Positions 1 to 64,000 of a stretch of DNA of 64,000 bases are shown here, in pieces. Made by a program: the position numbers and the translations under genes. This stretch comes from Blastococcus aurantiacus (lineage in GTDB: Bacteria; Actinomycetota; Actinomycetes; Mycobacteriales; Geodermatophilaceae), in NCBI RefSeq assembly GCF_900102425.1, contig NZ_FNBT01000010.1, positions 124,001-188,000 of the forward strand. The letters run 5' to 3'. The notes beneath the pieces were generated by a model. It searched no databases, was not told the origin of the DNA, and worked only from the letters and a program-made list of their open reading frames with translations. Within the stretch, counting starts at the first letter, position 1, and the number at the start of each line of letters is the position of its first letter.

Positions 1-1611
1 CACCAGCACGACCCCGATCACCAGGGGTGTGGACTCGTCCAACTGGGACTTGAGGTCGAGGTTCTCCACCGGTGCGCCGCCGACAAGGGCGGAGTCGGGC
101 AGGTCCGCGCGCAGCCGGTCCACGAGCGTGGACAGCGCCGGGTCCGACGGGTCCATCGTCGGGACCGCCTGGATCATCGCTGGCTCGGCGCCGTCGGGGG
201 CGGGCATCGCCGGCAGAACGCCGGCAACAGCGGGGTCCCCGGCGAGGACGGCGCCGGCGGCCGGGGCGTCGGCAGTGTCGACGACGATCTGCAGCGTGCC
301 CGGCGCGCCCTCGCCGAACGCCTCCTGCACCTGGTCGTATCCGATCCGCGCGCTGGCGTCCTCGGGGAGAACCTTGATCGACGGCATCGCCGTCTTCAGG
401 CCGACGATGGGGGCGGCGAGGGCGAGCAGGACGAGCAGCGAGCCGATGCCGTAGGCGAGTGGGCGCTTCCACAGCCGTTCCCCCCACGCGGCGAAGCGTG
501 CGGAGCGGTGCTCGCCTGCGCGTGCCCAGGGCAGCGCGATTCGGTTGATCTTCAGGTCGAGCTTGTGGAGGACCAGGGGGAGCAGCGTGAGGGTGGCGGC
601 GAGGACGAAGACGACGGCGAGCATGATGCCGCCGGCCATCGACCGGAACGACGGTGAGGGCACCAGCATCACCGCTGTCAGCGAGACGAGCACCGTGGCG
701 CCCGAGAGCAGCACAGCCTTACCGGCGGTGTCCATGGTCTCGGCGATCGCGCGGACCGGGGACGCGCCCCCGCCCATCCGGGCCGCCCGGTAGCGCACCA
801 CCAGGAAGAGCGCGTAGTCGATGCCGAGTGCGAGGGCGAACATCATCGCGAAGTTCATGGCCCAGATGGAGACCGGGACGAGTTCGTTGATGAGGACCAG
901 AGACCCCGCTGAGGCGACCAGGCCGGCCAGGGTGAGGAGCAGTGGCAGGCCGGCTGCGACCAGCGCGCCGAAGGCCAGCACGAGGATGCCGAGGGTCACC
1001 GGCCAGGACAGCATCTCCGACTTGAGCATCGCGTCGAGGTTGGCCTCGTTGAAGTCCGACCACAGCAGGGACGCCCCGGTGGGGTTGACCTCCACCGTTC
1101 CGGTGGACAGCGCCTGCAGGGGCGCCTTGAGGTCGTCGGCGACCCGGACCATCTCGTTGGTGTCGGCGCCCGCGCCGGCGAGCAGGACGGCGGTGGTGCC
1201 GTCCGGGCTGAGGGTCGCACCGGGCTGTGGCTGGACCACCGTGCCGATCCGTTCGTCGCCGGCGAGCAGATCGGTGGCCCGTGCGAGGACGTCGGCTCCG
1301 GCACCCTCCGTGACCGGCCCGTCGGAGCGCTGCACGACCACCTGGATGGCGGAGCTGGCGTTGCCCCCGAAGTGGTCGACCGCGAGCTCGCGGACCGCCA
1401 CGGACTCCGAGCCGTCGGCCTGCCAGCCGGCGCCGGACAGCGCGGACTCGACGCGGGGCGCGAAGAAGCCGAGGCCGACGATCAGCAGCAGCCAGACGAC
1501 GGTCGTCGTCCGGGCGTGTGCGGTGACCCAGACCCCCAACCGGCCGAGCGGGCCGGGGCGGAAGAGAGTGGAGTCGGGCTCTGGATGGCGGCTGGGAGCC
1601 GTCGTGCTCAC
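1..1611 (-). CDS. MMPL/RND-family transporter, C-terminal part outside window
   Basis: Only the first 537 codons are in the window and the frame stays open to its edge. The protein starts MSTTAPSRHPEP, has a first membrane helix at about residues 38-57, a soluble outer domain of roughly 150 residues, and then clustered helices that include NFAMMFALALGIDYALFLV, a hallmark segment of MMPL transporters. This family exports lipids or hydrophobic small molecules with the proton gradient. The GTG start was chosen because it opens the hydrophobic N-terminus; it lies 43 bases behind the metallo-beta-lactamase gene on the same strand, so it is probably the last gene of the operon that begins at 3698. 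The substrate cannot be told. Family assignment is firm; membership of the operon is inferred from spacing. Confidence 0.88.
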   Translation of the reverse strand, partial: MSTTAPSRHPEPDSTLFRPGPLGRLGVWVTAHARTTTVVWLLLIVGLGFFAPRVESALSGAGWQADGSESVAVRELAVDHFGGNASSAIQVVVQRSDGPVTEGAGADVLARATDLLAGDERIGTVVQPQPGATLSPDGTTAVLLAGAGADTNEMVRVADDLKAPLQALSTGTVEVNPTGASLLWSDFNEANLDAMLKSEMLSWPVTLGILVLAFGALVAAGLPLLLTLAGLVASAGSLVLINELVPVSIWAMNFAMMFALALGIDYALFLVVRYRAARMGGGASPVRAIAETMDTAGKAVLLSGATVLVSLTAVMLVPSPSFRSMAGGIMLAVVFVLAATLTLLPLVLHKLDLKINRIALPWARAGEHRSARFAAWGERLWKRPLAYGIGSLLVLLALAAPIVGLKTAMPSIKVLPEDASARIGYDQVQEAFGEGAPGTLQIVVDTADAPAAGAVLAGDPAVAGVLPAMPAPDGAEPAMIQAVPTMDPSDPALSTLVDRLRADLPDSALVGGAPVENLDLKSQLDESTPLVIGVVLV

Positions 1612-1654
1612 TGGTCGGTCGCTTTCGTCGAGGGGCGGTGATGTGGCCGGGCGG

Positions 1655-3034
1655 TCAGCTGGTGGCGGAGTCGTCGTGCAGACCGGCGGCAGCCGCGCCG
1701 GAATCGGGGTCGCCGTAGCCGCCGTTCACCAGCACCGGGCGGCGGCCTGCGCGGGTGAGCAGCGAGGCCGCGATCGCAGCGCGATAGCCGGAGCCGCAGT
1801 ACACCCAGACGTTTCCGTCGGGGACCTCATCGATGCTGCCGGGCAGGTCGTGGATCGGGACGTGCCGGGAGCCGCGCACCCCGCCTCCGGCGCGCTCGTC
1901 GGCGCGCCGGGCGTCGAGCACCACCAGGTCGGGGTCGGCGGCCATCGCCGCGGCCAGTCCGGTGAAGTCGCTGACCGGGTAGGAGCTCAGCTCCCGGCCG
2001 GCGGCCAGGGCCTCGGGGCTGCCGACCGCGGCGCCGGCGAGCCGGTCGATGCCGATGCGGACCAGCTCGCGGCGGGCGTCGGCGACCTGCTCCTCGGTTT
2101 CCCCGATCAGGGTGATCGGCGCGCCGAAGGGAACCAGCCAGCCGACGTAGGTGACGAAGTTGGCGAGGGCCAGCTCGAAGTTCAGCGCGCCGGGCAGGTG
2201 ACCGGCCGCGAAGGCCGTCCGGCTGCGCAGGTCGATCACCCACTCGCCGGCCGCCAGCCGCTCGGCCAGCTCCGTGGGGTCCACCGGCCGCGGCATGGAT
2301 AGGTCCACGGGCGTCGGGCCGACGGCGTTGCCGGGGCCCATGTGGCTGTACCAGGCCGGGATGACGGTCAGCCCGGCGATGAGCTGGTCGACGAAGGTCT
2401 GCTCGTCCTGGGTGAGGGCCGGGTTGACGGCGACCTGCTCGCCGACGGTGGAGGAGTCGCCGCTGGTCGGGGTGGCGGAGCAGAAGCTGCCGAAGCCGTG
2501 CGTGGGGAAGACCGGGGTGCCGTCCGGGAGCTCGTCGGCCAGCCGGCGCACGGAGTGGTACTGGGCGTGGGTGAGCTCGTCGGTGTGCTCGGGGCCGACC
2601 AGGTCGGTGCGGCCGGTGGAGCCGTAGAGCATGGAGCCGCCGGTGAACACGGCCTGCACGTTCCGGTCGGCGTCGGCGAGCACGTAGCTGACGTGGTGGT
2701 GGGTGTGCCCGGGGGTGTGCAGCACGCGCAGTCGCATCGATCCGGCCTCGAGCACGTCGCCGTCACCGGCGGGCACCCGCTCGTACTCGACCGTGTCGCC
2801 GGCGGGGACGACGTAGTCCGCGCCAACGGTGGTGGCGAGCTCCAGCCCGCCGGTGAGGTAGTCGTTGTGCAGGTGGGTCTCCACGACGAGCGCGATGTGG
2901 ACGGCCCGCTTTTCGGCGAGCGCCAGCACGCGGTCGATGTCGCGCTGCGGGTCGACGACCACACCGACGCCGTCCTCGCTGATCAGGTAGCTGCGGTCGC
3001 CGAGGCCGGTGGTCTCGATGATGTCGATCTGCAT
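1655..3034 (-). CDS. Metallo-beta-lactamase/double-rhodanese fusion, persulfide dioxygenase-like (CstB type)
   Basis: The 459-residue protein has an N-terminal metallo-beta-lactamase domain (about 1-240) with the metal motif ETHLHNDYLTGG (H54, H56, D58), HTPGH near 106-110 and FPTHGFGS near 200. Two rhodanese domains follow: the first lacks a catalytic Cys, the second has VYCGSGYR with Cys413. This order matches CstB-like enzymes that oxidise persulfides and transfer sulfane sulfur in the cytoplasm. In the HxHxDH motif the last His is Tyr59, as in many actinobacterial relatives. The ATG at 3034 was chosen over upstream frame because it has an AGGAG-type site and opens with the conserved MQIDIIETTGLGDRSY. 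It lies 59 bases behind a rhodanese gene and 382 bases behind a CstR-like repressor gene. A weak repressor-type box is at 3052-3068. Confidence 0.9.
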   Translation of the reverse strand: MQIDIIETTGLGDRSYLISEDGVGVVVDPQRDIDRVLALAEKRAVHIALVVETHLHNDYLTGGLELATTVGADYVVPAGDTVEYERVPAGDGDVLEAGSMRLRVLHTPGHTHHHVSYVLADADRNVQAVFTGGSMLYGSTGRTDLVGPEHTDELTHAQYHSVRRLADELPDGTPVFPTHGFGSFCSATPTSGDSSTVGEQVAVNPALTQDEQTFVDQLIAGLTVIPAWYSHMGPGNAVGPTPVDLSMPRPVDPTELAERLAAGEWVIDLRSRTAFAAGHLPGALNFELALANFVTYVGWLVPFGAPITLIGETEEQVADARRELVRIGIDRLAGAAVGSPEALAAGRELSSYPVSDFTGLAAAMAADPDLVVLDARRADERAGGGVRGSRHVPIHDLPGSIDEVPDGNVWVYCGSGYRAAIAASLLTRAGRRPVLVNGGYGDPDSGAAAAGLHDDSATS

Positions 3035-3051
3035 AGGTGCTCCTAGGTACG

Positions 3052-3068
3052 GTACGGGGCAGGGGTAT
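3052..3068. promoter_or_regulatory. Weak CsoR/CstR-type half-site before the MBL-rhodanese gene
   Basis: The 17 bases GTACGGGGCAGGGGTAT end in GGGGTAT, the right half of the repressor boxes found elsewhere in the window, but the left half does not match. A very similar 17-mer stands before the DHA2 transporter at 61739-61755. The assignment rests only on this similarity and position. Confidence 0.3.
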
Positions 3069-3093
3069 CTGCGAGACAAATGGATGGCTGTCG

Positions 3094-3399
3094 TCAGACG
3101 GTGGGGCGACCTTCGGCGAGCCACTGCGTCATGCCGCCGTCGAGGTCGGCCACGTCGTAGCCCTGGCCCGCGAGGAACTGGGCGGCCTGCGAGCTGCGCC
3201 CACCACTGCGGCACACGGTGATGACCGGACGGCTGCGATCGAGCTCGAAGGCGCGGGCGGACAACTGGCCCAGCGGGATGTGCGTGCTGCCGGCGATCCG
3301 GCCGTCGGCCAGCTCGCTCGCCTCGCGGACGTCGAGCAGGACGGCCTCGGTGCGGTCGGCGGCCTGGGCGGGGGTGAGCTGCGGGATCTGCGGGTTCAT
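3094..3399 (-). CDS. Single-domain rhodanese (sulfurtransferase)
   Basis: A 101-residue protein that is one complete rhodanese domain: it has LLDVREASEL near residue 21, GAHIP-like STHIPLGQL near 38, and the active-site loop VCRSGGRSS with the persulfide-forming Cys near residue 64. Such proteins carry sulfane sulfur between thiols in the cytoplasm. It lies 17 bases behind the CstR-like repressor gene and ahead of the MBL-rhodanese gene on the same strand, the usual setting of persulfide detoxification operons. A GGAG sequence precedes the ATG. The family is certain; the exact sulfur donor and acceptor are unknown. Confidence 0.9.
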   Translation of the reverse strand: MNPQIPQLTPAQAADRTEAVLLDVREASELADGRIAGSTHIPLGQLSARAFELDRSRPVITVCRSGGRSSQAAQFLAGQGYDVADLDGGMTQWLAEGRPTV

Positions 3400-3416
3400 G
3401 ACAACTCCAGGAGGGG

Positions 3417-3698
3417 TCAGGCGAGGGAGAGGAACAGGCGCTCGAGCTCGCGCAAGTCGACGTCGCGCGTCTCGCCGTCCTCGTTGGTCGAGCAGTAGCG
3501 CATCCCGGTGGAGACGACGGCGAAGCCGGCCTTGCTCAGCGCCTTGGAGGCGGCGGCGAGCTGGGTGACGACGGCCGAGCAGTCCCTGCCGTCCTCGATC
3601 ATGCGGACGATGCCGCCGATCTGACCTTCGATGCGCTTGAGCCGCTTGACGACGTCGGCGAGTTCGCCCTGGGGGATGTCCACGATCTCAGGATACAT
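3417..3698 (-). CDS. cstR: CsoR-family repressor, CstR-like (persulfide-sensing type)
   Basis: A 93-residue helical DUF156/CsoR-family protein starting MYPEIVDIPQ. The two conserved cysteines are Cys40 (GRDCSAV) and Cys69 (MRYCS). Copper-sensing CsoR proteins have a His 25 residues after the first Cys; here that position is Gly65, so the copper site is incomplete and the protein matches the Cys-Cys layout of persulfide sensors (CstR). The setting agrees, since rhodanese and MBL-rhodanese genes follow directly. The start codon lies inside a perfect 24-base palindrome, so the repressor would block its own transcript. An upstream in-frame start would add MIHTPGG, but the conserved family start is at MYPE. 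Calling it CstR is an inference from missing His and neighbours. Confidence 0.85.
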   Translation of the reverse strand: MYPEIVDIPQGELADVVKRLKRIEGQIGGIVRMIEDGRDCSAVVTQLAAASKALSKAGFAVVSTGMRYCSTNEDGETRDVDLRELERLFLSLA

Positions 3699-3716
3699 AC
3701 CCCCGGGGGTATGTAT
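3693..3716. promoter_or_regulatory. Perfect 24-bp palindrome, likely CstR operator
   Basis: The sequence is a perfect inverted repeat with ATACATACCCC C on the left and its complement on the right (core ATACCCCCGGGGGTAT). CsoR/CstR repressors bind G/C-tract palindromes flanked by AT of just this kind. It overlaps the start codon of the repressor gene, which suggests autoregulation and either a leaderless or a very short-leader transcript. Confidence 0.75.
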
Positions 3717-4167
3717 CACCAGTCAACGCAGCGGGACCACGACAAGGGCGAGGTTTGGTCACTTCGGCGACCCGGGCCCCCGCCCCTCGCGGGATGGAGA
3801 CGGCGGATCTGGGGCCGCCCCCGGCGGGCCCGTGAGCGGCGGTAGCGGCGCCTCCTTCGGTGCCTCGACTGGCGCCGGGACTCGACGGACGCAGTCGTCG
3901 TCTGGGGCGCAGACGATCACGCGCCATCAGCAAGCCATCCGATGGCCGAGTTGGCCGAAGGCGCGCTGCCGATTCCAGCATCCCGCACTCACGGGTGAGC
4001 CATAAGCGGCACCTCCGGGGAGCGAGAACCTCCAGTAAGGCACCAGTACTCGAATCAGGGGCCGGTCCGCCGACTCTCTCGCAATCGAGACTGATCAAAC
4101 GGGCAGCGGCCAGCTTGCGGGTTGATTACTGGAGAGCGACCGGGGGTCGTTCAACACAGTCGGCGGC
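3717..4167. other. Gene-free stretch between cst-like operon and conjugation operon
   Basis: About 450 bases divide the divergently read repressor gene from the first gene of the conjugation operon. I see no credible reading frame, tRNA or insertion sequence here. It must hold the promoter of the plus-strand operon, but no clear promoter can be picked by eye. It may also contain one boundary of the mobile module. Confidence 0.5.
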
Positions 4168-5151
4168 ATGAAGTTCAGGCAAGTGTCGCCGGCGAACGAA
4201 GCCGCATCCAGTTCGATCAATGGGCCCGGGCGCGGGGGCGTTGGCTTCGTTCCTCCAGGAGTGACGCGGTCGATGACAATCGAGGCGATGCGTGCGGCCG
4301 TCGTCGCGATTCGCGCTGGCGTCTTTGACGATATCGAAGCAACGGACATCGTCGCGGAGGCGTCGAGAGCCGTGGTCGTTGACGGAGTTGACCGGGAGGT
4401 TGGCGTCCACCGTCCCTGGTTGGACGGTACCGCGGGAGGGTCTGTCGCGTTGGTGCTGGCCGCTCACGGTGGAGCGGGCGCATCCACCGTCGCCCTGGCG
4501 GTCGCCGAGGCGCTGACGGACAGCGGTCGGGTGCACCTGCTCGACTTCGGCGAGCCCATCTGGTCGGGGTTGGCGGCGGCGGCGAGCATCGAGCTGGGTT
4601 CGGAGGGCGCATTCTGGTGGCGCGGCCGTCGTGGACGCCTCGACCTCTCCCGTCTCGCTCGACACCGAACCGACGGAGGACTGCCGTCCCCGCCAGAGCT
4701 CGACGGAGGGGCACGGCGACTGGTTGTCGACGCCGGATGGGCGCTAACCACAGCGCTGCTGCAAGCCTGCTCGAACCAGGTGATCTTGCTCGGCGAGCAG
4801 GTGGTCGTGGTGACCCGGGTGACGGTCCCGGCAGTTCGGCAGACCGAACGCGCATTGACCGCCGTCGGCAACGAAGCGGTAGTGGCGGCAGTGGGGCCGG
4901 CGCGCTGGCCCAGGGCGGTCGAGGCGAGCTGCGGACCACGGCTGGCTGAACTGCGGGCGCTCGGTCGCGTCGTACGGGTACCGATTGACCGGCGGCTGGA
5001 AGTTTCGGGCCTCACCGGTGATCGGTTGCCCGCGGCGGTAGCGGCGGCCGGCCGCTCGCTGGCCGTCCTGCTGGCGCCCGCGACGTCGCGCGCTGAGCAG
5101 CGCCGTCGGGCGGCCTCGCCGCAGACGGAAGCGGCGGGGGAGACCCGATGA
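4168..5151 (+). CDS. ParA/CpaE-like P-loop ATPase of the conjugation operon
   Basis: A 327-residue protein. Its central part reads ALVLAAHGGAGASTVALAV near residues 94-112, a deviant Walker A motif of the ParA/MinD type (GGxGxST), then HLLDFGEP in the place of the usual DxD motif. The last 40 residues are rich in Arg and Ala. Proteins of this kind position or load secretion machinery on the inner membrane face. It is the first gene of the plus-strand operon and overlaps the next gene by four bases (ATGA). The start is uncertain: an internal ATG at codon 36 (MTIEAMRAAV) is possible because no strong ribosome site precedes 4168. Catalytic Lys after the P-loop is replaced by Ala (GAGAST), so ATPase activity is not assured. 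Confidence 0.7.
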   Translation: MKFRQVSPANEAASSSINGPGRGGVGFVPPGVTRSMTIEAMRAAVVAIRAGVFDDIEATDIVAEASRAVVVDGVDREVGVHRPWLDGTAGGSVALVLAAHGGAGASTVALAVAEALTDSGRVHLLDFGEPIWSGLAAAASIELGSEGAFWWRGRRGRLDLSRLARHRTDGGLPSPPELDGGARRLVVDAGWALTTALLQACSNQVILLGEQVVVVTRVTVPAVRQTERALTAVGNEAVVAAVGPARWPRAVEASCGPRLAELRALGRVVRVPIDRRLEVSGLTGDRLPAAVAAAGRSLAVLLAPATSRAEQRRRAASPQTEAAGETR

Positions 5152-5534
5152 CGCTTCGGTGTCGCGGAACCGCAGTGGCGGCACTGCGGGCTGCCTCGAT
5201 CGTCGCGCTTGCTGTCTGCGGGCTGGTTTGGCTGAGCGCGGGGCCTGCAACAGCTGCACCGGTGGACCTGACGGCGGCGGTCTGCCCGGAGGCGCCACCC
5301 GGGATGCAGACTTTTGCCGACGACGTGACCGCCTGGGTGAAGTGGGGCGTGCTGGCGCTGATCGGGATCGGCGCCGTCATTTCGCTGGGGTCCATCCTGG
5401 TCGGCCGGATCTTCTCCCACCCCCACGCTTCCCGGTACGGGGCGATGGGCGTCGCGGTGGTCGTGATGGTGGCCATCACCTACACGGTCATCCTCGTGAT
5501 CCTAGATTCGATCACCGGCAGCGGGTGCACCTGA
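5148..5534 (+). CDS. Small pilin-like membrane protein (TrbC/VirB2-like position)
   Basis: A 128-residue protein with a cleavable-looking signal sequence ending near TAAPVDLTA, two Cys residues (CPEAPPG and the C-terminal SGCT) and two membrane helices, one near residues 62-84 and one near 100-120. Size, topology and position after the ATPase gene fit the VirB2/TrbC pilin of actinobacterial type IV secretion systems. Sequence identity to proven pilins cannot be claimed. It overlaps both neighbours (ATGA upstream, TGATG downstream), so it is co-translated with them. Confidence 0.65.
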   Translation: MTLRCRGTAVAALRAASIVALAVCGLVWLSAGPATAAPVDLTAAVCPEAPPGMQTFADDVTAWVKWGVLALIGIGAVISLGSILVGRIFSHPHASRYGAMGVAVVVMVAITYTVILVILDSITGSGCT

Positions 5535-6349
5535 TGCGCGGCCGGAGAGAGATCCAGGTTGGCGGAGTTCCGCCGGCGTGGAGTCCCAGAAAGTTGCTCT
5601 CGGTCCTGGCCGCCTGCGCGGTGGCGGGACTACTCGTGCTGGCCGGGCTTGTGTTCACGCTGGTCGGAGCCCTGAGAGGCGACGATCCGACGCGGCCACA
5701 GGCTCAGCCCGACTCGAGGACAACGTCGTCTGCAGCCGTCACGGAAGGAGACGCCCTCGCCGCCGCTCCCATGCCAAGCGCCGCCCCGGAGGCGGCTCTG
5801 CCCGGCCCGGTGTCGAACCAGGTCGCGGCGGTCATCGAGGTGCCGCGAGCCACCGCCGTCGGTCCGGCCGACGTGCCCACCGGCTTCCCTCGCACGCCGG
5901 AGGGGGCACTGGCGCAACTCGCGGCGATCGACGTGACGGCGATGCAGTCCGGCTCGATGGACGGCGTGCGTCAGGTGATCGCCGAGTGGGCCCTTCCAGG
6001 TGGACCCACTTCCGAGTCGTGGACCGGCGTCGACGGAATGGCGAGCCTGTTGTCGGCGGCCGGCCTGTCCGGTGCCGGCTCCCCTCAGCTCGCGATCGTC
6101 GTCCGCCCGGTGATGGGACTCGTCAAAGGGATGAGCGGCCCGGAGTTCGCAGTGGTGTGCGTGAACTTCGAGTTCACCGTCACGGTGGAGCAGACCTCGC
6201 GAATCGCCATCGCCGACTGCCAGCGCATGGCTTGGACCGGAGGCCGTTGGCGTATTGGGGCGGGAGCCGAACCGGCCCCCGCGGCGGCAGCCTGGCCAGG
6301 CACTGACGCAGCGATCGCCGTTGGTTGGCGGGATCTGCGCGATGCCTAG
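5534..6349 (+). CDS. Membrane-anchored conjugation protein, possibly VirB8/TcpC-like
   Basis: A 271-residue protein with a short basic N-terminus, one membrane helix at about residues 22-45, a Pro/Ala-rich linker to residue 100, and a compact C-terminal domain with two Cys (VCVNFEF and ADCQRM) that would lie outside the membrane. The bitopic layout and the NTF2-like-sized domain recall VirB8/TcpC subunits of the secretion channel, but no diagnostic motif is visible. The ATG at 5534 was chosen because it overlaps the upstream stop (TGATG) and opens the hydrophobic segment; upstream sequence in this frame is a shadow of the pilin gene. It overlaps the next gene by eight bases. Confidence 0.6.
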   Translation: MRGRREIQVGGVPPAWSPRKLLSVLAACAVAGLLVLAGLVFTLVGALRGDDPTRPQAQPDSRTTSSAAVTEGDALAAAPMPSAAPEAALPGPVSNQVAAVIEVPRATAVGPADVPTGFPRTPEGALAQLAAIDVTAMQSGSMDGVRQVIAEWALPGGPTSESWTGVDGMASLLSAAGLSGAGSPQLAIVVRPVMGLVKGMSGPEFAVVCVNFEFTVTVEQTSRIAIADCQRMAWTGGRWRIGAGAEPAPAAAAWPGTDAAIAVGWRDLRDA

Positions 6350-7964
6350 GGTCCGACTCGGGCGACGCCGCTGGTGGCCGCGCGTGCGCGGACTGGTTGT
6401 CGTCCTGGCGCTCGCGGCGGTGGCGTGGCTGGTGATGGCTGCTCCGGCCTCGGCCGACCAAACGGCGGTGGCGTTTCCCGCGGCTCCGGCGGCAGGGTTC
6501 AACGCTCTGCCGTGTCTGCCGATCAACCCGTTCTGCGTGGTCGGCGAGGCAGCCGGTGCTGTCGTCGCCGATGTGTGGACCGACGCCATGTTGGCACTGT
6601 GGGACGCCGGCTTGTGGATGCTGAGCCTGGCTTTCTCCGTGGTCGATGCCCTGGCCACCCCTGACTTGTCCGCCGGCGGTCCGTTGGCGGGGGTCTATCC
6701 GGTGACCTTCGGCATCGGTGCCACCGTGGCGGCGCTCATGGCGCTGGTCCAGCTGGGCGTTGCGGCTGTGCGCCGAGACGGGCAGACGCTCGGCCGCCTG
6801 TTGATCGGCCTGCTGCAGTTCGGTCTGGTTTGGGCCGGCTACGTCGGCGTGGCGGCGCTGCTGGTCACTGGCGTCTCCGGGCTGACCACCGCGCTGCTGC
6901 GCAGCCTGCTGGACATCGAGAACATGGCCTCCTTCGACCCGTCGATCAGCGTGAGCCGTGACCTGGTCGACGGCACGGTCGCCACGGTGCTCGGCGTCTC
7001 ATCGGTCTTTCTGCTGGTGCCCGCAAGCGTGGGCTACCTGCTTCTGATGCTGGTCCGCGAAGCAGCGCTGATCGTGCTGGCGGCGACATCGGCGATCTCA
7101 GCCGGTGGCCTGCTGGCACAGACCTCGAGCGCCTGGTTCTGGCGGAGCCTGCGCTGGTTCCTCGCGGCGCTGCTCGTCTCCCCGGTCGCGGTCCTGGTTC
7201 TCGGTGTCGGTGTGACCATCACGGAGGGCGTCATTACCGGTGCCGAGGAGACGAGCACCGAGGCCGCGGTCGGCCTGGCCGTGGTCGGTTGCCTCCTGAT
7301 CCTGCTCGGTGCGATCTGCCCGCTGGCACTGTTCCGGCTGCTGGCGTTCGTCGATCCCGGCACCTCCAGCGGAGCGGCTCTGCGTTCCTCGCTGGCCGCC
7401 TCCGGCGGAGTCATGGGCGCGCTGCAGAAGGCCGGTGGCGGGCGAGCGGCCGTGGCCACCGCGGCGGCGGGTGGCGCATCCGGTGGGGTGGCCGCCTCGG
7501 GGGCGGCCGTCCGAATGGCCGGGGACCGGGCGCAGGGGGAGTCGACCGCCGACACCGCGACGCAGGGCAGATTTGCCGGCGCGCTGCGTGCGCTGAGCAC
7601 CGGCACCTCAGGGGCGGGGCGGCTGGCAGCGGGCGTGGCGGCTTCGGCGGCAGACGTGCTGTCGGGCGCCGGAGTCGGACACGCACACCCTTACTACGGG
7701 CCGCCGCTGCCCGCCCGGGTACCTGCGCGCGGCAACGGCCACCCCGGAGGGACGGTGCCCCCCGGCGAGCACGGCCGAGGGCCCGGTCCCGATGACGGCG
7801 GACCCGGGCAGCCTGGCCCGGGCGGGACGACCGAGAACGGGCACGCTCAGTACCCCGGAGGTGGCCCTTCTGCGCACTGGCCCGCCGAACGCCTCGACGG
7901 TTTGGCACCTGACCGACCCGGTGAGAGCGGCCCGACCGGCCCAAGTCAGGACGACGCCCGATGA
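6342..7964 (+). CDS. VirB6/TrbL-like polytopic channel protein
   Basis: A 540-residue protein with a signal-like first helix (LVVVLALAAVAWLVMAAPASA), then at least six membrane helices between residues 85 and 370, and a long disordered tail rich in Gly, Ala, Pro and His after about residue 400. This is the layout of TrbL/VirB6 inner-membrane subunits of conjugation machines. The first domain has a Cys pair (LPCLPINPFCVV). The ATG at 6342 overlaps the stop of the gene before it; the tail overlaps the SCO6880-type gene by four bases. The 150-residue hydrophilic tail is the least conserved part and its role is unknown. Confidence 0.75.
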   Translation: MPRVRLGRRRWWPRVRGLVVVLALAAVAWLVMAAPASADQTAVAFPAAPAAGFNALPCLPINPFCVVGEAAGAVVADVWTDAMLALWDAGLWMLSLAFSVVDALATPDLSAGGPLAGVYPVTFGIGATVAALMALVQLGVAAVRRDGQTLGRLLIGLLQFGLVWAGYVGVAALLVTGVSGLTTALLRSLLDIENMASFDPSISVSRDLVDGTVATVLGVSSVFLLVPASVGYLLLMLVREAALIVLAATSAISAGGLLAQTSSAWFWRSLRWFLAALLVSPVAVLVLGVGVTITEGVITGAEETSTEAAVGLAVVGCLLILLGAICPLALFRLLAFVDPGTSSGAALRSSLAASGGVMGALQKAGGGRAAVATAAAGGASGGVAASGAAVRMAGDRAQGESTADTATQGRFAGALRALSTGTSGAGRLAAGVAASAADVLSGAGVGHAHPYYGPPLPARVPARGNGHPGGTVPPGEHGRGPGPDDGGPGQPGPGGTTENGHAQYPGGGPSAHWPAERLDGLAPDRPGESGPTGPSQDDAR

Positions 7965-9475
7965 ACGCCGTTCGCTACGGCGACTACTCCCGCGACGTCT
8001 CGGGCTGGTTCCTCGGCATGACCGGTGCCCAGCTGGCCCTGGTCACTCTCGCCGGCGTTCCGGCGCTGTTGGCCCTGAACGCGCAGGCATGGGGGCTGTT
8101 CGTGCTTTGGCTTCCGGTGTGGGCGCTGCTGGCCGCCGTGCTGCTGGTCCCCATCCGGGGCCGCGCGGCCGGCCGCTGGTTCGGCGATCTCTGTCTGTAC
8201 GCGATCGGAGGAGCGATGGGCTGGACGGTGTTCGGCGCTCGAGCCGCGTCAGGGACGGCCGAGGACTTGTCCGCGGCGGACCTGCCGGGGGTGCTGGCCG
8301 CCATCCGCACCCACGATGGGCCGCCCTACGGCCAGCTGTTCACCCGCCCGGTGATCGTGCAGGACTGCGCGGCGAGGACCTGGGCGGCGGTGGCCCAGAT
8401 CGCCCATCCTGGGATAGGACTGGCCGAGCCGGACGAGCGAGACCGGATGGGTGCCGGGCTGGCGGAGCTGTGCGAGCTCGCCGCGCGCACCGAACTGGTC
8501 GACGTCCTCGCCCTGCAGGTCCGCACCGTGCCCGACGACGGCGCCGAGCGTGCCGCCTGGGAACGAGCCCACACCCGCACGGACTCTTCGCCTCTGGCCG
8601 TCCGGGTGAACGCGCTGTTGGGTGCCACCCTCACCCCGGCTGCGGTGCGCACGGAGGCCTTTGTGACCGTCGTCGTCGGCGAGGTACGGATCAGCCGGGC
8701 TGCGAAGGAGTCCGGCGGCGGGGTGGACGGCCGCGCCCGGGTTTTGCACGGCGTGATGGCCGAGGTCGAGAGCGCACTGCGCGGCCCGGTTGGCTGCACC
8801 ACGGTGACTTGGTTGGACTCGGCCGCGCTGGCCGCCGTGGTGCGCACCGGCTTCGCCCCCGGCGACCGCGGCGAACTGATCGCCGCCGACCTCGCTGCCG
8901 ACGACGGCGCCCAGCTGGCAACCGGGGTGCCGATGGCCGCAGCCGGACCCACCCAGGCCCGGGCCGGGGTACGGCACTACGTGCACGACGCGTGGGCATC
9001 GGTCACCGACACCATCCTGCTGCCCGACTCCGGGGCAGTGCTCGGCGCACTGGCCCCTGTGCTGGTGCCCGCGACGGCAGGGGAGCGGCGCTGCCTGACG
9101 GTGTTCCTCGCCCCGCTGCCGCTGCACCGGGCCACCCGGCTGGTCGGCCGGGAGGAGATGAGCGCCACCACGGGCAACGAACTCCGCGCCCGCATGGGCT
9201 TCCGCCAACGGGCCCGGCAGCGAAGAGATGCAGAGCGGATCGGCGCCGCCGACGAGAAGCTGGCCGCCGGGCGAGCGCTGGTCCGCCCGGCCGTCGCGGC
9301 CTGCGTCACCGTGCCCGCCACCTGGCCGGTGGACGAGCACGGCCGCCGACTGGACGCCTCGATCCGTGCCGCCGGTTACGTACCTCTGCGGCTGGACCTG
9401 GCACAGGACTCCGGCTTTGCCGCAGCCGCCATCCCGCTCGGCGTGGGGCTGCCCGACCGCAGGGGCCGACGATGA
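7961..9475 (+). CDS. SCO6880-family conjugation protein (PrgI-like N-terminus)
   Basis: A 504-residue protein with two membrane helices near residues 20-75 (PrgI-like) followed by a large soluble domain with the layout of SCO6880 proteins, which are found beside the VirB4-type ATPase in actinobacterial secretion operons. Together they are thought to replace the VirB3-VirB4 pair. The start is the ATG that overlaps the TrbL-like stop (ATGA), and its own stop overlaps the next start the same way. There is no P-loop in this protein, which fits a non-ATPase partner. Confidence 0.82.
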   Translation: MNAVRYGDYSRDVSGWFLGMTGAQLALVTLAGVPALLALNAQAWGLFVLWLPVWALLAAVLLVPIRGRAAGRWFGDLCLYAIGGAMGWTVFGARAASGTAEDLSAADLPGVLAAIRTHDGPPYGQLFTRPVIVQDCAARTWAAVAQIAHPGIGLAEPDERDRMGAGLAELCELAARTELVDVLALQVRTVPDDGAERAAWERAHTRTDSSPLAVRVNALLGATLTPAAVRTEAFVTVVVGEVRISRAAKESGGGVDGRARVLHGVMAEVESALRGPVGCTTVTWLDSAALAAVVRTGFAPGDRGELIAADLAADDGAQLATGVPMAAAGPTQARAGVRHYVHDAWASVTDTILLPDSGAVLGALAPVLVPATAGERRCLTVFLAPLPLHRATRLVGREEMSATTGNELRARMGFRQRARQRRDAERIGAADEKLAAGRALVRPAVAACVTVPATWPVDEHGRRLDASIRAAGYVPLRLDLAQDSGFAAAAIPLGVGLPDRRGRR

Positions 9476-10980
9476 ACCGCCGCATTCACCGCGAGGGCCG
9501 GGACATCGCCGTCCTGCTTGACGACTTCGGCCACCGACTGCCCGCCGCACCTGACACACCGACGGCGGTGCGGGAGCGCGGGCCGTTCACGGCGTTGGTG
9601 CCCCGCCGCGGCCCGCGCGGCCGCGGCCGGGGCCGCGCTGCGACACCGGCGCCGCTGTCGGTGTGGCGGATGACATCGGAGCAGACACCAGTGGTGTGGC
9701 CCCTGATCGCCAGCAGTGGACTGCCACCCACTGGAGCGCAGATGGGCATCGATCTGCTGTCGGGCGGAGCGTTCTACTGCGACCCGGTCGGCTGGGTCAC
9801 CGACGACGACATCCCGGTCACCAACCCCAACGTCGTCGTCTTCGGCAAGCCCGGCCGCGGCAAGTCGGCGACGGTCAAAGCCTTTGCTCTGCGGATGCTC
9901 GGCTACGGCTACCGCACTCTCGTCCTGGGTGACACCAAGGACGAGTACGAGCCGCTGTGCCGAGCGCTGGGCGTGGAGCCGTTCGTCATCGGCCACGGAC
10001 TGTCGGCGCGGGTCAACCCGCTGGCCTTCGGCCCGCTCGGGCACGGCTGGGACCGGCTCGACGCCGCTGAGGCACGCCGCCGTGAGGCCATCATGTTCGC
10101 CCGGTGGATCGTGCTGATCCGCGGCCTGGTCGGCTCCCAGCACGTGCCGTTCGGCCCGACCGAGGAGACGGCGGTCGGAGAGGCGCTGCGGCTGCTCACC
10201 GGCTACCGCAGCGGCGCCACCCGCCTCACGGAGATCACCATCCCGCAGCTGTGGCAGGCACTGGATGAGCCCCCGGACGAGCTCGTCGCCTGCTGCCGCT
10301 ACGCCGACCGCCGGCACTTCCTCGATGCCACGCGCGCCCTGCGGGACGCACTCGGCAGCCTGGTCAAGGGCTCGCTGGCCGGGCTGTTCGACGACCACAC
10401 GTCGATCGAGGTCGACTGGCGCGCACCCATCCAGTCGCTGTCATTGTCCCGGCTGGAGCCGCTGGGGGACGAGGCCGTCGGTATCGCGCTGACCTGCCTG
10501 AACTCGTGGGGGCAGGCGATGCGGGAGATCGCCGAACCCGGGGACCTGCGCATCGTCATCCGCGACGAGACCTGGCGGCAGATGCGCCTGGGTGCCGAGG
10601 CGATGAAGAGCCTCGACGCCAACCTGCGGCTGTCCCGCCGCGACGCCGACGTGCAGATCCTGCTGGCTCACAAGCCCTCCGACATGCTCACCGCTGGCGA
10701 CGCCTCATCTCAGGCCGTGGCGATCGCCCGCGACCTGCTGCACCTGTGCGACTGCAAAGTGCTCCACGGCCAGGACCAGGCGGTCGGCGATGAGCTCGGC
10801 ACCTTGCTCGGCCTGGCTCCTATCGCCCAACGCGTCGTCACGAGCTGGGCGATCGCCGGCAAGGGACGAGCCCTGTGGCTGGTCGGCGACCGGGCGTTCA
10901 AGGTTCAGACGGTCCTCACCGAGCCCGAACTGCGGCTGACCTTCACCAACGAAGCCCTCACCGCCGGACGGCCGGCATGA
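9472..10980 (+). CDS. VirB4/TraC-type ATPase of the secretion channel
   Basis: A 502-residue ATPase with Walker A FGKPGRGKSATV (Gly125-Ser132) and a likely Walker B LRIVIRDETW near residue 360, followed by an arm typical of VirB4/HerA proteins (LSRRDADVQILLAHKPSD). It energises assembly or DNA transfer at the inner membrane. It is shorter than classical VirB4 (about 800 residues) because the N-terminal half appears to be supplied by the SCO6880-type protein encoded just upstream, as in other actinobacteria. The start ATG overlaps the preceding stop by four bases and the gene overlaps the next one likewise. Confidence 0.85.
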   Translation: MNRRIHREGRDIAVLLDDFGHRLPAAPDTPTAVRERGPFTALVPRRGPRGRGRGRAATPAPLSVWRMTSEQTPVVWPLIASSGLPPTGAQMGIDLLSGGAFYCDPVGWVTDDDIPVTNPNVVVFGKPGRGKSATVKAFALRMLGYGYRTLVLGDTKDEYEPLCRALGVEPFVIGHGLSARVNPLAFGPLGHGWDRLDAAEARRREAIMFARWIVLIRGLVGSQHVPFGPTEETAVGEALRLLTGYRSGATRLTEITIPQLWQALDEPPDELVACCRYADRRHFLDATRALRDALGSLVKGSLAGLFDDHTSIEVDWRAPIQSLSLSRLEPLGDEAVGIALTCLNSWGQAMREIAEPGDLRIVIRDETWRQMRLGAEAMKSLDANLRLSRRDADVQILLAHKPSDMLTAGDASSQAVAIARDLLHLCDCKVLHGQDQAVGDELGTLLGLAPIAQRVVTSWAIAGKGRALWLVGDRAFKVQTVLTEPELRLTFTNEALTAGRPA

Positions 10981-12146
10981 GGGGCACAGCAGAGTCCATC
11001 GCACGGGCGTACGCGAGGAGATGGCTGTGGAAGGCCGTTGCACCCGCCGCCGTCCCGCTGTTCGTCGCGCTGACCCTGCTCCTCATCCCGCTGGCGCTCA
11101 TCGCGGCCCCCGAGGCTCGGACCGAGAGCGCCTCGTCGGCTTGCTCGATCGGTGGCACTGGCGCCACCGTCGCCGGCATCGAGCTGGATGCCGTCCAGAT
11201 GGGTGCGGCGCAGACCATCGTCACCGTCGCCGCGGCACAAGAGCTCGACCCGTACGCGGCCACCGTGGCGCTGGCCACCGCGTATCAGGAGTCGCGGATC
11301 CGAATGCTGGCCAACGACGGCAGTAGCCCGCGACTGACCGCAGAGCAGGCGGCGGTGACCGCGACCAGTTTGACCTACCCGCACGACGGGCTCGGCTCCG
11401 ATCACGACAGCGTCAACACCTTCCAGCAACGCTGGATCGCCGGCTGGGGCACCGTCGCCCAGCTGATGGACCCGGTCTACGCCGCCGAGGCATTCTTCAC
11501 CCGGCTCGTCGAGGTTCCGGAGTGGCAAAACGTCCCGCTCACCCAGGCCGCCCAGGCCGTGCAGATCTCGGCGGCAGGCGGCGCATACGCACAGTGGGGG
11601 CCGCTGGCCCGTGAGCTGACGGGCATGCTGTGGCCGGCCGCCCAGTCCACCGCGGCCGGGCCAGCCGGCGCGGCGCCCGGCGTCTGCCCTGGGCTGCCCG
11701 TGGCAGCTGGGTCGTGGATACGGCCCACCACCGGCACAGTCACCTCCGGCTACGGGTCTCGCCAAGGCGCCCTGCACGCCGGTGTCGACATCGCTGGTCC
11801 CCGCGGCAGCCCCGTCTACGCCGCTGCTGAAGGCACTGTGCTGACCGCCGCCTGCACCAGCGCCTACTGCGACCGCGACGGCAGCCTGAGTCTGGCCGGC
11901 TACGGCAACCTCATCGAACTCGACCACAGCGCCGGTGTGACGACCCGCTACGCGCACCTCTCCGGCTACACCGTCATTGCCGGGCAGCAGGTTCTGGCCG
12001 GGACGCTGATCGGCTTCCAGGGCTCCACCGGCAACAGCACCGGCGTCCACCTGCACTTCGAGGTCCGCACCGATGGCGCCGCGGTTGACCCGGTGCCGTG
12101 GTTGGCCGGCCACGGCGTCGACCTGCAGACACCCCACCCCGGATGA
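10977..12146 (+). CDS. Cell-wall hydrolase: lysozyme-like domain plus M23 peptidase
   Basis: The 389-residue protein has one N-terminal membrane helix (about 20-42), a helical domain of about 140 residues with ATAYQESRIRM and FQQRW that resembles lysozyme-like folds, and a C-terminal M23 (LytM) metallopeptidase with the zinc motifs LHAGVD and VHLHFEV near residues 265 and 358. Such proteins open the peptidoglycan so that the transfer channel can cross it (VirB1/P14-like role). The lytic domain lacks an obvious second catalytic residue, so its activity is uncertain; the M23 zinc ligands are intact. It overlaps the ATPase gene by four bases. Confidence 0.85.
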   Translation: MRGTAESIARAYARRWLWKAVAPAAVPLFVALTLLLIPLALIAAPEARTESASSACSIGGTGATVAGIELDAVQMGAAQTIVTVAAAQELDPYAATVALATAYQESRIRMLANDGSSPRLTAEQAAVTATSLTYPHDGLGSDHDSVNTFQQRWIAGWGTVAQLMDPVYAAEAFFTRLVEVPEWQNVPLTQAAQAVQISAAGGAYAQWGPLARELTGMLWPAAQSTAAGPAGAAPGVCPGLPVAAGSWIRPTTGTVTSGYGSRQGALHAGVDIAGPRGSPVYAAAEGTVLTAACTSAYCDRDGSLSLAGYGNLIELDHSAGVTTRYAHLSGYTVIAGQQVLAGTLIGFQGSTGNSTGVHLHFEVRTDGAAVDPVPWLAGHGVDLQTPHPG

Positions 12147-12175
12147 GCTCCCCGAGCACGAAAGGCGAAGTAGCC

Positions 12176-12208
12176 ATGCAACGACCTGAGTGGGGACGGC
12201 GGCGGTGA
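12176..12208 (+). CDS. Ten-codon leader cistron coupled to the coupling-protein gene
   Basis: The frame reads MQRPEWGRRR and stops. It has a good ribosome site (AAAGGCGAAG, five bases before the ATG), while the large gene behind it has none of its own. Its TGA (12206-12208) overlaps the GTG at 12205 as GTGA, so ribosomes finishing this peptide could restart on the coupling-protein gene. The peptide is Arg-rich at the end. This is read directly from the sequence; its use as a leader is inferred. Confidence 0.45.
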   Translation: MQRPEWGRRR

Positions 12209-14106
12209 GCGCCGGCCGATCGCAACCCGACGTCGGCCCGGCCGGCTGGGAGATCCCCGCAGCCGCTGCGCTGGTGTGGCTGGTGGCCGCGGCGCTGCTC
12301 CTGCCTGCAGGCCGCGCCGCTGCCGCGCTCCTGACCAGTGGGGGCTGGGCGTGGCCCGACGGGTCGGCCGCCCTGGTTGCCTCCGTCAACGGGCTGCTCA
12401 CCGGCGATCGCACCGCAGGCCTCAAGGACACGCAGCTTGCGGCGGTGCCGTCGTCCGCCGCCGTGTACGCGGTCATCGCAGCGGGGCTCGGACTGTTCCT
12501 GGCCGGAACTGGAGGAGCGGCATGGGCTTGCCACCGATGGCTGGGTGCAGGGTCTGGCATGGCCTCCTGTGGCCAGGTCGCTGACGTGCTCGGCCGGTCA
12601 CGTCTACAAGGGGTCGCCTCGGTGGTCCGCCCCGACCTGAACCACGCGCGCCGGCACCGGGCCCGTCGCACCGCACCGACCGACGTGGGCTGGCGGCTGG
12701 GGCGCGCTGCCGTCCCGGAAGCGGGGGAGTTGTGGGTGCCCTTCGACCGGGCCACCGGCGTCTACGGCCCCCAGGGGTCCGGCAAGACGCTCGACCTGCT
12801 TGCGCCGGCATTGCTCGACGCGCCGGGCGCCGCCCTGGTGACCCTCACCAAGGCGGAGGACCTTCTTCTCACTTGCGACGCCCGCGCCGTAGGCGGCCGC
12901 CCGGTTGCGGTGCTCGACCCATTCGGGGCTGTCCCCGGTCTGCCCGAGCTGGTGTGGGACCCGGTTGCCGGCTGCGCCGACTCGATGGTCGCCGAGCGTC
13001 GCGCCAAGGCCTTCACCGCCGGCACGCTGACCGGGGCAGTCACCGGTGGTAGCAGCGACAGCGCCGCCCGGTTCTACGCATTCGAGGCGGCCAAAGTGCT
13101 GCAGGCCTACCTCCACGCCGCCGCGCTCAGCGGACGCACCATCGAAGACGTCCTGAGTTGGGCCGCCCACCCGCAGGCGACCACACAACCGGCCGACATC
13201 CTGCGCAGCCACCCGGACGCCGCGCCGTTCTGGGACGGGCTGCTGCACGGCGCTCTCCAAGGGGATTCCCGCACGGCCGGCAACACCGCCACCACCGTCC
13301 AGCAGGCGCTGACGTTGTTCTTCCAGGAAGACATCCGCCGCCGCTGCATCCCCGGTCCCGGTCGCCCGGCCACCGACATCGCCGCGTTGTTGGCCGCGGG
13401 CGGCACCATCTATCTGCTCGGCCGCGAAGATCCGTACGCCTCGGCGTCCCCACTGATGACCGCCCTGGCCGAGTACGTCCTCGACACCGCCCTACACCTT
13501 GCGGGTGCTGCTCCTACCGGACGGTTGTGCCCGCCTCTGCTGGCCTGCCTGGACGAGCTGCCCTCCACCGCCCCGCTGCCCACCCTGCGCACCCGGATGG
13601 CCAACGACCGGGCGCTCGGGATCAGCTTCCTCTACGCCGCCCAGACCTGGCGGCAACTGGTGCTGATCTACGGCGAGGACGAATCCCGCGCCCTGTTCGG
13701 GCTCACCAACGTTCTTGTCGCCTTCGGTGGTGGCAAGGACGGCGCCTTCTACCGCGAGCTGGCCGACCTGCTCGGCACCACCCGGGCGCGCCGGACCTCC
13801 TACAGCTACCGGGGGACCGGATGGTCGCGGTCCACTCACGGCGAGACGGTGCCAGTGCTGCGACCGGAGGAGATCCGCCAACTGCCAGCCGGCCAGGCTC
13901 TGGTCATTGCGGAGAACGCCCCGCCGCTGATCGCGCGGCTCACCCGCTGTCTCGCCGGGCGCCGGGGCGCAGACCTGCGCGCCGCTCAGACCGCGGCCCG
14001 CGACCGCGTTGCCGCCGCCCGCGACCGGAACACCGCCCTGATCGACCGGCGGGATGCGGACGCCGTCCGCACGGACTTGCCCCCGACCGAGGGACCTACG
14101 CGATGA
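12205..14106 (+). CDS. VirD4/TraG type IV coupling protein
   Basis: A 633-residue membrane ATPase. Three N-terminal membrane helices lie within about residues 15-125; Walker A YGPQGSGKTLDL begins at about residue 187, LVTLTKAEDLLL follows, and Walker B LLACLDELPS lies near residue 445, followed by ALGISFLYAAQTWRQL, typical of TraG/TraD proteins. It brings the relaxase-DNA complex to the channel. Two starts are possible, GTG at 12190 and GTG at 12205; the latter was chosen because it overlaps the stop of a short leader cistron. It overlaps the next gene by four bases. Confidence 0.88.
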   Translation: MSAGRSQPDVGPAGWEIPAAAALVWLVAAALLLPAGRAAAALLTSGGWAWPDGSAALVASVNGLLTGDRTAGLKDTQLAAVPSSAAVYAVIAAGLGLFLAGTGGAAWACHRWLGAGSGMASCGQVADVLGRSRLQGVASVVRPDLNHARRHRARRTAPTDVGWRLGRAAVPEAGELWVPFDRATGVYGPQGSGKTLDLLAPALLDAPGAALVTLTKAEDLLLTCDARAVGGRPVAVLDPFGAVPGLPELVWDPVAGCADSMVAERRAKAFTAGTLTGAVTGGSSDSAARFYAFEAAKVLQAYLHAAALSGRTIEDVLSWAAHPQATTQPADILRSHPDAAPFWDGLLHGALQGDSRTAGNTATTVQQALTLFFQEDIRRRCIPGPGRPATDIAALLAAGGTIYLLGREDPYASASPLMTALAEYVLDTALHLAGAAPTGRLCPPLLACLDELPSTAPLPTLRTRMANDRALGISFLYAAQTWRQLVLIYGEDESRALFGLTNVLVAFGGGKDGAFYRELADLLGTTRARRTSYSYRGTGWSRSTHGETVPVLRPEEIRQLPAGQALVIAENAPPLIARLTRCLAGRRGADLRAAQTAARDRVAAARDRNTALIDRRDADAVRTDLPPTEGPTR

Positions 14107-14666
14107 CCGCCCCTGACACCGCTATCCGGTTTCCGACGCCTCCGCGGGAAATCCGTCGGGCCTTCGAGCAGCTCGGGAAGGCCGAGGAGGCCGGCCTTGC
14201 GCCGACCGCCGTCCATCTCCTCGACCGCCCCTGGGACCCGGCGACGTGCTCGACGCACGTGCGGGCTCAGCTGTGGCCCTGGCTCGACGAGGTCGCTGCC
14301 TGGCTCAACTACGCGTACGCCTGGCAGACCGTGCACACGGTTCCCTCCTGCTGGCCCGCCCACCCCCACCTCGTCCATGAACTGGCTGTGCTCGCCTGCC
14401 TGCGCGTCACCGCTGCCGGCGCCACAGGTCCACATCCCCTGGAGGAGTGGCACCGCTACGCGCTGCCTGCCTTCCACGCCCGCATGGCCGAGCGGCTCGG
14501 CATCGGTTGCCCACCCGGCCGGCACACGGACTGGCCGGCTCGCTCCTGGGCTGCCGACTACAGCAACACGCAAGCGACCGCGTGGCGACGGGCGTTGTTT
14601 GACAGCGACCTCTGCCGCACCTCGAGCACGGGCCACATCCGTGGACTGGCAGAGGGCCGTTCATGA
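14103..14666 (+). CDS. Unknown protein of conjugation operon, DUF4913-like
   Basis: A 187-residue protein rich in Trp and His, with WPWLDEVAAWLNYAYAW near residue 58, CWPAHPHLVHELAVL near 80 and EEWHRYALPAFHARM near 115. The spacing of Trp residues and the WHR..LP motif resemble DUF4913 proteins, which occur next to actinobacterial conjugation genes and have no known activity. I am not certain of that match. It has no membrane segment and overlaps both neighbours by four bases, so it is part of the transfer operon. Confidence 0.6.
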   Translation: MTAPDTAIRFPTPPREIRRAFEQLGKAEEAGLAPTAVHLLDRPWDPATCSTHVRAQLWPWLDEVAAWLNYAYAWQTVHTVPSCWPAHPHLVHELAVLACLRVTAAGATGPHPLEEWHRYALPAFHARMAERLGIGCPPGRHTDWPARSWAADYSNTQATAWRRALFDSDLCRTSSTGHIRGLAEGRS

Positions 14667-15250
14667 GCGGCAAGCGTCGTTCCGACCGGGGCGATTGGGT
14701 GTCGCTGCTCGACGGAGTGCGGGTCAGCCGCGGCTGGATGAGCCGGCACGTCCCGAATTTGCTGGCCGCCTGGCGTGACGCACGCACTACCGAGGCCCGA
14801 CGTGCGATCGCCAAGCGGATCCTGAAGGTCGCCGCCCACCTGGAGAGCGAGGACATCGCCGACGCAGCCAGTGAGCCGGCCTTGCGAGAGCTCGTGATCC
14901 GGATCGATGCTCGACTCGTCCGCGGCCCCGACTGGCTTCCGCTGGCCGCCGCGCTCAGCCGCGCCGCTTTCGCCGGCTACGACGTGGCCGCGAGGCTGCC
15001 AGTGCTGGCCGCCGCCGCGCCGCTGCCCGCTCGGCACCCCGCCCGGGAGCTGCACTGGCGGCTGCTCGGCGATTGTGCAGCCGCCCTCCTGACGCTTGCC
15101 GCCGCCGATTACCACGCGATGCCCGCCCACGGCTCCTTGGTCGTCCACAGCCGGGTCGGTTCTCCACAGATCTGCCGCGGAGCTTCACCGGCCGGCCGCG
15201 GCGACGCAAGCTTCGGCACCACCGGCCCCGGAGGAAGGGACACGCGATGA
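14663..15250 (+). CDS. Unknown protein sharing a repeat with the relaxase C-terminal region
   Basis: A 195-residue helical protein with no recognised domain. Residues about 92-138 (DWLPLAAALSRAAFAGYDVA... followed by LP.RHPARELHWRLLGDC) follow the same pattern as helical repeats in the middle of the large relaxase (HWPALSERLTATDRAGFDAA... LPDELPAAALWWRL). The shared pattern suggests a protein-interaction repeat. The last 45 residues are Gly/Ser-rich. It overlaps the gene before it by four bases and the one after it by four bases. Role unknown; involvement in DNA processing is only suggested by the repeat. Confidence 0.6.
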   Translation: MSGKRRSDRGDWVSLLDGVRVSRGWMSRHVPNLLAAWRDARTTEARRAIAKRILKVAAHLESEDIADAASEPALRELVIRIDARLVRGPDWLPLAAALSRAAFAGYDVAARLPVLAAAAPLPARHPARELHWRLLGDCAAALLTLAAADYHAMPAHGSLVVHSRVGSPQICRGASPAGRGDASFGTTGPGGRDTR

Positions 15251-15543
15251 CCGTCGACGCGGCCAGCGACCCGCTCAGCTATGCCGCATCCCTGCTCGAC
15301 GCCGTCGGCGCCGACCGCGAGCAGGTGCCTGCCGACATAGCCCTGGACTGCCTGTACGCGGCGGAACTACTGGAACTCGCCGGCGGACGCGCCCGAACGA
15401 CCCCGCTCGTCGACGGGGACCCGGCCGCCAGCATCCGTGCCGCCATGGGAGCACTGAGTCTCCTGGACGACGACACCTTCGCCGCCGGTCCGGTCCTCGA
15501 CGCTGCGCGCGCTGCCCGGCAGGCCCTGCGACGGCTGGGCTGA
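15247..15543 (+). CDS. Small helical protein of the conjugation operon
   Basis: A 98-residue acidic, mostly helical protein (MTVDAASDPLSYAASLLDAV...) with no membrane segment and no known domain. The ATG overlaps the upstream stop by four bases, which fixes the start and argues that it is a real gene. Function not recognised. Confidence 0.6.
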   Translation: MTVDAASDPLSYAASLLDAVGADREQVPADIALDCLYAAELLELAGGRARTTPLVDGDPAASIRAAMGALSLLDDDTFAAGPVLDAARAARQALRRLG

Positions 15544-15546
15544 CCC

Positions 15547-16869
15547 GTGGCGACCACCTTGCAACAGCTTCTCGACGGCCTGACCCAGCGGGCCACCATG
15601 CCTTCACCCTCGGCGACGATCGCGGACATCACAGGCTCGCTGGACCACCTGGGCCGAGCGCTCACTGGTCTGGCCCAAGACGGGATCACCCCAGGCGACA
15701 GCTCGCGGCAGCGCACCACCGCTGAACTCGGCGCCGCCTGCCTCACCGCCGGCCGGCTGTGGCCGCACACCGGCGGACCACTCACCGACCTCGCTGGAGC
15801 CGCCGCCGACCTCGTCGGTCGCGACCGCGACATCATGGGTCGCTCCCACCGGTGGGCGGTCACCGTGGAGGTCGCCGAGGCGGCCGACCACTGCGCGCGC
15901 CTAGGTCGCCATGTGCTGCCGGAAGCGGCGGCGCCGGAGCTGGCCACCGTCCGCGAGCTGGCCGTCACCGTCGAGCGGATCGCGCAGGTCGAGCCCCCGA
16001 CCGCCTCGGCCTTCGTCGTGCTCGACCGCCTGGTTGCGCAACCCTGGACACCGGGCAACGCATCCGAGACAACCGCCCTCGACGCATCCGCCGCCCTCGT
16101 CGGGGCAATTGAGCGATCTCGACGCACCGATGATCTGTCCTTGCGCGACTTCCGTGCCGCCGTCGCGGCCGCCGAGATCATCAGCCGCAGCGCCGGTGCC
16201 GTCACCGCGGCTGCAAGCGGCGACGATGCGGGACCGTTCCTGGTGACGGGGCTGGCCTGGCAAGTGGCCGGCCGAGCCAGCACGGTGTTCGACGACGGGC
16301 GGGGAGCAGGACCGATCGATGCCCGAGGCGTCGTTGCCTGTGCACGAACGCTCGCTGAGGCGGTGCGCCGGGATGCTGGCCATCTCTCCGACGCCGGGGC
16401 CCTCGAGGAGGATCGCGACCTCCCGAGCGTGGCAGCCAGCGTCCAGCCGGTCACCGGACAGCTGCCGGTCCTGGCCAACCACCTCACCGCGGCCGTCGAC
16501 CGCTGGTCCCTCACCGGACGGCTATACGCCTCGGCCCGGGACCTGCCACCCGTGAACAACATGCCGGAGGACCGGGTGCAGGCAGTGATTGTTGGGCGTC
16601 ATGTACAGGCCGTAGGCGCCGACCTCGACCATCTCCGGCAGACCGTCGTCAGAGCCACAGAACTGTCCACCGGACTTGCCGACGCTTTTCACCGCGCCGC
16701 CGTGGCCGGCCCGCCGGCTCAACGACATCAGGCCGCCCTCTACGTCCGGGAAGTGCGAGCGTCCGGCGTCCCCGAGCGCCTACTCCGCCACGCCCAGGCC
16801 GTTGAACGGGACATCGCTACGATCCGGTCCCCGCATCAGGTGCCGTGGAATGCCTCGCCGTCCCGGTAG
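15547..16869 (+). CDS. Unknown 440-residue helical protein closing the conjugation operon
   Basis: The protein starts at GTG (MATTLQQLLDGLTQRATM) three bases after the preceding stop. It is Ala-rich and almost wholly helical with heptad-like stretches, has no membrane segment and no motif I know. Its position as last gene of the transfer operon, and the lack of a gap before it, point to a role in conjugation or element maintenance. Codon use matches its neighbours. Confidence 0.6.
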   Translation: MATTLQQLLDGLTQRATMPSPSATIADITGSLDHLGRALTGLAQDGITPGDSSRQRTTAELGAACLTAGRLWPHTGGPLTDLAGAAADLVGRDRDIMGRSHRWAVTVEVAEAADHCARLGRHVLPEAAAPELATVRELAVTVERIAQVEPPTASAFVVLDRLVAQPWTPGNASETTALDASAALVGAIERSRRTDDLSLRDFRAAVAAAEIISRSAGAVTAAASGDDAGPFLVTGLAWQVAGRASTVFDDGRGAGPIDARGVVACARTLAEAVRRDAGHLSDAGALEEDRDLPSVAASVQPVTGQLPVLANHLTAAVDRWSLTGRLYASARDLPPVNNMPEDRVQAVIVGRHVQAVGADLDHLRQTVVRATELSTGLADAFHRAAVAGPPAQRHQAALYVREVRASGVPERLLRHAQAVERDIATIRSPHQVPWNASPSR

Positions 16870-17126
16870 CCGATCGCCTATTGAGACGTCGCCAGAACTT
16901 TCGGCCAGCCGGGCGTGGGGAGAGGCCATTGCCTTGTGTCAGTCATCCTCGCCTGGTGCTTCCGCACTTCAGCCGCCGAAGTCCGCGCCGTGCCCGTGGG
17001 CAGGGATCTAGGACCTGTGGACGCGATGGCCGCAATCCCCGGTCCCGAGCTTGAGCGAACTCAATCTGGCCCTCAGCTCGGTGCGTCCGCGGGAATAGCG
17101 GGACGTAGGCGCGCGATGAGGTGGGC

Positions 17127-17426
17127 ATGGCCGCCTACCTCATCCTGACCTACGACGTCACCGACCAGGACCGCCTTCTGCGGTACCGGAATGCGGCCAC
17201 TCCGGCGCTGCTGGGTCCGGACGGCGGCGAGCTGGTCGTGAGCACGTCGCAGACGCTGCACCTGCCCGAGGCGCCGTCCAGCGGAACCCACACGGTCATC
17301 CTCCGGTTCGACGACGCCGACCACGCCCGTCGCGTCTACGAGTCCGGCTCCTACCAGGCGGTCATAGAGGAGCGCCTCGCTGCCACGACGCCCCGGATCG
17401 CGATGATCGTTCCCGGCGTCCCGTAG
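17127..17426 (+). CDS. DUF1330-family small protein
   Basis: A 99-residue ferredoxin-like-fold protein: MAAYLILTYDVTDQDRLLRY at the start, LHLPEAPSSGTHTVILRF in the middle and SYQAVIEERL near the end fit the DUF1330 (dimeric alpha-beta barrel) pattern. Its substrate is unknown in the family. GTG six bases upstream is an alternative start. A strong hairpin follows the stop, so it is transcribed alone. It is a chromosomal-type gene between transfer operon and accessory cargo. Confidence 0.75.
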   Translation: MAAYLILTYDVTDQDRLLRYRNAATPALLGPDGGELVVSTSQTLHLPEAPSSGTHTVILRFDDADHARRVYESGSYQAVIEERLAATTPRIAMIVPGVP

Positions 17427-17432
17427 AGCCCT

Positions 17433-17453
17433 GCGCATCCGTAGCGGATGCGC
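17433..17453 (+). terminator. Hairpin terminator behind the DUF1330 gene
   Basis: Perfect nine-base stem GCGCATCCG / CGGATGCGC with a three-base loop starts seven bases after the stop codon. There is no clean T-run after it, as is common in very GC-rich actinobacteria. Confidence 0.6.
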
Positions 17454-17568
17454 CTTCGGTCCCCGGCGCCCTCTAGGGGCACGCTGACGGCAGCGAGCGC
17501 CGCTCGCGTAGGCGGCGCCCTCGTCGCTCCGCCACGGAGTCGTCGGCAGCGCGCCCTATTCTCGCCCG

Positions 17569-18291
17569 GTGGTGACACAGACTTGGGGCGTGCCGATCGA
17601 GGCCGACCGAGCGCTCAACCTGCCGGTCGAGCAGGTAGCCCTGCATCTGCTGCGGCGCTTCCAGAGAGGGGGAGACCAAAACCGTCGCAATTTCCTAATC
17701 GGTGCTGGCAATTCCTACAGGGAGAACGGTCTCAAGGGAGACCAGGCCGACGCGGTCCTGCGCGCACTGGCGGAGGCGTACGACTGGCTGATCCTTCACG
17801 GGTTGCTGTCCGGGAAGCCTCCTCAGCAAGACTGGCTGTTCATCACGCGCAAGGGCATCGCGATCCTTGGGGCGCCGGACGGCCTTGCGCTGCTCCGAGC
17901 CGAGGCCAGGCTCGAGGTCGATCTGCACCCGAGCATCGCTGCCCGCGTACGCGCCCAGTTCCTGCTCGGCGAGTACGAGCTGGCTGCCTTCGCTGCGATG
18001 CGGCAGGTGGAGATTCGCGTCCGCGAACTGGCTAGTGCGGATGCCGGCGATCTTGGCGTGCCGCTGATGGCCAAGGCGTTCCGGGACGGTGGCCCGCTCG
18101 CGGACACCAACAGCGAGCGTGGTGAACAGGTGGCCATGATGAACCTGTTCCAGGGTGCGATTGGGGTGTTCAAGAACCCGTCGAGTCATCGGCAGGTCGA
18201 CTACAGCGACCCCACCCTCGCCTCGGAAGTGGTCCTGCTGGCCGACCTGTTACTCCGGATGCTGGACGCGAGGTCCGAGCTTCGTGGCTGA
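17569..18291 (+). CDS. TIGR02391 (Ymh) family protein with N-terminal helical/wHTH-like part
   Basis: A 240-residue protein. Residues about 1-100 look like a small helical or winged-helix domain (ADAVLRALAEAYDWLILHGLL, DWLFITRKGIAIL). Residues about 118-235 match the TIGR02391/Ymh pattern: LHPSIAARVRAQFLLGEYE, EIRVRELA, LMAKAFRDGGPL and the ending GAIGVFKNPSSHRQV. Members are widespread in mobile elements and near defence genes; their biochemical activity is not established. The start is GTG at 17569 (a second GTG follows at once). It overlaps the next gene by eight bases, so the two form a pair. Confidence 0.8.
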   Translation: MVTQTWGVPIEADRALNLPVEQVALHLLRRFQRGGDQNRRNFLIGAGNSYRENGLKGDQADAVLRALAEAYDWLILHGLLSGKPPQQDWLFITRKGIAILGAPDGLALLRAEARLEVDLHPSIAARVRAQFLLGEYELAAFAAMRQVEIRVRELASADAGDLGVPLMAKAFRDGGPLADTNSERGEQVAMMNLFQGAIGVFKNPSSHRQVDYSDPTLASEVVLLADLLLRMLDARSELRG

Positions 18292-19003
18292 GTGGTGGAC
18301 GCTTGACGAAGGGCCCAAGCAGACTGCTGAGCTGTTCAGCCCCCTCGACCCCGACGACGACGAGATGCCCACCTACATCGGTGGTGAGTTGGAGAAGCCC
18401 TGGCGCCTGGCCAACTCTTTCCTACTGGCGGCCGACACGCTGGCTGACGCGTGGCGCGTGGCCGTGCAACAGGATGGGCGGGAGCCCGAAACCGCGCTCC
18501 CGATCATCCACAACTACCGCCACGCGATCGAGCTGAGCCTCAAGTCGCATTGCCTGCGAACCAGGAACCTTCTCAGGTTCGGAGGAAGCATGGGCATTGG
18601 GACGGACGCCGCACCGGCAAACCTTGAAAAGCAGCTCAACACCCACTCCATTGCGGGACTGGTCAAGATTCTCGAGTCGTTGTTGGAGGGCTTCGCCGTA
18701 GGCGAAGAGGGACGCAGGCTTCCCGAGCAAACCGCTCGAATCCTGACTTACTTGCACGACCTTGATGCCGGAGGGATGGCTTTCCGCTATGCGACCCAGC
18801 CGGTGCGGGGCAGCAAGATGCTCGAGTGGGAGCCCATCCGCCCGGAACCGACTCCCATCTATCTGGGTAGTGCAATGACACGGCTGCATGGGGCTGCGCA
18901 AATGCTTGCCTGGGGTGTCGATGGCTACCTCGATGCGTACGAGGACCATCTGCAAGACAGGTGGCGGGAGTATCAGCAGAACATGGAGGACTACGGGCCA
19001 TGA
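18284..19003 (+). CDS. HEPN-like partner of the TIGR02391 protein
   Basis: A 239-residue soluble protein. The stretch ALPIIHNYRHAIELSLKSHC near residues 69-88 and HSIAGLVKILESLL near 123-136 have the spacing of HEPN-type helical bundles (a polar helix RHAIEL, then H.L..L), found in many toxin and defence RNases. The strict RxxxxH catalytic motif is not plainly present, so RNase activity is open. The GTG start overlaps the stop of the TIGR02391 gene and has a GAGG ahead of it. The G+C content looks lower than in the transfer operon. HEPN assignment is by eye and tentative. Confidence 0.6.
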   Translation: MAEWWTLDEGPKQTAELFSPLDPDDDEMPTYIGGELEKPWRLANSFLLAADTLADAWRVAVQQDGREPETALPIIHNYRHAIELSLKSHCLRTRNLLRFGGSMGIGTDAAPANLEKQLNTHSIAGLVKILESLLEGFAVGEEGRRLPEQTARILTYLHDLDAGGMAFRYATQPVRGSKMLEWEPIRPEPTPIYLGSAMTRLHGAAQMLAWGVDGYLDAYEDHLQDRWREYQQNMEDYGP

Positions 19004-19335
19004 CTCCGAACCCCACCTGCCAGACCACCCCGATGGACGGAACGTTCGCCCAACGGTCTAGGGGGTTGATGACGAAACTGCGTCGGCCCCACTCTCAACG
19101 GCGGCGCCAAGCGGGTGACGCGGGAAGCCCGGAACGTTCCGGTACTTGGCAAGCGCGCTGAAGGCATTCAACGGCAGACCTCCACCCTCGAATCAGCATG
19201 ATTTGACGCGTCCTCGTCCCTGACGCCCGGCTCGAAAGACCGACTGCAAGTGGGTCACCTGCCGACGGATCGGCCCTGTAGCCGCCTCCAGAGACAGGTC
19301 CGACGCCTCGGTCCGCCGTCACGCACCTGAAACCC
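19004..19335. other. Gene-free gap between convergent genes
   Basis: About 330 bases separate the end of the HEPN-like gene from the end of the relaxase gene on the other strand. I see no credible frame, RNA gene or clear terminator hairpin here. Confidence 0.5.
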
Positions 19336-22300
19336 CTAGCGGGAGTGCGGCAGCCCAAGCGGTGTGGCATGCGACAACTGTCTCGCATGACCTGTCCGGT
19401 GAGGATTCTCGGAAGGGGACGTCAACCGGGACACCCGCCCCGGACTGGCCGTGGTCACGGCGTTCATCGGTTCGGTGTTCAGCACGGCCCTGTGGACGCT
19501 GCCCACGGGCACACCAAGGGTTTCAGTGACTCGATCGATATGTGCCAGCCGCCGGGCTGGTGGTGCCGCGACGATGACGGCTGCCGCGTCGAGCACTGCC
19601 GCCTGGAGGGCCGAAGCATCTCCTTCGCTCTGGGGCCGGGCGAGGCGGACGTCAAGAAGGGCGTCGGCGAGACTTTCCGAGGTCTCGATGGCCGCGCGCA
19701 GCGCGACGGCGCCGTGGCGGAAAAGGACGTCAGCCGGGTCGAGGCCGTCCGGCACGGCCAGCCGGCGTGGGTCGTCGCCGCGGGCGGTCAGTTGCCAGTA
19801 GATGCGCTCGGCGGCCCGGTGCCCGGCGGCATCATGGTCAGTAGCCACGAGAATGCCGGGATTGCTCTGGCAGATGTGGGGGAGGAGCAGGTCCGCCTGG
19901 CGGTCGGTGAGGGCTGTGCCGAGGACGGCGACGCCGACGGTCCGTCCGTCGCCAGCGAGGGTGACGGCGAGGGCATCCAGCGGTCCTTCGACAAGAGCGG
20001 GGATAGCGCCGGTGCTGAGTGCAGCCCGGTTCTCGTGGAGCCCGAGCAGGTGCTCGCCCTTGCGGTAGAGGTCGGTGGCGGGGGTGTTGAGGTACTTCGG
20101 TCCGGCGTGGTCGTGGTCGGTGGCGGTGGGGTTGCGCCGGGCGATGAACCCGACGACCGCGCCGCCGAGGTCGTGGATAGGGAACACCAGCCGATCGCGG
20201 AACCGGTCGATCAGCGTCCCGGTGCGGGCGCGCTGGGCGAGGCCGGCGGCGAGCAGCTCGGTGTCGGTGGCGCCGGACGCGCGCAGGAAATCGGCGAGGG
20301 CGGTCCAAGCAGCGGGGGCGTAGCCGGGGATGAATCGCTGGTCTTCGATGAGGTCGGTGGCCAGCCGCTGGCGTAGGTAGTCCGGCGCCCACGAGTTGGG
20401 GTAGCGGTCGGCGTAGAAGGCGGCCGCTTGGGTGTTCAGCTCGACCAGGCGTTCACGGCCGACGACTGCGGTGGCCCAAAAGTGCTGCTCGAGCAGGTAG
20501 TCCGTCTCATCGACGGCTGGCTCGCCGAGTGCGAAGGGGTCGGGGGTGAAGTACCGCGCTTCGGTTGGCGACGGTTCGTCGTCGGGGTCCAGGGGTTCTG
20601 CGTCGACGTCGGACGCGCCGGTCCAGACGGTGCCGGTGAGGGCTGTGGTGTCCGCGGCCGGGGGGAGCAGGTGCGCGTCCTCGGGTGGCTGCAGGTCGGC
20701 CGCTAGCGGCTCGGGTGCCTGCACGGGCTCAGGGTCGGTGAGGGCGGCGATCCGGAAGACCAGCGCTTCGGCAAGTTCGATTCCGGTCCGATCGTGGGCA
20801 GCGGACGGCGAGCCGGCGACCGCGGCCGTGAGCAGGTCGGTGGGGGACCAGCCGTCGCGGATGCCGTTGGTGACCGCAGCCACCAGGGCCGGCCAGGCGG
20901 GGGTGGTCAACAAGCGGTGCCCGAGTCCGCCAGGCAGCAGATCCAGCAGGGTGGCGCACCAGTCCGGGCGCAGCACAGTCCTGTCCTGTCCGGCGGCGAC
21001 GGTCGCCGGGGCGAGGTGCGGGGTGAGTCGCCACCACAGGGCCGCGGCCGGCAGCTCGTCGGGCAGCGCTCGCTGTGCGGCCACCGCGGCGAGCAGCCCG
21101 GCGGCGTCGAAGCCGGCGCGGTCGGTCGCGGTAAGCCGCTCGGACAGGGCAGGCCAGTGCGGATCACGGCGCACGCGGGGGTCGATGCTGTCGGCCAGCC
21201 TTACCCACACCGAACCGCCGACCGCGGGGACGGCGGCGGCCACCGCGTCCTCGAGCCGCTGCTGGTACCGGCCTTCGGCGGTTGCGGGCTGAGGCGGGCC
21301 GGTCGGGCGCCGGTCGCTGTCGGGGACGGCGAGCGCAGCGCGCCAGACGGCGAGCTCGGCTCGCAGGGCACCGTGGTGGGGGATCAGCAGCTGACAAGCC
21401 CAGCGGGGTGCGTTGGCGGATGTCATCGCGGCGGCGGTGTCGGCAACCCGGGTCGCGCAGGCGGTGACGTGGCTGGCGCGGGCGGCGAGGTAGGGCCCCC
21501 ATTGCGGATCGTCGGCCAGCGTCGTCGGCGTGCCGGGCAACCACGGCAACGGCCCCGCCGGCCCGGAGCCGGGGATGTCCAGCCGCCAGTCCAGGACGGC
21601 GGCGGGATCCCGGGCGCCGGTCAGTGCCCGGTCGGCTGCCGCCGTCCCCAAGGCGGCGATGGGGTCCGCGCCGCCGACGGCGAGCAGCGCGAGATGCCCG
21701 TGCAGCGTGGGCCAAGCCGGGGCCGCGGTGAGCCCGGGATGGAGCTGCTCGGCGGCGTCCTTCAGTGCCTCTGCAGCCGTTGCGCCCAGGCGGTGCGCGG
21801 CGGCGAACCGCAGCGCGTCGGCATATCGGGCAGCTGCGAAGTGCAGTTGTTCGGCCGGGTCGGCCAGCGCACGGCGGGCGCCAGTGGCCGAGGTCTGGGC
21901 GCCGTCGCGGTCGAGCATGGCGATCAGCAGATCGGCGGCCGTCGGTGGGGAGACCCCAGCAGGGGTGACGATGCTGTGCGGATCGCCGTCCCCGACGGTG
22001 GCCAGGTACAGGTGGTTCGCGGTGCGGCCGCGGGAGATTGAGACGTAGAGCAGCTGTCGGCTCTCGCTGCCGGTGAGGACGGTGTGGCAAGTGTCGGCGG
22101 TGACGCCCTGAGCGCCGTGCACGGTGGTGGCGTACCCCAATTGCACGTGCTCGGCGACGTAGTCGACGGGGAGGATGGTGCGCCGCCCGCTGCCGGTGTG
22201 GGTGACGGCAAGGGCGCCACCCTCGCGCACGGCGGTGATTGTCCAGCGGTCGCCGTTCTTCACCCAGTCCGCGGCGCCCAGCGGCAGTCGTCGGTCATTG

Positions 22301-24825
22301 GCGCGGGTGATGATCCGGTCCCCGGCGCTCGCCCGGGTGCCGTCGGCCAGTGCCACCTCTTGGCCAACCGGTTCACTGAGGGAGGCAAGTCGGTCGCTAC
22401 GGGCCCGCACGTTGAGTGCAGCAACGCTCTCGCGGGAGGCGGCCAGCAGCAGTGCGTCGACGCCGCGGACCCGGTTGGCGGCCCAGGCGGCGTAGGCCTG
22501 CTCCTCGCACGTGGCGGCGTCGCCGACGTGCACCCGCCCGGCGTCGAGGTAGAAGCCGACGGCGGTGCTGTCACCGTCGCGGACAGCGACGGTGGCCGCG
22601 GCCTCGGCCGGATCGGTGAAGCGGACCAGCTGAGTGAGGCTGACGGCTCCGTGGGTGGCGGCAATCTCGGCCAGCACGCCGCCGGCGGCGACCGCCGCCA
22701 GCTGCCGGTCGTCACCGACCAGCCGTACTGACCCGCCCCTCCCCAGAACGTGGTCGACGGCGGCGGCGAGGTCGAGAGTGCCGGCCATCCCCGCCTCGTC
22801 GACGATCACCAGCGTGTCTGGGCCAATCTCGGCGACCCAGTTTGGCTGGCCTCCGGAGTTCAGCGCCCACACCAGTTTGGCCACGGTGTCGCAGGGGCCG
22901 CCGACGGCCTCACGGAGCTGGGCAGTGGCCACCGCCGACGGCGCCAGACCGAGCACCCTGCCGCCGCTGGCAGTCCAGGCCCTGGCCGTTGCGGCCAGCG
23001 CGGTGGTCTTGCCCGTACCGGCCGGGGCGATAGCCAGCTGCACCCGCATGCCGCTGCCAGCGAGGTCCCGCACGAGCTGAGCCTGGCCGGGGTTGAGTTT
23101 CGTGCCGTTGGCGACGGCTTCCAGCAGCGCCAGCTCGACAAGGGCCGGGTCGGCACGGCGACCGTCGTGGTGGCCGGCGGCGGTCACCAGCCGCGCTTCG
23201 GCGTCCAGGACCGCGCGGGAGGTGTAGAGCTCCGCGCCGGCGACCGAGTACACGCTGGCCCCGTCCGAGCGGCGCAACTCCAGCGGTTCAACGATGGGAT
23301 TCAGTTGGCCCAGCGGGGTCGACAGGGCGGGGGAGAGCGCCCAGGCGGTAACTCGGGTGACGGCCGTGTCGACGTCGTCCGGGGCGAGCGCGGCGGCTCG
23401 CGCCACCCTCTCGGCCTCAGCGCGCACGTGCCAGTACTGCCAGGTCGCACGCTGTCCGCTCACGGTGCTCAGCACCTGGGCCGCGGCCGACTGGACCCAC
23501 GTCGTCGTGAGCCCCTGTACGGGGGGCGACGGCGGGGGCGCCAGGGCGCGGTCGAGCATGCCGGACAGGCGCAGCCCGTCACCGAGGACGGCGAGCGCCT
23601 CGCGCCGCCACGTCGCCCGCTGCTCGGCCAGTGAGCGCGGCTCGTGTTTGGCCTCCCTGGTTTCCAGCGTCGCCCGCTGCGCCAGAGCGATGGCCTCGGT
23701 CGTGGTGGGTGGCCGGTGGTGCTCACGTTGAAAGTCGGCGGCCAATGCGCCGCGGCGGACGTCGATCGCTCGCCGCCGGGACGACCACATCATCAGCAGC
23801 GCGGAGTCGATGCCGACGATCTCGCGGACCGGCCGCTTGCCGACCTCTCTATTTGGGCGCTCGGCGAACCCGACCCCGAGGCGGGCAATCAACTCGACCT
23901 CCAGCCGGGTGTTGTACCGCTCCGACGCAGCAACGTTGGCCTTGTGCAGCACCCGCCCGTCCAGCGCCCGCCACTGACCTTCGCGGGTCTGCACCTTGTT
24001 ACTGACCGCCACGTGCGTGTGCAGGTCCGGGTCGCCGGAGCGGGAGTCGCGATGGGTGAACACCGCCGCAACGAGTCCGGTGGTCTCCACCTGGCGTACC
24101 CCACCGGCTCCTAGCCGGGTGAAGGCAGCCCGCTTCTCGAGCCAGCGCAGGGCATCGGCGACCGCCGCTGCGTGCGCAGCCTCAACCCGTTCGGCGACCC
24201 CACGGGGCGCGAGCGCCCACAGCGTCGACACCGACTTAACCGGGGAGAACGTCAGGTCCCACCCGGCCACCGCCTGGGTCGCCGGCCGTGAGGCCTGGGC
24301 AACGAAGCCCGACAGCTCACGGGCGTCCGCCGGCGGACGCCCATACGCGGCGGCGAACAGTTCGCGGGCGATTTCGCTGCGGACCCGGGCCCGTTCCGCC
24401 GCCGGCAAGGGGACGTCGCGCTGCAGCCCGCGCTCGGCGTTGACGACGGCGAACGCCTGCGCGCACTGCGCCCGGAAGCCGTCAGGGGAAATGGCGTAGA
24501 CCAGGAACGGCAGTCCTAGCGCGCCGGCGGCCCGGGCCTCGGCCGGCGCCGCGCCGGCAGCCAACGCCTCCCTTTCCAAGCGTGCCGCGTTGGGATGGCG
24601 GCCCTCGCCGAAGAGAGCCGTCATCTGCTCCTCGCCGACGGCCTGCCCGGTCACGAGCCCGGGGAGCCCGGCCAAGCCTTCGCCGGCCCACACACCGGGC
24701 GACTCGCCACGCTGGGAGTAGTAATCACCCAGCCCCACCGAGCCCCGCTCGGTGGCGTCCAGCGCTGCTACCTGGCGCGTGAGGTAGGTGTAGCCGTCGC
24801 CCGCTGTCAGCTTGTGCAGGGACAT
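19336..24825 (-). CDS. MobF relaxase - RecD-like helicase - DnaG-like primase fusion
   Basis: A 1,829-residue protein. Residues 1-350 are a TrwC/TraI relaxase: Tyr residues near 12-14 (GDGYTYL), and the metal site HRDSRSGDPDLHTHV with three His. A RecD/TraI-type helicase follows with Walker A APAGTGKT at about 600 and Walker B VIVDEAGMAG near 675. Residues about 1000-1430 hold several helical repeats ending in W(R/W)L. Residues about 1450-1790 are a DnaG-like primase core with Toprim motifs (LVEGPLDALAV and TDHDAAGHRAAERI). It would nick oriT, pilot and unwind the strand, and prime synthesis in the recipient. ATG at 24825 was chosen over GTG at 24828. The gene is convergent with the accessory pair and faces away from the transfer operon. 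Confidence 0.92.
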   Translation of the reverse strand: MSLHKLTAGDGYTYLTRQVAALDATERGSVGLGDYYSQRGESPGVWAGEGLAGLPGLVTGQAVGEEQMTALFGEGRHPNAARLEREALAAGAAPAEARAAGALGLPFLVYAISPDGFRAQCAQAFAVVNAERGLQRDVPLPAAERARVRSEIARELFAAAYGRPPADARELSGFVAQASRPATQAVAGWDLTFSPVKSVSTLWALAPRGVAERVEAAHAAAVADALRWLEKRAAFTRLGAGGVRQVETTGLVAAVFTHRDSRSGDPDLHTHVAVSNKVQTREGQWRALDGRVLHKANVAASERYNTRLEVELIARLGVGFAERPNREVGKRPVREIVGIDSALLMMWSSRRRAIDVRRGALAADFQREHHRPPTTTEAIALAQRATLETREAKHEPRSLAEQRATWRREALAVLGDGLRLSGMLDRALAPPPSPPVQGLTTTWVQSAAAQVLSTVSGQRATWQYWHVRAEAERVARAAALAPDDVDTAVTRVTAWALSPALSTPLGQLNPIVEPLELRRSDGASVYSVAGAELYTSRAVLDAEARLVTAAGHHDGRRADPALVELALLEAVANGTKLNPGQAQLVRDLAGSGMRVQLAIAPAGTGKTTALAATARAWTASGGRVLGLAPSAVATAQLREAVGGPCDTVAKLVWALNSGGQPNWVAEIGPDTLVIVDEAGMAGTLDLAAAVDHVLGRGGSVRLVGDDRQLAAVAAGGVLAEIAATHGAVSLTQLVRFTDPAEAAATVAVRDGDSTAVGFYLDAGRVHVGDAATCEEQAYAAWAANRVRGVDALLLAASRESVAALNVRARSDRLASLSEPVGQEVALADGTRASAGDRIITRANDRRLPLGAADWVKNGDRWTITAVREGGALAVTHTGSGRRTILPVDYVAEHVQLGYATTVHGAQGVTADTCHTVLTGSESRQLLYVSISRGRTANHLYLATVGDGDPHSIVTPAGVSPPTAADLLIAMLDRDGAQTSATGARRALADPAEQLHFAAARYADALRFAAAHRLGATAAEALKDAAEQLHPGLTAAPAWPTLHGHLALLAVGGADPIAALGTAAADRALTGARDPAAVLDWRLDIPGSGPAGPLPWLPGTPTTLADDPQWGPYLAARASHVTACATRVADTAAAMTSANAPRWACQLLIPHHGALRAELAVWRAALAVPDSDRRPTGPPQPATAEGRYQQRLEDAVAAAVPAVGGSVWVRLADSIDPRVRRDPHWPALSERLTATDRAGFDAAGLLAAVAAQRALPDELPAAALWWRLTPHLAPATVAAGQDRTVLRPDWCATLLDLLPGGLGHRLLTTPAWPALVAAVTNGIRDGWSPTDLLTAAVAGSPSAAHDRTGIELAEALVFRIAALTDPEPVQAPEPLAADLQPPEDAHLLPPAADTTALTGTVWTGASDVDAEPLDPDDEPSPTEARYFTPDPFALGEPAVDETDYLLEQHFWATAVVGRERLVELNTQAAAFYADRYPNSWAPDYLRQRLATDLIEDQRFIPGYAPAAWTALADFLRASGATDTELLAAGLAQRARTGTLIDRFRDRLVFPIHDLGGAVVGFIARRNPTATDHDHAGPKYLNTPATDLYRKGEHLLGLHENRAALSTGAIPALVEGPLDALAVTLAGDGRTVGVAVLGTALTDRQADLLLPHICQSNPGILVATDHDAAGHRAAERIYWQLTARGDDPRRLAVPDGLDPADVLFRHGAVALRAAIETSESLADALLDVRLARPQSEGDASALQAAVLDAAAVIVAAPPARRLAHIDRVTETLGVPVGSVHRAVLNTEPMNAVTTASPGRVSRLTSPSENPHRTGHARQLSHATPLGLPHSR

Positions 24826-25317
24826 CACAGCTGCGGACGCTAGAAACGCGGCCCCCAGTGCCGGTTGCGGAGTTCTCTAGTCGTTGAGGCCTCCCACTGA
24901 GGCCTTCGCGTCGCGGGGACCGCGTTCGATCGCTCCGCGTTCTTCGCGGCGACTCGGCTCTTGCTGGGCCACCCGCCGGAGATGACCGGCGACGGACGCC
25001 CCAGCTAGTGCGTTTCCGCGCTCCGGACAGGACGGTTCTCGGGGGCTACGCCGACAGTGCATGAGGTGTGATGCTCCGTGATCTTGGAGTCTCCGGTGGT
25101 TCCGGCCCTGGGGCCGTCGCTCCGCGAAGGCGTAAAGCGAGCGACGCCTTGCTGGAGAGCCGGCCCAGGTCGGCTTCTCGGTGTCCCTGATGGCGGCTTA
25201 GGGGACACCCGCGGCGCCACGACCGGGCGCTCGTCTGCGGGGACGTGTTCCTTCCTGAGTCAAGCCCACTACACGTTCGACCGGGATGTTCAGTGGCGGC
25301 GTCGTTAACCTCCGTCA
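24826..25317. other. Intergenic region upstream of relaxase, candidate oriT
   Basis: Nearly 500 bases lie between the divergent relaxase and membrane-protein genes. The stretch holds a 13-base-spaced direct repeat TGAGGCCT at 24885-24892 and 24898-24905, a hairpin GTCGCTC/GAGCGAC at 25116-25145 and an inverted repeat GGTGTCCC/GGGACACC at 25180-25209. oriT usually lies beside the relaxase gene and contains such repeats, so this is the best candidate site. No nic sequence could be identified. Confidence 0.4.
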
Positions 25318-25773
25318 GTGACCACAACGGAGGAGTGGCTGGAGGCGCAGGCCGATCGCGTGCTCGCGCGCCAACGAGCTGCGGTCGACACGACCAAACT
25401 GGTGAGTACGTTTGCCACCGGCGTCGCGGGGGCAGTCGTCGCATCAGCGTTACAGACCGGGACGGAAACGTCTGCATGGGACTGGGTGGCCTCATGGAGC
25501 CTTGCTGGCGCATTCCTGCTCACTGTGGCAGTCATCGTTGCTGACCGGCTCAAGGAGCCAGACCACAGTCGCGTACTGGAATCGGCTGCGCTGGGACGTT
25601 GGGGTCAAGGCCGCACGTTGTTCGAGTTGCGGCAGGCGGCGCTGTGGGCCACCTACTCCAACGAGGGCAACGTACGGACTGTTCGAGCTTTGATGTGGCT
25701 GCAGTTGCTTGCTTCGGTGTTCACTGGAAGTGCGGCTGCCTACTCCATGCTGAGCGGCCAGGGAGGTTCGTGA
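25318..25773 (+). CDS. Three-helix membrane protein of unknown function
   Basis: A 151-residue protein starting at GTG (MTTTEEWLEAQADRVLARQR). After a charged N-terminal helix come membrane helices at about 27-45, 55-75 and 126-148, with a soluble stretch (RWGQGRTLFELRQAALWATY) between the second and third. It resembles small multi-helix proteins found in conflict islands (SLATT-like in layout), but no motif proves it. Its stop overlaps the start of the PRC-barrel gene (TGATG), so the two are co-translated. Confidence 0.6.
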   Translation: MTTTEEWLEAQADRVLARQRAAVDTTKLVSTFATGVAGAVVASALQTGTETSAWDWVASWSLAGAFLLTVAVIVADRLKEPDHSRVLESAALGRWGQGRTLFELRQAALWATYSNEGNVRTVRALMWLQLLASVFTGSAAAYSMLSGQGGS

Positions 25774-26684
25774 TGACACGGGAGTCGAAGATCCGCGTCG
25801 TTGGGTGGGGGCCGTTCCGACTTCCCGGGGAACGGCGGCGCGATGAGCGCGCCTTCCATCGGGCCCGTGCCGACATGCTTCGCGCTCGCGGATCGTTCGA
25901 TGAGCAAGGGACCCCGGTCGCCGTCGACTGGGATGCGCCCGCAGCCACACGGACGACTCACCCGACCAGGGAGGAGGCCGTGCGCGCCATCAGGGAGATG
26001 TATGGCCGTGCGGTAGTAGTTGACGTCGTTGACACCGTGGTAGTGATGGAGCCAAACCTCACCGCAACCTCCGGAGGGACAGAGCGGAACCCCGTCGGTC
26101 CGCCGGTCCCTGGCGCGGCGGCCCCATCGACCGCTGAGGCGGGCCCGTCAGGCGCTGTGAGAGTCGTCGGCAAGGACGTCGTCGATCAAAAGGGCGCGAA
26201 AATTGGCTCGGCTTCAGAGGTATATCTCGACGACGAGACTGGTCAGCCTGAGTGGGTGACCGTCCGGACCGGACTCCTTGGTACACGCGAATCCTTCGTC
26301 CCACTAGGGAACGCCAATCTGTTGGAGGATGATCTGCATGTACCTGTAACTGGCGCGCAGGTTAAGCGCGCGCCCCGAATCGACACGGCGGGGCACCTGA
26401 CGCCGGAAGAAGAAGAAGAACTCCACCGATACTACGGCATGACATCTGGGCCCAGTCAGCAATCCCGTCGTGATCGACCGCGAGCGCGATTGCGGCGTTA
26501 CGTGGTCAGCACGAACGTGGAGGAGGCGGATCTGTGGAGGCATCTCGCCGAAAAAAAGGCGTCCGCTGAACCTGGGCGCGAAGGCGAGACGGACGAGGAA
26601 GTCAGGGCAATCGTGGAGGGATTTAGGCGAGCACGCGCCGACGAGACTTCGATGCCGGACGAGGGGGAAAGCCAAAGCCCGTAA
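25773..26684 (+). CDS. PRC-barrel domain protein with unknown N- and C-terminal extensions
   Basis: A 303-residue protein. Residues about 130-225 form a PRC-barrel domain (VVDQKGAKIGSASEVYLDD, GQPEWVTVRTGLLGTRESFV, then EEEELHRYYG), found in RNA-maturation and stress proteins. The 125 residues before it (KIRVVGWGPFRLPGERRRDE...) and the 70 after it are not recognised; the tail is charged and probably disordered. The ATG has a GGGAGG site and overlaps the upstream stop. Residues around GHLTPEEEEELHRYYG are typical of actinobacterial PRC proteins. Pairing with a small membrane protein is the unusual part. Confidence 0.75.
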   Translation: MTRESKIRVVGWGPFRLPGERRRDERAFHRARADMLRARGSFDEQGTPVAVDWDAPAATRTTHPTREEAVRAIREMYGRAVVVDVVDTVVVMEPNLTATSGGTERNPVGPPVPGAAAPSTAEAGPSGAVRVVGKDVVDQKGAKIGSASEVYLDDETGQPEWVTVRTGLLGTRESFVPLGNANLLEDDLHVPVTGAQVKRAPRIDTAGHLTPEEEEELHRYYGMTSGPSQQSRRDRPRARLRRYVVSTNVEEADLWRHLAEKKASAEPGREGETDEEVRAIVEGFRRARADETSMPDEGESQSP

Positions 26685-26827
26685 GACCTGTATCGCCGGA
26701 CGTAGAGAAACACTGAAGTGCTCCTCGGCCGCGTCAGCTCACCTTAGGCGCCGACGGGGTGCCCATTAGTGAGCCGCGTAGAAACATGCCGTCTCTGGAG
26801 CGAGCGACGGGCCCGTACGGATGCCGG

Positions 26828-27493
26828 TCACATTGATGCCCATTCCGCAAGCACGCTCGTGTTGAGTCGCTCGCTAAATCGGAGGCGCTTGCCGGCGTTG
26901 AGTTGCTTGGCTAGGTCCGCCAGTTCCAAGGGGCTTGTTCCTGGCCATCCGTGGCGGATGGCTTCGACGGCGAGCTGGTCTGGAAAGAGTGTGTGACCGT
27001 GGCTGCGCATGTAGGTGAGTGCCTGCACCGCCATGGATCGCTCCCGGGAGTCAATAAGTCCCTGGTTGAGCGCCGGCAGCAGCGAGATCCCATCGACCAT
27101 GGCTTTGATGGCGGGACTAGCCTCGGGGACCCGCGCAACCGGCTCACCGCCCAGAAGATCGGCATCATGGGCGGTAATCCATGGCGAATGACTCTTGTGG
27201 CCACGGACCACGACGAGTCCGCTGAGCTCGGAGCGACGCTCGATGTTGAGGATCTCAACCAGGTCCAGGCACCAAGCGATGAGGATGCCCGTTCGGGCTT
27301 GTGCGGTGTACCGACTGTGCCGGTTGCTGGTGGTGCCCATAGGCAGGCCGGTCTGGGCGAGCCACGGTGATGCCTCGAGCGCGCTCGTGTTTGAGCCGAC
27401 GATGGTGATCTTGGAATCGCTACCCGCCCACGCTTTGGCGAGGCGATAGGACGTCTGGAGATCCACGTGGGGAGAAATGTAGGCGCGGCGCAT
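26828..27493 (-). CDS. Unknown protein in accessory region
   Basis: A 221-residue soluble protein (MRRAYISPHVDLQTSYRL...). Central parts KITIVGSNTSALEASPWLAQ and GILIAWCLDLVEILNIERR, and the last third rich in helices, look like genuine coding sequence, but I recognise no domain. The start at 27493 is a best guess; no good ribosome site is present and the frame is open further upstream. The gene is on the opposite strand from its neighbours and converges with the PRC-barrel gene. Confidence 0.5.
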   Translation of the reverse strand: MRRAYISPHVDLQTSYRLAKAWAGSDSKITIVGSNTSALEASPWLAQTGLPMGTTSNRHSRYTAQARTGILIAWCLDLVEILNIERRSELSGLVVVRGHKSHSPWITAHDADLLGGEPVARVPEASPAIKAMVDGISLLPALNQGLIDSRERSMAVQALTYMRSHGHTLFPDQLAVEAIRHGWPGTSPLELADLAKQLNAGKRLRFSERLNTSVLAEWASM

Positions 27494-27574
27494 GCGATGA
27501 AACGTAGTTCCGACCTCCGACAGTCCCGCTTCATCAGCGCTCGCAGGCAGCGCACATTTCCGGTGAATGTCCTC

Positions 27575-27594
27575 AGTGGGCCGCTCAGGGACAC
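27575..27594. repeat. 20-bp direct repeat, copy 1
   Basis: AGTGGGCCGCTCAGGGACAC. A copy with one mismatch is at 28007-28026, so the two flank the small membrane-protein gene at 27610-27984. Confidence 0.6.
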
Positions 27595-27609
27595 CGACGC
27601 CAGGCCTGC

Positions 27610-27984
27610 TTGCCCCGCGCCCACAGGGCGGCCTATCGGGCAGCTCTGGCCGCGGAACTCGCTCGGGTGAACGCCTCTCCCGCGGGAGGCCACCGAGCCC
27701 ATCCACCCTCTACTTTCGGCGACGTGGCTGCCCGCAACCCAGTCCGGCGAGACGTCAACCGCCGATGGGTGCTCTGGGGAGCCTTTCTGTTTGACCTGGT
27801 CCTGATCGCCGGTCTCGCCGGCCTGGCATACGCATTCGGGCTCGACGTCTGGGTCGCCATCTCAGGTGGAGTGGGCGGGTTCATCGGCTTCCTCTTGCTT
27901 CAGACTCCACCCATGCAGCGCTGGCTCCACCACGTGCGTGAGGGCCGCTCGGGTAGCGATCAGCCTAGGTCTGACGCTCCGTAG
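27610..27984 (+). CDS. Small two-helix membrane protein
   Basis: A 124-residue frame with a basic N-terminal 55 residues, membrane helices at about 60-80 (LWGAFLFDLVLIAGLAGLAY) and 84-100, and a charged tail. The start is uncertain: TTG at 27610, GTG at 27667 or GTG at 27724 are all possible. No domain is recognised. Near-perfect 20-base direct repeats stand on both sides, so the gene may be a separately inserted cassette. Confidence 0.45.
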   Translation: MPRAHRAAYRAALAAELARVNASPAGGHRAHPPSTFGDVAARNPVRRDVNRRWVLWGAFLFDLVLIAGLAGLAYAFGLDVWVAISGGVGGFIGFLLLQTPPMQRWLHHVREGRSGSDQPRSDAP

Positions 27985-28006
27985 AGATCTCCCGCCGGTG
28001 CCCCAA

Positions 28007-28026
28007 AGTGGGCCGCTCAGAGACAC
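28007..28026. repeat. 20-bp direct repeat, copy 2
   Basis: AGTGGGCCGCTCAGAGACAC, one mismatch from the copy at 27575-27594. Confidence 0.6.
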
Positions 28027-28177
28027 ATAAGGCGGGTGCCCGCATCGTCGTCACCGACGGCACCACCGTCCCCGCCGGCTGAATCCCGACCAGCTTCGGT
28101 GTCGTCGCCGGGCGTCGTCGAGGACCCCACCTGGACCCCCGCCCACCACTAACCGGCCACCCATACAGTCGTTCGCC

Positions 28178-28930
28178 GTGGACAGAGGTTGGCTCCTGGC
28201 AAGGCTCGGCACCTACGTGGCGATGGTCGACCGCTACCTGGCTCTGCCGCTAGACAGCTACGTCGACACGGTGCGCCGGCGGGAGGAAGCGATGGATTTG
28301 ATTCACCGACAGCACTACACGGCCGCGACCATCGTGAGCCGGGTCAGCCGAGAGCAACTCTCCTCGAATCCGACGCACGAGGCTGTGTATGACAACCGTG
28401 TCGCCGTCCTGCGGGTCATCGGCATGCTCCGAGACCAAGAGGAGCTCGAGGTGCGCCTCGGGCCCGACATGCCGCGGATCCCGCTCGGCGACATGCACCC
28501 GTGGGTCTGGGGCGCCGCCCAGCAGTTCTGGGAGACCACGCACTACCGCGAGGCCGTGCACGCTGCAGCCAAGTCCATCAACAGTCGGGTGCAGCAGCTC
28601 GTCGACCGGCGCGACGTTGCCGACAACGACCTGATGAATCAGGCGCTCAGCACCAACGACCCCGCCCCCGGCAACGCCCGACTCCGACTGCCCGGCGACC
28701 AATCCAAGGGCATGGTCAAGGGCCAGCAGCAGGCGCTGAGGGACTACGCCGCCGGCTGCTTCGGCGTCATCCGCAACCCCGCCGTGCACGACGCCGATGA
28801 TTGGTTAGAGCAGTACGCGCTCGAACGCCTCGCCGCCCTCAGCGTCCTTGCCAGCATGATCGAGACCACCACCGTCGTCCGTGCCGCCGAGCCGGTTGTG
28901 GGCCCCAACAGTGCACCTGGTGGGCGGTAG
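28178..28930 (+). CDS. TIGR02391 (Ymh) family protein, second copy in window
   Basis: A 250-residue protein from GTG 28178. The N-terminal 105 residues are helical. Residues about 108-225 carry the full TIGR02391/Ymh signature: MHPWVWGAAQQFWETTHYRE, AAKSINSRVQQLVDRRDV, LPGDQSKGMVKGQQQALRDY and the hallmark GVIRNPAVHD. The family is linked with mobile elements and suspected of a role in phage conflict, but no activity is known. It is not close in sequence to the copy at 17569, so the two were acquired separately or diverged long ago. It lies 175 bases ahead of an XRE-ImmA module. Confidence 0.82.
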   Translation: MDRGWLLARLGTYVAMVDRYLALPLDSYVDTVRRREEAMDLIHRQHYTAATIVSRVSREQLSSNPTHEAVYDNRVAVLRVIGMLRDQEELEVRLGPDMPRIPLGDMHPWVWGAAQQFWETTHYREAVHAAAKSINSRVQQLVDRRDVADNDLMNQALSTNDPAPGNARLRLPGDQSKGMVKGQQQALRDYAAGCFGVIRNPAVHDADDWLEQYALERLAALSVLASMIETTTVVRAAEPVVGPNSAPGGR

Positions 28931-29000
28931 CCCGAGAGGCTGACGCCCGAGGCCATGACCAGCTGTGACGCCGCGTCGCCAATGATCGTGCGTTGGCCAG

Positions 29001-29100
29001 CTACTTCGCGACGACGTCGCTCCAGTACTGGGACGACGGCCGGCCGACACGCGGAACGTCCGCGGGCTTGCGCAAGGTGTAGCAGACCGGGTAAAAATTT
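29001..29100 (-). pseudogene. 3' remnant of a broken gene at a cassette junction
   Basis: On the minus strand the last 33 codons before TAG read like real protein (NFYPVCYTLRKPADVPRVGR and so on), but the reading frame upstream runs antisense into the next gene and looks random. The change falls at an A/T-rich spot (TAAAAATTT, 29087-29100). It is probably the truncated end of a displaced gene; the family is unknown. Confidence 0.3.
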
Positions 29101-29104
29101 CCAC

Positions 29105-29752
29105 GTGATCGCACACCGCTTCCGCGCTCCGGAGTCCGGGCTCGCTGAGGTGCTCCGGATCGTCCCGGAGCTGCCCTCCTTGGTCGAACACGCCGTGCAC
29201 CGCTCGAACGAGCTCCAGACCGGGATGATGCCGGAGATCGCCGACGCCAGCCTCCCTGACGTGTTCCGCGCACAGCTCGGCCAGGCTCTGGTGGACGCGG
29301 GCGTCGGAGGCGAGGAGTGCCGCTTCGAGCTGGGCATCCGCAACAGCGTGCAGCTCCGGCTCGGTGCCGCCGGCGACGTCGTGGTGCGGGTGCTCAAGAA
29401 GCCCAGGGGTGCGTGCACGCCCCAGCCCCGCAGCCAGGCGAGGGCTCTCGAGTATCACCAGGAGTCCCTCTTCGCGGAAGAGCTGCCAGAGTCCGACGTG
29501 GTCACCGTGGTGTGGACCTGGGGTATGACCCGCACCGGTGACATCGTCCAGCACCTCTTGATGCCGCAGGCTGGATCTGACGAGAGCGACCAGAACGCCA
29601 CGGCGGTCTGGCGGATCGCCGTCATTGACTCGGCGGCCGCCCTCGATGACATCACCGCTGCCGAGGACATTGCCGTCCAGGACGACCTCGATGAGGAGTT
29701 CCGCCTGCGCACCGACGACGCGCGGGAAGAGGACGGGGACGATCCCTCATGA
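29105..29752 (+). CDS. Unknown partner of the XRE-ImmA regulator
   Basis: A 215-residue soluble protein from GTG 29105. It has an N-terminal half with GLAEVLRIVPELPSLVEHAV, a beta-rich middle (RNSVQLRLGAAGDVVVRVLK) and an acidic tail (DDLDEEFRLRTDDAREEDGD). No family is recognised. Its stop overlaps the start of the XRE-ImmA gene by four bases, a layout typical of toxin-antitoxin-like or regulator-target pairs cleaved by ImmA-type peptidases. An A/T-rich block just upstream (TAAAAATTT) may be a -10 region, which would make the message nearly leaderless. Confidence 0.6.
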   Translation: MIAHRFRAPESGLAEVLRIVPELPSLVEHAVHRSNELQTGMMPEIADASLPDVFRAQLGQALVDAGVGGEECRFELGIRNSVQLRLGAAGDVVVRVLKKPRGACTPQPRSQARALEYHQESLFAEELPESDVVTVVWTWGMTRTGDIVQHLLMPQAGSDESDQNATAVWRIAVIDSAAALDDITAAEDIAVQDDLDEEFRLRTDDAREEDGDDPS

Positions 29753-30894
29753 TCTACGGCTCCCGTGTTCGCCAGGCGAGGGAGCTGCGAGGGATGCCCC
29801 AGGGAGAGCTTGCTGCGGCGCTCGGGAAGAGCCCCAGCTGGTTGACCAAGCTGGAGACGAGCGACTCGTCTGCCACGGTCAACCATGACGCCCTGGATGT
29901 CCTCTCAGCTCGTCTGCTCATGCCCGCGGATTTCTTCACTGCCCCCATCCCCGAGGAGCTCGGCGACGGTTCCATGCGCTTCCGTGCTCGCAAGCGCATG
30001 ACAAAGGGCTCCCTCGCTGCGGTGCGACGACGGGCGGAGTTGGCGCACGAGATAGCGCACGTCGTGCTCCAGCACGTTGACGCACCCAGCGCCCGCGTGC
30101 CCTCCCTTCGGGCGACCACCAACATCGAGGAAGCGGCTCAGCAGACACGCGCAGCTCTGTCGATTCCTCCGGACGCCGTGATCCCCAGGCTGTGGAACAG
30201 CATCGAGCGGGCCGGGATCTTCGTCTATGCGATGGAGGACGCGGCCGATGGACTGCTCGACGCGTTCAGCACCTGGACTGGACCAGCTTTGGAACGGCCG
30301 ATCATCGCCATCAGCGAGCACCGCAGCTGGGATCGCGTGCGTCACACGGCCGCCCATGAGCTCGGTCACCTGGTGCTACATCGCAGCGCCAGCTACGACC
30401 CAAGTGGTGGGCTGGACGTGGAGCAAGACGCCAATCGGTTCGCTGGCGCCTTCCTCTTCCCTCGGGATGCCGCGCTCGAGGAGCTTCCTCGACCCCTCAC
30501 TCTCGCTCGACTGGCTCCTCTGAAGCTGCGTTGGGGCATGTCGCTGGGCGCACTGGTGTTCCGGGCACTCGAGCTCGGAGTCATTGACTCCGGCCGTGCA
30601 GCGTCGCTGCATCGTCAAATTGGCGTGCGTGGCTGGCGCACCCGGGAGCCGGGCGCCGACGCCAGAGAACCCGAGAAGCCGCGTGCCCTGCGAAAAATGG
30701 TCGAGTTGGTCTACGGGACGCCCCCAGATGCGCGCGGGCTCGCACGCCACGTGAGGCGGTACACCGCTGACGTCACCCGAGAGCTGGACCGATACGCCAC
30801 GCCACCGGTAGGGCGCCGACCCGCGCCGCGAGTGCCAGATGGACCGGCACACAGCGGGGGCCGGGTGGTGTTCCTCAGCTCACGAAAGACCTAG
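29749..30894 (+). CDS. XRE-family regulator fused to ImmA/IrrE metallopeptidase
   Basis: A 381-residue protein. Residues 1-60 are an XRE helix-turn-helix (VRQARELRGMPQGELAAALG). Residues about 130-290 are a COG2856 ImmA/IrrE peptidase with zinc motif AAHELGHLVLH (H203, E204, H207) and a third ligand candidate Glu225 in VEQDANRFAGAFLFP. The last 90 residues are basic. Such proteins repress or, by proteolysis, relieve repression of a neighbouring gene in phages, conjugative elements and toxin-antitoxin pairs. It overlaps the unknown gene at 29105 by four bases, making that protein the likely partner or substrate. Confidence 0.85.
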   Translation: MIYGSRVRQARELRGMPQGELAAALGKSPSWLTKLETSDSSATVNHDALDVLSARLLMPADFFTAPIPEELGDGSMRFRARKRMTKGSLAAVRRRAELAHEIAHVVLQHVDAPSARVPSLRATTNIEEAAQQTRAALSIPPDAVIPRLWNSIERAGIFVYAMEDAADGLLDAFSTWTGPALERPIIAISEHRSWDRVRHTAAHELGHLVLHRSASYDPSGGLDVEQDANRFAGAFLFPRDAALEELPRPLTLARLAPLKLRWGMSLGALVFRALELGVIDSGRAASLHRQIGVRGWRTREPGADAREPEKPRALRKMVELVYGTPPDARGLARHVRRYTADVTRELDRYATPPVGRRPAPRVPDGPAHSGGRVVFLSSRKT

Positions 30895-31281
30895 TCGGGT
30901 CGACGCAACGAGCAGTGTTACGACGTAGCTGAGCGCATGGCCAGGACCGGCGAGCTCCCCAGCTAGCCAGAACGCGCCGCGGGAACCTCACCTCGATGGC
31001 ACCCGTTGGGTGCGCTTCGCCGAGCGAGGTGTGAACTGGGAGTCCTGCCCCGGCTGCGACGGTCTCGTGGCGGTGGGATGGGTGGGGCGGAGCATCACCG
31101 AGATCGACTGCGCGTCCGCGTGCCAGCTGAGCGGCGGTGATCGGCTAGCTGGCCGGCCGCCTTGCCGCCTCCCTGCCCCACTGGGATCGCCGCGGCGGGG
31201 GCGTGGAACTCCCGACCCGTTGCGATGAAGGCCTGAAGGTCTATCCCGGGCCGTGTCCGGCGCACGGCTCCCAGGTGCCGG
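30895..31281. other. Decayed coding sequence, no intact gene
   Basis: Nearly 390 bases without an intact gene. One plus-strand frame at about 31010-31160 reads RFAERGVNWESCPGCDGLVA and on to DCASACQLSGGD, which looks like protein with two Cys pairs, and then loses sense. It is probably the front part of the broken gene that continues at 31282. Confidence 0.4.
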
Positions 31282-31545
31282 CTGATCTACCTGCCGGAGG
31301 TTTCCTCTCGCGGCCGCGTCAAGCATCGCAACAGCCAGTACGCGCTCTACGCCGCCGCCTGCATGCGCGGCGGCCTACAGCCTGTCCTGCTGAGCGATGC
31401 CGGCTGGTGGTAGACCTCACTGTGGCAGTACGCCGTCTACGCCGTTGTTACCTACAGTCGCGCGGCGGCAGAGCGGCTCGCGGCGCCGGTCGAGGAGATC
31501 GCTCGGCGAATCGCCGCCCGGCACAACCTTGAGCTCACCACGTGA
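31282..31545 (+). pseudogene. Broken gene with internal stop
   Basis: In one frame the sequence LIYLPEVSSRGRVKHRNSQY and onward runs to a TAG at 31411-31413 and then resumes in the same frame with TSLWQYAVYAVVTYSRAAAE through to TGA at 31543-31545. The continuity across the stop suggests a single gene disabled by a nonsense change and by an upstream frameshift. Family not recognised. Confidence 0.45.
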
Positions 31546-31743
31546 CCCGTCGTGGTCACGGGGCACGCCCGTCCGAGGGGTCGAACGGGGGCTCACCTGG
31601 CCGTATGGAGCCGCCCGGCGTGACCCATTCATGACCCACGCAGTGGAAATCAGGGGTCAGAATGGAGTCATATCGGGCCTTCCGGAGGGTCCTCCAGGAC
31701 TCTTTCAGGACGCCTAACGGGCGGTCCGAGCTGCGGTTTCGCG

Positions 31744-31787
31744 TGGAGCGGGTGACCGGGATCGAACCGGCATGGCCCGCTTAGAAG
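31744..31787 (-). repeat. 3' half of tRNA-Arg(UCU): attachment-site remnant
   Basis: Read on the minus strand the sequence has anticodon loop CTTCTAA (anticodon TCT), anticodon-stem 3' strand GCGGG, a four-base variable loop, T arm GCCGG-TTCGATC-CCGGT, acceptor 3' strand CACCCGC, discriminator T and CCA. The 5' half of a tRNA is missing: nothing upstream pairs with the acceptor or anticodon stem. Identity that starts at the anticodon loop and runs to CCA is what tyrosine-recombinase elements leave behind on integration. By geometry the element that made it would lie at higher coordinates. Confidence 0.7.
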
Positions 31788-31788
31788 T

Positions 31789-31809
31789 CTGGGCGGTCTC
31801 CCCGCCCAG
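31789..31809. repeat. Hairpin beside the tRNA fragment
   Basis: Perfect eight-base stem CTGGGCGG / CCGCCCAG with a five-base loop begins one base past the tRNA homology. It could be part of the attachment site or a terminator; there is no T-run. Confidence 0.4.
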
Positions 31810-31907
31810 GCGCGCACCAGGTCGACCGCAACGGTGACCAGTAGCGGTCACGCCGCAGTCGGCGGGTCAGCTGCCTGTGCACTCGAGCCGTTGGGTGCCC
31901 GCGCCGG

Positions 31908-33140
31908 TCAACGGCCCGCCGCCGCGTCCGACGCCAGCTCGGTTACTGGCGCCCGTCGCTGCAGCAAGTCCGTGATTCGGTTGACGGCCCGGGCTCCGCC
32001 GACACCGACAGCCGCCACGAGGCGGCCGTCAGCGTCGTGCAGCGCGACGGCGAACCGCTCGTCCTCCGGGGTACCGAGCAGGGGCACCTCCCCAGTAGCG
32101 AGCTGCGGCCATCCCAGGATGGTCAGCTTCGTGCCGTGCACGTAGGTGCTGTAGCTGGGCAGCTCGGGCGGCACCGCGTTGTCCGGCTCGCGCAGGCCGA
32201 GGTCGGCCAGCACCGCATGGGCCGCCTTCCTGCCCTGGGCGAGCGCCGCGCCCCAGTGCTCGATCCGGACCCGCGCGCCGTCGGGGCCGGGGAAGGCGGC
32301 GCTGTCGCCGGCGGCGTACAGGCCCGGCCAGCCGGTGACCCGATGCTGATCGTCCACGTTCACCGCCCCGGCGGCGGCGTCATCCAACACGCCGATCCCG
32401 GTCAACCAGCCGGTGTCCGGAGCCGCGCCAAGCGCGGCCAGGACCACTTCGGCGGCCACCTGGGTCTCGTCCGAGAGCGCGAGCGACAGGCTCTGGTCCG
32501 CCTGCTCCGACAGGGTCTGCAGCGTTGTCCCGACGCGGACGTCCACGCCGGCCGCGCGGTGCGCCTGCAGGATCCACTTCGCCACCGTCGGTCCGACCAG
32601 CGGCGCCATGGGGGCCGCAGCGGTGTCGAGCAGAACGACGCGGTGGCCGGCCTGGCGCAGCACGCCGGCGGTTTCGGTGCCAATGAGCCCGGCACCGACG
32701 ATGGCCACCGCCGCCCCCGGGGTCAGCGCCGCGCGCAGCTGCGCGGTGTCGGCCGCCGACCGCAGTGTCAAGATCCGATCAGCAGCCGGCCCCAGCCCCG
32801 GCACGGGCCGCGGGGAGGCCCCGACGGCGAGCACGATCGCGTCGGCCGTGAGCTGCTCACCACCGGCCAGACGCACGGAGCGGTCCACCGGATCCAGGTG
32901 CACGACGCGTTCACCCAGCCGCCACGTCACCCCGGGTAGGTCCATGCCGGGCAGGGCGATGCTCGCGTCGTCGACCGCGCCGGACAGCAGCCCCTTGTTG
33001 ACCGTCGTGCGGTTGTACGGCAGCCGGTCCTCCGCACTGACGACCACCACCTCCAGCTCGCCCGCGGCCTGCGCCAGCACCGTGGCAGCCGCGCTGCCCG
33101 CTGCCCCCGCACCCACCACAAGCACTCGTGTCATCCCCAT
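31908..33140 (-). CDS. FAD-dependent pyridine nucleotide-disulfide/ferredoxin reductase-like oxidoreductase
   Basis: A 410-residue flavoprotein. The N-terminal FAD site is VLVVGAGAAGSAAATVLAQA, a second NAD-binding fold starts AVAIVGAGLIGTETAGVLRQ near residue 145, and GWPGLYAAGDSAAF near 270 is the C-terminal FAD motif. It probably passes electrons from NAD(P)H to a ferredoxin, rubredoxin or thiol partner. ATG at 33140 is placed well behind an AGGAGG site; GTG 33143 and ATG 33134 are alternatives. It is read divergently from copZ across a promoter with two CsoR-type boxes, so copper control is likely. The true substrate is unknown. Confidence 0.85.
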   Translation of the reverse strand: MGMTRVLVVGAGAAGSAAATVLAQAAGELEVVVVSAEDRLPYNRTTVNKGLLSGAVDDASIALPGMDLPGVTWRLGERVVHLDPVDRSVRLAGGEQLTADAIVLAVGASPRPVPGLGPAADRILTLRSAADTAQLRAALTPGAAVAIVGAGLIGTETAGVLRQAGHRVVLLDTAAAPMAPLVGPTVAKWILQAHRAAGVDVRVGTTLQTLSEQADQSLSLALSDETQVAAEVVLAALGAAPDTGWLTGIGVLDDAAAGAVNVDDQHRVTGWPGLYAAGDSAAFPGPDGARVRIEHWGAALAQGRKAAHAVLADLGLREPDNAVPPELPSYSTYVHGTKLTILGWPQLATGEVPLLGTPEDERFAVALHDADGRLVAAVGVGGARAVNRITDLLQRRAPVTELASDAAAGR

Positions 33141-33168
33141 CACCGATCGCCTCCTTGCGGCTCGTCAA

Positions 33169-33214
33169 ATACCCCCGTACGGTACAAGACGTACGGCATA
33201 CCGCCAGGGGGTAC
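33169..33214. promoter_or_regulatory. Two CsoR-type operator sites in divergent promoter
   Basis: Two boxes face each other: ATACCCCCGTACGGTAC at 33169-33185 and ATACCGCCAGGGGGTAC at 33198-33214. The second is an imperfect palindrome with G/C tracts flanked by ATAC and GTAC, the form bound by CsoR. They lie between the FAD oxidoreductase and copZ starts. Confidence 0.65.
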
Positions 33215-33239
33215 TCTGGCATCGAGAAGGAGAGTTTGC

Positions 33240-33449
33240 GTGAGCAGCACCGACTACACCGTCCGCGGCATGACCTGCGACCACTGCGCCGGATCAGTGA
33301 CCGCCGAGATCACCAAGATCCCGGGCGTCACCGGGGTCCAGGTTGACGTGCCCGCCGGCCGGGTGACCGTCGAGTCCGAGCAGCCGGTGTCCACCGACGC
33401 GGTCTCCGAGGCGGTCGAGGAGGCCGGCTACGAGGTCGTTTCGGCCTGA
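33240..33449 (+). CDS. copZ: Copper chaperone CopZ (HMA domain)
   Basis: A 69-residue single heavy-metal-associated domain with the copper motif GMTCDHCAGSV (Cys13, Cys16). It carries Cu(I) in the cytoplasm to the CopA ATPase and possibly to CsoR. The GTG start has a GAAGGAGAG site five bases ahead. It is the first gene of a run copZ, csoR, secreted protein, copA, behind two repressor boxes. Length and motif are standard for the family. Confidence 0.93.
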   Translation: MSSTDYTVRGMTCDHCAGSVTAEITKIPGVTGVQVDVPAGRVTVESEQPVSTDAVSEAVEEAGYEVVSA

Positions 33450-33537
33450 GGCCTGCCCGGGGTGGGTGTCGGCCGCAGCCGGCGCCCACCCTGGCACTCC
33501 CGACTGCAATCCCATCCCCACCCACGAGGAGGACGAC

Positions 33538-33819
33538 ATGGCCGGCTACACCCACGCGAAGGACGAGCACCTGAAGCGGCTGCGCCGGATCGAGGGGCAG
33601 ATGCGCGGGCTGCAGCGCATGGTCGAAGAGGACAAGTACTGCATCGACATCCTGACCCAGGTGTCGGCAGCCACGCGCGCCCTGCAGTCGTTCTCCCTGG
33701 GCCTGCTGGACGAGCACCTGGCCCACTGCGTGGTCGAAGCGGCACAGAAGGGCGGCCCCGGGGCCGATGAGAAGGTCCGCGAGGCCTCCGAGGCGATCGC
33801 CCGACTCGTGCGCTCCTAA
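33538..33819 (+). CDS. csoR: Copper-sensing repressor CsoR
   Basis: A 93-residue DUF156/CsoR protein with the complete copper set: Cys35 (KYCIDIL), His60 and Cys64 (EHLAHCV). This contrasts with the repressor at 3417-3698, where the His is Gly. Apo-CsoR blocks transcription and releases DNA when Cu(I) binds. The ATG at 33538 has an AGGAGG-type site; an upstream in-frame ATG lies in the intergenic sequence and is less likely. It lies between copZ and the secreted copper-block protein and is probably autoregulated through the boxes at 33169-33214. Confidence 0.93.
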   Translation: MAGYTHAKDEHLKRLRRIEGQMRGLQRMVEEDKYCIDILTQVSAATRALQSFSLGLLDEHLAHCVVEAAQKGGPGADEKVREASEAIARLVRS

Positions 33820-33899
33820 CTGTCTGAGCATCCCACCGCCGACGCCCCAGCCGGGCACCCGCGGCGCCGACCGGCGCCGGCTCCAGGAAGGCAACAGAG

Positions 33900-34889
33900 A
33901 TGAACACACCCACCAAGCTCGGGACCTACGCGCTCGGTCTGGTCGCCGTGTTCGGCGCCGCAGCCGGTATCGGCAACGCCGTCGGCCCGGTCGGCCCGGC
34001 CGCGCCCGCCCACGACACCGCCACGCATGACGATCCGGACACCGAGTCCTCCATGGACATGACCCAGCAGTCCTCCGCCGCTAATGGTGCGCACGCGCCC
34101 GGCGGCCTGCAGATCTCCGAGAACGGCTACACCCTTCAGCTGGACCGGCCCGACCTGCCAGTCGGGGGGGTCACCCCCGTCTCGTTCCGGATCCTCGGCC
34201 CGGACGAGGAGCCGGTGACCGCTTACGACACCGCGCACGACGAAGACCTGCACCTGATCGCAGTCCGCCGGGACCTGTCCGGCTATCAGCACGTCCACCC
34301 GGAGCTGTCGCCGGAGGGCACCTGGTCGATCCCGCTGAACCTGACGGCAGGCATGTGGCGGCTGTTCGCCGACTTCGATCCCGCCGGGGAGGACGCCGCG
34401 CTCGTCCTGGGCGCCGACGTCGCCGTCGCCGGAGGATTCACTCCCGTGCCGCTGGGCGAGGCGTCGACAACGGCCGAGGTGGACGGGTACACCGTCACCC
34501 TCGACGGGGACCTGGTGCCCGGGCAGGAATCGGAGCTGACCCTGTCGGTCAGCCGGGACGGTCAGCCGGTTACCGACCTGCAGCCCTATTTGGCCGCCTA
34601 CGGCCATCTGGTCGCGCTGCGCGACGGCGACCTGGCCTACCTGCACGTGCACCCGGCCGGCGAACCCGGGGACGGGGTCACAAAGCCGGGCCCGGACATC
34701 ACGTTCTACGCCACCGCGCCCTCCGCCGGCGACTACCGGCTGTTCCTGGACTTCAAGCACGGCGACGTCGTGCGCACCGCCGAGTTCACCGGCTCCGCGG
34801 GCGCCCCCGCCCCGTCCGTGCCCGACCGTGACGAACCGGCCGCCGAGGGCGCCGGCGAGCACGACGACGGCGGCCACGCCCACGGCTGA
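33900..34889 (+). CDS. Secreted or membrane-anchored copper-block protein
   Basis: A 329-residue protein with a hydrophobic N-terminal helix (about 8-28), then two similar beta-rich modules. Each module holds a His motif, YQHVHPELS near 119 and LHVHPAG near 250, together with DEDLHLIAV and GHLVALRD. Met/His-containing MDMTQQS and a His-rich end (HDDGGHAHG) add possible metal ligands. Homologues stand beside copA in actinobacteria and are generally unnamed. A role in binding copper outside the membrane is inferred from these residues and the position between csoR and copA. Confidence 0.7.
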   Translation: MNTPTKLGTYALGLVAVFGAAAGIGNAVGPVGPAAPAHDTATHDDPDTESSMDMTQQSSAANGAHAPGGLQISENGYTLQLDRPDLPVGGVTPVSFRILGPDEEPVTAYDTAHDEDLHLIAVRRDLSGYQHVHPELSPEGTWSIPLNLTAGMWRLFADFDPAGEDAALVLGADVAVAGGFTPVPLGEASTTAEVDGYTVTLDGDLVPGQESELTLSVSRDGQPVTDLQPYLAAYGHLVALRDGDLAYLHVHPAGEPGDGVTKPGPDITFYATAPSAGDYRLFLDFKHGDVVRTAEFTGSAGAPAPSVPDRDEPAAEGAGEHDDGGHAHG

Positions 34890-34934
34890 CCGGCCTGCTC
34901 CACCCACCGCGAGCACGTTCAAAGGAAGACGACG

Positions 34935-37298
<2,364 letters not shown>

Positions 37299-37302
37299 TA
37301 CC

Positions 37303-37335
37303 GGTCCGTCCTGCCACACCGCGGCAGGACGGACC
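37303..37335 (+). terminator. Terminator of the copper operon
   Basis: Perfect 13-base stem GGTCCGTCCTGCC / GGCAGGACGGACC with a seven-base loop, five bases after the copA stop codon. Confidence 0.85.
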
Positions 37336-37412
37336 TTCCAGGGCGGCGCCGATCCCTCCATCCCCCGTCACGAGGGGGCGGCGCCGTTCTCCATCCACTG
37401 ACGGGAGCTGCG

Positions 37413-38162
37413 ATGTCCACCCGGCCAGGCTCCGGGGTCTCGACCCCGGGCGGTGCCACCCACGGGCCACCGACAGCCCTCATCTGGCACTTGCGCCAGT
37501 GGCTTGGGGGCTGGCCGCCAGCTAGCGACCTGGAGGTTGTTGGCGCCTCCCAGCGGACGGACCCCGGCTGGGACGGACAGCTTCACCCAGTTCTCGGCGT
37601 CGCTGACCCGATGACCGGAGCAGTCCTCTCCGTGCCCCCGGCGGCAGCCGACGATGTCCGCCGCCTGGCTTCCTCCGGGCTGGACCCCCTGCTCGAGAAG
37701 GTGCCCGAGCTCGTAGGGGAGTCCGACCGGTCGACCTATCGGGCGGTGTTCCGCTGGACCACCGACCCCGCCGACCTGCCTGAGCCGGGGGAGTGGGTTC
37801 TGGCTGACACCCCCGGCCTTCCGGCCTGGTTACGTCCCTTCGGTGGCCACGTGCTCGTCGCCGCCGACCCGGACGGCACCCACCTGGCCGGCGTCGGCGT
37901 TAAACGCCACGACCTCGCCGGCCACGAGCTTGCCGTCGTCACAGCCCCACCGGCTCGCGGCCGCGGTCTGGCCCGAGCCCTGGTCGCCCAGGCCGCCCGC
38001 CGACTACTCCGCACCGGGGCGCTCCCCACCTACATGCACGACCCGGCCAATACCGCATCCGCCCGCGTCGCCGAGGCCGCCGGGTTTCAGGACCGCGGTT
38101 GGACCGCCTTCGGCCTCGGTGAGCGTCCCCCCGAGCCCACCGGGGATCAGGGGACGCCGTGA
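37413..38162 (+). CDS. GNAT-family N-acetyltransferase-like protein
   Basis: A 249-residue protein. The C-terminal 110 residues are a GNAT domain: HELAVVTAPPARGRGLARAL contains the acetyl-CoA loop, and PTYMHDPANTASARVAEAAGF is the usual last part. The N-terminal 130 residues are Pro/Trp-rich and unknown. Substrate cannot be inferred. Its stop overlaps the next gene's ATG (TGATG), so it leads a small operon with a thioredoxin-like gene just behind the copper terminator. Confidence 0.75.
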   Translation: MSTRPGSGVSTPGGATHGPPTALIWHLRQWLGGWPPASDLEVVGASQRTDPGWDGQLHPVLGVADPMTGAVLSVPPAAADDVRRLASSGLDPLLEKVPELVGESDRSTYRAVFRWTTDPADLPEPGEWVLADTPGLPAWLRPFGGHVLVAADPDGTHLAGVGVKRHDLAGHELAVVTAPPARGRGLARALVAQAARRLLRTGALPTYMHDPANTASARVAEAAGFQDRGWTAFGLGERPPEPTGDQGTP

Positions 38163-38536
38163 TGGAGTGGTGCGAGATCTCCGACCTTGACGCCTTCGCC
38201 CGGCTGGTCCTGCAGGCCCGCAAACCCGTAATCGTCGCCTTCGAGACCGATGACTGCGAGCACTGCCGCCAACAGCGCATCCTCCTTGCGTTCGCCTGGA
38301 GACACCTCGGCTGGACAGCGCCAACACTCCGGCTGAACGCCGCTCGGCTGCCGCAACCTGCCGAGGACTACCGCATAGCCGGCTACCCGACCATCGCCAT
38401 CTTCGACGAAGGCCGGCTGGTCGAGCGTTTTCCGGGCCGTCGCGATCCCGCCAGCCTCACCCGGAGGCTGACCACCCTGCTTGGCGCAAGTCATGGCCGC
38501 GGTGGGCAAACGACGACGACCCGGCACTCACCCTGA
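38162..38536 (+). CDS. Thioredoxin-fold protein with CEHC motif
   Basis: A 124-residue thioredoxin-like protein with TDDCEHCRQQRI (Cys32, Cys35) in place of CGPC and a cis-Pro region GYPTIAIFDEGRLVERFPG. It should act as a cytoplasmic thiol-disulfide protein. ATG 38162 was taken over GTG 38159 because it forms a TGATG junction with the gene upstream. The last 15 residues (HGRGGQTTTTRHSP) look like an unstructured extension. It may protect or repair thiols under copper or sulfur stress, judging by position only. Confidence 0.75.
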   Translation: MEWCEISDLDAFARLVLQARKPVIVAFETDDCEHCRQQRILLAFAWRHLGWTAPTLRLNAARLPQPAEDYRIAGYPTIAIFDEGRLVERFPGRRDPASLTRRLTTLLGASHGRGGQTTTTRHSP

Positions 38537-38647
38537 CTGGTCGACTGAATGCCCGGCTCACCGTCTCGGTGGCCACGCGCGTCTGTCCGGCGCACGGCCG
38601 GCGGACTCCTCGCACACCAACCACACTCCGACCGACGAGGAACTGCC

Positions 38648-38920
38648 GTGAACCCGACCACCCAGACCGGCCACGCCAGCGATGAACTTGTCGTCTACGG
38701 CACCGGCTGGTGCCCCGACGTCCGCCGCAGCCGTGCGGTGCTCGACTCAGCAGGCATCGCCTACCGCTACATCGACCTCGAGGCCGACCCCACTGCGACC
38801 CGCCTCGTGCGTCGGCTGCAAAAGGGACGACGGCGCATCCCCACCATCGTGTGGCCCGACGGGTCCCACCTGGTCGAGCCCACTGACGGCGAACTGCAGG
38901 CGCGGCTCGACCAGCCATGA
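38648..38920 (+). CDS. Glutaredoxin/mycoredoxin-like protein, single active-site Cys
   Basis: A 90-residue glutaredoxin fold (VVYGTGWCPDVRRSRAVLDS, RYIDLEADPTA, RRIPTIVWPDG). Mycoredoxins have CPYC; here the second Cys is Val (CPDV), so only Cys22 remains and it would work by a monothiol mechanism, perhaps with mycothiol. GTG start at 38648 is preceded by GAGGAAC. Its stop overlaps the EamA gene start by four bases. Confidence 0.78.
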   Translation: MNPTTQTGHASDELVVYGTGWCPDVRRSRAVLDSAGIAYRYIDLEADPTATRLVRRLQKGRRRIPTIVWPDGSHLVEPTDGELQARLDQP

Positions 38921-39915
38921 GCCGATCGAGCGCTGCCGGCGATCGGTCCCTGCCTGGCGCGAACCTCCCACGGGACGCGACGACGGCGATGGCCTCCCCG
39001 CCACGGGCTAGCCGACCGGCCGAGGCGGCCTGGCGGGTATGGGCGGCGCTGCTGGCCGTCGGCGTCCTGTGGGGCAGCGCCTTTCCGCTGATCCGTGTCA
39101 ACGCTTCCGCTCTCGGCCCCGTCGGCGTCACCTTCGCCCGCGTCGCACTGGGCGCGCTGGTGCTGACGCTGCTCGTCACTGCGGCCGGTGCACTCCGACG
39201 AGGCACAACATGGCGCGCGATCGGCACCCAATTACCCGCGTTGCTCCTGCTGGCCGCGCTCAATGTCGCCATCCCGCTGACCCTCGTCGCCGCGGCGATC
39301 GTCGGTCTCAACGCCTCGGTCGCCGCGGTGCTCAACGCCACCACCCCCATGGCCACACTCGTCGTGGCAGCCGTCTGGCTGCGCGAGCCAGTGAGGACTC
39401 GACAGATGGTCGGCGTGCTCGCGGGCCTGGCCGGGGTCGCCGTCGTGGTCGGGGGCGCGCCGCTGGACCTGAACACCTCCACTCTGTTCGCCGTGGGCGC
39501 GTCCCTCGCTGCCGCATTGAGCTACGCATTCGGCGGCGTCTACACCCGTAGGCGCTTCCCGGACACGTCGCCGACCACGCTCGCACTGGGTCAACAGCTG
39601 TGTGCCACGGTCCTGCTCCTGCCGTTAGCGGTGATCACGCCACCTCCAGGCCCTGTCACCGCCGCCGTCGCTGCGCCGCTGCTGGTGCTGGGCGTCGGGT
39701 CCATGGCAGTGGCCTACCTCCTCTACTTCTGGATCCTCCGCACCGCAGGGCCCGTCGTTGCGTCCACCGTCACCCTGTTGGTGCCCCTGGTCGGTTCCGC
39801 GATCGGGGTGGGCTGGCTCGGCGAGCCGCTCTCTCTCGGCCTGGTTGCCGGCCTGGTCATCGTGCTGTCCAGCGTCGCCTTGATCACCCATCCGGGACCA
39901 CGCGACTTTGGCTGA
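38917..39915 (+). CDS. EamA/DMT-family transporter
   Basis: A 332-residue protein with ten membrane helices and the EamA repeats; VGVLWGSAFPLIRVNASALGP opens the first repeat and ATTPMATLVVAAVWLREPV the conserved fourth-fifth helix. The second repeat has LGQQLCATVLLLPLAV and GWLGEPLSLGLV. Family members export metabolites; this one's substrate is unknown. The first 35 residues are a soluble extension and the real start could be an internal one. It overlaps the glutaredoxin-like gene by four bases. Confidence 0.85.
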   Translation: MSRSSAAGDRSLPGANLPRDATTAMASPPRASRPAEAAWRVWAALLAVGVLWGSAFPLIRVNASALGPVGVTFARVALGALVLTLLVTAAGALRRGTTWRAIGTQLPALLLLAALNVAIPLTLVAAAIVGLNASVAAVLNATTPMATLVVAAVWLREPVRTRQMVGVLAGLAGVAVVVGGAPLDLNTSTLFAVGASLAAALSYAFGGVYTRRRFPDTSPTTLALGQQLCATVLLLPLAVITPPPGPVTAAVAAPLLVLGVGSMAVAYLLYFWILRTAGPVVASTVTLLVPLVGSAIGVGWLGEPLSLGLVAGLVIVLSSVALITHPGPRDFG

Positions 39916-39956
39916 AGTCAGCCGGAATAGGACACGCCCCTCCCGGATTCTTCGCT

Positions 39957-39973
39957 ATACCCGCCTGGGGTAT
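39957..39973. promoter_or_regulatory. CsoR/CstR-type operator before MFS gene
   Basis: The 17-mer ATACCCGCCTGGGGTAT is a near-perfect palindrome of the ATACCC(n)GGGGTAT type. It lies 31 bases ahead of the MFS start codon, in promoter position. Confidence 0.65.
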
Positions 39974-40003
39974 CCAGGTCATCGTCATGAGAGGAAGCCG
40001 GTC

Positions 40004-41308
40004 GTGTCTCACATCGTGCGCAAACCGGGAGTGCTGGCCGGGACGCGCGTCGCGGTGTTCCTGGCCCTTGTCCACGCGGTCAACGACGTCCTCACCGCCA
40101 TCCTCGGTGCCCTGCTGCCCACGCTGCAGGCGCGATTTGCGGCGAGCACCACCACCTTGGCGGTGCTCGTCGCCGCGTTCAGCATCAGCTCGTCGGTCAC
40201 TCAACCATTCCTCGGCGCAGTCGCCGACCGCGTCGGTCTCCGTCAGGTCGCCGGGATAGGCGTCGCGCTGGCCGCTGTCTCCCTGAGTCTGGTGGGCGTG
40301 GCCGGCAGTATGGCGCTGCTGCTGGCTCTGCTGATCCTGGGCGGAATCGGTTCGGCTGCACTGCACCCGGTGGCCACGAGCATCGTCGGCGGGCCGTCAG
40401 CCAAGAACCCCGGACTGGCCGTCGGCCAATTCACCGCCGGGGGCATGGTCGGCTTCGCCGCGGGGCCGGTCCTCGTGCTGTTCCTGATCTCCCGCTGGGG
40501 CACCGATGCCACCCCGTGGCTGATGATTCCGGGTCTTCTGCTGGCCGTCGGCGTGCTGACCCTGCTGCCTGTGTGGGAGCCGCACAGCACCGGTCACTTG
40601 CGGAGGGTGTTCGACCGCCGTCTGCTCGCCAGCGGACCGATTCTGAAGCTGACCTCTGCCGCCGTCTTGATCAGCTTGACCTTCATCACCGTCACCAGTG
40701 CGGTGCCGCTGTGGCTGGTCGCCGACCAGGGCTTGGCCACCGATGCGCCCCTGCTCGGCTGGACCCTTGGGGTCTTTTCGCTGATGGCCGGACTGGGCGC
40801 GGTGGTCGGCGGCGCCATCGCCGCGCGGGTCGGCTATGGCCGGACGACCGCGCTCTCGCTGACCGCGGCGGTGCCCGCACTGATTGCCGTCCTGCTGGTC
40901 CCGCCTGGGGCCTGGACCCTCGTCACCGCAGCAGTCGCAGGCCTGTTCATCTACGCCAGCCAGCCGTTGCTGATCGTGGCAGCGCAGAACCACGCCCCGC
41001 AGGCTCCGGCCGCTGCTGCGGGGATCGTGATCGGCGTCGGTCATGCCGTCGCTGGCCTGCTGTACGTGGGCGTGGGTGCCCTGCAAGGAGCGTTCGGACT
41101 GGCGCCGACCATGGCGGTGACCTTCACGCTCCTCATCCCCGCCGCAGTGATCGCGACACGGGCGTTGCGGGGCCGTGACGGGAGTGACATGGGGCCGAGC
41201 CCGGCCTCGATGCTGCCGACCGAAGGCAACGCCGGGCGAGGCGATGGGTTGTCAACGACGCCGCCACCAGCCCAGCAGGATCTGGCTCTGCGATCGGTCC
41301 GGCGCTGA
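40004..41308 (+). CDS. MFS transporter, Fsr (fosmidomycin-resistance)-like
   Basis: A 434-residue, twelve-helix MFS protein. HAVNDVLTAILGALLPTLQ and FSISSSVTQPFLGAVADRVG are typical of the Fsr-like branch. It should export an unknown compound by proton exchange. GTG 40004 was chosen because a GAGAGGAAG site precedes it and the upstream part of the frame reads through the operator. The CsoR/CstR-type box at 39957-39973 ties it to the copper or persulfide response, which would be an unusual regulation for this family. Confidence 0.83.
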   Translation: MSHIVRKPGVLAGTRVAVFLALVHAVNDVLTAILGALLPTLQARFAASTTTLAVLVAAFSISSSVTQPFLGAVADRVGLRQVAGIGVALAAVSLSLVGVAGSMALLLALLILGGIGSAALHPVATSIVGGPSAKNPGLAVGQFTAGGMVGFAAGPVLVLFLISRWGTDATPWLMIPGLLLAVGVLTLLPVWEPHSTGHLRRVFDRRLLASGPILKLTSAAVLISLTFITVTSAVPLWLVADQGLATDAPLLGWTLGVFSLMAGLGAVVGGAIAARVGYGRTTALSLTAAVPALIAVLLVPPGAWTLVTAAVAGLFIYASQPLLIVAAQNHAPQAPAAAAGIVIGVGHAVAGLLYVGVGALQGAFGLAPTMAVTFTLLIPAAVIATRALRGRDGSDMGPSPASMLPTEGNAGRGDGLSTTPPPAQQDLALRSVRR

Positions 41309-41745
41309 CGTGGCCACCGAGACCGGCGATGACCCACTCATCGTGCACAGGGAGAAGTCGCGCAGCGTCACCCGAAGGCACGCCACCTTTGTCACACCTC
41401 CCGTACGTCACTCCGCCCTCCGGGGATGCCGGATACCCCGGATCTGGCAGCGGGACAGCGTCGGCGACGCGGTCGCGTGATCGCCCCCTGTCATCGCGGC
41501 CGATGATGACGGCTCATGTACGTCTCTGCGGGGGCGTCGACGGCATCACACCGATGCCGGAGGAACCGCACTTGGTTCAGAACCCCACGATCGTCGGCAG
41601 CTGGCTCGAGCTGGCCGCACGCCTGGACGGCGACGCCGCCCGCGTCCGCTGAGCAGACACGGAACCTGCCCTGGCTGGGCTGAGGAGCGTCCATGACCTG
41701 CTTGCAGACTCGGCCAATGGCGGGGGCGACCGCCCGACGTCGTGC
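41309..41745. other. Stretch without a supported gene
   Basis: About 440 bases after the MFS gene. Short frames exist on both strands but none has convincing protein content or a ribosome site. Nothing else is seen. Confidence 0.4.
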
Positions 41746-42354
41746 TTGCGCACTCGTCCGGCTGGCAGCTTTGGACGGTGGTCGCGACGACGACGCGCTC
41801 CTCCTGACGCTTCGCGTGTTTTATGCGAGAACCCGCTGGAGAGGACCCTTCTCCCGGTGATCGGCGGTGCAGGCCCGGTTCGCCGCCACGTCAGCCGCAA
41901 CCAGCTCGCCCAGCGGGCAGGCTCGCTCGCGGCCGACCGCATCCGAAACGGGGAGCGGGGCGCACGCACGCACGCGCGGTACGTCTCGCGGCTCGCGGCT
42001 GTCCTCAGCATTGACCCGGTCGCTCCGCACGACGTCGACGCGGCACGGCCTTCCCTGCGGGTGTACTGCGCTTGGGTTCGCGGCGTGTCCCTACAGCAGA
42101 CGGTTGAGCTGGCCGGCGTGCCGGTCATGACTCGCCAGCGGCACGCACAAAGCCGCGGCAACCGGCACCACTCGACGGTGCAGCCGGGGACGGGACTTCG
42201 CGGCATCCCTGCCTGCTGGACGGGGTCGCACGGCGCGACCGGGACTCAAGACGCCGCGCCTAGCGCAACCGCGGTGCTCGCGCCCGGCCGGCAGCGACGC
42301 CCCGTGTCACGGTCGGGCGCCGGCGGATCACCCACTCCGCGACGGCGAGGTTGA
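41746..42354 (+). pseudogene. Degenerate XRE-type helix-turn-helix gene
   Basis: A 202-codon frame with two stretches that recall HTH_XRE helices: VSRNQLAQRAGSLAADRIRN with YVSRLAAVLSIDP, and SLQQTVELAGVPVMTRQRHA. Around them the sequence is Arg/Pro-rich and not protein-like, and the 3' end overlaps the end of the DUF2306 gene on the other strand by about 95 bases. It is probably a decayed regulator; a real short gene around 41860-42130 cannot be excluded. Confidence 0.3.
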
Positions 42355-43003
42355 TCACCCAGCCAGCGCCGGCGAGGAGCGCGCTGCTGGTGTCGCCCTT
42401 GCCGACGATTGCCTCCCCGATGCCGAGCGTGAACACCTGGGCACCGGCGGCCAACGCGATCGCATACGCGCGGATCATCCAGGCCCGGTGTCGGATCACG
42501 TCCTGGCGCCGGATGGCTCGGAAGCCCAGAGCGATGCTGAGCAACATCGTCGACCCGAAGAACAGCCGGAACAGGTGGTAGACCTCGCCGGAACCGTCTG
42601 GGCGGGGGGTGAACGCGGTCAGCCAGAGGGCCGACAGCGCCACGGCCAGACCGAACACCACCAGGAGCCGTCCAGCAGCGCGATGCCAGCCGGGCCGGCG
42701 GCGTCGGAAGCCGGCAGCAAACTGGAACGCGCCCAGCACGGAGTACACGCTCGCGGTGACGATGTGCACGGCCAGCGGTAGCGGCGACGCGAGCTCGGCC
42801 GGCAGGATTGCCGCGCCGCCCGACAGTTCGACCAGGCGGAGCGAGCCGGCGAGGATCGGAACGGCGCTCAGCGCGATCAGTCCGAGGGGCACGAGCCAGG
42901 GTCCGCGGCGGGCTCGAAGTCGCGCGCTGCCGTCTTGCGAGGCAGGTGACACCTGTACGTGGCGCAGCGGCTCCTCGGCCGGTGACCTGCGGACTTCGGT
43001 CAC
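42260..43003 (-). CDS. DUF2306 membrane protein
   Basis: A 247-residue protein with about seven membrane helices. AVHIVTASVYSVLGAFQFAA, GWHRAAGRLLVVFGLAVALS and RHRAWMIRAYAIALAAGAQV contain the conserved His and Arg residues of DUF2306, a family related to cytochrome b561-like four-helix proteins of unknown role. The GTG start overlaps the stop of the gene upstream (GTGA), so the pair is co-translated. Upstream sequence in the same frame is intergenic and belongs to other genes. Confidence 0.78.
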   Translation of the reverse strand: MTEVRRSPAEEPLRHVQVSPASQDGSARLRARRGPWLVPLGLIALSAVPILAGSLRLVELSGGAAILPAELASPLPLAVHIVTASVYSVLGAFQFAAGFRRRRPGWHRAAGRLLVVFGLAVALSALWLTAFTPRPDGSGEVYHLFRLFFGSTMLLSIALGFRAIRRQDVIRHRAWMIRAYAIALAAGAQVFTLGIGEAIVGKGDTSSALLAGAGWVINLAVAEWVIRRRPTVTRGVAAGRARAPRLR

Positions 43004-43689
43004 CGGGTTGGGACCGAGGCGCCGGGGGAGTTGTGGGGTTGCGCCGCGGACGGCGCGGCCGGCGTGCGCTGCTCGGACCAGAGCGACCAACCCAACCAGA
43101 CCATCGCTAGTCCCACCGGTACGGCCGCATACCTGCCCACGCTGTGCGGTAGCACTGCCGCGGCGAGGGAGAGCACTGTCCCCACTGCGAGCAGGGCGGC
43201 CGCCCCGCGCTGCAGGATGCGGGCGCGGTAGACGGCGATTCCGAACACAAGGCCGCCTACCAGGTACAGCACGCTGACAGCCGTGAAGAGCAGAGGCAGG
43301 GAGCCCACGTCGCCCTGGGGGGAGACGCCTGCGGGCACACCCAGAAAGTCGTCTACGAACCGCGGTGCGTCGTCGGCGATCTGCGGCAGGACGAACGCCT
43401 CCACGAAGGTCCAGGCGGTCGTCACGAGATAGAAACCCCCGAGCATCACGTAGCCGAGCAGGCCGAGCGGCCCAGACTCGCGCACCTGGCGGAAGTAGAT
43501 CCCCGTCAGGCCCGCCAGGCCCAGGACGGCCATCGCGATGGTCATCAGCGCGATCACGACCCAGGCGGTGCCGGTGACCGCGGCGACGTTCTCCGGTGGA
43601 TGGATCGGCTGGATCAGGATGAACAGCAGTCCCGACAGCACGGCAGAAACACCGGCTCCCCGTGTGAGCGCGGACGTCGTGATGGTCAT
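43000..43689 (-). CDS. Six-helix membrane protein of unknown function
   Basis: A 229-residue protein with six membrane helices (for example SAVLSGLLFILIQPIHP, WVVIALMTIAMAVLGLAGLT and LPLLFTAVSVLYLVGGLVFG) and no known motif. Its ATG is preceded by CGAGGAG. It is translationally coupled to the DUF2306 gene. A long perfect palindrome lies just upstream and may shield it from transcripts coming from the side of the glyoxalase-like gene. Confidence 0.7.
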   Translation of the reverse strand: MTITTSALTRGAGVSAVLSGLLFILIQPIHPPENVAAVTGTAWVVIALMTIAMAVLGLAGLTGIYFRQVRESGPLGLLGYVMLGGFYLVTTAWTFVEAFVLPQIADDAPRFVDDFLGVPAGVSPQGDVGSLPLLFTAVSVLYLVGGLVFGIAVYRARILQRGAAALLAVGTVLSLAAAVLPHSVGRYAAVPVGLAMVWLGWSLWSEQRTPAAPSAAQPHNSPGASVPTR

Positions 43690-43710
43690 TGCAACTCCTC
43701 GTTCGTAGCC

Positions 43711-43748
43711 GGGCCACCGGCGCCTGCCGCGGCAGGCGCCGGTGGCCC
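43711..43748 (-). terminator. 38-bp perfect palindrome, likely strong terminator
   Basis: The sequence GGGCCACCGGCGCCTGCC is followed at once by GC and its exact complement. An 18-base stem of this kind would stop transcription coming from the pseudogene region at 43.9-44.3 kb before the six-helix gene. Confidence 0.6.
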
Positions 43749-43884
43749 TGCAAGCACGCCTTCCCGCCTATTGCCGACAGGCAGCAACGGCCGACCTCGA
43801 TGTCGCCCTCGCCCGCGCGTCGTGTTCGCACGCTCCGCGCCGACGCTGTCGAGTTCCTGTCGGGGTCCTTGCGGAGTCGGGTCG

Positions 43885-44050
43885 TCAGTCGCCCGGCGGG
43901 GGTGGCGTCAAGATCCACCGCCAGCGCATGCGGCTCTTCGGCGCCGGCGCAGTAGGCCGCCCGATAGGCGTCATCGCCGAGAAGCTAGCGGGCGCGGGGT
44001 TTCGGCCCGTTGGACGTCCACCCGCTCCAGCCGTGTAAGCGGGCGGTCGC
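43885..44050 (-). pseudogene. Decayed copy of the 3' end of the SARP/AfsR-like regulator
   Basis: This stretch aligns with 46601-46760, the end of the large regulator gene: both contain CCGTTGGACGTCCACCCGCT and TCATCGCCGAG, and translate to RLERVDVQRAE and EEPHAL or DEPHAL. Here frameshifts split the frame. The downstream sequence to about 43830 also matches 46530-46600, so the copy includes intergenic DNA. Confidence 0.7.
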
Positions 44051-44069
44051 CGGCCGACGAGCGCGGAAG

Positions 44070-44318
44070 TGCCCGATATGGTCAGTGCCGATCTGCGTCT
44101 CGAAGCCATTCCGGGTCGTGCCGGGCGGAACCGCCATCACGCCCGCGTTGCAGACCAGCACGTCGAGTGCGGCCTACACCCCAGCGGCCGGAGTGCCGCG
44201 CGACGGACGACAGGTCTGCCAGATCAGGAGCTGCAGCTCCGCGTCCCTCCCGGTCGCCTCGCGCACCGTCGCCCGCGCCGACTTCCGCGGCGGGGTCTCG
44301 GCGTGCCAGCACGTCATC
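44070..44318 (-). pseudogene. Short-chain dehydrogenase (SDR) remnant
   Basis: On the minus strand the frames VREATGRDAELQLL, DLADLSSVARH and LDVLVCNAGVMAVPPGTTRN are found in turn, which is the middle part of an SDR enzyme with the NNAG-like motif as CNAG. A stop and two frameshifts break it, and it is cut short at both ends, joining the decayed regulator copy at about 44060. Confidence 0.65.
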
Positions 44319-44667
44319 AGCCCCGTCGCTCGATCAGTTCGTACAGGTGGCCGTCTGGTGCCGTGAAATGCACGTAGCGTTCCCGCTGGTTGCCGGAGAT
44401 GTACCCGTCCACCGGAACCCCCGCCGAGGCGAGGTCCGCCACCGCTAGATCGAGATCATCGACCAGGAAGCCGAGGGTTCGCTCCGTGTCGCCCATCCCC
44501 CCTGGTGACGCGATCGCGAAGGAGGAGCCGTCCGGCAGGTCGAACAGGTCCGCCTCGACACCTTCCACTCGGGAGGGCGTCATCCCGAGCACCTCCATCG
44601 CGAACGTCCGCATCGCGGGGCGAGCATCCGTCGCTGTCCCGGCGAAGACGATTCCCTTGACGTTCAT
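44317..44667 (-). CDS. VOC (glyoxalase/bleomycin-resistance) family protein
   Basis: A 116-residue protein of one VOC domain with the pattern FAMEVLGMTPSRVEGVEADL, TLGFLVDDLDLAVADLASAG and YVHFTAPDGHLYELIERRG. The last motif contains a metal-binding Glu. Its substrate is unknown. It is encoded two bases from the membrane-protein gene and next to the SDR remnant. Confidence 0.85.
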   Translation of the reverse strand: MNVKGIVFAGTATDARPAMRTFAMEVLGMTPSRVEGVEADLFDLPDGSSFAIASPGGMGDTERTLGFLVDDLDLAVADLASAGVPVDGYISGNQRERYVHFTAPDGHLYELIERRG

Positions 44668-44670
44668 CGG

Positions 44671-45120
44671 TCAGCGCCAGCGGTCGCCCTTGGCGGTGAC
44701 GTACCGCTGCCAGACGTATCGCCACGGGACGACGGCCACGATGATCACGACTATCGAACAGCTGGCGATGACATCACTCATGGCCGCGTCCGCGTCGCCG
44801 GCAACCACCGCGGGTAGGGCTACGACGGGCAGCCAGATGAGCTTCCACAGGGCCTCGAACAACAGGATGGGCAGCAGCCGGACGGGATAGCGCAGCCCCA
44901 GCAGAGCCAGGAGTCCCATTGCGGTCAGGAGGATGTGGACGACGCCCTCGAACAGGGGCGTGGAGCTGTCGTAGCCGATGACGAGCGGCCACTTCACGAT
45001 GGCGAGACCAACGCCCATCACGGCGTATCCGACTCGCATCGCGTTCAGGCGCCAGAGCGGCAAGTCCGCCACGACGCCTCGGTCGGCGGCGCGGGTGAGC
45101 TTGGTGGGGGTGACGGTCAT
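44671..45120 (-). CDS. Four-helix membrane protein of unknown function
   Basis: A 149-residue protein with helices at about 27-45, 60-78, 82-103 and 115-135. Nothing in the sequence names a function. It is followed at three bases by the VOC gene, so the two are probably one transcript. A GAGGTAGTAG sequence precedes the ATG. Confidence 0.7.
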   Translation of the reverse strand: MTVTPTKLTRAADRGVVADLPLWRLNAMRVGYAVMGVGLAIVKWPLVIGYDSSTPLFEGVVHILLTAMGLLALLGLRYPVRLLPILLFEALWKLIWLPVVALPAVVAGDADAAMSDVIASCSIVVIIVAVVPWRYVWQRYVTAKGDRWR

Positions 45121-45312
45121 GACCTACTACCTCGTATCGAGTAACCGTGGCGGGCGCCGCGGGGTTGGGCCCTTCGACGGATGCCGAGACGGACAGCGCT
45201 GCCCGCCCGGCCGGCGTAATCCCGGAGCGGCCGGGAGATCAACGCGCACAGCGCCCGCGGGAGAGGGGCCCAGCGGCGCGTCGGCGAGCACGGGTAGACG
45301 AGCGGCTGCGCG

Positions 45313-46494
45313 TCATTCCGGTCCGCTCGACGGTGGTCTCGCCGCACGGCGGGACGGGACATGGATGACCACCTTGCCGCTCGCCCGACCGTCCAGTACG
45401 TGGCGGATGGCTGCGGCCGCCTCGGCGAGCGGGTATGTCCGGTCGATGGCCGGAGCGATCGCGCCGTCTTCGAGCAGCCCGGCGAGGGCGAGCAGATCGT
45501 CGGCGTTCTCCGAGGCGACGAAGGTGCCAAGCTGCTGGCCGATGAACGGAGAGAGCAGCGTCGCCCGGATCTGCCGGTCGCTGCCGCCGAGCCACCGTCC
45601 ATCGGTCTCGCCCCCGATGATGACCAGCCGTCCGCGAGGGGTGAGTGCGCGCCGGAGCTGGGACAGCCGACGGTTGCCGCCGATGTCGAGGATCACGTCG
45701 TAGCGGTGCTGGGCGTCGGTGACGTCCTCGCGGGTGTAGTCGACGACGTGGTCCGCGCCGAGGGCGCGGACCACGTCGACCTTCGCGGTGCTGGCCACGC
45801 CGGTGACCTCGGCTCCGGACTCCTTGGCCAGTTGCACGGCGAAGCTGCCGACGCCTCCTGATGCGCCGACGATCAGCACTGTCTCGCCGGCCTGGACCCG
45901 TGCGTGGTCGCGGACGGCCTGCAGCGCGGTGAGGCCGGAGATCGGGACGGCAGCCGCCTGCGCGAAGGTCAAGTTCGCCGGCTTGCGGGCGAGCTTGTCG
46001 GCACGGGCGCGTGCGAATTCAGCGAACGTGCCGTCTCCGACTCCGAACACCTCATCGCCCGGCTGCAAGCCCTTCTCGTCAGGGCCGACCGCCTCCACCG
46101 TGCCCGCCAGGCTCCGGCCAGGATTGGCGTACTTCGGCCGGCGGAGCCCGAATCCGGCGAGCCGGATGGGATAGGGCAAACCCGCCATGATGTGCCAGGT
46201 GCCCCGGTCCACGCTCGCGGCGTGCACGCGCACGAGCACCTCGTGGTCCCCGATGCTGGGCCTGCTGATCTCGGCGAGACGCAGAACGTCCTCCGGTGCC
46301 GCGCCGTACCGGTCCTGGACGACCGCTCTCATGGTTCGTCCACCGGCCATCGTCAGCGGTGCTGTCACGTCGTCGAACTGAGTCGTCTCCATCGGAGCCC
46401 CAGCTCTTTCGTTCACCCCGGCGCGGATGCCGGGCGGGCTTCCCGGACGGGGTGGAGGTGCCGGGTTTGTGCCGGAAGTCTGCGGGGTGGACAT
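45313..46494 (-). CDS. Zinc-type alcohol dehydrogenase/quinone oxidoreductase-like MDR enzyme
   Basis: A 393-residue member of the medium-chain reductase family. The NADPH loop is VLIVGASGGVGSFAVQLAKE; HEVLVRVHAASVDRGTWHIM and LQPGDEVFGVG are standard in the QOR-like group without zinc. It probably reduces quinones or enones. The start is uncertain: ATG 46494 has an AGAGAGG site and was chosen; ATG 46392 (METTQFDD) would give a 359-residue protein nearer the usual length. It stands alone between the VOC block and the regulator. Confidence 0.82.
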   Translation of the reverse strand: MSTPQTSGTNPAPPPRPGSPPGIRAGVNERAGAPMETTQFDDVTAPLTMAGGRTMRAVVQDRYGAAPEDVLRLAEISRPSIGDHEVLVRVHAASVDRGTWHIMAGLPYPIRLAGFGLRRPKYANPGRSLAGTVEAVGPDEKGLQPGDEVFGVGDGTFAEFARARADKLARKPANLTFAQAAAVPISGLTALQAVRDHARVQAGETVLIVGASGGVGSFAVQLAKESGAEVTGVASTAKVDVVRALGADHVVDYTREDVTDAQHRYDVILDIGGNRRLSQLRRALTPRGRLVIIGGETDGRWLGGSDRQIRATLLSPFIGQQLGTFVASENADDLLALAGLLEDGAIAPAIDRTYPLAEAAAAIRHVLDGRASGKVVIHVPSRRAARPPSSGPE

Positions 46495-46600
46495 CGGAAC
46501 GCCTCTCTCAGCGGGGGCGGTGGGCCGTGTTCGCACAGTCGGCCCCGGCGATGTCGAGATCCTGTCGAGGCCCTGTCGAGGCCCTCACGGAAGTGTGTCG

Positions 46601-49600
46601 TCAGTGGCCCGCGGGGGCTGCGCCCAGTTCCGGGGTGAGGGCATGGGGCTCATCGGCGCCGGCGCGGTAGGCCGCCTCATACGAGTCATCGCCGAGGAGT
46701 GCCCGGGCGCGGTTCTCGGCCCGTTGGACGTCCACCCGCTCCAGCCGTGCAATCGGGCGGTGTCGCCGGTTGCGCCACCAGCTTGCCGTGCCGAGCAGCC
46801 GCGCCGCGGTGGCAGCGTCGGCCCGCGCTGCCGCGACGCAGGCCAATCCTTCGAGGGCGGCCGCGTCGCCGGGTGCGGTCTGCCAGGCGCGGCGGTGGCA
46901 GAACTCCGCGCTGTCCAGATTTCCGGAGAGCTCTCCGAGATGGCCGAGACCGATCAGAGTCGCTGAGGTCCACGCCGGCTCGCTCTGTTCGGCAAACCTG
47001 TGCAGCGCCCACGTCAGCTTGGCCCCCGCTTCGGTCAGGTCGCCGCGCTCGCGCGCGAGGAGCCCCTCGCCAACGGCTGCCCGTGCGTTGCCGTCTGCTC
47101 CCAGCTCCCGGCCGACCTTGTGCGATTCGGCGAACAGTCGAGCTGCGCGTTCGCCGTCCCCGAGCTGGAGCGTCACGTGGCCGGCGCCGGCTAGGGCGTA
47201 CTGAATAGTGTTGGCCTGTCCGACCTGCCGCCCGCTGCCCAGCGCCCCCTCGTACATGGACAGAGCCTCGTCGAGTTGTCCCGCGCGATGCAGGGCGACG
47301 CCCAGATGGAACTGGATGGCCGAGGCACCCCACTGGTCACCGAGTGCGCGGAAGACGGCAAGGGCTCGCTCCCCGCAGAGTGTCGCGTCGACCATCTCTC
47401 CCGCAGCCGCGTGCAGCTCCATTCTCACGAACTGCGCCAGGGCAGAGCACCAGTCGTCGTCCGTCCGATGGAACTCCTGGTCGGCGTCGGCGAGCAGGCC
47501 GAAGGCATGCTCGGGATCGTCTGCGCCGATGTCCTCGACGGCGAGCAGCGTGGCCGAAAGGGCGGCCCGGGAGTCGTCTCCGAGCTGAACGAAGAGAGTG
47601 CGGCTCTCGGCTGCGGCGGTCGCGCATTCGGGGGCCGGGTGCACGATACACGCGCCCGGCCGTCCCGCGACGGCCAGGGCTTGCAGGGCATGGGCACGTG
47701 CCGAGGGCGACCCGCCCGGGGCGGCCTCGAGCATGGCGGCCACTTTGCCGCCGCCATCGGGTCGACTCGCGAAGTACCAGTACCAGCCCAGAGCGCCGAC
47801 GAGCAACAGTCCGGCGTCTGGGTCACTGGCCGTGTGCGCGGTGCACCAGGCCAAGCCTGACTCGATGTCGTCGCGCTCCATCGACAGGCGTGGCAGCCAG
47901 CGCGCCTGGCCGTTGCCCCGCAACTCGCGCTCTGCCTGCTGAGCGAGGGCGGTGAGGTACTGAACGTGTGCTCGCCCGACGATGTCCGACTCGGACGCCT
48001 CTTGCAAGCGCTCAATGGCGTACTCGCGGATGGTCTCCAAAAGGTGGTACCGAGGACCGGAGTTCCGGTCAACGACGACGAGAGAACGGTCGACCAGCCG
48101 GGCCAGCGTGTCCACCACAATCCCCGGGTTGAGGCCTTGTCCGCCGGCAACGGACTGGACCGCGGTCAGAGTCCATCCGCCACGAAACACCGATAGGCGG
48201 CGCAGGAGCATTCGCTCGGGCTCGGACAGGAGCTGGTAGCTCCAGTCGACGGTCGATCGCAGCGTGCGTTGACGCATTTCCGCGGTTCGCGGGCCGGTGG
48301 TGAGAAGCGCGAATCGATCTTCCATCCGGGCGGCCAACTCCGTCACCGGGAGCGCCGCTACGCGGGCGGCGGCCAGTTCGAGTGCCAATGGGATGCCGTC
48401 TAGGCGCCGGCAGATCTCCGCAACCGCGGCGGCGTTCTGCTCCGCAAGTCGGAAGTCGGGCAGTGCGCTCTGCGCCCGTTCGACGAACAGCCGGACGGCG
48501 GTGCTGGTTCCCAGGTCAGAGCGGTCCGCGTCGGCCGGCGGGACGGGGAACGGTTCGAGGGACGCCTGCACCTCCCCACGGGCCGCCAATGGCTCACGGC
48601 TGGTGGCCAGCAGTCGCAGCCGTGGGCAGGACTCGAGGAGGCGCTCAGCAAGTACCGCGCAGGCGTCCGCCAGGTGCTCGCAGTTGTCCAAGATCAGGAG
48701 GACCTCGCGGTCCCTGAGGTGGCCGAGCATCTGGTCCTCGGCGGTCGCTGTCGGGACGTCGCGAACGTCGAGTGCCGCGAGCACGGCGAGGGGCACCTGC
48801 TCCTCCTCTGCAAGGCCGGCCAGCCGTACGAACCCCACTCCGTCGGAGAAGCCGTCAGTAGCCGCACGAGCGACCTCGACGGCGAGGCTGGTCTTCCCCA
48901 CGCCACCGGGCCCGGTCACCGTGACCAGTCGGTGGTCCCTGATGAGTGCGCTCACTCGCTCCGCGTCGTCGTCGCGGCCGAGGAAGGATGTGAGTCGGGG
49001 TGGTAGCCGATGGCCAGGCGGTGGTGCAGGCCGTGCCGGGGTGATTCGGTTCGGTGCACGGAGATCCGGGCGCTGGTCCAGGATCGCCTTCTGCAGCCCG
49101 CGCAGCTCAGCGCTGGGCTCCAGGCCGAGCTCGCTGTCGAGCAGAGCCCGGGTGCGCTGGTAGACCGCCAATGCGTCGGCCTGCCGACCTGCGCGGTACA
49201 GCGCGAGCATCAGGCGACCGTGCAGCCGCTCGCGGAGCGGATGGGCCGTGGTAAGCGCCTCGAGCTCCCCGAGCACGTCGGTGTGGCGTCCCGCCGCCAT
49301 TTCCAGGTCAATGAGCTCCTCCTGGGCCGCCAGTTGAAGCTCCATTAACCGGGCAGCCTCGGGCCCCGCCCACCGGGTCTCTCTGAACTCCGACAAGGCG
49401 GCGCCGCGCCAACGGGAGAGTGCGCGCCTGTAGCGGTCTGCCGCGTTCGACGGATCCCCGCCGGCGGCGGCGCGGGCTTCCGCGACCACGACGGCGAACC
49501 CGAGCGCATCAACCTGTCGGGGCTCGATGTCCAGCAAATACCCGGGTGGACGAGTGATGACGATCGAGCTGGGGACGCCGAGGGCGTTCATGGTGCGGCG

Positions 49601-49807
49601 GAGCTTCGACACGCGCACCTGCAGGGCGTTGCCTGGATTTGCCGGCAAGTCCTCGCCCCAGAGCGAGTCGACCAATGTCGGGACGGCCACAACCCGTCCC
49701 GCAGACAGCGCCAGGAGCGCGAGCAGCTCGCGTTCCCCGCTGCCCGGAACGGGAACGGCGTGCTCCCCGACGACGACCTCGACCGGTCCGAGGAGGCGGA
49801 TCTCCAT
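46601..49807 (-). CDS. SARP/AfsR-like regulator: winged helix, BTAD, NB-ARC-type ATPase, repeats
   Basis: A 1,068-residue regulator. Residues 1-95 are an OmpR-like winged helix (RVSKLRRTMNALGVP), 96-245 the BTAD domain, and an ATPase follows with Walker A TGPGGVGKTSLA (299-306) and LLILDNCEHLADA near 375. The last 450 residues are TPR-like helices. This is the layout of AfsR-type activators of secondary or stress pathways. The ATG has no close start competitor. It is read divergently from the multicopper oxidase gene. A decayed copy of its 3' end is at 43885-44050. Confidence 0.9.
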   Translation of the reverse strand: MEIRLLGPVEVVVGEHAVPVPGSGERELLALLALSAGRVVAVPTLVDSLWGEDLPANPGNALQVRVSKLRRTMNALGVPSSIVITRPPGYLLDIEPRQVDALGFAVVVAEARAAAGGDPSNAADRYRRALSRWRGAALSEFRETRWAGPEAARLMELQLAAQEELIDLEMAAGRHTDVLGELEALTTAHPLRERLHGRLMLALYRAGRQADALAVYQRTRALLDSELGLEPSAELRGLQKAILDQRPDLRAPNRITPARPAPPPGHRLPPRLTSFLGRDDDAERVSALIRDHRLVTVTGPGGVGKTSLAVEVARAATDGFSDGVGFVRLAGLAEEEQVPLAVLAALDVRDVPTATAEDQMLGHLRDREVLLILDNCEHLADACAVLAERLLESCPRLRLLATSREPLAARGEVQASLEPFPVPPADADRSDLGTSTAVRLFVERAQSALPDFRLAEQNAAAVAEICRRLDGIPLALELAAARVAALPVTELAARMEDRFALLTTGPRTAEMRQRTLRSTVDWSYQLLSEPERMLLRRLSVFRGGWTLTAVQSVAGGQGLNPGIVVDTLARLVDRSLVVVDRNSGPRYHLLETIREYAIERLQEASESDIVGRAHVQYLTALAQQAERELRGNGQARWLPRLSMERDDIESGLAWCTAHTASDPDAGLLLVGALGWYWYFASRPDGGGKVAAMLEAAPGGSPSARAHALQALAVAGRPGACIVHPAPECATAAAESRTLFVQLGDDSRAALSATLLAVEDIGADDPEHAFGLLADADQEFHRTDDDWCSALAQFVRMELHAAAGEMVDATLCGERALAVFRALGDQWGASAIQFHLGVALHRAGQLDEALSMYEGALGSGRQVGQANTIQYALAGAGHVTLQLGDGERAARLFAESHKVGRELGADGNARAAVGEGLLARERGDLTEAGAKLTWALHRFAEQSEPAWTSATLIGLGHLGELSGNLDSAEFCHRRAWQTAPGDAAALEGLACVAAARADAATAARLLGTASWWRNRRHRPIARLERVDVQRAENRARALLGDDSYEAAYRAGADEPHALTPELGAAPAGH

Positions 49808-49993
49808 GCCTCACCCTCCAATGACCGGCTGATTTCGCCGGAGCGCCGATTCTCGGCCGTGACGGCACGCGAAACAACGATTCTCGTGCCGGTGTCCACC
49901 GTGCGGGGCCGGCCGACTGCCGCCAGTGGACCGACAGCGTCTGGACAGCGCCCCTCGGCAGCGTCTACACCGACCGACCTGCAAAGGAGACGC

Positions 49994-51889
49994 GTGATCT
50001 CGATCCATGTGCCGGCCATGACTGGACGGCGTTGCGTCCGGGCGATCAGTGCCCGGGTGCACGACGTGCCCGGGGTGCAGACCCTCGAGGTCGACCTTGC
50101 CACCAAGACCATCCACGTGACCGGGCCGGCTGACCCCACAGCGGTGGCTGCCGCCATCGAGGCCGCTGGCTACGCCGTCCAGGAGAGCACCGGCACCACA
50201 TCACCGGCCGCAACAACACCCGCAGGGGGAACCATGGACAACTTCTCCACCGCCGTCGTCGGATTGCCGGGGGTCACCCGGCCGCCGGTGGTCGAACTCA
50301 CCGATGGCGAGTCCTTCCATCTTCAGCAAGGCCCCGTTGCCAAGCAGCTGCGCGGAACGACGGTGCGCATGCTCGGGTACAACGGCTCCGTCCCCGGCCC
50401 CACCATCAAGGTCCGGCAGGGGTCGGAGGTCGTCATCCACGTCACCAACGAGACGGACATCGACACGACCGTCCACTGGCACGGCCTGCGCGTGGAGAAC
50501 AAGTACGACGGCGTGCCGCACGAGACCCAGGAACCCATCCCGGTGGCCGGGAGCTTTACCTATCGCCTGCAGTTCCCCGACCCAGGGCTGTACTGGTACC
50601 ACCCGCACATCCGGGAGGACTACGCGCAGGAGATGGGCCTCTACGGCAACATCCTGGTGGAACCGCTCGACCCCGACTACTGGCCGCCGGCGCATCGCGA
50701 CGTCGTCCTGCCCCTCGACGACATCCTCATCGAGGACGGCGCCATCGCACCGTTCAGCCGCACGGAGACGACCTTCTCGGCCATGGGCCGCTTCGGCAAC
50801 GTGCTGCTCGTCGCCGGGGAGCCAGACCTGGCGCTGACCGCCAGCGCCGGCGAGGTGGTGCGCTTGTGGCTGACCAACACGGCCAACACCCGAGTCTTCA
50901 ACGTGACCCTGCCCGGGGCGCGGATGAAACTCATAGGCGGGGACAGCGGTCGTGTAGAGCGCGAAGAGTTCGTGTCAGAGGTGCTGATCGCCCCTTCAGA
51001 GCGAGCAATCGTCGACGTGTTGTTGGATCGGCCGGGAGAGCTGACCCTGGAGCACCGCACCCCCGACCACATCTACCAGCTGGCGTCGATCAGCGTGACG
51101 AACGAGCGAGCAGCCCCCCCGCTCAGGGACTCGTTCGAGCTACTGCGGCATGCACCTGAGTTCGAGGACGAACGACAGCAGTTGGACGGCTGGCTCGCGG
51201 CAGCTCCGGACAAGATCCTCGCCGCCGTCGCCGAGATGGAGGACCCGTTCGAGGACCAGGCGGCTGGCCCGGTCGCCTACGCGTGTCCGATGCACCCCGA
51301 TGTGGTCCGCGACCAGCCGGGGCACTGCCCGAAGTGCGGGATGAAGCTGATGTCCGCCCACCCCGGGGAATTGGTGGGCGGCCACGACATGGGTCACGCG
51401 ATGTTTTCCGCCGAGCATGTGCCCTCCCATGCTCAGGCCGACGGACACGGCGACGGACACGGCGACGGTGGCGGTGACGGCATCGAGTGGGAAGACGACA
51501 TGGTCGAGATGAACCGCCGCAGCACAACCACGAACATGCGGTGGCGGCTCGTCGACCGGACTGCGGGTAGCGGGGACAGGCCCCCGGTCGATTGGCGCTT
51601 CACCGTGGGGGAGCGCGTGAAGATTCGCCTGGTCAACGAGATGGAGTCCGACCACCCGATGCATCACCCGATCCACCTGCACGGTGCCGGGCGCTTCCTC
51701 GTCCTGGGCCGCGATGGCGTGCCCGAGCGCAACCTGGTGTGGAAGGACACCGTTCTGATGCGCACCGGGCAGACCGTCGACATCTTGTTCGACGTCTCTA
51801 ATCCCGGGCTTTGGATGGCCCACTGCCACATCGCCGAGCACATGCACAGCGGAATGATGTTCAGCTTCACCGTTAAACCACTGAGTTGA
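49994..51889 (+). CDS. Multicopper oxidase with N-terminal HMA-like and internal metal-binding domain
   Basis: A 631-residue protein. Residues 1-65 are an HMA-like domain whose CxxC is degraded: MTGRRCVRAIS has Gly11 in place of the first Cys. Residues about 90-400 hold cupredoxin domains with HWHG and YWYHPHIRED. A heavy-metal-binding YHS-like domain (YACPMHPDVVRDQPGHCPKC) is at about 428-450, then a His/Asp-rich linker, and the last cupredoxin has HPIHLHGAGRF and AHCHIAEHMHSGM with the type 1 copper ligands. It should oxidise Cu(I) or organic substrates. GTG 49994 has an AAAGGAGA site. No signal peptide is seen, odd for this family. Confidence 0.88.
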   Translation: MISIHVPAMTGRRCVRAISARVHDVPGVQTLEVDLATKTIHVTGPADPTAVAAAIEAAGYAVQESTGTTSPAATTPAGGTMDNFSTAVVGLPGVTRPPVVELTDGESFHLQQGPVAKQLRGTTVRMLGYNGSVPGPTIKVRQGSEVVIHVTNETDIDTTVHWHGLRVENKYDGVPHETQEPIPVAGSFTYRLQFPDPGLYWYHPHIREDYAQEMGLYGNILVEPLDPDYWPPAHRDVVLPLDDILIEDGAIAPFSRTETTFSAMGRFGNVLLVAGEPDLALTASAGEVVRLWLTNTANTRVFNVTLPGARMKLIGGDSGRVEREEFVSEVLIAPSERAIVDVLLDRPGELTLEHRTPDHIYQLASISVTNERAAPPLRDSFELLRHAPEFEDERQQLDGWLAAAPDKILAAVAEMEDPFEDQAAGPVAYACPMHPDVVRDQPGHCPKCGMKLMSAHPGELVGGHDMGHAMFSAEHVPSHAQADGHGDGHGDGGGDGIEWEDDMVEMNRRSTTTNMRWRLVDRTAGSGDRPPVDWRFTVGERVKIRLVNEMESDHPMHHPIHLHGAGRFLVLGRDGVPERNLVWKDTVLMRTGQTVDILFDVSNPGLWMAHCHIAEHMHSGMMFSFTVKPLS

Positions 51890-52453
51890 CCACCAGACGC
51901 CCTGAGCCGAGGCGACAACCGCACCCGCGCCATCGAGGTCGTGGCTGGAAAGGACCCTCGGGCCCCCGGTTGGAGGGCGACGCCGCTCGCGACCGTGAGG
52001 CCGGCCAGACCGCCCGATGCCTGCCGCAGCGGATCTGTGCGGACGACCCGGAGAGCACGACGTTCCAGCCGGTGCCCTCGAGGACGATCGGCGCAGCCAA
52101 CGCGAGTGATCATTCCGCGTTCGCTTTGGCGACGGCACGAGCTTGCACCGGTGGGGCAAGGCGCTACGAGCTCAGTGGTTGACGCCCCGTCGGCACCGGC
52201 CGAGTGCCTGCCCGTCCGGATAGCGCCATCTTTGTCGGTCTCCGGGGCGGTTCCCCGATCTGGCTCGAGCGGCTGAGGCCCTCGTATTGCTTTCTGCGCC
52301 GGAGGGGAGCCGCGACAGCGGCCCGCTCAGCGTTGCGACAGTCGCTCAACAGTCCATGGCGGCAACGTCCAATCCGCAAGTCTGGGGCTCCACCACAGCG
52401 CCCGACCGGGGCTCCAGCCGTCGGAATGAACGACCTCACATCAGAGTTGGCCG
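51890..52453. other. Gene-free stretch before the His-rich MFS gene
   Basis: About 560 bases with only Arg/Pro-rich frames that do not look like protein. The promoter of the MFS gene must lie at its end, around the repressor box at 52454-52470. Confidence 0.45.
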
Positions 52454-52470
52454 GTACCCCTAGCGGGTAT
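52454..52470. promoter_or_regulatory. CsoR/CstR-type operator before His-rich MFS gene
   Basis: GTACCCCTAGCGGGTAT, on the minus strand ATACCCGCTAGGGGTAC, matches the box at 39957-39973 closely (ATACCCGCCTGGGGTAT). It ends 26 bases before the ATG. Confidence 0.65.
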
Positions 52471-52495
52471 CAAGACAAAGACAAGGAGAGACGTC

Positions 52496-54037
52496 ATGAG
52501 TTCTCACGACGCGGCGGTGCGGCCGTCGACCGACGAGCTGATCACCGAGGGGCTGACCGCACATCGGCCCGGCGCCAGCGCAACCCATGCTCACGGCCAG
52601 TCGGCCGCGGCCGGTTCGCCAACTCGAAGGGGAAGGCAACGGATGCCCCTGGCCGTGTGGGCGCTCGTGATCGGCGCGTTCGCGATGGGGGCCGACGAGT
52701 TCATCGTCGCCGGTGTCGTCCAGGAGATCGCCACGGCTCTACGCGTGACTATCGGCGAAGTGGGACATTTCGAGAGCGCCTACGCGTTGGGTGTCGCAGT
52801 GGGCGCGCCGCTGTTCGCGGCTCTTGGAACACGCTTCCCGCGCCGCGGCATGCTTCTCGCGACCACGGGGGTCTTCCTCGCCGGCAACCTTGTTTCGGCC
52901 CTCGGCCCTACGTATGACTCGATCTTGGCCGGGCGGATCGTCTCGGCAATGGCGCACGGCGCCTTCCTTGGAATTGCTGCCGTCTACGCCGCCGAGCTGG
53001 TCGATCCGGCCCGCAAGGGCCGGGCGGTCGCAACCGTGTTCACAGGCCTGACCGCATCCACCGTTCTTGGCGCACCGATCGGCGCGGCCGTTGGTCAGGC
53101 ACTGGGCTGGCGGTTCACGTTCTGGACCCTCGTCGTCCTCGGGGGGGCCGCACTCATCGGACTGCTGGCGTTCCTACCGGCTTCCACTCGGCGCACCCCG
53201 GAGGCGCACGCCGCGCACTCGACTGACGTAGAAGCCCCCCACGACGACCACGGCCACGGGGGCCACCACGGGTCGGTCGCGCACTCCGACCACGCGACCG
53301 CCGGCGAGCAGGACCACGACGCACACCACGGGCACGCAGTAGACGGGCACGCGGCGGGGAGCGAGACCGCGGGCCTGGACGCGCACGCGCTAGCCCACCT
53401 CGGTGGCGGCGGGCACGGACCGAGCATGCGAGAGCAGCTGGCGGCGCTGCGTCGGCCGGCGGTGTGGGCGGCGCTGCTGACCACGTTGCTCGGTTACGGC
53501 GGGGTCTTCACCAGTTACGTCTACATCGCGCCGCAGTTCACGGAGGTGACCGGGTTCTCCAGTGCCTGGATCACGCCGCTGCTCCTGCTGTTCGGGGCTG
53601 GCCTGTTCGTCGGCAACAACCTGGGTGGCCGCCTTGCCGACAAATGGTTGATGCCGACGGTCCTCGGCACGATTGCCACGCTCGCGGTAGTGCTGTTCGC
53701 GATGACCTGGCTGATCGAGAACACGGTGACCGCCGTCGTGGGGACGTTCGTCTTCGGTGCGGCGGCCTTCGCGGTGGTCGCACCGCTGCAGCTGCGGGTG
53801 ATGAACGCGGCCGGTCACGCGCCTGACGTGGCCTCAGCGGCAAACATTTCCGCCTTCACCCTCGGCAGCGCGCTCGGCATCTACCTGGGTGGCGCTGCCA
53901 TCGATGGGGGAATGGGGCTGGCGTCGGTCAACTGGATCGGTGGGCTCATCAGCACTTCGGGACTCGTCGTCGCCGTCCTGAGCTGGCTTCTCATCGACCG
54001 CCGCAGGACCGCTGAACCGCAGCACCACCACCACTGA
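52496..54037 (+). CDS. MFS transporter with His-rich central loop
   Basis: A 513-residue DHA1-type MFS protein (AFAMGADEFIVAGVVQEIAT, FPRRGMLLATTGVFLAGNLV). The loop between helices 6 and 7, about residues 235-305, is packed with His and Asp (HDDHGHGGHHGSVAHSDH and more), and the protein ends QHHHH. Such loops bind divalent metals and are unusual in drug/sugar-efflux members. With a CsoR/CstR-type box ahead of it, export or sensing of a metal or metal complex is the best guess. ATG has a AAGGAGAG site. A strong terminator follows. Confidence 0.85.
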   Translation: MSSHDAAVRPSTDELITEGLTAHRPGASATHAHGQSAAAGSPTRRGRQRMPLAVWALVIGAFAMGADEFIVAGVVQEIATALRVTIGEVGHFESAYALGVAVGAPLFAALGTRFPRRGMLLATTGVFLAGNLVSALGPTYDSILAGRIVSAMAHGAFLGIAAVYAAELVDPARKGRAVATVFTGLTASTVLGAPIGAAVGQALGWRFTFWTLVVLGGAALIGLLAFLPASTRRTPEAHAAHSTDVEAPHDDHGHGGHHGSVAHSDHATAGEQDHDAHHGHAVDGHAAGSETAGLDAHALAHLGGGGHGPSMREQLAALRRPAVWAALLTTLLGYGGVFTSYVYIAPQFTEVTGFSSAWITPLLLLFGAGLFVGNNLGGRLADKWLMPTVLGTIATLAVVLFAMTWLIENTVTAVVGTFVFGAAAFAVVAPLQLRVMNAAGHAPDVASAANISAFTLGSALGIYLGGAAIDGGMGLASVNWIGGLISTSGLVVAVLSWLLIDRRRTAEPQHHHH

Positions 54038-54043
54038 GAGCTC

Positions 54044-54074
54044 GAGCCCCGGCCGGCCAGACCGGCCGGGGCTC
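54044..54074 (+). terminator. Terminator behind the His-rich MFS gene
   Basis: Perfect 13-base stem GAGCCCCGGCCGG / CCGGCCGGGGCTC with a five-base loop, seven bases after the stop codon and before the convergent PhzF gene. Confidence 0.85.
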
Positions 54075-54114
54075 GTGTCCGACCGCTGGTCTCGAAGCGC
54101 GAGCGCGTCGTTCC

Positions 54115-55032
54115 TCACCCGGACGCGCGGTGGTCACCTCCTGAGGAGCCGGTGAGGGCGATGGGTGCGGCGGTGCCGGTGACTTGGACGCGGCGGTCGT
54201 CGGCGGCGATCTGGATGAGCAGCCGGCTGGGCCTGCCCATGTCCTCGCCTTGCAGCACAGTGACCTGTGTAGGCGGGTCGACAAGTGCGAGGGCGCGCAG
54301 GTAGCCGCCGAAGGCAGCAGCGGCAGCCCCGGTGGCTGGGTCCTCGATTACTCCGCCCGGAGGGAATGGGTCTCTGGCGGAGAAGAGCAGCGGAGAGTGG
54401 GCGTACACCAGGTGCACCGTGGTCCAGCCCCGATCCTCCATCAGGATGGCGAGTGCGTCGTAGTCGTAGTCCAGCTCGGCCAGCCGAGCCCGGTCGCTTA
54501 CGGCGAGTACTAGGTGGTCGTTGCCGGCATAGGCGACATGCGCTGGGTAGCGGGGGTCCAAGTCCGACCGCTGCCAGCGCAGCGCCGCCAGCGCGGCGTC
54601 GAGCTCGCCGGCCTCCGCCGCACGCGTGCGGGTCGGCACGCTGGTCAATGTCGCGACGTAGCCGACGGGGGTCGCCTCGGTCAGCACGGGGACCGGACCG
54701 GCCAAGGTCTCGAAGAGCAGCTTTCCGGCCCCTCGGCGCTCCGCTATGGCCACTGCGGCCGCGATGGTGGCGTGGCCGCAGAAGGCAACCTCGGCCCGAG
54801 GGCTGAAGTACCGCAGCCGATACCGGCCTTCCTGAGGTTCGGCCTCAACGAACGCGGTCTCGGAGTAGCCCACCTGGGCGGCAACGGCCAGACGGCCCGC
54901 GTCGTCCAGCTTGCTGGCGTCCAAAACCACCCCGGCGGGGTTGCCTCCGGCGCCGTCGTGGGTGAACGCGGCGTAGCGCAATACTCCACCGGGTCGCTCG
55001 CTACCAAGCGTCGGATTGTCGGTCGTGGTCAT
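54115..55032 (-). CDS. PhzF-family isomerase/epimerase-like protein
   Basis: A 305-residue protein of the PhzF family: FTHDGAGGNPAGVVLDASKL at the start, VGYSETAFVE with the catalytic Glu, YFSPRAEVAFCGHATIAAA and IEDPATGAAAAAFGGYL near the end. These are the two-domain diaminopimelate-epimerase-like enzymes; most members act on unknown small molecules and are not tied to phenazines. It is read convergently with the His-rich MFS gene. Length and motifs are standard. Confidence 0.88.
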   Translation of the reverse strand: MTTTDNPTLGSERPGGVLRYAAFTHDGAGGNPAGVVLDASKLDDAGRLAVAAQVGYSETAFVEAEPQEGRYRLRYFSPRAEVAFCGHATIAAAVAIAERRGAGKLLFETLAGPVPVLTEATPVGYVATLTSVPTRTRAAEAGELDAALAALRWQRSDLDPRYPAHVAYAGNDHLVLAVSDRARLAELDYDYDALAILMEDRGWTTVHLVYAHSPLLFSARDPFPPGGVIEDPATGAAAAAFGGYLRALALVDPPTQVTVLQGEDMGRPSRLLIQIAADDRRVQVTGTAAPIALTGSSGGDHRASG

Positions 55033-55146
55033 GTCACCTCCGCGACCAGCCTCGCGTTCCTAAGGAATCACGACAAGCGATGACGTGCGACTGAAGGCAT
55101 CGGGTTCACCCGCGCGCGGAATCCGGGCGAAGTCTCCTGCGCATCA

Positions 55147-56127
55147 TCAGGCCGGGCGCCCGCTGACATCGATCGCTCGGAAGGCCAGGCGGTAGGCCTG
55201 CGGGCTGATACCCACCTGCCGGCGAAAGTGCGGTCGAAGCGACACCCCCGCGCCCAGCCCGACCTGGCGGGCGATGGCGTCGACGGAGAGGTCGGTGCCT
55301 TCAAGCAGCCGTTGAGCGTGCAGTACGCGCTGATGGAGCAGCCATCTCATGGGTGAGTCGCCCACGGCAGCACGAAACTTGCGATCGAAGGCCCGCCTGC
55401 TCATGTGGGCGCGCGCCGCCAGACCCGCGACGTCGAGAGGCGAGTCGAGGTGCTCGAGGGCATGGGCAAGCACCCCGAAGATCTCGTCGTCGACGCGCTC
55501 GGGCACGGGCTGGTCGAGGTACTGCGCCTGGGTGCCGCTGCGCTGAGGTGGCACCACCATGCGTCTCGCGATGGCCGCTGCGGTGCCCGCCCCCATCGTC
55601 CGGCGGACCAGGTGCAAACACGCGTCGATCCCCGCGGCGGCCCCAGCGCTGGTCAGCACGTCACCTTCGTCTACGAACAACGCGGCGTCATCGACCGTCA
55701 CCTCCGGGTAGGCCGCGGCCAGCGCACCCGTGAATGCCCAGTGGGTCGCCGCGCGTCGGCCATCGAGGAGCCCAGCGGCAGCGAGCACGAACGCACCGAG
55801 GCACAACCCGACAATCACCGCACCGTCGGCGTGCGCGGCGCGCAAGGCCGCCAGCACCGGCTCACCGGGCCGTTCCTCAGGGTTCCGCCAAGCGGGGACG
55901 ATCACTATTCCGGCGGTCCCCAGTGCATCGAGCTCGTAGGGCGCCCGAATCTCCAGACCACCGGTGGTTCGCAACGGGCCTGGCTCCGCGGCCACCGACT
56001 GGAGCTGGAAGCGGTGATCCGCCTCGGACGAGCTGTCCAAGGTGAAGACGCTGAGTGGGACGCTCATCTCGAACAGTGGCGAGCGGTCGAAAACCAGCAC
56101 CGCCACCACGGCGGGGTCACGCGTCAC
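55147..56127 (-). CDS. GlxA-family transcriptional regulator (DJ-1/PfpI plus AraC domain)
   Basis: A 326-residue regulator. Residues 1-190 are a DJ-1/PfpI-like domain (VVAVLVFDRSPLFEMSVPLS, VIVGLCLGAFVLAAAGLLDG with the nucleophile Cys-Leu-Gly), and the C-terminal 100 residues an AraC-type double HTH (LDVAGLAARAHMSRRAFDRK, VDAIARQVGLGAGVSLRPHF). It probably controls the metallo-beta-lactamase-type gene read divergently 88 bases away. Start GTG at 56127. Its ligand is unknown. Confidence 0.9.
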   Translation of the reverse strand: MTRDPAVVAVLVFDRSPLFEMSVPLSVFTLDSSSEADHRFQLQSVAAEPGPLRTTGGLEIRAPYELDALGTAGIVIVPAWRNPEERPGEPVLAALRAAHADGAVIVGLCLGAFVLAAAGLLDGRRAATHWAFTGALAAAYPEVTVDDAALFVDEGDVLTSAGAAAGIDACLHLVRRTMGAGTAAAIARRMVVPPQRSGTQAQYLDQPVPERVDDEIFGVLAHALEHLDSPLDVAGLAARAHMSRRAFDRKFRAAVGDSPMRWLLHQRVLHAQRLLEGTDLSVDAIARQVGLGAGVSLRPHFRRQVGISPQAYRLAFRAIDVSGRPA

Positions 56128-56215
56128 AACCAGGGTCCTCTCATGGCCGGATCAGATCGTAGCGAGGCCGACGGACCGCTTACGGCGGATCGCCAAGGAC
56201 ACCACGCTAGAGGCC

Positions 56216-57028
56216 ATGACCACGACCCGATCATCGCTCAACCTGCCCGTCTCGCATCCGAGATCCGGCATCACCATCGAAGCCCTCGGGGGGCCGACCG
56301 CACTCCTCAGCATCGCCGGGCTCCGTCTGCTGACCGACCCGACGTTCGATGAGCCCGGTGAGTACCCGGGGGAGATGTTCAAGCTGGTCAAGACCGCCCC
56401 GCCGGCCCGGAGCGCCGAGGACGTCGGGATCGTGGACGCAGTCCTGCTCTCGCACGACGAACACGCGGACAACCTCGACGGCGGGGGACGTCGCTACCTG
56501 GCCACGGTGCCGCTGGTGCTGAGCACGCTCGGCGCTGTCCAACGCCTCGGTGGGACTCTGACCAGTCGGCCGGCGTGGGGGAGCCTCGACCTGCCTGGCC
56601 ATGACGGCCGGTCGGTTCGCGTGACTTGGGTGCCGGCCCAGCACGGCCCCGAGTGGGCGACCGCGTACACCGGAGACGTCACTGGCTTCGTCCTCTCCGG
56701 CGCCGGTCTCCCCACCGTCTACGTGAGCGGCGACAATTCCTCCCTCGACGTGGTCCGCAGCGTCGCCCAGATTTGTGGGCCGATCGACGTGGCGCTGCTG
56801 TTCGCTGGCGCAGGTGTGGTTTCTCCCCTGGAGGCCGTACTCACGCTGACGGGGGACGAGGCAGCCGAGGCTGCGGTCATCCTCGGGTCTCCGCATGTGG
56901 TCGTGATTCACGCCGATGGCTGGGAGCACTTCACCGAGGGGCGAACCGAGATCGAGGCCGCATTCGAGCGTGCTGGATTGCGGGAGCAAGTCATCGTCCT
57001 AGCCCCGGGAGCGGTTCGCACGCTGTGA
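56216..57028 (+). CDS. UlaG-like metallo-beta-lactamase-fold hydrolase
   Basis: A 270-residue protein with the MBL-fold pattern of the YcjY/UlaG-type group: LLTDPTFDEPGEYPG, VLLSHDEHADNLDGGG in place of HxHxDH, VTWVPAQHGPEWA, VYVSGDNSSLD and VVVIHADGWEHFTEG. In the first metal motif, Glu and Ala are found between the His residues (SHDEHADN), typical of this branch. Substrate unknown. The frame extends upstream, but ATG 56216 opens the conserved part. It is divergent from the GlxA-type regulator. Confidence 0.82.
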   Translation: MTTTRSSLNLPVSHPRSGITIEALGGPTALLSIAGLRLLTDPTFDEPGEYPGEMFKLVKTAPPARSAEDVGIVDAVLLSHDEHADNLDGGGRRYLATVPLVLSTLGAVQRLGGTLTSRPAWGSLDLPGHDGRSVRVTWVPAQHGPEWATAYTGDVTGFVLSGAGLPTVYVSGDNSSLDVVRSVAQICGPIDVALLFAGAGVVSPLEAVLTLTGDEAAEAAVILGSPHVVVIHADGWEHFTEGRTEIEAAFERAGLREQVIVLAPGAVRTL

Positions 57029-58043
57029 GCTCGGTCGTACTTGGAGCGCCAGCAGCGCCATGGCCGGCGGACTCGTGCGCTCGCCGAATCCGTCGCCGGA
57101 GCGGGTGTTCGGGCGGATCCACCCCGGCCGTCATCGGCACTCATCTGTGAGGCCTCGGCAGCACAGGTGAGGGCAGGCATAGCCACACAGGTGGTTCCCG
57201 CCGCAGTCCGGCGTGATGTCATCGCGGTCGCAACGGCTGCGCTCGCAGTACTGCCTGAGACGTTCGACCGACCAATGGCCGTCCCCGGGGGCATCGCGCT
57301 CATCGGCCTTGGCATCTCCCTGTGGCGCACCCAGACCCGCAGCGAGGCCGACACTATTGCGCCCCTCGCTGAGTCAAACCCAGCCCGATGATCACCTAGC
57401 CCGCCGCCGCCACGCCGCGGGCACAAGCGCGAGGGGCGGACCTTCTCCGGGTGTGGCCGGTCCCAGCCACGCTGACGGTCTTCGTCGCTGTCCCGCTCCC
57501 TAGGGCACCCTGCGGCAGGTCGAGCTCGCCAGCGGACCGGCAGTGAGGGCGACCGACGGACGGCGTCCCGAACTTCTGACTGCACTCGTCGTCCACAGCA
57601 TCATTGCCGCCGTGTTCGCGCTCACCGAGGCCCTGAGCGCCGGGGCCGGACCATCTCCTGGATTGGCCGGCGCCGGCCACGCTGAGGGTCTGCCTGCAGC
57701 CTGCGGTCGACGGCGCAGCGGCCAGAGGACGGCGGCGATCACGATCGCGACGTTGGCCCCGAAAACGTTCGCTATCAAGGTGCGACTTATCGCGTCGGGC
57801 GCTGAGTCACTCGGGGTCGCAGGCCCTTCCCGGCGTGTCCGCCAGGACACGCCGGGGAAGGCCAAGCGGTCAAGCGCAAGGCCCAGAAATCTGGAACCTA
57901 GCCGCGGTGATGCCCGTTGAGGGTTTCGCGGTGGCCCTGCTAGGGCTCCCACAGCGTCTCCGGCGTCTACAGGAAGGAGTTCCTTCGGCTGCCATTGCTC
58001 TCCATGCGCCCTCCGGCCAGCTGGACGGAGGGACGGAGGCAAC
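57029..58043. other. Kilobase without a supported gene, decayed repeats
   Basis: No intact protein frame is convincing here. Two stretches around 57440-57485 and 57645-57690 resemble each other (GGCCGGTCCCAGCCACGCTG against GGCCGGCGCCGGCCACGCTG), and 57588-57635 resembles 58556-58603 (VHSIIAAVFALTEA against VHSIFATAFALTEA). It looks like old, decayed sequence. Confidence 0.45.
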
Positions 58044-58355
58044 ATGGCGAACCATCACCATCGCCGTAAGCGAGTGCAATCCCGCACCCGTAGACACCCC
58101 CACCCGCAGCGTAAGTGCCGGAAAGAACGGAAAGGAACTCCAGCGTTACCGGCACCTCAGCCCAGCACTACTCCCCGAGCAACTACAGGGCGAAAGCGGT
58201 TCAAGAGGACTAAGCGCATAATCGGCTCTATCGCTCCGATCATGTCGATCACCTTTTGGACATATAAATGGATGCAACTTTATAACAGTGTTGGCTGGTC
58301 CGGCATTATCGACACTGGGCAGCAGTTCTTTACAAGCATCCACTGGCCGCTCTGA
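58044..58355 (+). CDS. Small basic membrane protein of low G+C
   Basis: A 103-residue frame with GGAGG four bases before the ATG. The first 60 residues are strongly basic (His, Arg, Lys), and a hydrophobic segment follows (IIGSIAPIMSITFWTYKWMQ). The second half of the gene is much richer in A/T than anything around it, for example ACATATAAATGGATGCAACT. Function not recognised. It could be a recent import or the last piece of a mobile element. Confidence 0.5.
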   Translation: MANHHHRRKRVQSRTRRHPHPQRKCRKERKGTPALPAPQPSTTPRATTGRKRFKRTKRIIGSIAPIMSITFWTYKWMQLYNSVGWSGIIDTGQQFFTSIHWPL

Positions 58356-58458
58356 ATCGTTCGACCACGGCATGCTCGATCCGAAACTTGCAACACCCGA
58401 CCGACCGCACGACCACTGGTAAGACTGCCTCAATAGGGAACGACGGAAATCCGATCCC

Positions 58459-58478
58459 TGAACCGGGCGCCCGGTTCA
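58459..58478. repeat. 20-bp perfect palindrome
   Basis: TGAACCGGGCGCCCGGTTCA is a perfect inverted repeat. It may be a regulator site or part of a terminator pair with the hairpin just behind it. Confidence 0.5.
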
Positions 58479-58485
58479 CATCGGT

Positions 58486-58521
58486 CAGCCCCGCTGGGCG
58501 CGCGCGCACCCAGCGGGGCTG
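58486..58521. terminator. Terminator hairpin
   Basis: Thirteen-base perfect stem CAGCCCCGCTGGG / CCCAGCGGGGCTG with a ten-base GC loop, followed by CTTCAT. It lies 130 bases behind the small basic protein gene. Confidence 0.6.
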
Positions 58522-58846
58522 CTTCATGTCGGTGCCCGGTCGCTCCTAGCGGCACTGCACTCGATGTCCACAGCATCTTCGCCACCGCGTTCGCGCTCAC
58601 CGAGGCGTGACGCGGCTCGTGGACTGGCCGGTCGCCGTGAATAACACGTTTTGGGAGACGGTGAAGGACAGGCTTCCGAGGAGCACCTCGCCGATCATCC
58701 TGATGGTCGGCGCCATCAACCTCATCAAACCAGTCAACGCGACCATCCCTGGGCCCCGCCGACACGCACGGGGATGAAGGCCGACCCTCAGCCTCGAGCG
58801 CGTAGGACGCCGGCTCAGCTTCCAGAGTCACATCGCTGTCGAGAGG

Positions 58847-59338
58847 TCAGCGTCCGGTTGCCCGTTGGCCGCGGAGCGTCATGACGGTGCTGGTCGCCGT
58901 GGCGACGGACTTGCCGTCGCTGCTGCGGACGATCTCGCAGTGGTAGTGCGTGATCGTGTTCCCCGAGAAGGTCGGTGTGGCGTGCGCGCGCAAGGTGTCG
59001 CGCCAGACTGGGCGCAGGAAGACGGCATGCAAGTCGATGCTCGTGAACGACTCGCCCTGCTCCATGAGCGTGGAGTGGGCGGTACCGATAGCTGCGTCGG
59101 CCAGCTCGACGAGAAACCCTCCATGCACCGTCCCCTGCTGGTTGCCGTGGCGGACGGAATCGACGTCGACGACCACGGTGGCCGTCCCTTTCCCGATCGC
59201 TGCGATCTCGAAGTCGAGCAACTGCGATATCGCGGTCGGGTATGTCAGGTGGGTTCGATCCTCGGGTTGCAAGGTTCCTTTCAGACGCCGCTCCAGAAAC
59301 TCGAGGACTGGCAGCTGGTTGAGGACGGTCTCGGCCAT
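58847..59338 (-). CDS. PaaI-type hotdog thioesterase
   Basis: A 163-residue hotdog-fold protein: QQGTVHGGFLVELADAAIGT has the usual HGG..A..D motif, and SFTSIDLHAVFLRPV follows. Such enzymes hydrolyse acyl-CoA thioesters, often aromatic ones. The N-terminus up to about residue 30 is a helical extension. Its partner pathway is not visible nearby. Starts with ATG behind AGGAGAGCC. Confidence 0.86.
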   Translation of the reverse strand: MAETVLNQLPVLEFLERRLKGTLQPEDRTHLTYPTAISQLLDFEIAAIGKGTATVVVDVDSVRHGNQQGTVHGGFLVELADAAIGTAHSTLMEQGESFTSIDLHAVFLRPVWRDTLRAHATPTFSGNTITHYHCEIVRSSDGKSVATATSTVMTLRGQRATGR

Positions 59339-59496
59339 GCGGCTCTCCTATGCGCCGACGAACAGCGCTTGATGTCGAGGTCGTGTTGCTTTGGGCGCGG
59401 CGGCGATTGGCGTAGGCCCGGGTGCGTTCGCCTCGCGGGCTGCCCGCCCCCTGGTGCGGGAACGGGCAGCCGCATGCTGGTGACGACTTCGGTGAC

Positions 59497-59991
59497 TCAG
59501 TAGCCGGCGCGGCTGGCCCGTGCTCGGGCGGCGGCCACCCCCTCGGAGGGGATGACCAAGGTGGGCCGGCGGGTTTGGTGCAGCACGTTTGTCGAGGTGC
59601 TGCCCAGCAGAGTGGCGCGCAGCCCGCGCCGCCCACGGGACCCGAGGATGATGAGTCCGGCGTCGAACTCCTCGGCCGCCTCGACGATGGCCTCGCTGGC
59701 GGTGGCCATGGTGGAGGAGACCCGCGGCACGGCCTCGAGCCCGAGTCCGCGGGCGAGCTCGACGCCGTCGGCGGCGATCCGTTCCGAAGCGTCGAGCGTT
59801 GCCTTGTCCAGCACCTGGACGTCCTCCAGGGCGGGGTGGCCTTCCAGGTGTGCCGCGACGCTCTCCAGAGGCTGGCGCGCGTAGAGCACCACCGCGCGGG
59901 AACCGGGGAACAGGGCGGCGGCAGTTTCGATCGCCGAGCGGGCGTCGGGGGAGCCGTCGTAGGCGATCAGGAGGGGCCTGCGGTTGGTCAT
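59497..59991 (-). CDS. Universal stress protein, UspA family
   Basis: A 164-residue single Usp domain: LLIAYDGSPDARSAIETAAA at the start and ILGSRGRRGLRATLLGSTST near the end, with the G-x2-G-x9-G(S/T) ATP-binding pattern, then VLHQTRRPTLVIPS. It binds ATP and responds to hypoxia or stress in actinobacteria. The ATG is preceded by TAGGAGTAGAG. It lies downstream of a DHA2 transporter and a small frame on the same strand. Confidence 0.92.
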   Translation of the reverse strand: MTNRRPLLIAYDGSPDARSAIETAAALFPGSRAVVLYARQPLESVAAHLEGHPALEDVQVLDKATLDASERIAADGVELARGLGLEAVPRVSSTMATASEAIVEAAEEFDAGLIILGSRGRRGLRATLLGSTSTNVLHQTRRPTLVIPSEGVAAARARASRAGY

Positions 59992-60039
59992 CTCTACTCC
60001 TAGCGTGTTTGTCGATGGGTGGTGGAGGGGCGGCGCGGT

Positions 60040-60192
60040 TCAGCGGCAGGCCCCGGGCGGCGCCTGCTCCTTGCCGGGGAGGCGGGGGAGCAGCGCGACC
60101 AGCGCGCAGCCGAGCAGACATCGGGCGGCGCGGCGCAGGGCTGGAGACTGGACGGAGATGGCGGTTCCTGGGATCAGGGCTGTCATGGGCAT
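60040..60192 (-). CDS. Small 50-residue protein, unnamed
   Basis: The frame MPMTALIPGTAISVQSPALR and onward ends PPGACR. It has a CTAGGAGATCG site before the ATG, the same form of site as the universal stress gene behind it, and contains one short hydrophobic stretch (CLLGCALVALLPRL). Real translation is plausible but not shown. Confidence 0.45.
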   Translation of the reverse strand: MPMTALIPGTAISVQSPALRRAARCLLGCALVALLPRLPGKEQAPPGACR

Positions 60193-60263
60193 CGATCTCC
60201 TAGGTGCGGGAGGGTCGGGGCGGCGCCGGGGTGTGCCCGGCCGACGCCGCCCCGACGTCGAGG

Positions 60264-61715
60264 TCAGCGGCCTCCGGCGGCCTGGGCGTCGCCTGACCGG
60301 TCGCTGTGCATCGCCTCGGGTTCCGGTCGCGCGCTCTTCAGCGTGATCCCGGCCAGGATGGCGCCGAGCAGAGCGATCAGGCCGGCGCCGATGAAGGCGG
60401 CGGAGAATCCGTCGGTGAGCGCGGTGTTGTCGCCCAGCTGGTTGGCTCCGTAGCTCGCGGCGACCGCGGTCATCGCTGCCAGGCCGAGCGCCGAGCCGAC
60501 CTGGTAGCTGGTGTTGACGATGCCCGAAGCGAGTCCGCCCTCCTGGGGGGGTGCTGCGGAGATGGCGGTGCCCAGAGAGGGGATGAACGCCAGAGACATG
60601 CCCAGGGCTGCCACGAGGGAGGCGGGCAGCACGTCGACGAGGAAGTTGCCGCCAGGCCGGATCAGCGACAGCCACCCCATCCCTGCCGCGAGCAGGAGCA
60701 GCCCGCTGACGATCATCGTCTTGGGCCCGAAGCGGTTGATCGCCCGTGGAGCGAGCACGATCATCCCGATCATGATCAGAATGGTCATGGGTAGCAGTGC
60801 GGCGCCCGAGGGGAAGGCGGTGTATCCGAGCACCTGCTGCAGGTAGAGGTTCAGGAAGAACCACATCGGGATCCAGGCCGCCCCCAGCATCAGCTGGGCG
60901 AGGTTGGCCGCCCCCAAGTTGGGGATCCGGAAGATCGACAGCCGCATGAGCGGCTCGCGGCGCGAGGCCTGGATTACGAGGAAGACGCCGAGCAGGACGA
61001 CCGCGGCGATCAGCATGGCCCAGGTCTCCATCGACCCCCAGCCCACCTCGGGTGCCCGCACGATCGCATAGACCGCCGCGCCCAGCCCGAGGGTGACGGT
61101 GATGGCGCCGAAGACGTCGATGGAGCCGCGGGCACCGGCGCCGCCGGCCGGCATCAGAGCAGGTGTGGCGATCAGCGCGATCACAGCGATCGGGATGTTG
61201 ATGTAGAACACCCAGGGCCAGGAGACGTACTCGGTGATGACCCCGCCGAGGAACACCCCAGCAGTGCCGCCGGCCGGTGCAGCCGCGCCATAGAGGGCCA
61301 GGGCCCGGGTCAGCTCCCGCGGCTCGTGACCGAACAGCATCATGAGCAGGGTCAGGGCAGAGGGCGCGATCAGAGCCGCACCGACGCCCTGTACCGCGCG
61401 GCCGGTCAGTTCAACGCCGACGTTGCCGGCGGCGCCGGCGATGATGGAGCCGACGAGCAGGATCAACCAGCCGGTGCTGAACATTCGGCGGGCGCCGAAC
61501 AGGTCCGACAGTCGGCCGCCGAGCAGCAGCAGACCGCCGAAGGCGACGACGTAGGCGTTGAACACCCAGGACAGGCTCTCCTGGGTGAAGCCGAGGTCCT
61601 CCTGCATGCGAGGGAGGGCCACGCCGATGATCGAGGTGTCCATGATGACCATGAACTGGGCGGCGGCGATCAACGCCAGTGCCGCCCCGCGACGGGTAGA
61701 GGGTGGAGCAGACAT
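60264..61715 (-). CDS. DHA2-type (EmrB/QacA) MFS transporter
   Basis: A 483-residue protein with 14 predicted helices and the DHA2 signatures AAAQFMVIMDTSIIGVALPR, LGGRLSDLFGARRMF and GGTAGVFLGGVITEYVSWPW. It exports drugs or toxic compounds by proton exchange. Start ATG 61715 follows AAGGATG; an in-frame ATG nine bases upstream is possible. A weak repressor-type box at 61739-61755 stands ahead of it, and the YHS gene is next upstream on the same strand. Confidence 0.88.
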   Translation of the reverse strand: MSAPPSTRRGAALALIAAAQFMVIMDTSIIGVALPRMQEDLGFTQESLSWVFNAYVVAFGGLLLLGGRLSDLFGARRMFSTGWLILLVGSIIAGAAGNVGVELTGRAVQGVGAALIAPSALTLLMMLFGHEPRELTRALALYGAAAPAGGTAGVFLGGVITEYVSWPWVFYINIPIAVIALIATPALMPAGGAGARGSIDVFGAITVTLGLGAAVYAIVRAPEVGWGSMETWAMLIAAVVLLGVFLVIQASRREPLMRLSIFRIPNLGAANLAQLMLGAAWIPMWFFLNLYLQQVLGYTAFPSGAALLPMTILIMIGMIVLAPRAINRFGPKTMIVSGLLLLAAGMGWLSLIRPGGNFLVDVLPASLVAALGMSLAFIPSLGTAISAAPPQEGGLASGIVNTSYQVGSALGLAAMTAVAASYGANQLGDNTALTDGFSAAFIGAGLIALLGAILAGITLKSARPEPEAMHSDRSGDAQAAGGR

Positions 61716-61738
61716 GGTGCGCATCCTTAGTGAGTGCC

Positions 61739-61755
61739 CTACGGGGGCAGGGTAT
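61739..61755. promoter_or_regulatory. Weak CsoR/CstR-type half-site before DHA2 gene
   Basis: CTACGGGGGCAGGGTAT resembles the site at 3052-3068 in 13 of 17 positions and ends with GGGTAT, but is not a palindrome. Confidence 0.3.
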
Positions 61756-61818
61756 TGAAAGGAACAGCAGGTGCCGTCTGGGATGGCTGATTCGCCGACA
61801 GCGAGGCCAGCCGGAGGC

Positions 61819-62079
61819 TCAGTCGGCGTTCGGCGGGATGGAGGCGTAGGCCTCGGGGTCGCGCTTGAAAGCGCGGCGACAACCGGGCGCGCAGAAGTAG
61901 TAGGCACTCCCGCTGTGCGTCGCAGTCGGGGTGGTCGCCGTTCGACGGACGGCCATGCCGCAGACCGGGTCGGTCACCGTGCCGTCGCCGCGCTGCGTCG
62001 CCGTCGTGTCAGTGCAACAGGAGCAGCCGCCGGCCTCCGCCAGAACGATTGGGGCCGGGGCGCTGTTGATGGGGCTCAT
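61819..62079 (-). CDS. YHS-domain protein with N-terminal Cys cluster
   Basis: An 86-residue protein. The YHS domain is DPVCGMAV (Cys40) with YYFCAPGCRRAF (Cys63, Cys67) and DPEAY; YHS domains bind copper or other metals. In front is GGCSCCTD (Cys19, Cys21, Cys22), an extra soft-metal site not part of the domain. ATG follows a TAGGAGACGTA site. Two G/C-tract palindromes of the CsoR/CstR type precede it, which supports a role in copper handling. Confidence 0.85.
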   Translation of the reverse strand: MSPINSAPAPIVLAEAGGCSCCTDTTATQRGDGTVTDPVCGMAVRRTATTPTATHSGSAYYFCAPGCRRAFKRDPEAYASIPPNAD

Positions 62080-62096
62080 TACGTCTCCTATGAGGG

Positions 62097-62151
62097 GAAC
62101 CCCTGGGGGGTAGGGCTATGAGGCGCCAACACCATAACCCCCGGGGGGTAC
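62097..62151. promoter_or_regulatory. Two CsoR/CstR-type palindromes before the YHS gene
   Basis: AACCCCCTGGGGGGTA at 62097-62112 and ATAACCCCCGGGGGGTAC at 62134-62151 are G/C-tract palindromes with AT-rich ends, spaced 37 bases apart. Tandem placement suggests cooperative repression. Confidence 0.6.
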
Positions 62152-62187
62152 AAGTCAACAGTGGGGTTCCGCGAACTTGCGTGCAGG

Positions 62188-62535
62188 TCAGGAATTCCCG
62201 CCGATCTGCCGAACCGCGTCCGCGGACCCGCGAGTGGCTGCGTCGGCGTCACTGACGGCGCGGCCGGCGTCGGCGAAGCCGATGTGCGAGTGCGTGCCGT
62301 CACGGAAGGGTTTGCTGGCGGACCCGCCACATCGGCAGAGGAGGACGGTCTCGCGTCCGCCGGTGTTGTATGTCTTGCCGTCGTGGTCGATGAGCTCGAC
62401 GGCACCTCTGACCTGCAACGGCCCGTTCCGCACGACCCTGACGCGCACTGCCGATGAGGCGCGGGCGCCTGGGGTGGGGTCGCTGACGGGGGTGACCTGG
62501 GGGCCAATGGAATTGGGATGGGCGGGCGCGAGCAT
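62188..62535 (-). CDS. CDGSH-type iron-sulfur domain protein with a missing Cys ligand
   Basis: A 115-residue protein with the CDGSH pattern LCRCGGSASKPFRDGTHSHI. The family binds a 2Fe-2S cluster by three Cys and one His (CxCx2(S/T)x3PxCDG(S/T)H); here the third Cys is Arg (PFRDGTH). The start is unsure: ATG 62535 sits too close to an AAGGAG, and GTG 62496 lacks a site. A short Gly/Ala-rich tail (AATRGSADAVRQ) ends the protein. Confidence 0.75.
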   Translation of the reverse strand: MLAPAHPNSIGPQVTPVSDPTPGARASSAVRVRVVRNGPLQVRGAVELIDHDGKTYNTGGRETVLLCRCGGSASKPFRDGTHSHIGFADAGRAVSDADAATRGSADAVRQIGGNS

Positions 62536-62553
62536 CTCCTTGGAGTGCGTCCG

Positions 62554-63834
62554 TCAGGTTGTGAAGCGAGCGGCCGGAACGGCGGTGGCCGATGCGGTCG
62601 GCGGCCAGGGGCCGCGGGCGGCGATCTGCCGGCGGTAGGCGGCGAGTCGCCGGGCATGGCCAACCGCCACCGCGCCGACCAGCCGGCCTCGGCGGCCGTA
62701 GCCGACGAGGAACCGCCCGTCGGTCGGGTCACCCTCGAGCAGCCTGGATTCCGTGCCCAATGCGGGCAGACCGACCGAAAGGATCTTGGTGTCGTACTGG
62801 TCGGACCAAAACGATGGGACGCCGATGTAGGGCGCCGGCTCCCCGGTCGCCCCGGTCAGGTGGTGGAGCATGGTCCGGGCGGCGGTGCCCGCCTGATCGA
62901 CGGCGTTAGTCCAGTGCTCCACTCGCAGCGGTTCGTCGTCGAAGAGGGTGTGGGGCGTCCGGGCGACGTCGCCGGCGGCCACGATCCCGGGCACGGGCTT
63001 TGCGCCCTTGTCGAGCACGCGTAGCGCGGCGTCGGTGCGGACCCCGCCGTCCAGAAGCAGGCCGCTGCCTCGCAGCCACGCGTTGTTGGGCACCGTCCCC
63101 AGGCCGACGACGGCGAGATCGGCGGTCAGCCGCGTGCCGTCGGCGAGTTCCACGGCGGACAGCTGGCCCGTGTCGGCCTGTAGTCCAGTGACCCCGATTC
63201 CAAGGCGCAGGTCAACACCGTGCCGACGGTGCTGACGGGCGAAGAAGGCGGCCACCCGGTTCCCGACCGCGGCCAGCATCGGTAGCGGGGCGCCGTCGAC
63301 CAGGGTCACGGCCAGCCCCAGTTGACGGGCGGTTGCCGCGACCTCCAAGCCGATGAACCCCCCACCCACCACCGTGACGCGGGTGGGTCGTTCGAGCAGT
63401 GCTGTGCGCAGTCGGCGGGCGTCGTCCAGTGTCCGTAGAACGTGCACCCCGTCGATCTGCTCCGCGGCGAGCCGCCGGGGGCGGGCGCCGGTGGCGATAA
63501 GCAACGCGTCGAACGACAGTCGGGTGCCGTCGTGCAGCAGTAGCCGGCGAGCGCTGATGTCCAGTTTGACCGCCGTGGCACCGAGGTGCCAAGAAGCGTC
63601 CACGGCCGCCATCGGCGGCAGTCGCAGCTCCTCGAGCGTTTTGGCGCCGGCGAGGAGGGCCTTGGATAGCGGCGGCCTGGCGTAGGGCTCGTGCACCTCG
63701 TCGCCGACGACGTGCAAAGAGCCGTCGAAGCCACCCGCGCGCAGCGCCTCGGCCGCCCGCAGACCGGCCAGCGATGCACCCACGATCACAACCCGCTGCG
63801 CGGGCGACCGCTCGAGGGCCCACCGAGCGGTCAT
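62554..63834 (-). CDS. Ferredoxin reductase (FAD, NAD(P)H)
   Basis: A 426-residue flavoprotein: RVVIVGASLAGLRAAEALRA and YARPPLSKALLAG at the start, NAD fold VTVVGGGFIGLEVAATARQL near 160, and PGIVAAGDVARTP near 290. It is of the BphA4/putidaredoxin-reductase type that reduces a ferredoxin for a cytochrome P450 or dioxygenase. Its ATG overlaps the stop of the ferredoxin gene (ATGA). It resembles the flavoprotein at 31908 in layout. Confidence 0.9.
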   Translation of the reverse strand: MTARWALERSPAQRVVIVGASLAGLRAAEALRAGGFDGSLHVVGDEVHEPYARPPLSKALLAGAKTLEELRLPPMAAVDASWHLGATAVKLDISARRLLLHDGTRLSFDALLIATGARPRRLAAEQIDGVHVLRTLDDARRLRTALLERPTRVTVVGGGFIGLEVAATARQLGLAVTLVDGAPLPMLAAVGNRVAAFFARQHRRHGVDLRLGIGVTGLQADTGQLSAVELADGTRLTADLAVVGLGTVPNNAWLRGSGLLLDGGVRTDAALRVLDKGAKPVPGIVAAGDVARTPHTLFDDEPLRVEHWTNAVDQAGTAARTMLHHLTGATGEPAPYIGVPSFWSDQYDTKILSVGLPALGTESRLLEGDPTDGRFLVGYGRRGRLVGAVAVGHARRLAAYRRQIAARGPWPPTASATAVPAARFTT

Positions 63835-64000
63835 TTACGGCTCACCAGCGGCCACCGGGGGGCCTGCACCGGGACGCCGCTGCCGGCTCGGCCGGAGCCG
63901 GGCGTTGGCCTGGCGTCCAGAGTGATTGCGGCCACCGGGCAAGTCACCACGGCGTCCTGCACCGCGGCGCGCAACTCCTCCGGCGGCGCGGGGTCGTAGT
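63831..64000 (-). CDS. Ferredoxin, C-terminal part (5' end outside window)
   Basis: Only the last 55 codons are inside. They read PEELRAAVQDAVVTCPVAAI and then a Gly/Arg-rich tail. TCPVAAI holds the final cluster Cys of 3Fe-4S/4Fe-4S ferredoxins of the P450-partner kind. The stop overlaps the ferredoxin reductase start by four bases, so electron carrier and reductase are co-translated. The cluster type cannot be told without the front part. Confidence 0.75.
   Translation of the reverse strand, partial: YDPAPPEELRAAVQDAVVTCPVAAITLDARPTPGSGRAGSGVPVQAPRWPLVSRK

Follow-up and report, generated by a model that had tools for sequence, protein, structure and literature searches.

Genomic organization of the locus

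Three open reading frames lie on the plus strand at positions 28178-30894 of the window, by which we mean the whole 64,000-nucleotide stretch of Blastococcus aurantiacus DNA analysed here, in the arrangement given by an earlier sequence-only reading. They encode a Ymh-family protein of 250 amino acids (28178-28930), a protein of 215 amino acids that occupies the position of a toxin gene (29105-29752) and an XRE-ImmA protein of 381 amino acids (29749-30894). The Ymh gene ends 174 nucleotides before the start of the candidate toxin gene, and the toxin and XRE-ImmA genes overlap by 4 nucleotides. The open frame of the toxin extends back to an ATG at 28955; its start was placed at the GTG at 29105, which aligns with an in-frame GTG of a relative in Modestobacter.

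A promoter-like block, TTGCGC-18-TAAAAA (29068-29097, plus strand), ends 7 nucleotides before this GTG and aligns with TTGACA-18-TAAATT of the Modestobacter copy, which likewise stands 7 nucleotides before the matching GTG. The block of the window fails a consensus scan; a leaderless toxin transcript arising from it is possible. Four inverted repeats precede the toxin gene in the window and none do so in the Modestobacter copy, so no operator is common to the two copies. Both cassettes are located near a gene for a TrwC-type TraA relaxase (59% identical), and the element in the window carries a TraG-like coupling protein in addition to the relaxase.

The Ymh-family protein belongs to Pfam family PF09509 (Hypoth_Ymh; E-value 2.7e-26, 92.2 bits against a cut-off of 25) and contains the segment GVIRNPAVHD. 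Its description as a clear TIGR02391 protein was slightly too strong, since it scores 29.7 bits where TIGR02391 demands 39.45. A search against solved structures gave nothing convincing for it (best E-value 0.025), and the literature that we searched yielded no mention of TIGR02391. Among 108 genomes of the bacterial family, Ymh genes are found at 26 places in 23 genomes, and at one of these 26 places the gene adjoins an RmrA gene detected at an E-value of 1e-15, a threshold that more diverged RmrA neighbours would escape. Five genomes possess both Ymh and RmrA, and in the other four they are on different contigs. No Ymh match was obtained on the 10.5 kb around the Modestobacter copy, where a CAP12-type TIR gene is found on that side instead.

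An RmrA-type antitoxin and its partner

The protein encoded at 29749-30894 is identified as RmrA by PADLOC (E-value 6.9e-62, with 14 RmrA models matched) and as PHROG 2439 (E-value 2.9e-66), and Pfam recognises in it an HTH_3 domain (1.4e-5) and a Peptidase_M78 domain (1.6e-23). Against solved structures it shows a weak match to CapP (E-value 0.0013). The HELGH zinc-peptidase site (residues 203-207; 30355-30369, plus strand) is intact, as had been read from the sequence: H203, E204 and H207, together with E225, do not vary among 11 aligned proteins of RmrA-like type. The protein thus combines an N-terminal XRE helix-turn-helix with an ImmA peptidase of RmrA type, and its gene is adjoined by a co-inherited candidate toxin gene, the 4-nucleotide overlap being accompanied by retention of the pair in the one convincing relative; these are the features by which we recognise RosmerTA. 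In RosmerTA systems, the role of antitoxin (RmrA) falls to the XRE-ImmA protein, and the adjoining gene encodes the toxin (PMC10440598). The sequence-only reading, which proposed that ImmA peptidases typically cleave a repressor or antitoxin and that the unrecognised neighbour is the likely target, was sound in linking the two proteins, but the XRE-ImmA protein would here be the antitoxin itself and the neighbour the toxin.

The 215-residue protein is indeed unrecognised by the family libraries, for no match was obtained in Pfam, NCBIfam, PHROG or PADLOC when it was scanned as the longer 265-residue frame. Against the RmrT toxin models of PADLOC it matched no family even at E-values up to 1, and its Modestobacter sister (L004) matched none at E-values up to 0.1; the toxin of the window thus appears to lie outside the RmrT families already modelled. 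The Modestobacter protein is its sole convincing relative (38-39% identity) and is followed by an XRE-ImmA protein 62% identical to that of the window. Because a relative at this distance precedes so similar an XRE-ImmA gene in another genus, the toxin gene is not a chance open reading frame. A functional partnership of the two proteins, as previously suggested, is very likely. The idea would have suffered had the partner been found mostly without ImmA genes; the one convincing relative adjoins one (1/1). Other searches returned little: in the phylum one of 396 genomes, which is that of the window itself; in the family five of 112 genomes, convincing only for the window genome and one other, with the remaining three weak (E-values 0.007-0.009, 28-32% identity over part of the protein); in genome_contigs one of 60 pattern stretches, on the same Modestobacter contig; and no match in 27 stretches of viral contigs, in phages or plasmids. 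Solved structures gave nothing convincing (best E-value 1.1), and no transmembrane-like stretch is present in the protein (maximum mean hydropathy of 1.0 over 19 residues).

By profile comparison, the nearest RmrT family to the toxin of the window is PDLC03939 of PADLOC (hhalign 66%, E-value 5.5e-5 for one pair; next best 18%), which is matched by gp34 of Gordonia phage Opie and has a similar layout; the PDLC03939 model itself is not matched by the toxin, which is 15-17% identical to two members. When a profile of the window and sister proteins was used as query, four of the first five other proteins came from this RmrT family, with a single one (E-value 0.0003) passing the inclusion threshold. 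An initial hhalign round without viral sequences had found no relative, the link emerging only after more sequences were added.

Most other RmrA-like loci likewise have a frame in this position. An open reading frame lies directly upstream of the RmrA-like gene at 54 of 57 loci, the window included (52 of them of 198-320 residues), and at 28/32 and 75/80 further loci, these frames being mechanical ones; some of those counted (e.g., L012, L022 and L040) may not be genuine. Rows with no upstream frame, no recognised RmrA frame or no room on the contig were excluded before counting (L016, L021, L061, L080, L081, L097, L101, L105, L118, L119, L135, L183 and L195). In phage and plasmid records, the upstream frame is an annotated gene of 196-252 residues in 11 of 13 cases. 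Other slot families match RmrT models of PADLOC: all 16 members tried of one family do so, as do seven of ten other proteins tried, those without a match being L028, L100 and L004, the sister of the toxin in the window. An RmrA-type antitoxin preceded and overlapped by a 215-residue partner in the RmrT slot is what the sequences display, and region 29105-30894 very probably constitutes a toxin-antitoxin pair of RosmerTA type.

A motif resembling sliding-clamp-binding peptides in a loop

Sliding-clamp-binding peptides follow the consensus QL[S/D]LF or, more generally, QxxLF (PMC12309361). The toxin of the window has QESLF at residues 119-123 (29459-29473, plus strand), within a low-confidence loop (codons 99-131, 29399-29497) predicted between two three-stranded parts; on shuffling its sequence, QxxLF arises in position in 0.5% and anywhere in 2.3% of cases. 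In the Modestobacter sister the corresponding residues read NEALF and lack the Q of the first position. Among 111 non-redundant RmrA partners of the discovery and viral sets, QxxLF occurs in 26, in 25 of them at a relative position of 0.45-0.70, where shuffling gives 0.69 expected and a maximum of 3 (200 shuffles). Reversed and E/K/RxxLF controls in the same partners gave 0-1, and QxxLV and QxxLA in position reached about three times the shuffle mean while staying within the shuffle range (5 and 6). The motif is found in 10 of 151 RmrA proteins as well.

The patterns had originally been picked after inspection of the discovery set, in which the loosest of them separates poorly from RmrA (20/82 against 12/88), and they were fixed in advance for a held-out viral set. 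There, the strict pentapeptide in position was found in 5/63 slot proteins, 0/63 RmrA proteins and 0/181 other frames, which are mechanical plus-strand frames and not called genes (shuffle mean 0.21, maximum 3, 1000 shuffles). With either the penta- or the hexapeptide the counts were 7/63, 0/63 and 1/181 (shuffle mean 0.4, maximum 3). The pre-set hexapeptide is weak by itself, being in position in 2/63 (shuffle mean 0.22, maximum 3) and anywhere in 3/63 slot proteins against 4/63 RmrA proteins. An additional viral set had the motif in 7/22 proteins, near-duplicates included, and at 50% identity contributed only three extra cases in 15 proteins. Positions that played no part in picking the matches also follow the clamp consensus: of the two places that the pattern leaves unconstrained, position 2 is L or M in 15/37 (p 2e-6) and position 3 is S or D in 19/37 (p 2e-8). 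A 29-member family has a variable loop in which Q, shared by 23 members, and L and F, shared by 20 each, are conspicuous, in an alignment whose column was selected for the motif. The plain motif is absent from 89 of 126 slot proteins and is found in only five of 35 non-redundant members of the largest slot family. Taken as sequence evidence, these counts indicate the recurrence of a general sliding-clamp-binding motif at one loop site in RmrA partners, which is new.

The AlphaFold model of the toxin of the window (m00ab52ca4cc1), built from two sequences, is poor (mean pLDDT 50); its elements follow the same order as those in a confident model of an RmrT protein (L138 family, pLDDT 85.6). In the latter, the motif is at the end of a helix (119-133) that gives way to a disordered loop, and its site falls between two three-stranded parts. 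Foldseek found nothing for either model at an E-value of 0.001; the best value, 0.009, was that of L138 against the viral library.

Proposed mechanism and comparison with known systems

We propose, with a modest leaning in its favour, that 29105-30894 is a RosmerTA pair with a toxin that acts by blocking the sliding clamp; for the clamp as the target taken singly, we regard the case as evenly balanced. RmrA would repress the operon through its helix-turn-helix and keep the toxin inactive until infection or stress disturbs this control. The freed toxin may then use its flexible loop to insert QESLF into the hydrophobic DnaN pocket, displacing the polymerase from the clamp and halting replication, such that an infected cell would arrest before the phage spreads. 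Phage defence is probably the main role of the pair.

The pair of the window and RosmerTA have in common the RmrA-type XRE-ImmA antitoxin, the overlapping upstream gene in the toxin slot and a mobile context; they differ in that the toxin fits no modelled RmrT family and that the pair of the window is known from sequence. The RipAB system of Streptococcus pneumoniae (Spr1630-Spr1629) likewise has an XRE-ImmA antitoxin in an operon with its toxin. RipA, a Rosmer toxin, is reported to target the sliding clamp: it interacts with DnaN, and suppressor mutations map to the hydrophobic interaction pocket of DnaN (PMC12795458). The likeness of RipA to the toxin of the window is one of description only. 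The antitoxin of the window reaches 113 bits against the spr1629 equivalog NF052239 (cut-off 335) and is not a member, and in a search for Spr1629 orthologues none of 12 proteins attained 335 bits (best 268.8), so that the search stopped short of RipA. In the toxins adjoining the two highest-scoring of these proteins, the loop has QLSFN or QLSLN instead of plain QxxLF. SocB of the SocB-SocA pair of Caulobacter, again likened by description only, is described as having for its target the same clamp pocket as that proposed here, and for SocB and SocA the same paper reports no homology to RipA or RipB (PMC12795458).

Alternative explanations

A RosmerTA-type pair whose toxin acts elsewhere, on the membrane or as a nuclease on nucleic acid, is a serious though less probable alternative. 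RmrT toxins are diverse, that of Gordonia phage Kita depolarises membranes (PMC10440598), and the many slot proteins without the plain motif are in keeping with other targets; the toxin of the window, however, has no hydrophobic stretch suited to a membrane. For a nuclease, the confident L138-family model aligns best with PD-(D/E)XK nucleases (NaeI, Z 7.2, 3.6 Å over 134 residues; EcoRV, Z 5.6; Hjc, Z 5.0; best Foldseek E-value against the PDB 0.045), but Z values under 8 may reflect only a common arrangement, and no conserved PD...(D/E)xK set was seen by eye in the alignment of the modelled RmrT family. It is also conceivable, though unlikely, that the loop motif is a site at which RmrA binds or ImmA cuts, cleavage then inactivating the toxin, which comes near the earlier idea of the partner as substrate. 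Every motif-bearing protein counted is a partner of an RmrA-like protein, the disordered loop at which the motif lies could plausibly be cut by a protease, the antitoxin has an intact zinc site, and the ImmA of ICEBs1 cleaves a helix-turn-helix repressor (PMC10440598). Against this, a cut site offers no known reason for positions 2 and 3 to follow the clamp consensus, the genetics of RipA indicates the clamp pocket (PMC12795458), and most partners lack the plain motif.

Two further explanations seem to us highly improbable. Ymh, partner and ImmA could form a three-gene unit, as their common strand and the short distance between Ymh and toxin might suggest; we rejected Ymh as a third component in view of the single place in 26 beside a detected RmrA and its absence around the Modestobacter copy, and the promoter-like block between Ymh and toxin, weak as it is in the window, also speaks against it. 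Of the earlier proposal, which had included Ymh in a recurring defence theme, the defence-like theme survives and the shared unit does not. Equally, the locus might be a switch of a mobile element like ImmR/ImmA of ICEBs1, controlling transfer instead of killing, in agreement with the ImmA homology and with the relaxase and coupling protein of the element. We disfavour such a switch, as the helix-turn-helix is fused to the peptidase in one protein, no helix-turn-helix match was found in the two genes preceding 29749-30894 (only preceding genes were scanned) and RmrA models fit the protein strongly.

Implications for RosmerTA toxins

The sliding-clamp proposal extends beyond the window. With the evidence equally poised for and against, a large part of RosmerTA toxins, including the undescribed branch of the window, may be sliding-clamp inhibitors; they would comprise up to ten BLAST-separable families, found in DNA of actinobacteria, Sphingomonas and Clostridioides phages as well as other sources, and a shared scaffold would present the peptide that binds the clamp on a disordered loop joining its two three-stranded parts. 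If so, the attack of RipA on DnaN would be typical of these toxins instead of peculiar to the pneumococcus. RosmerTA systems appear in many defence surveys, but the target is known for few of the toxins; a motif from which it could be predicted for many of them would turn the single published case into a testable rule that names the residues to mutate, and would tie the group to the recurring theme of toxins that attack the clamp. For 29105-30894, an unknown protein plus a peptidase is replaced by a specific, testable proposal.

The probable toxin-antitoxin pair and its neighbouring genes

The three plus-strand open reading frames lie where the sequence-only reading had placed them. The first (28178-28930) encodes a Ymh-family protein (PF09509, E 2.7e-26); it had been called a clear TIGR02391 protein, and while the Ymh family assignment stands, its score against TIGR02391 itself in the NCBIfam scan is 29.7 bits, below the cut-off of 39.45. 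The second (29105-29752, GTG start) encodes the 215-residue toxin-slot protein, which precedes and overlaps the antitoxin gene; queried as the longer frame from 28955, it has no match in Pfam, NCBIfam, PADLOC or PHROGs, in keeping with its earlier description as unrecognised. The third (29749-30894) encodes the XRE-ImmA protein, in which HTH_3 covers residues 7-43 and Peptidase_M78 residues 153-273; it matches 14 PADLOC models of RmrA, the antitoxin of RosmerTA (best E 6.9e-62), and PHROG 2439 (E 2.9e-66). The HELGH site is indeed intact at residues 203-207, its zinc ligands and E225 being invariant in an 11-sequence alignment. The same protein carries a second HExxH, HEIAH (residues 100-104, window 30046-30060); two such sites, HELAH and HELGH, are also found in the antitoxin of the Modestobacter copy, and 53 of the 57 RmrA-like loci surveyed have a single H[DE]xxH only.

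Among 112 genomes of the same family, the toxin has one other convincing relative (38% identity, E 6e-33), recovered on a contig of an uncultured Modestobacter and followed by an XRE-ImmA gene 62% identical to that of the window, with the 4-nt overlap kept. A TraA relaxase gene starts about 315 nt after this antitoxin and is 59% identical to that of the window (19336-24828, minus strand), whose 1830-aa product joins a TrwC relaxase and AAA_30 helicase to DnaG-like N-terminal and Toprim domains. Upstream of the Modestobacter pair, adjoining it on the opposite strand, is a gene for a CAP12/Pycsar-type TIR protein (2751-4340 of the Modestobacter stretch L008, minus strand), a defence-island setting. 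Neither Ymh protein of the window is matched on this 10.5 kb stretch at E 1e-3. Of 108 family genomes, 23 carry Ymh genes, at 26 places, and 27 have RmrA-like proteins (E 1e-15); the two co-occur in five, adjoining only in the genome of the window and lying on different contigs in the other four, at a threshold that more diverged RmrA neighbours escape. The proposed defence trio is thereby reduced: the pairing of the partner with ImmA is kept in its sole convincing relative, that with Ymh is not, and the unit is judged to be the two genes, toxin and antitoxin, with the neighbouring Ymh gene outside it.

Both copies share a promoter-like block ending 7 nt before the aligned GTG of the toxin, which suggests a pair transcript separate from Ymh and perhaps leaderless. 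The Modestobacter block (TTGACA-18-TAAATT) passes a consensus scan and that of the window (TTGCGC-18-TAAAAA) fails it.

At 17569-18291 lies the region's first Ymh protein, which shares about 25% identity with the second along 129 aa; each also matches PADLOC PD-Lambda-3_B at a low score (E 9e-8 and 1.3e-5). The region also holds metal-related cargo, viz., an open reading frame that by eye reads as a P-type metal ATPase (34935-37298) and a gene for a multicopper oxidase bearing heavy-metal domains (49760-51889).

Assignment to RosmerTA

RosmerTA systems are phage defences in which diverse toxins, RmrT, are paired with the protease-domain antitoxin RmrA, the toxin coming first in 58% (PMC10440598). 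An open reading frame, found mechanically, directly precedes the RmrA-like gene in 54 of 57 loci including the window (52 of them 198-320 aa), in 28 of 32 further loci and in 75 of 80 from viruses. Of 13 phage and plasmid records, 11 annotate a gene of 196-252 aa in this slot. PADLOC RmrT models are matched by all 16 members of one slot family and by 7 of 10 further slot proteins. The window toxin falls outside every modelled RmrT family in the PADLOC scan, yet the profile of window and sister toxins lies nearest to the family matching PDLC03939 (hhalign probability 66%, next best 18%; E 5.5e-5 for one comparison) and the alignment shows a similar layout. In a profile search that family supplied four of the first five other proteins, of which one passed the inclusion threshold (E 0.0003). 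We therefore class the pair as RosmerTA-type, its toxin representing an undescribed branch and not any of the described RmrT families. Judged from its sequence, the locus is a toxin-antitoxin pair of RosmerTA type whose toxin forms a new branch; the Ymh gene beside it is not a member.

The same genome has a second, diverged RmrA-like XRE-ImmA gene (G000:C13:607178-608104, L065) with its own upstream frame of 198 aa, in which QxxLF is absent. On mycobacterial, Tsukamurella and Gordonia plasmids (L098, L099, L100, L185), a RosmerTA-like pair is directly followed by tyrosine recombinase genes.

A clamp-like motif in the slot proteins

Slot proteins carry segments resembling sliding-clamp-binding motifs at one place. 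In the discovery set, the strict pentapeptide occurs in 10/82 slot proteins against 0/88 RmrA (0.6 expected from shuffling, maximum 4 in 300); the loosest pattern separates more poorly (20/82 against 12/88; shuffle 4.8). Patterns and position range were then fixed before a test on 63 non-redundant viral slot proteins. The strict pattern is in position in 5/63, with 0/63 RmrA and 0/181 other frames (shuffle mean 0.21, maximum 3 in 1000), and the penta- or hexapeptide in 7/63, 0/63 and 1/181 (mean 0.4, maximum 3). The hexapeptide alone is weak (2/63 in position, mean 0.22, maximum 3; anywhere, 3/63 slot against 4/63 RmrA). QxxLF, a literature pattern absent from the preset list, is found in 15/63, all in position (shuffle 0.58, maximum 4), and anywhere in 3/63 RmrA and 1/181 other frames.

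With both sets combined at 50% identity, QxxLF occurs in 26/111, 25 in position (relative position 0.45-0.70; shuffle mean 0.69, maximum 3 in 200). Among control patterns, the reversed, E, K and R variants give 0-1 in position, NxxLF 4 (mean 0.8, maximum 4), and QxxLV and QxxLA 5 and 6, about three times their shuffle means and within maxima of 7. Another set of viral proteins, close to the spr1629 family, has Q..[LMIF]F in 7/22 (mean 0.47, maximum 6 in 500), though it holds near-duplicates, internally and of earlier proteins, and at 50% identity adds 15 proteins with 3 hits. Altogether Q..[LMIF]F is in position in 37/126 non-redundant slot proteins from ten families that BLAST separates; some of these are singletons, and some are remote relatives of one another. 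The consensus for short clamp-pocket motifs is QL[S/D]LF, more broadly QxxLF (PMC12309361; similarly PMC4549789), and the free positions follow it, with L/M at position 2 in 15/37 (p 2e-6) and S/D at position 3 in 19/37 (p 2e-8), by binomial tests treating hits as independent. The largest motif-bearing family (29 members) has Q in 23, L in 20 and F in 20 amid a variable loop, in a column chosen for the motif. The plain pattern is absent from 89/126 slot proteins, and the largest family has it in 5/35; the sister toxin reads NEALF at the place of the window's QESLF.

Structure and possible mechanism of the toxin

The model of the RmrT of locus L138 (2327-2989; 16 sequences, pLDDT 85.6) opens with a short strand, followed by three helices, three strands, one more helix (119-133), a segment in disorder (136-147, pLDDT under 50) and another three strands, its QSSLF (131-135) being placed at the passage from helix to loop. 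The window toxin, poorly modelled from two sequences (pLDDT 50), appears to follow the same order, with three helices, three strands, a loop (99-131) containing QESLF (119-123) and three strands. Foldseek returned nothing at E 0.001 for either model. Among the 50 matches listed for the L138 model, most are PD-(D/E)XK nucleases (NaeI, Z 7.2, 3.6 Å over 134 residues), a Z below the level that is telling by itself; the model resembles these with no obvious catalytic set, and the family is perhaps a dead nuclease scaffold.

RipA, a Rosmer toxin of Streptococcus pneumoniae, is reported to interact with the sliding clamp DnaN, and suppressors of its toxicity map to the hydrophobic interaction pocket of the clamp (PMC12795458); the main text of that paper does not use the word 'motif', and RipA is linked to the slot toxins through its published description. 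In the openly licensed literature we found no other paper that links a Rosmer toxin to the clamp (PMC12824646, on Vibrio genomics, has one 'clamp'), nor any other joining ImmA, sliding clamp, DnaN and toxin. A motif in this loop could instead serve as the site at which the antitoxin binds or cleaves, which is a real alternative. That the toxin of a RosmerTA-type pair acts on another target altogether, such as the membrane, the target of one RosmerTA toxin (PMC10440598), is less probable than clamp blockade but still a substantial possibility. Because the motif pattern recurs in many RosmerTA toxins, we favour sliding-clamp blockade, which would be the likeliest of the candidate mechanisms for the window toxin.
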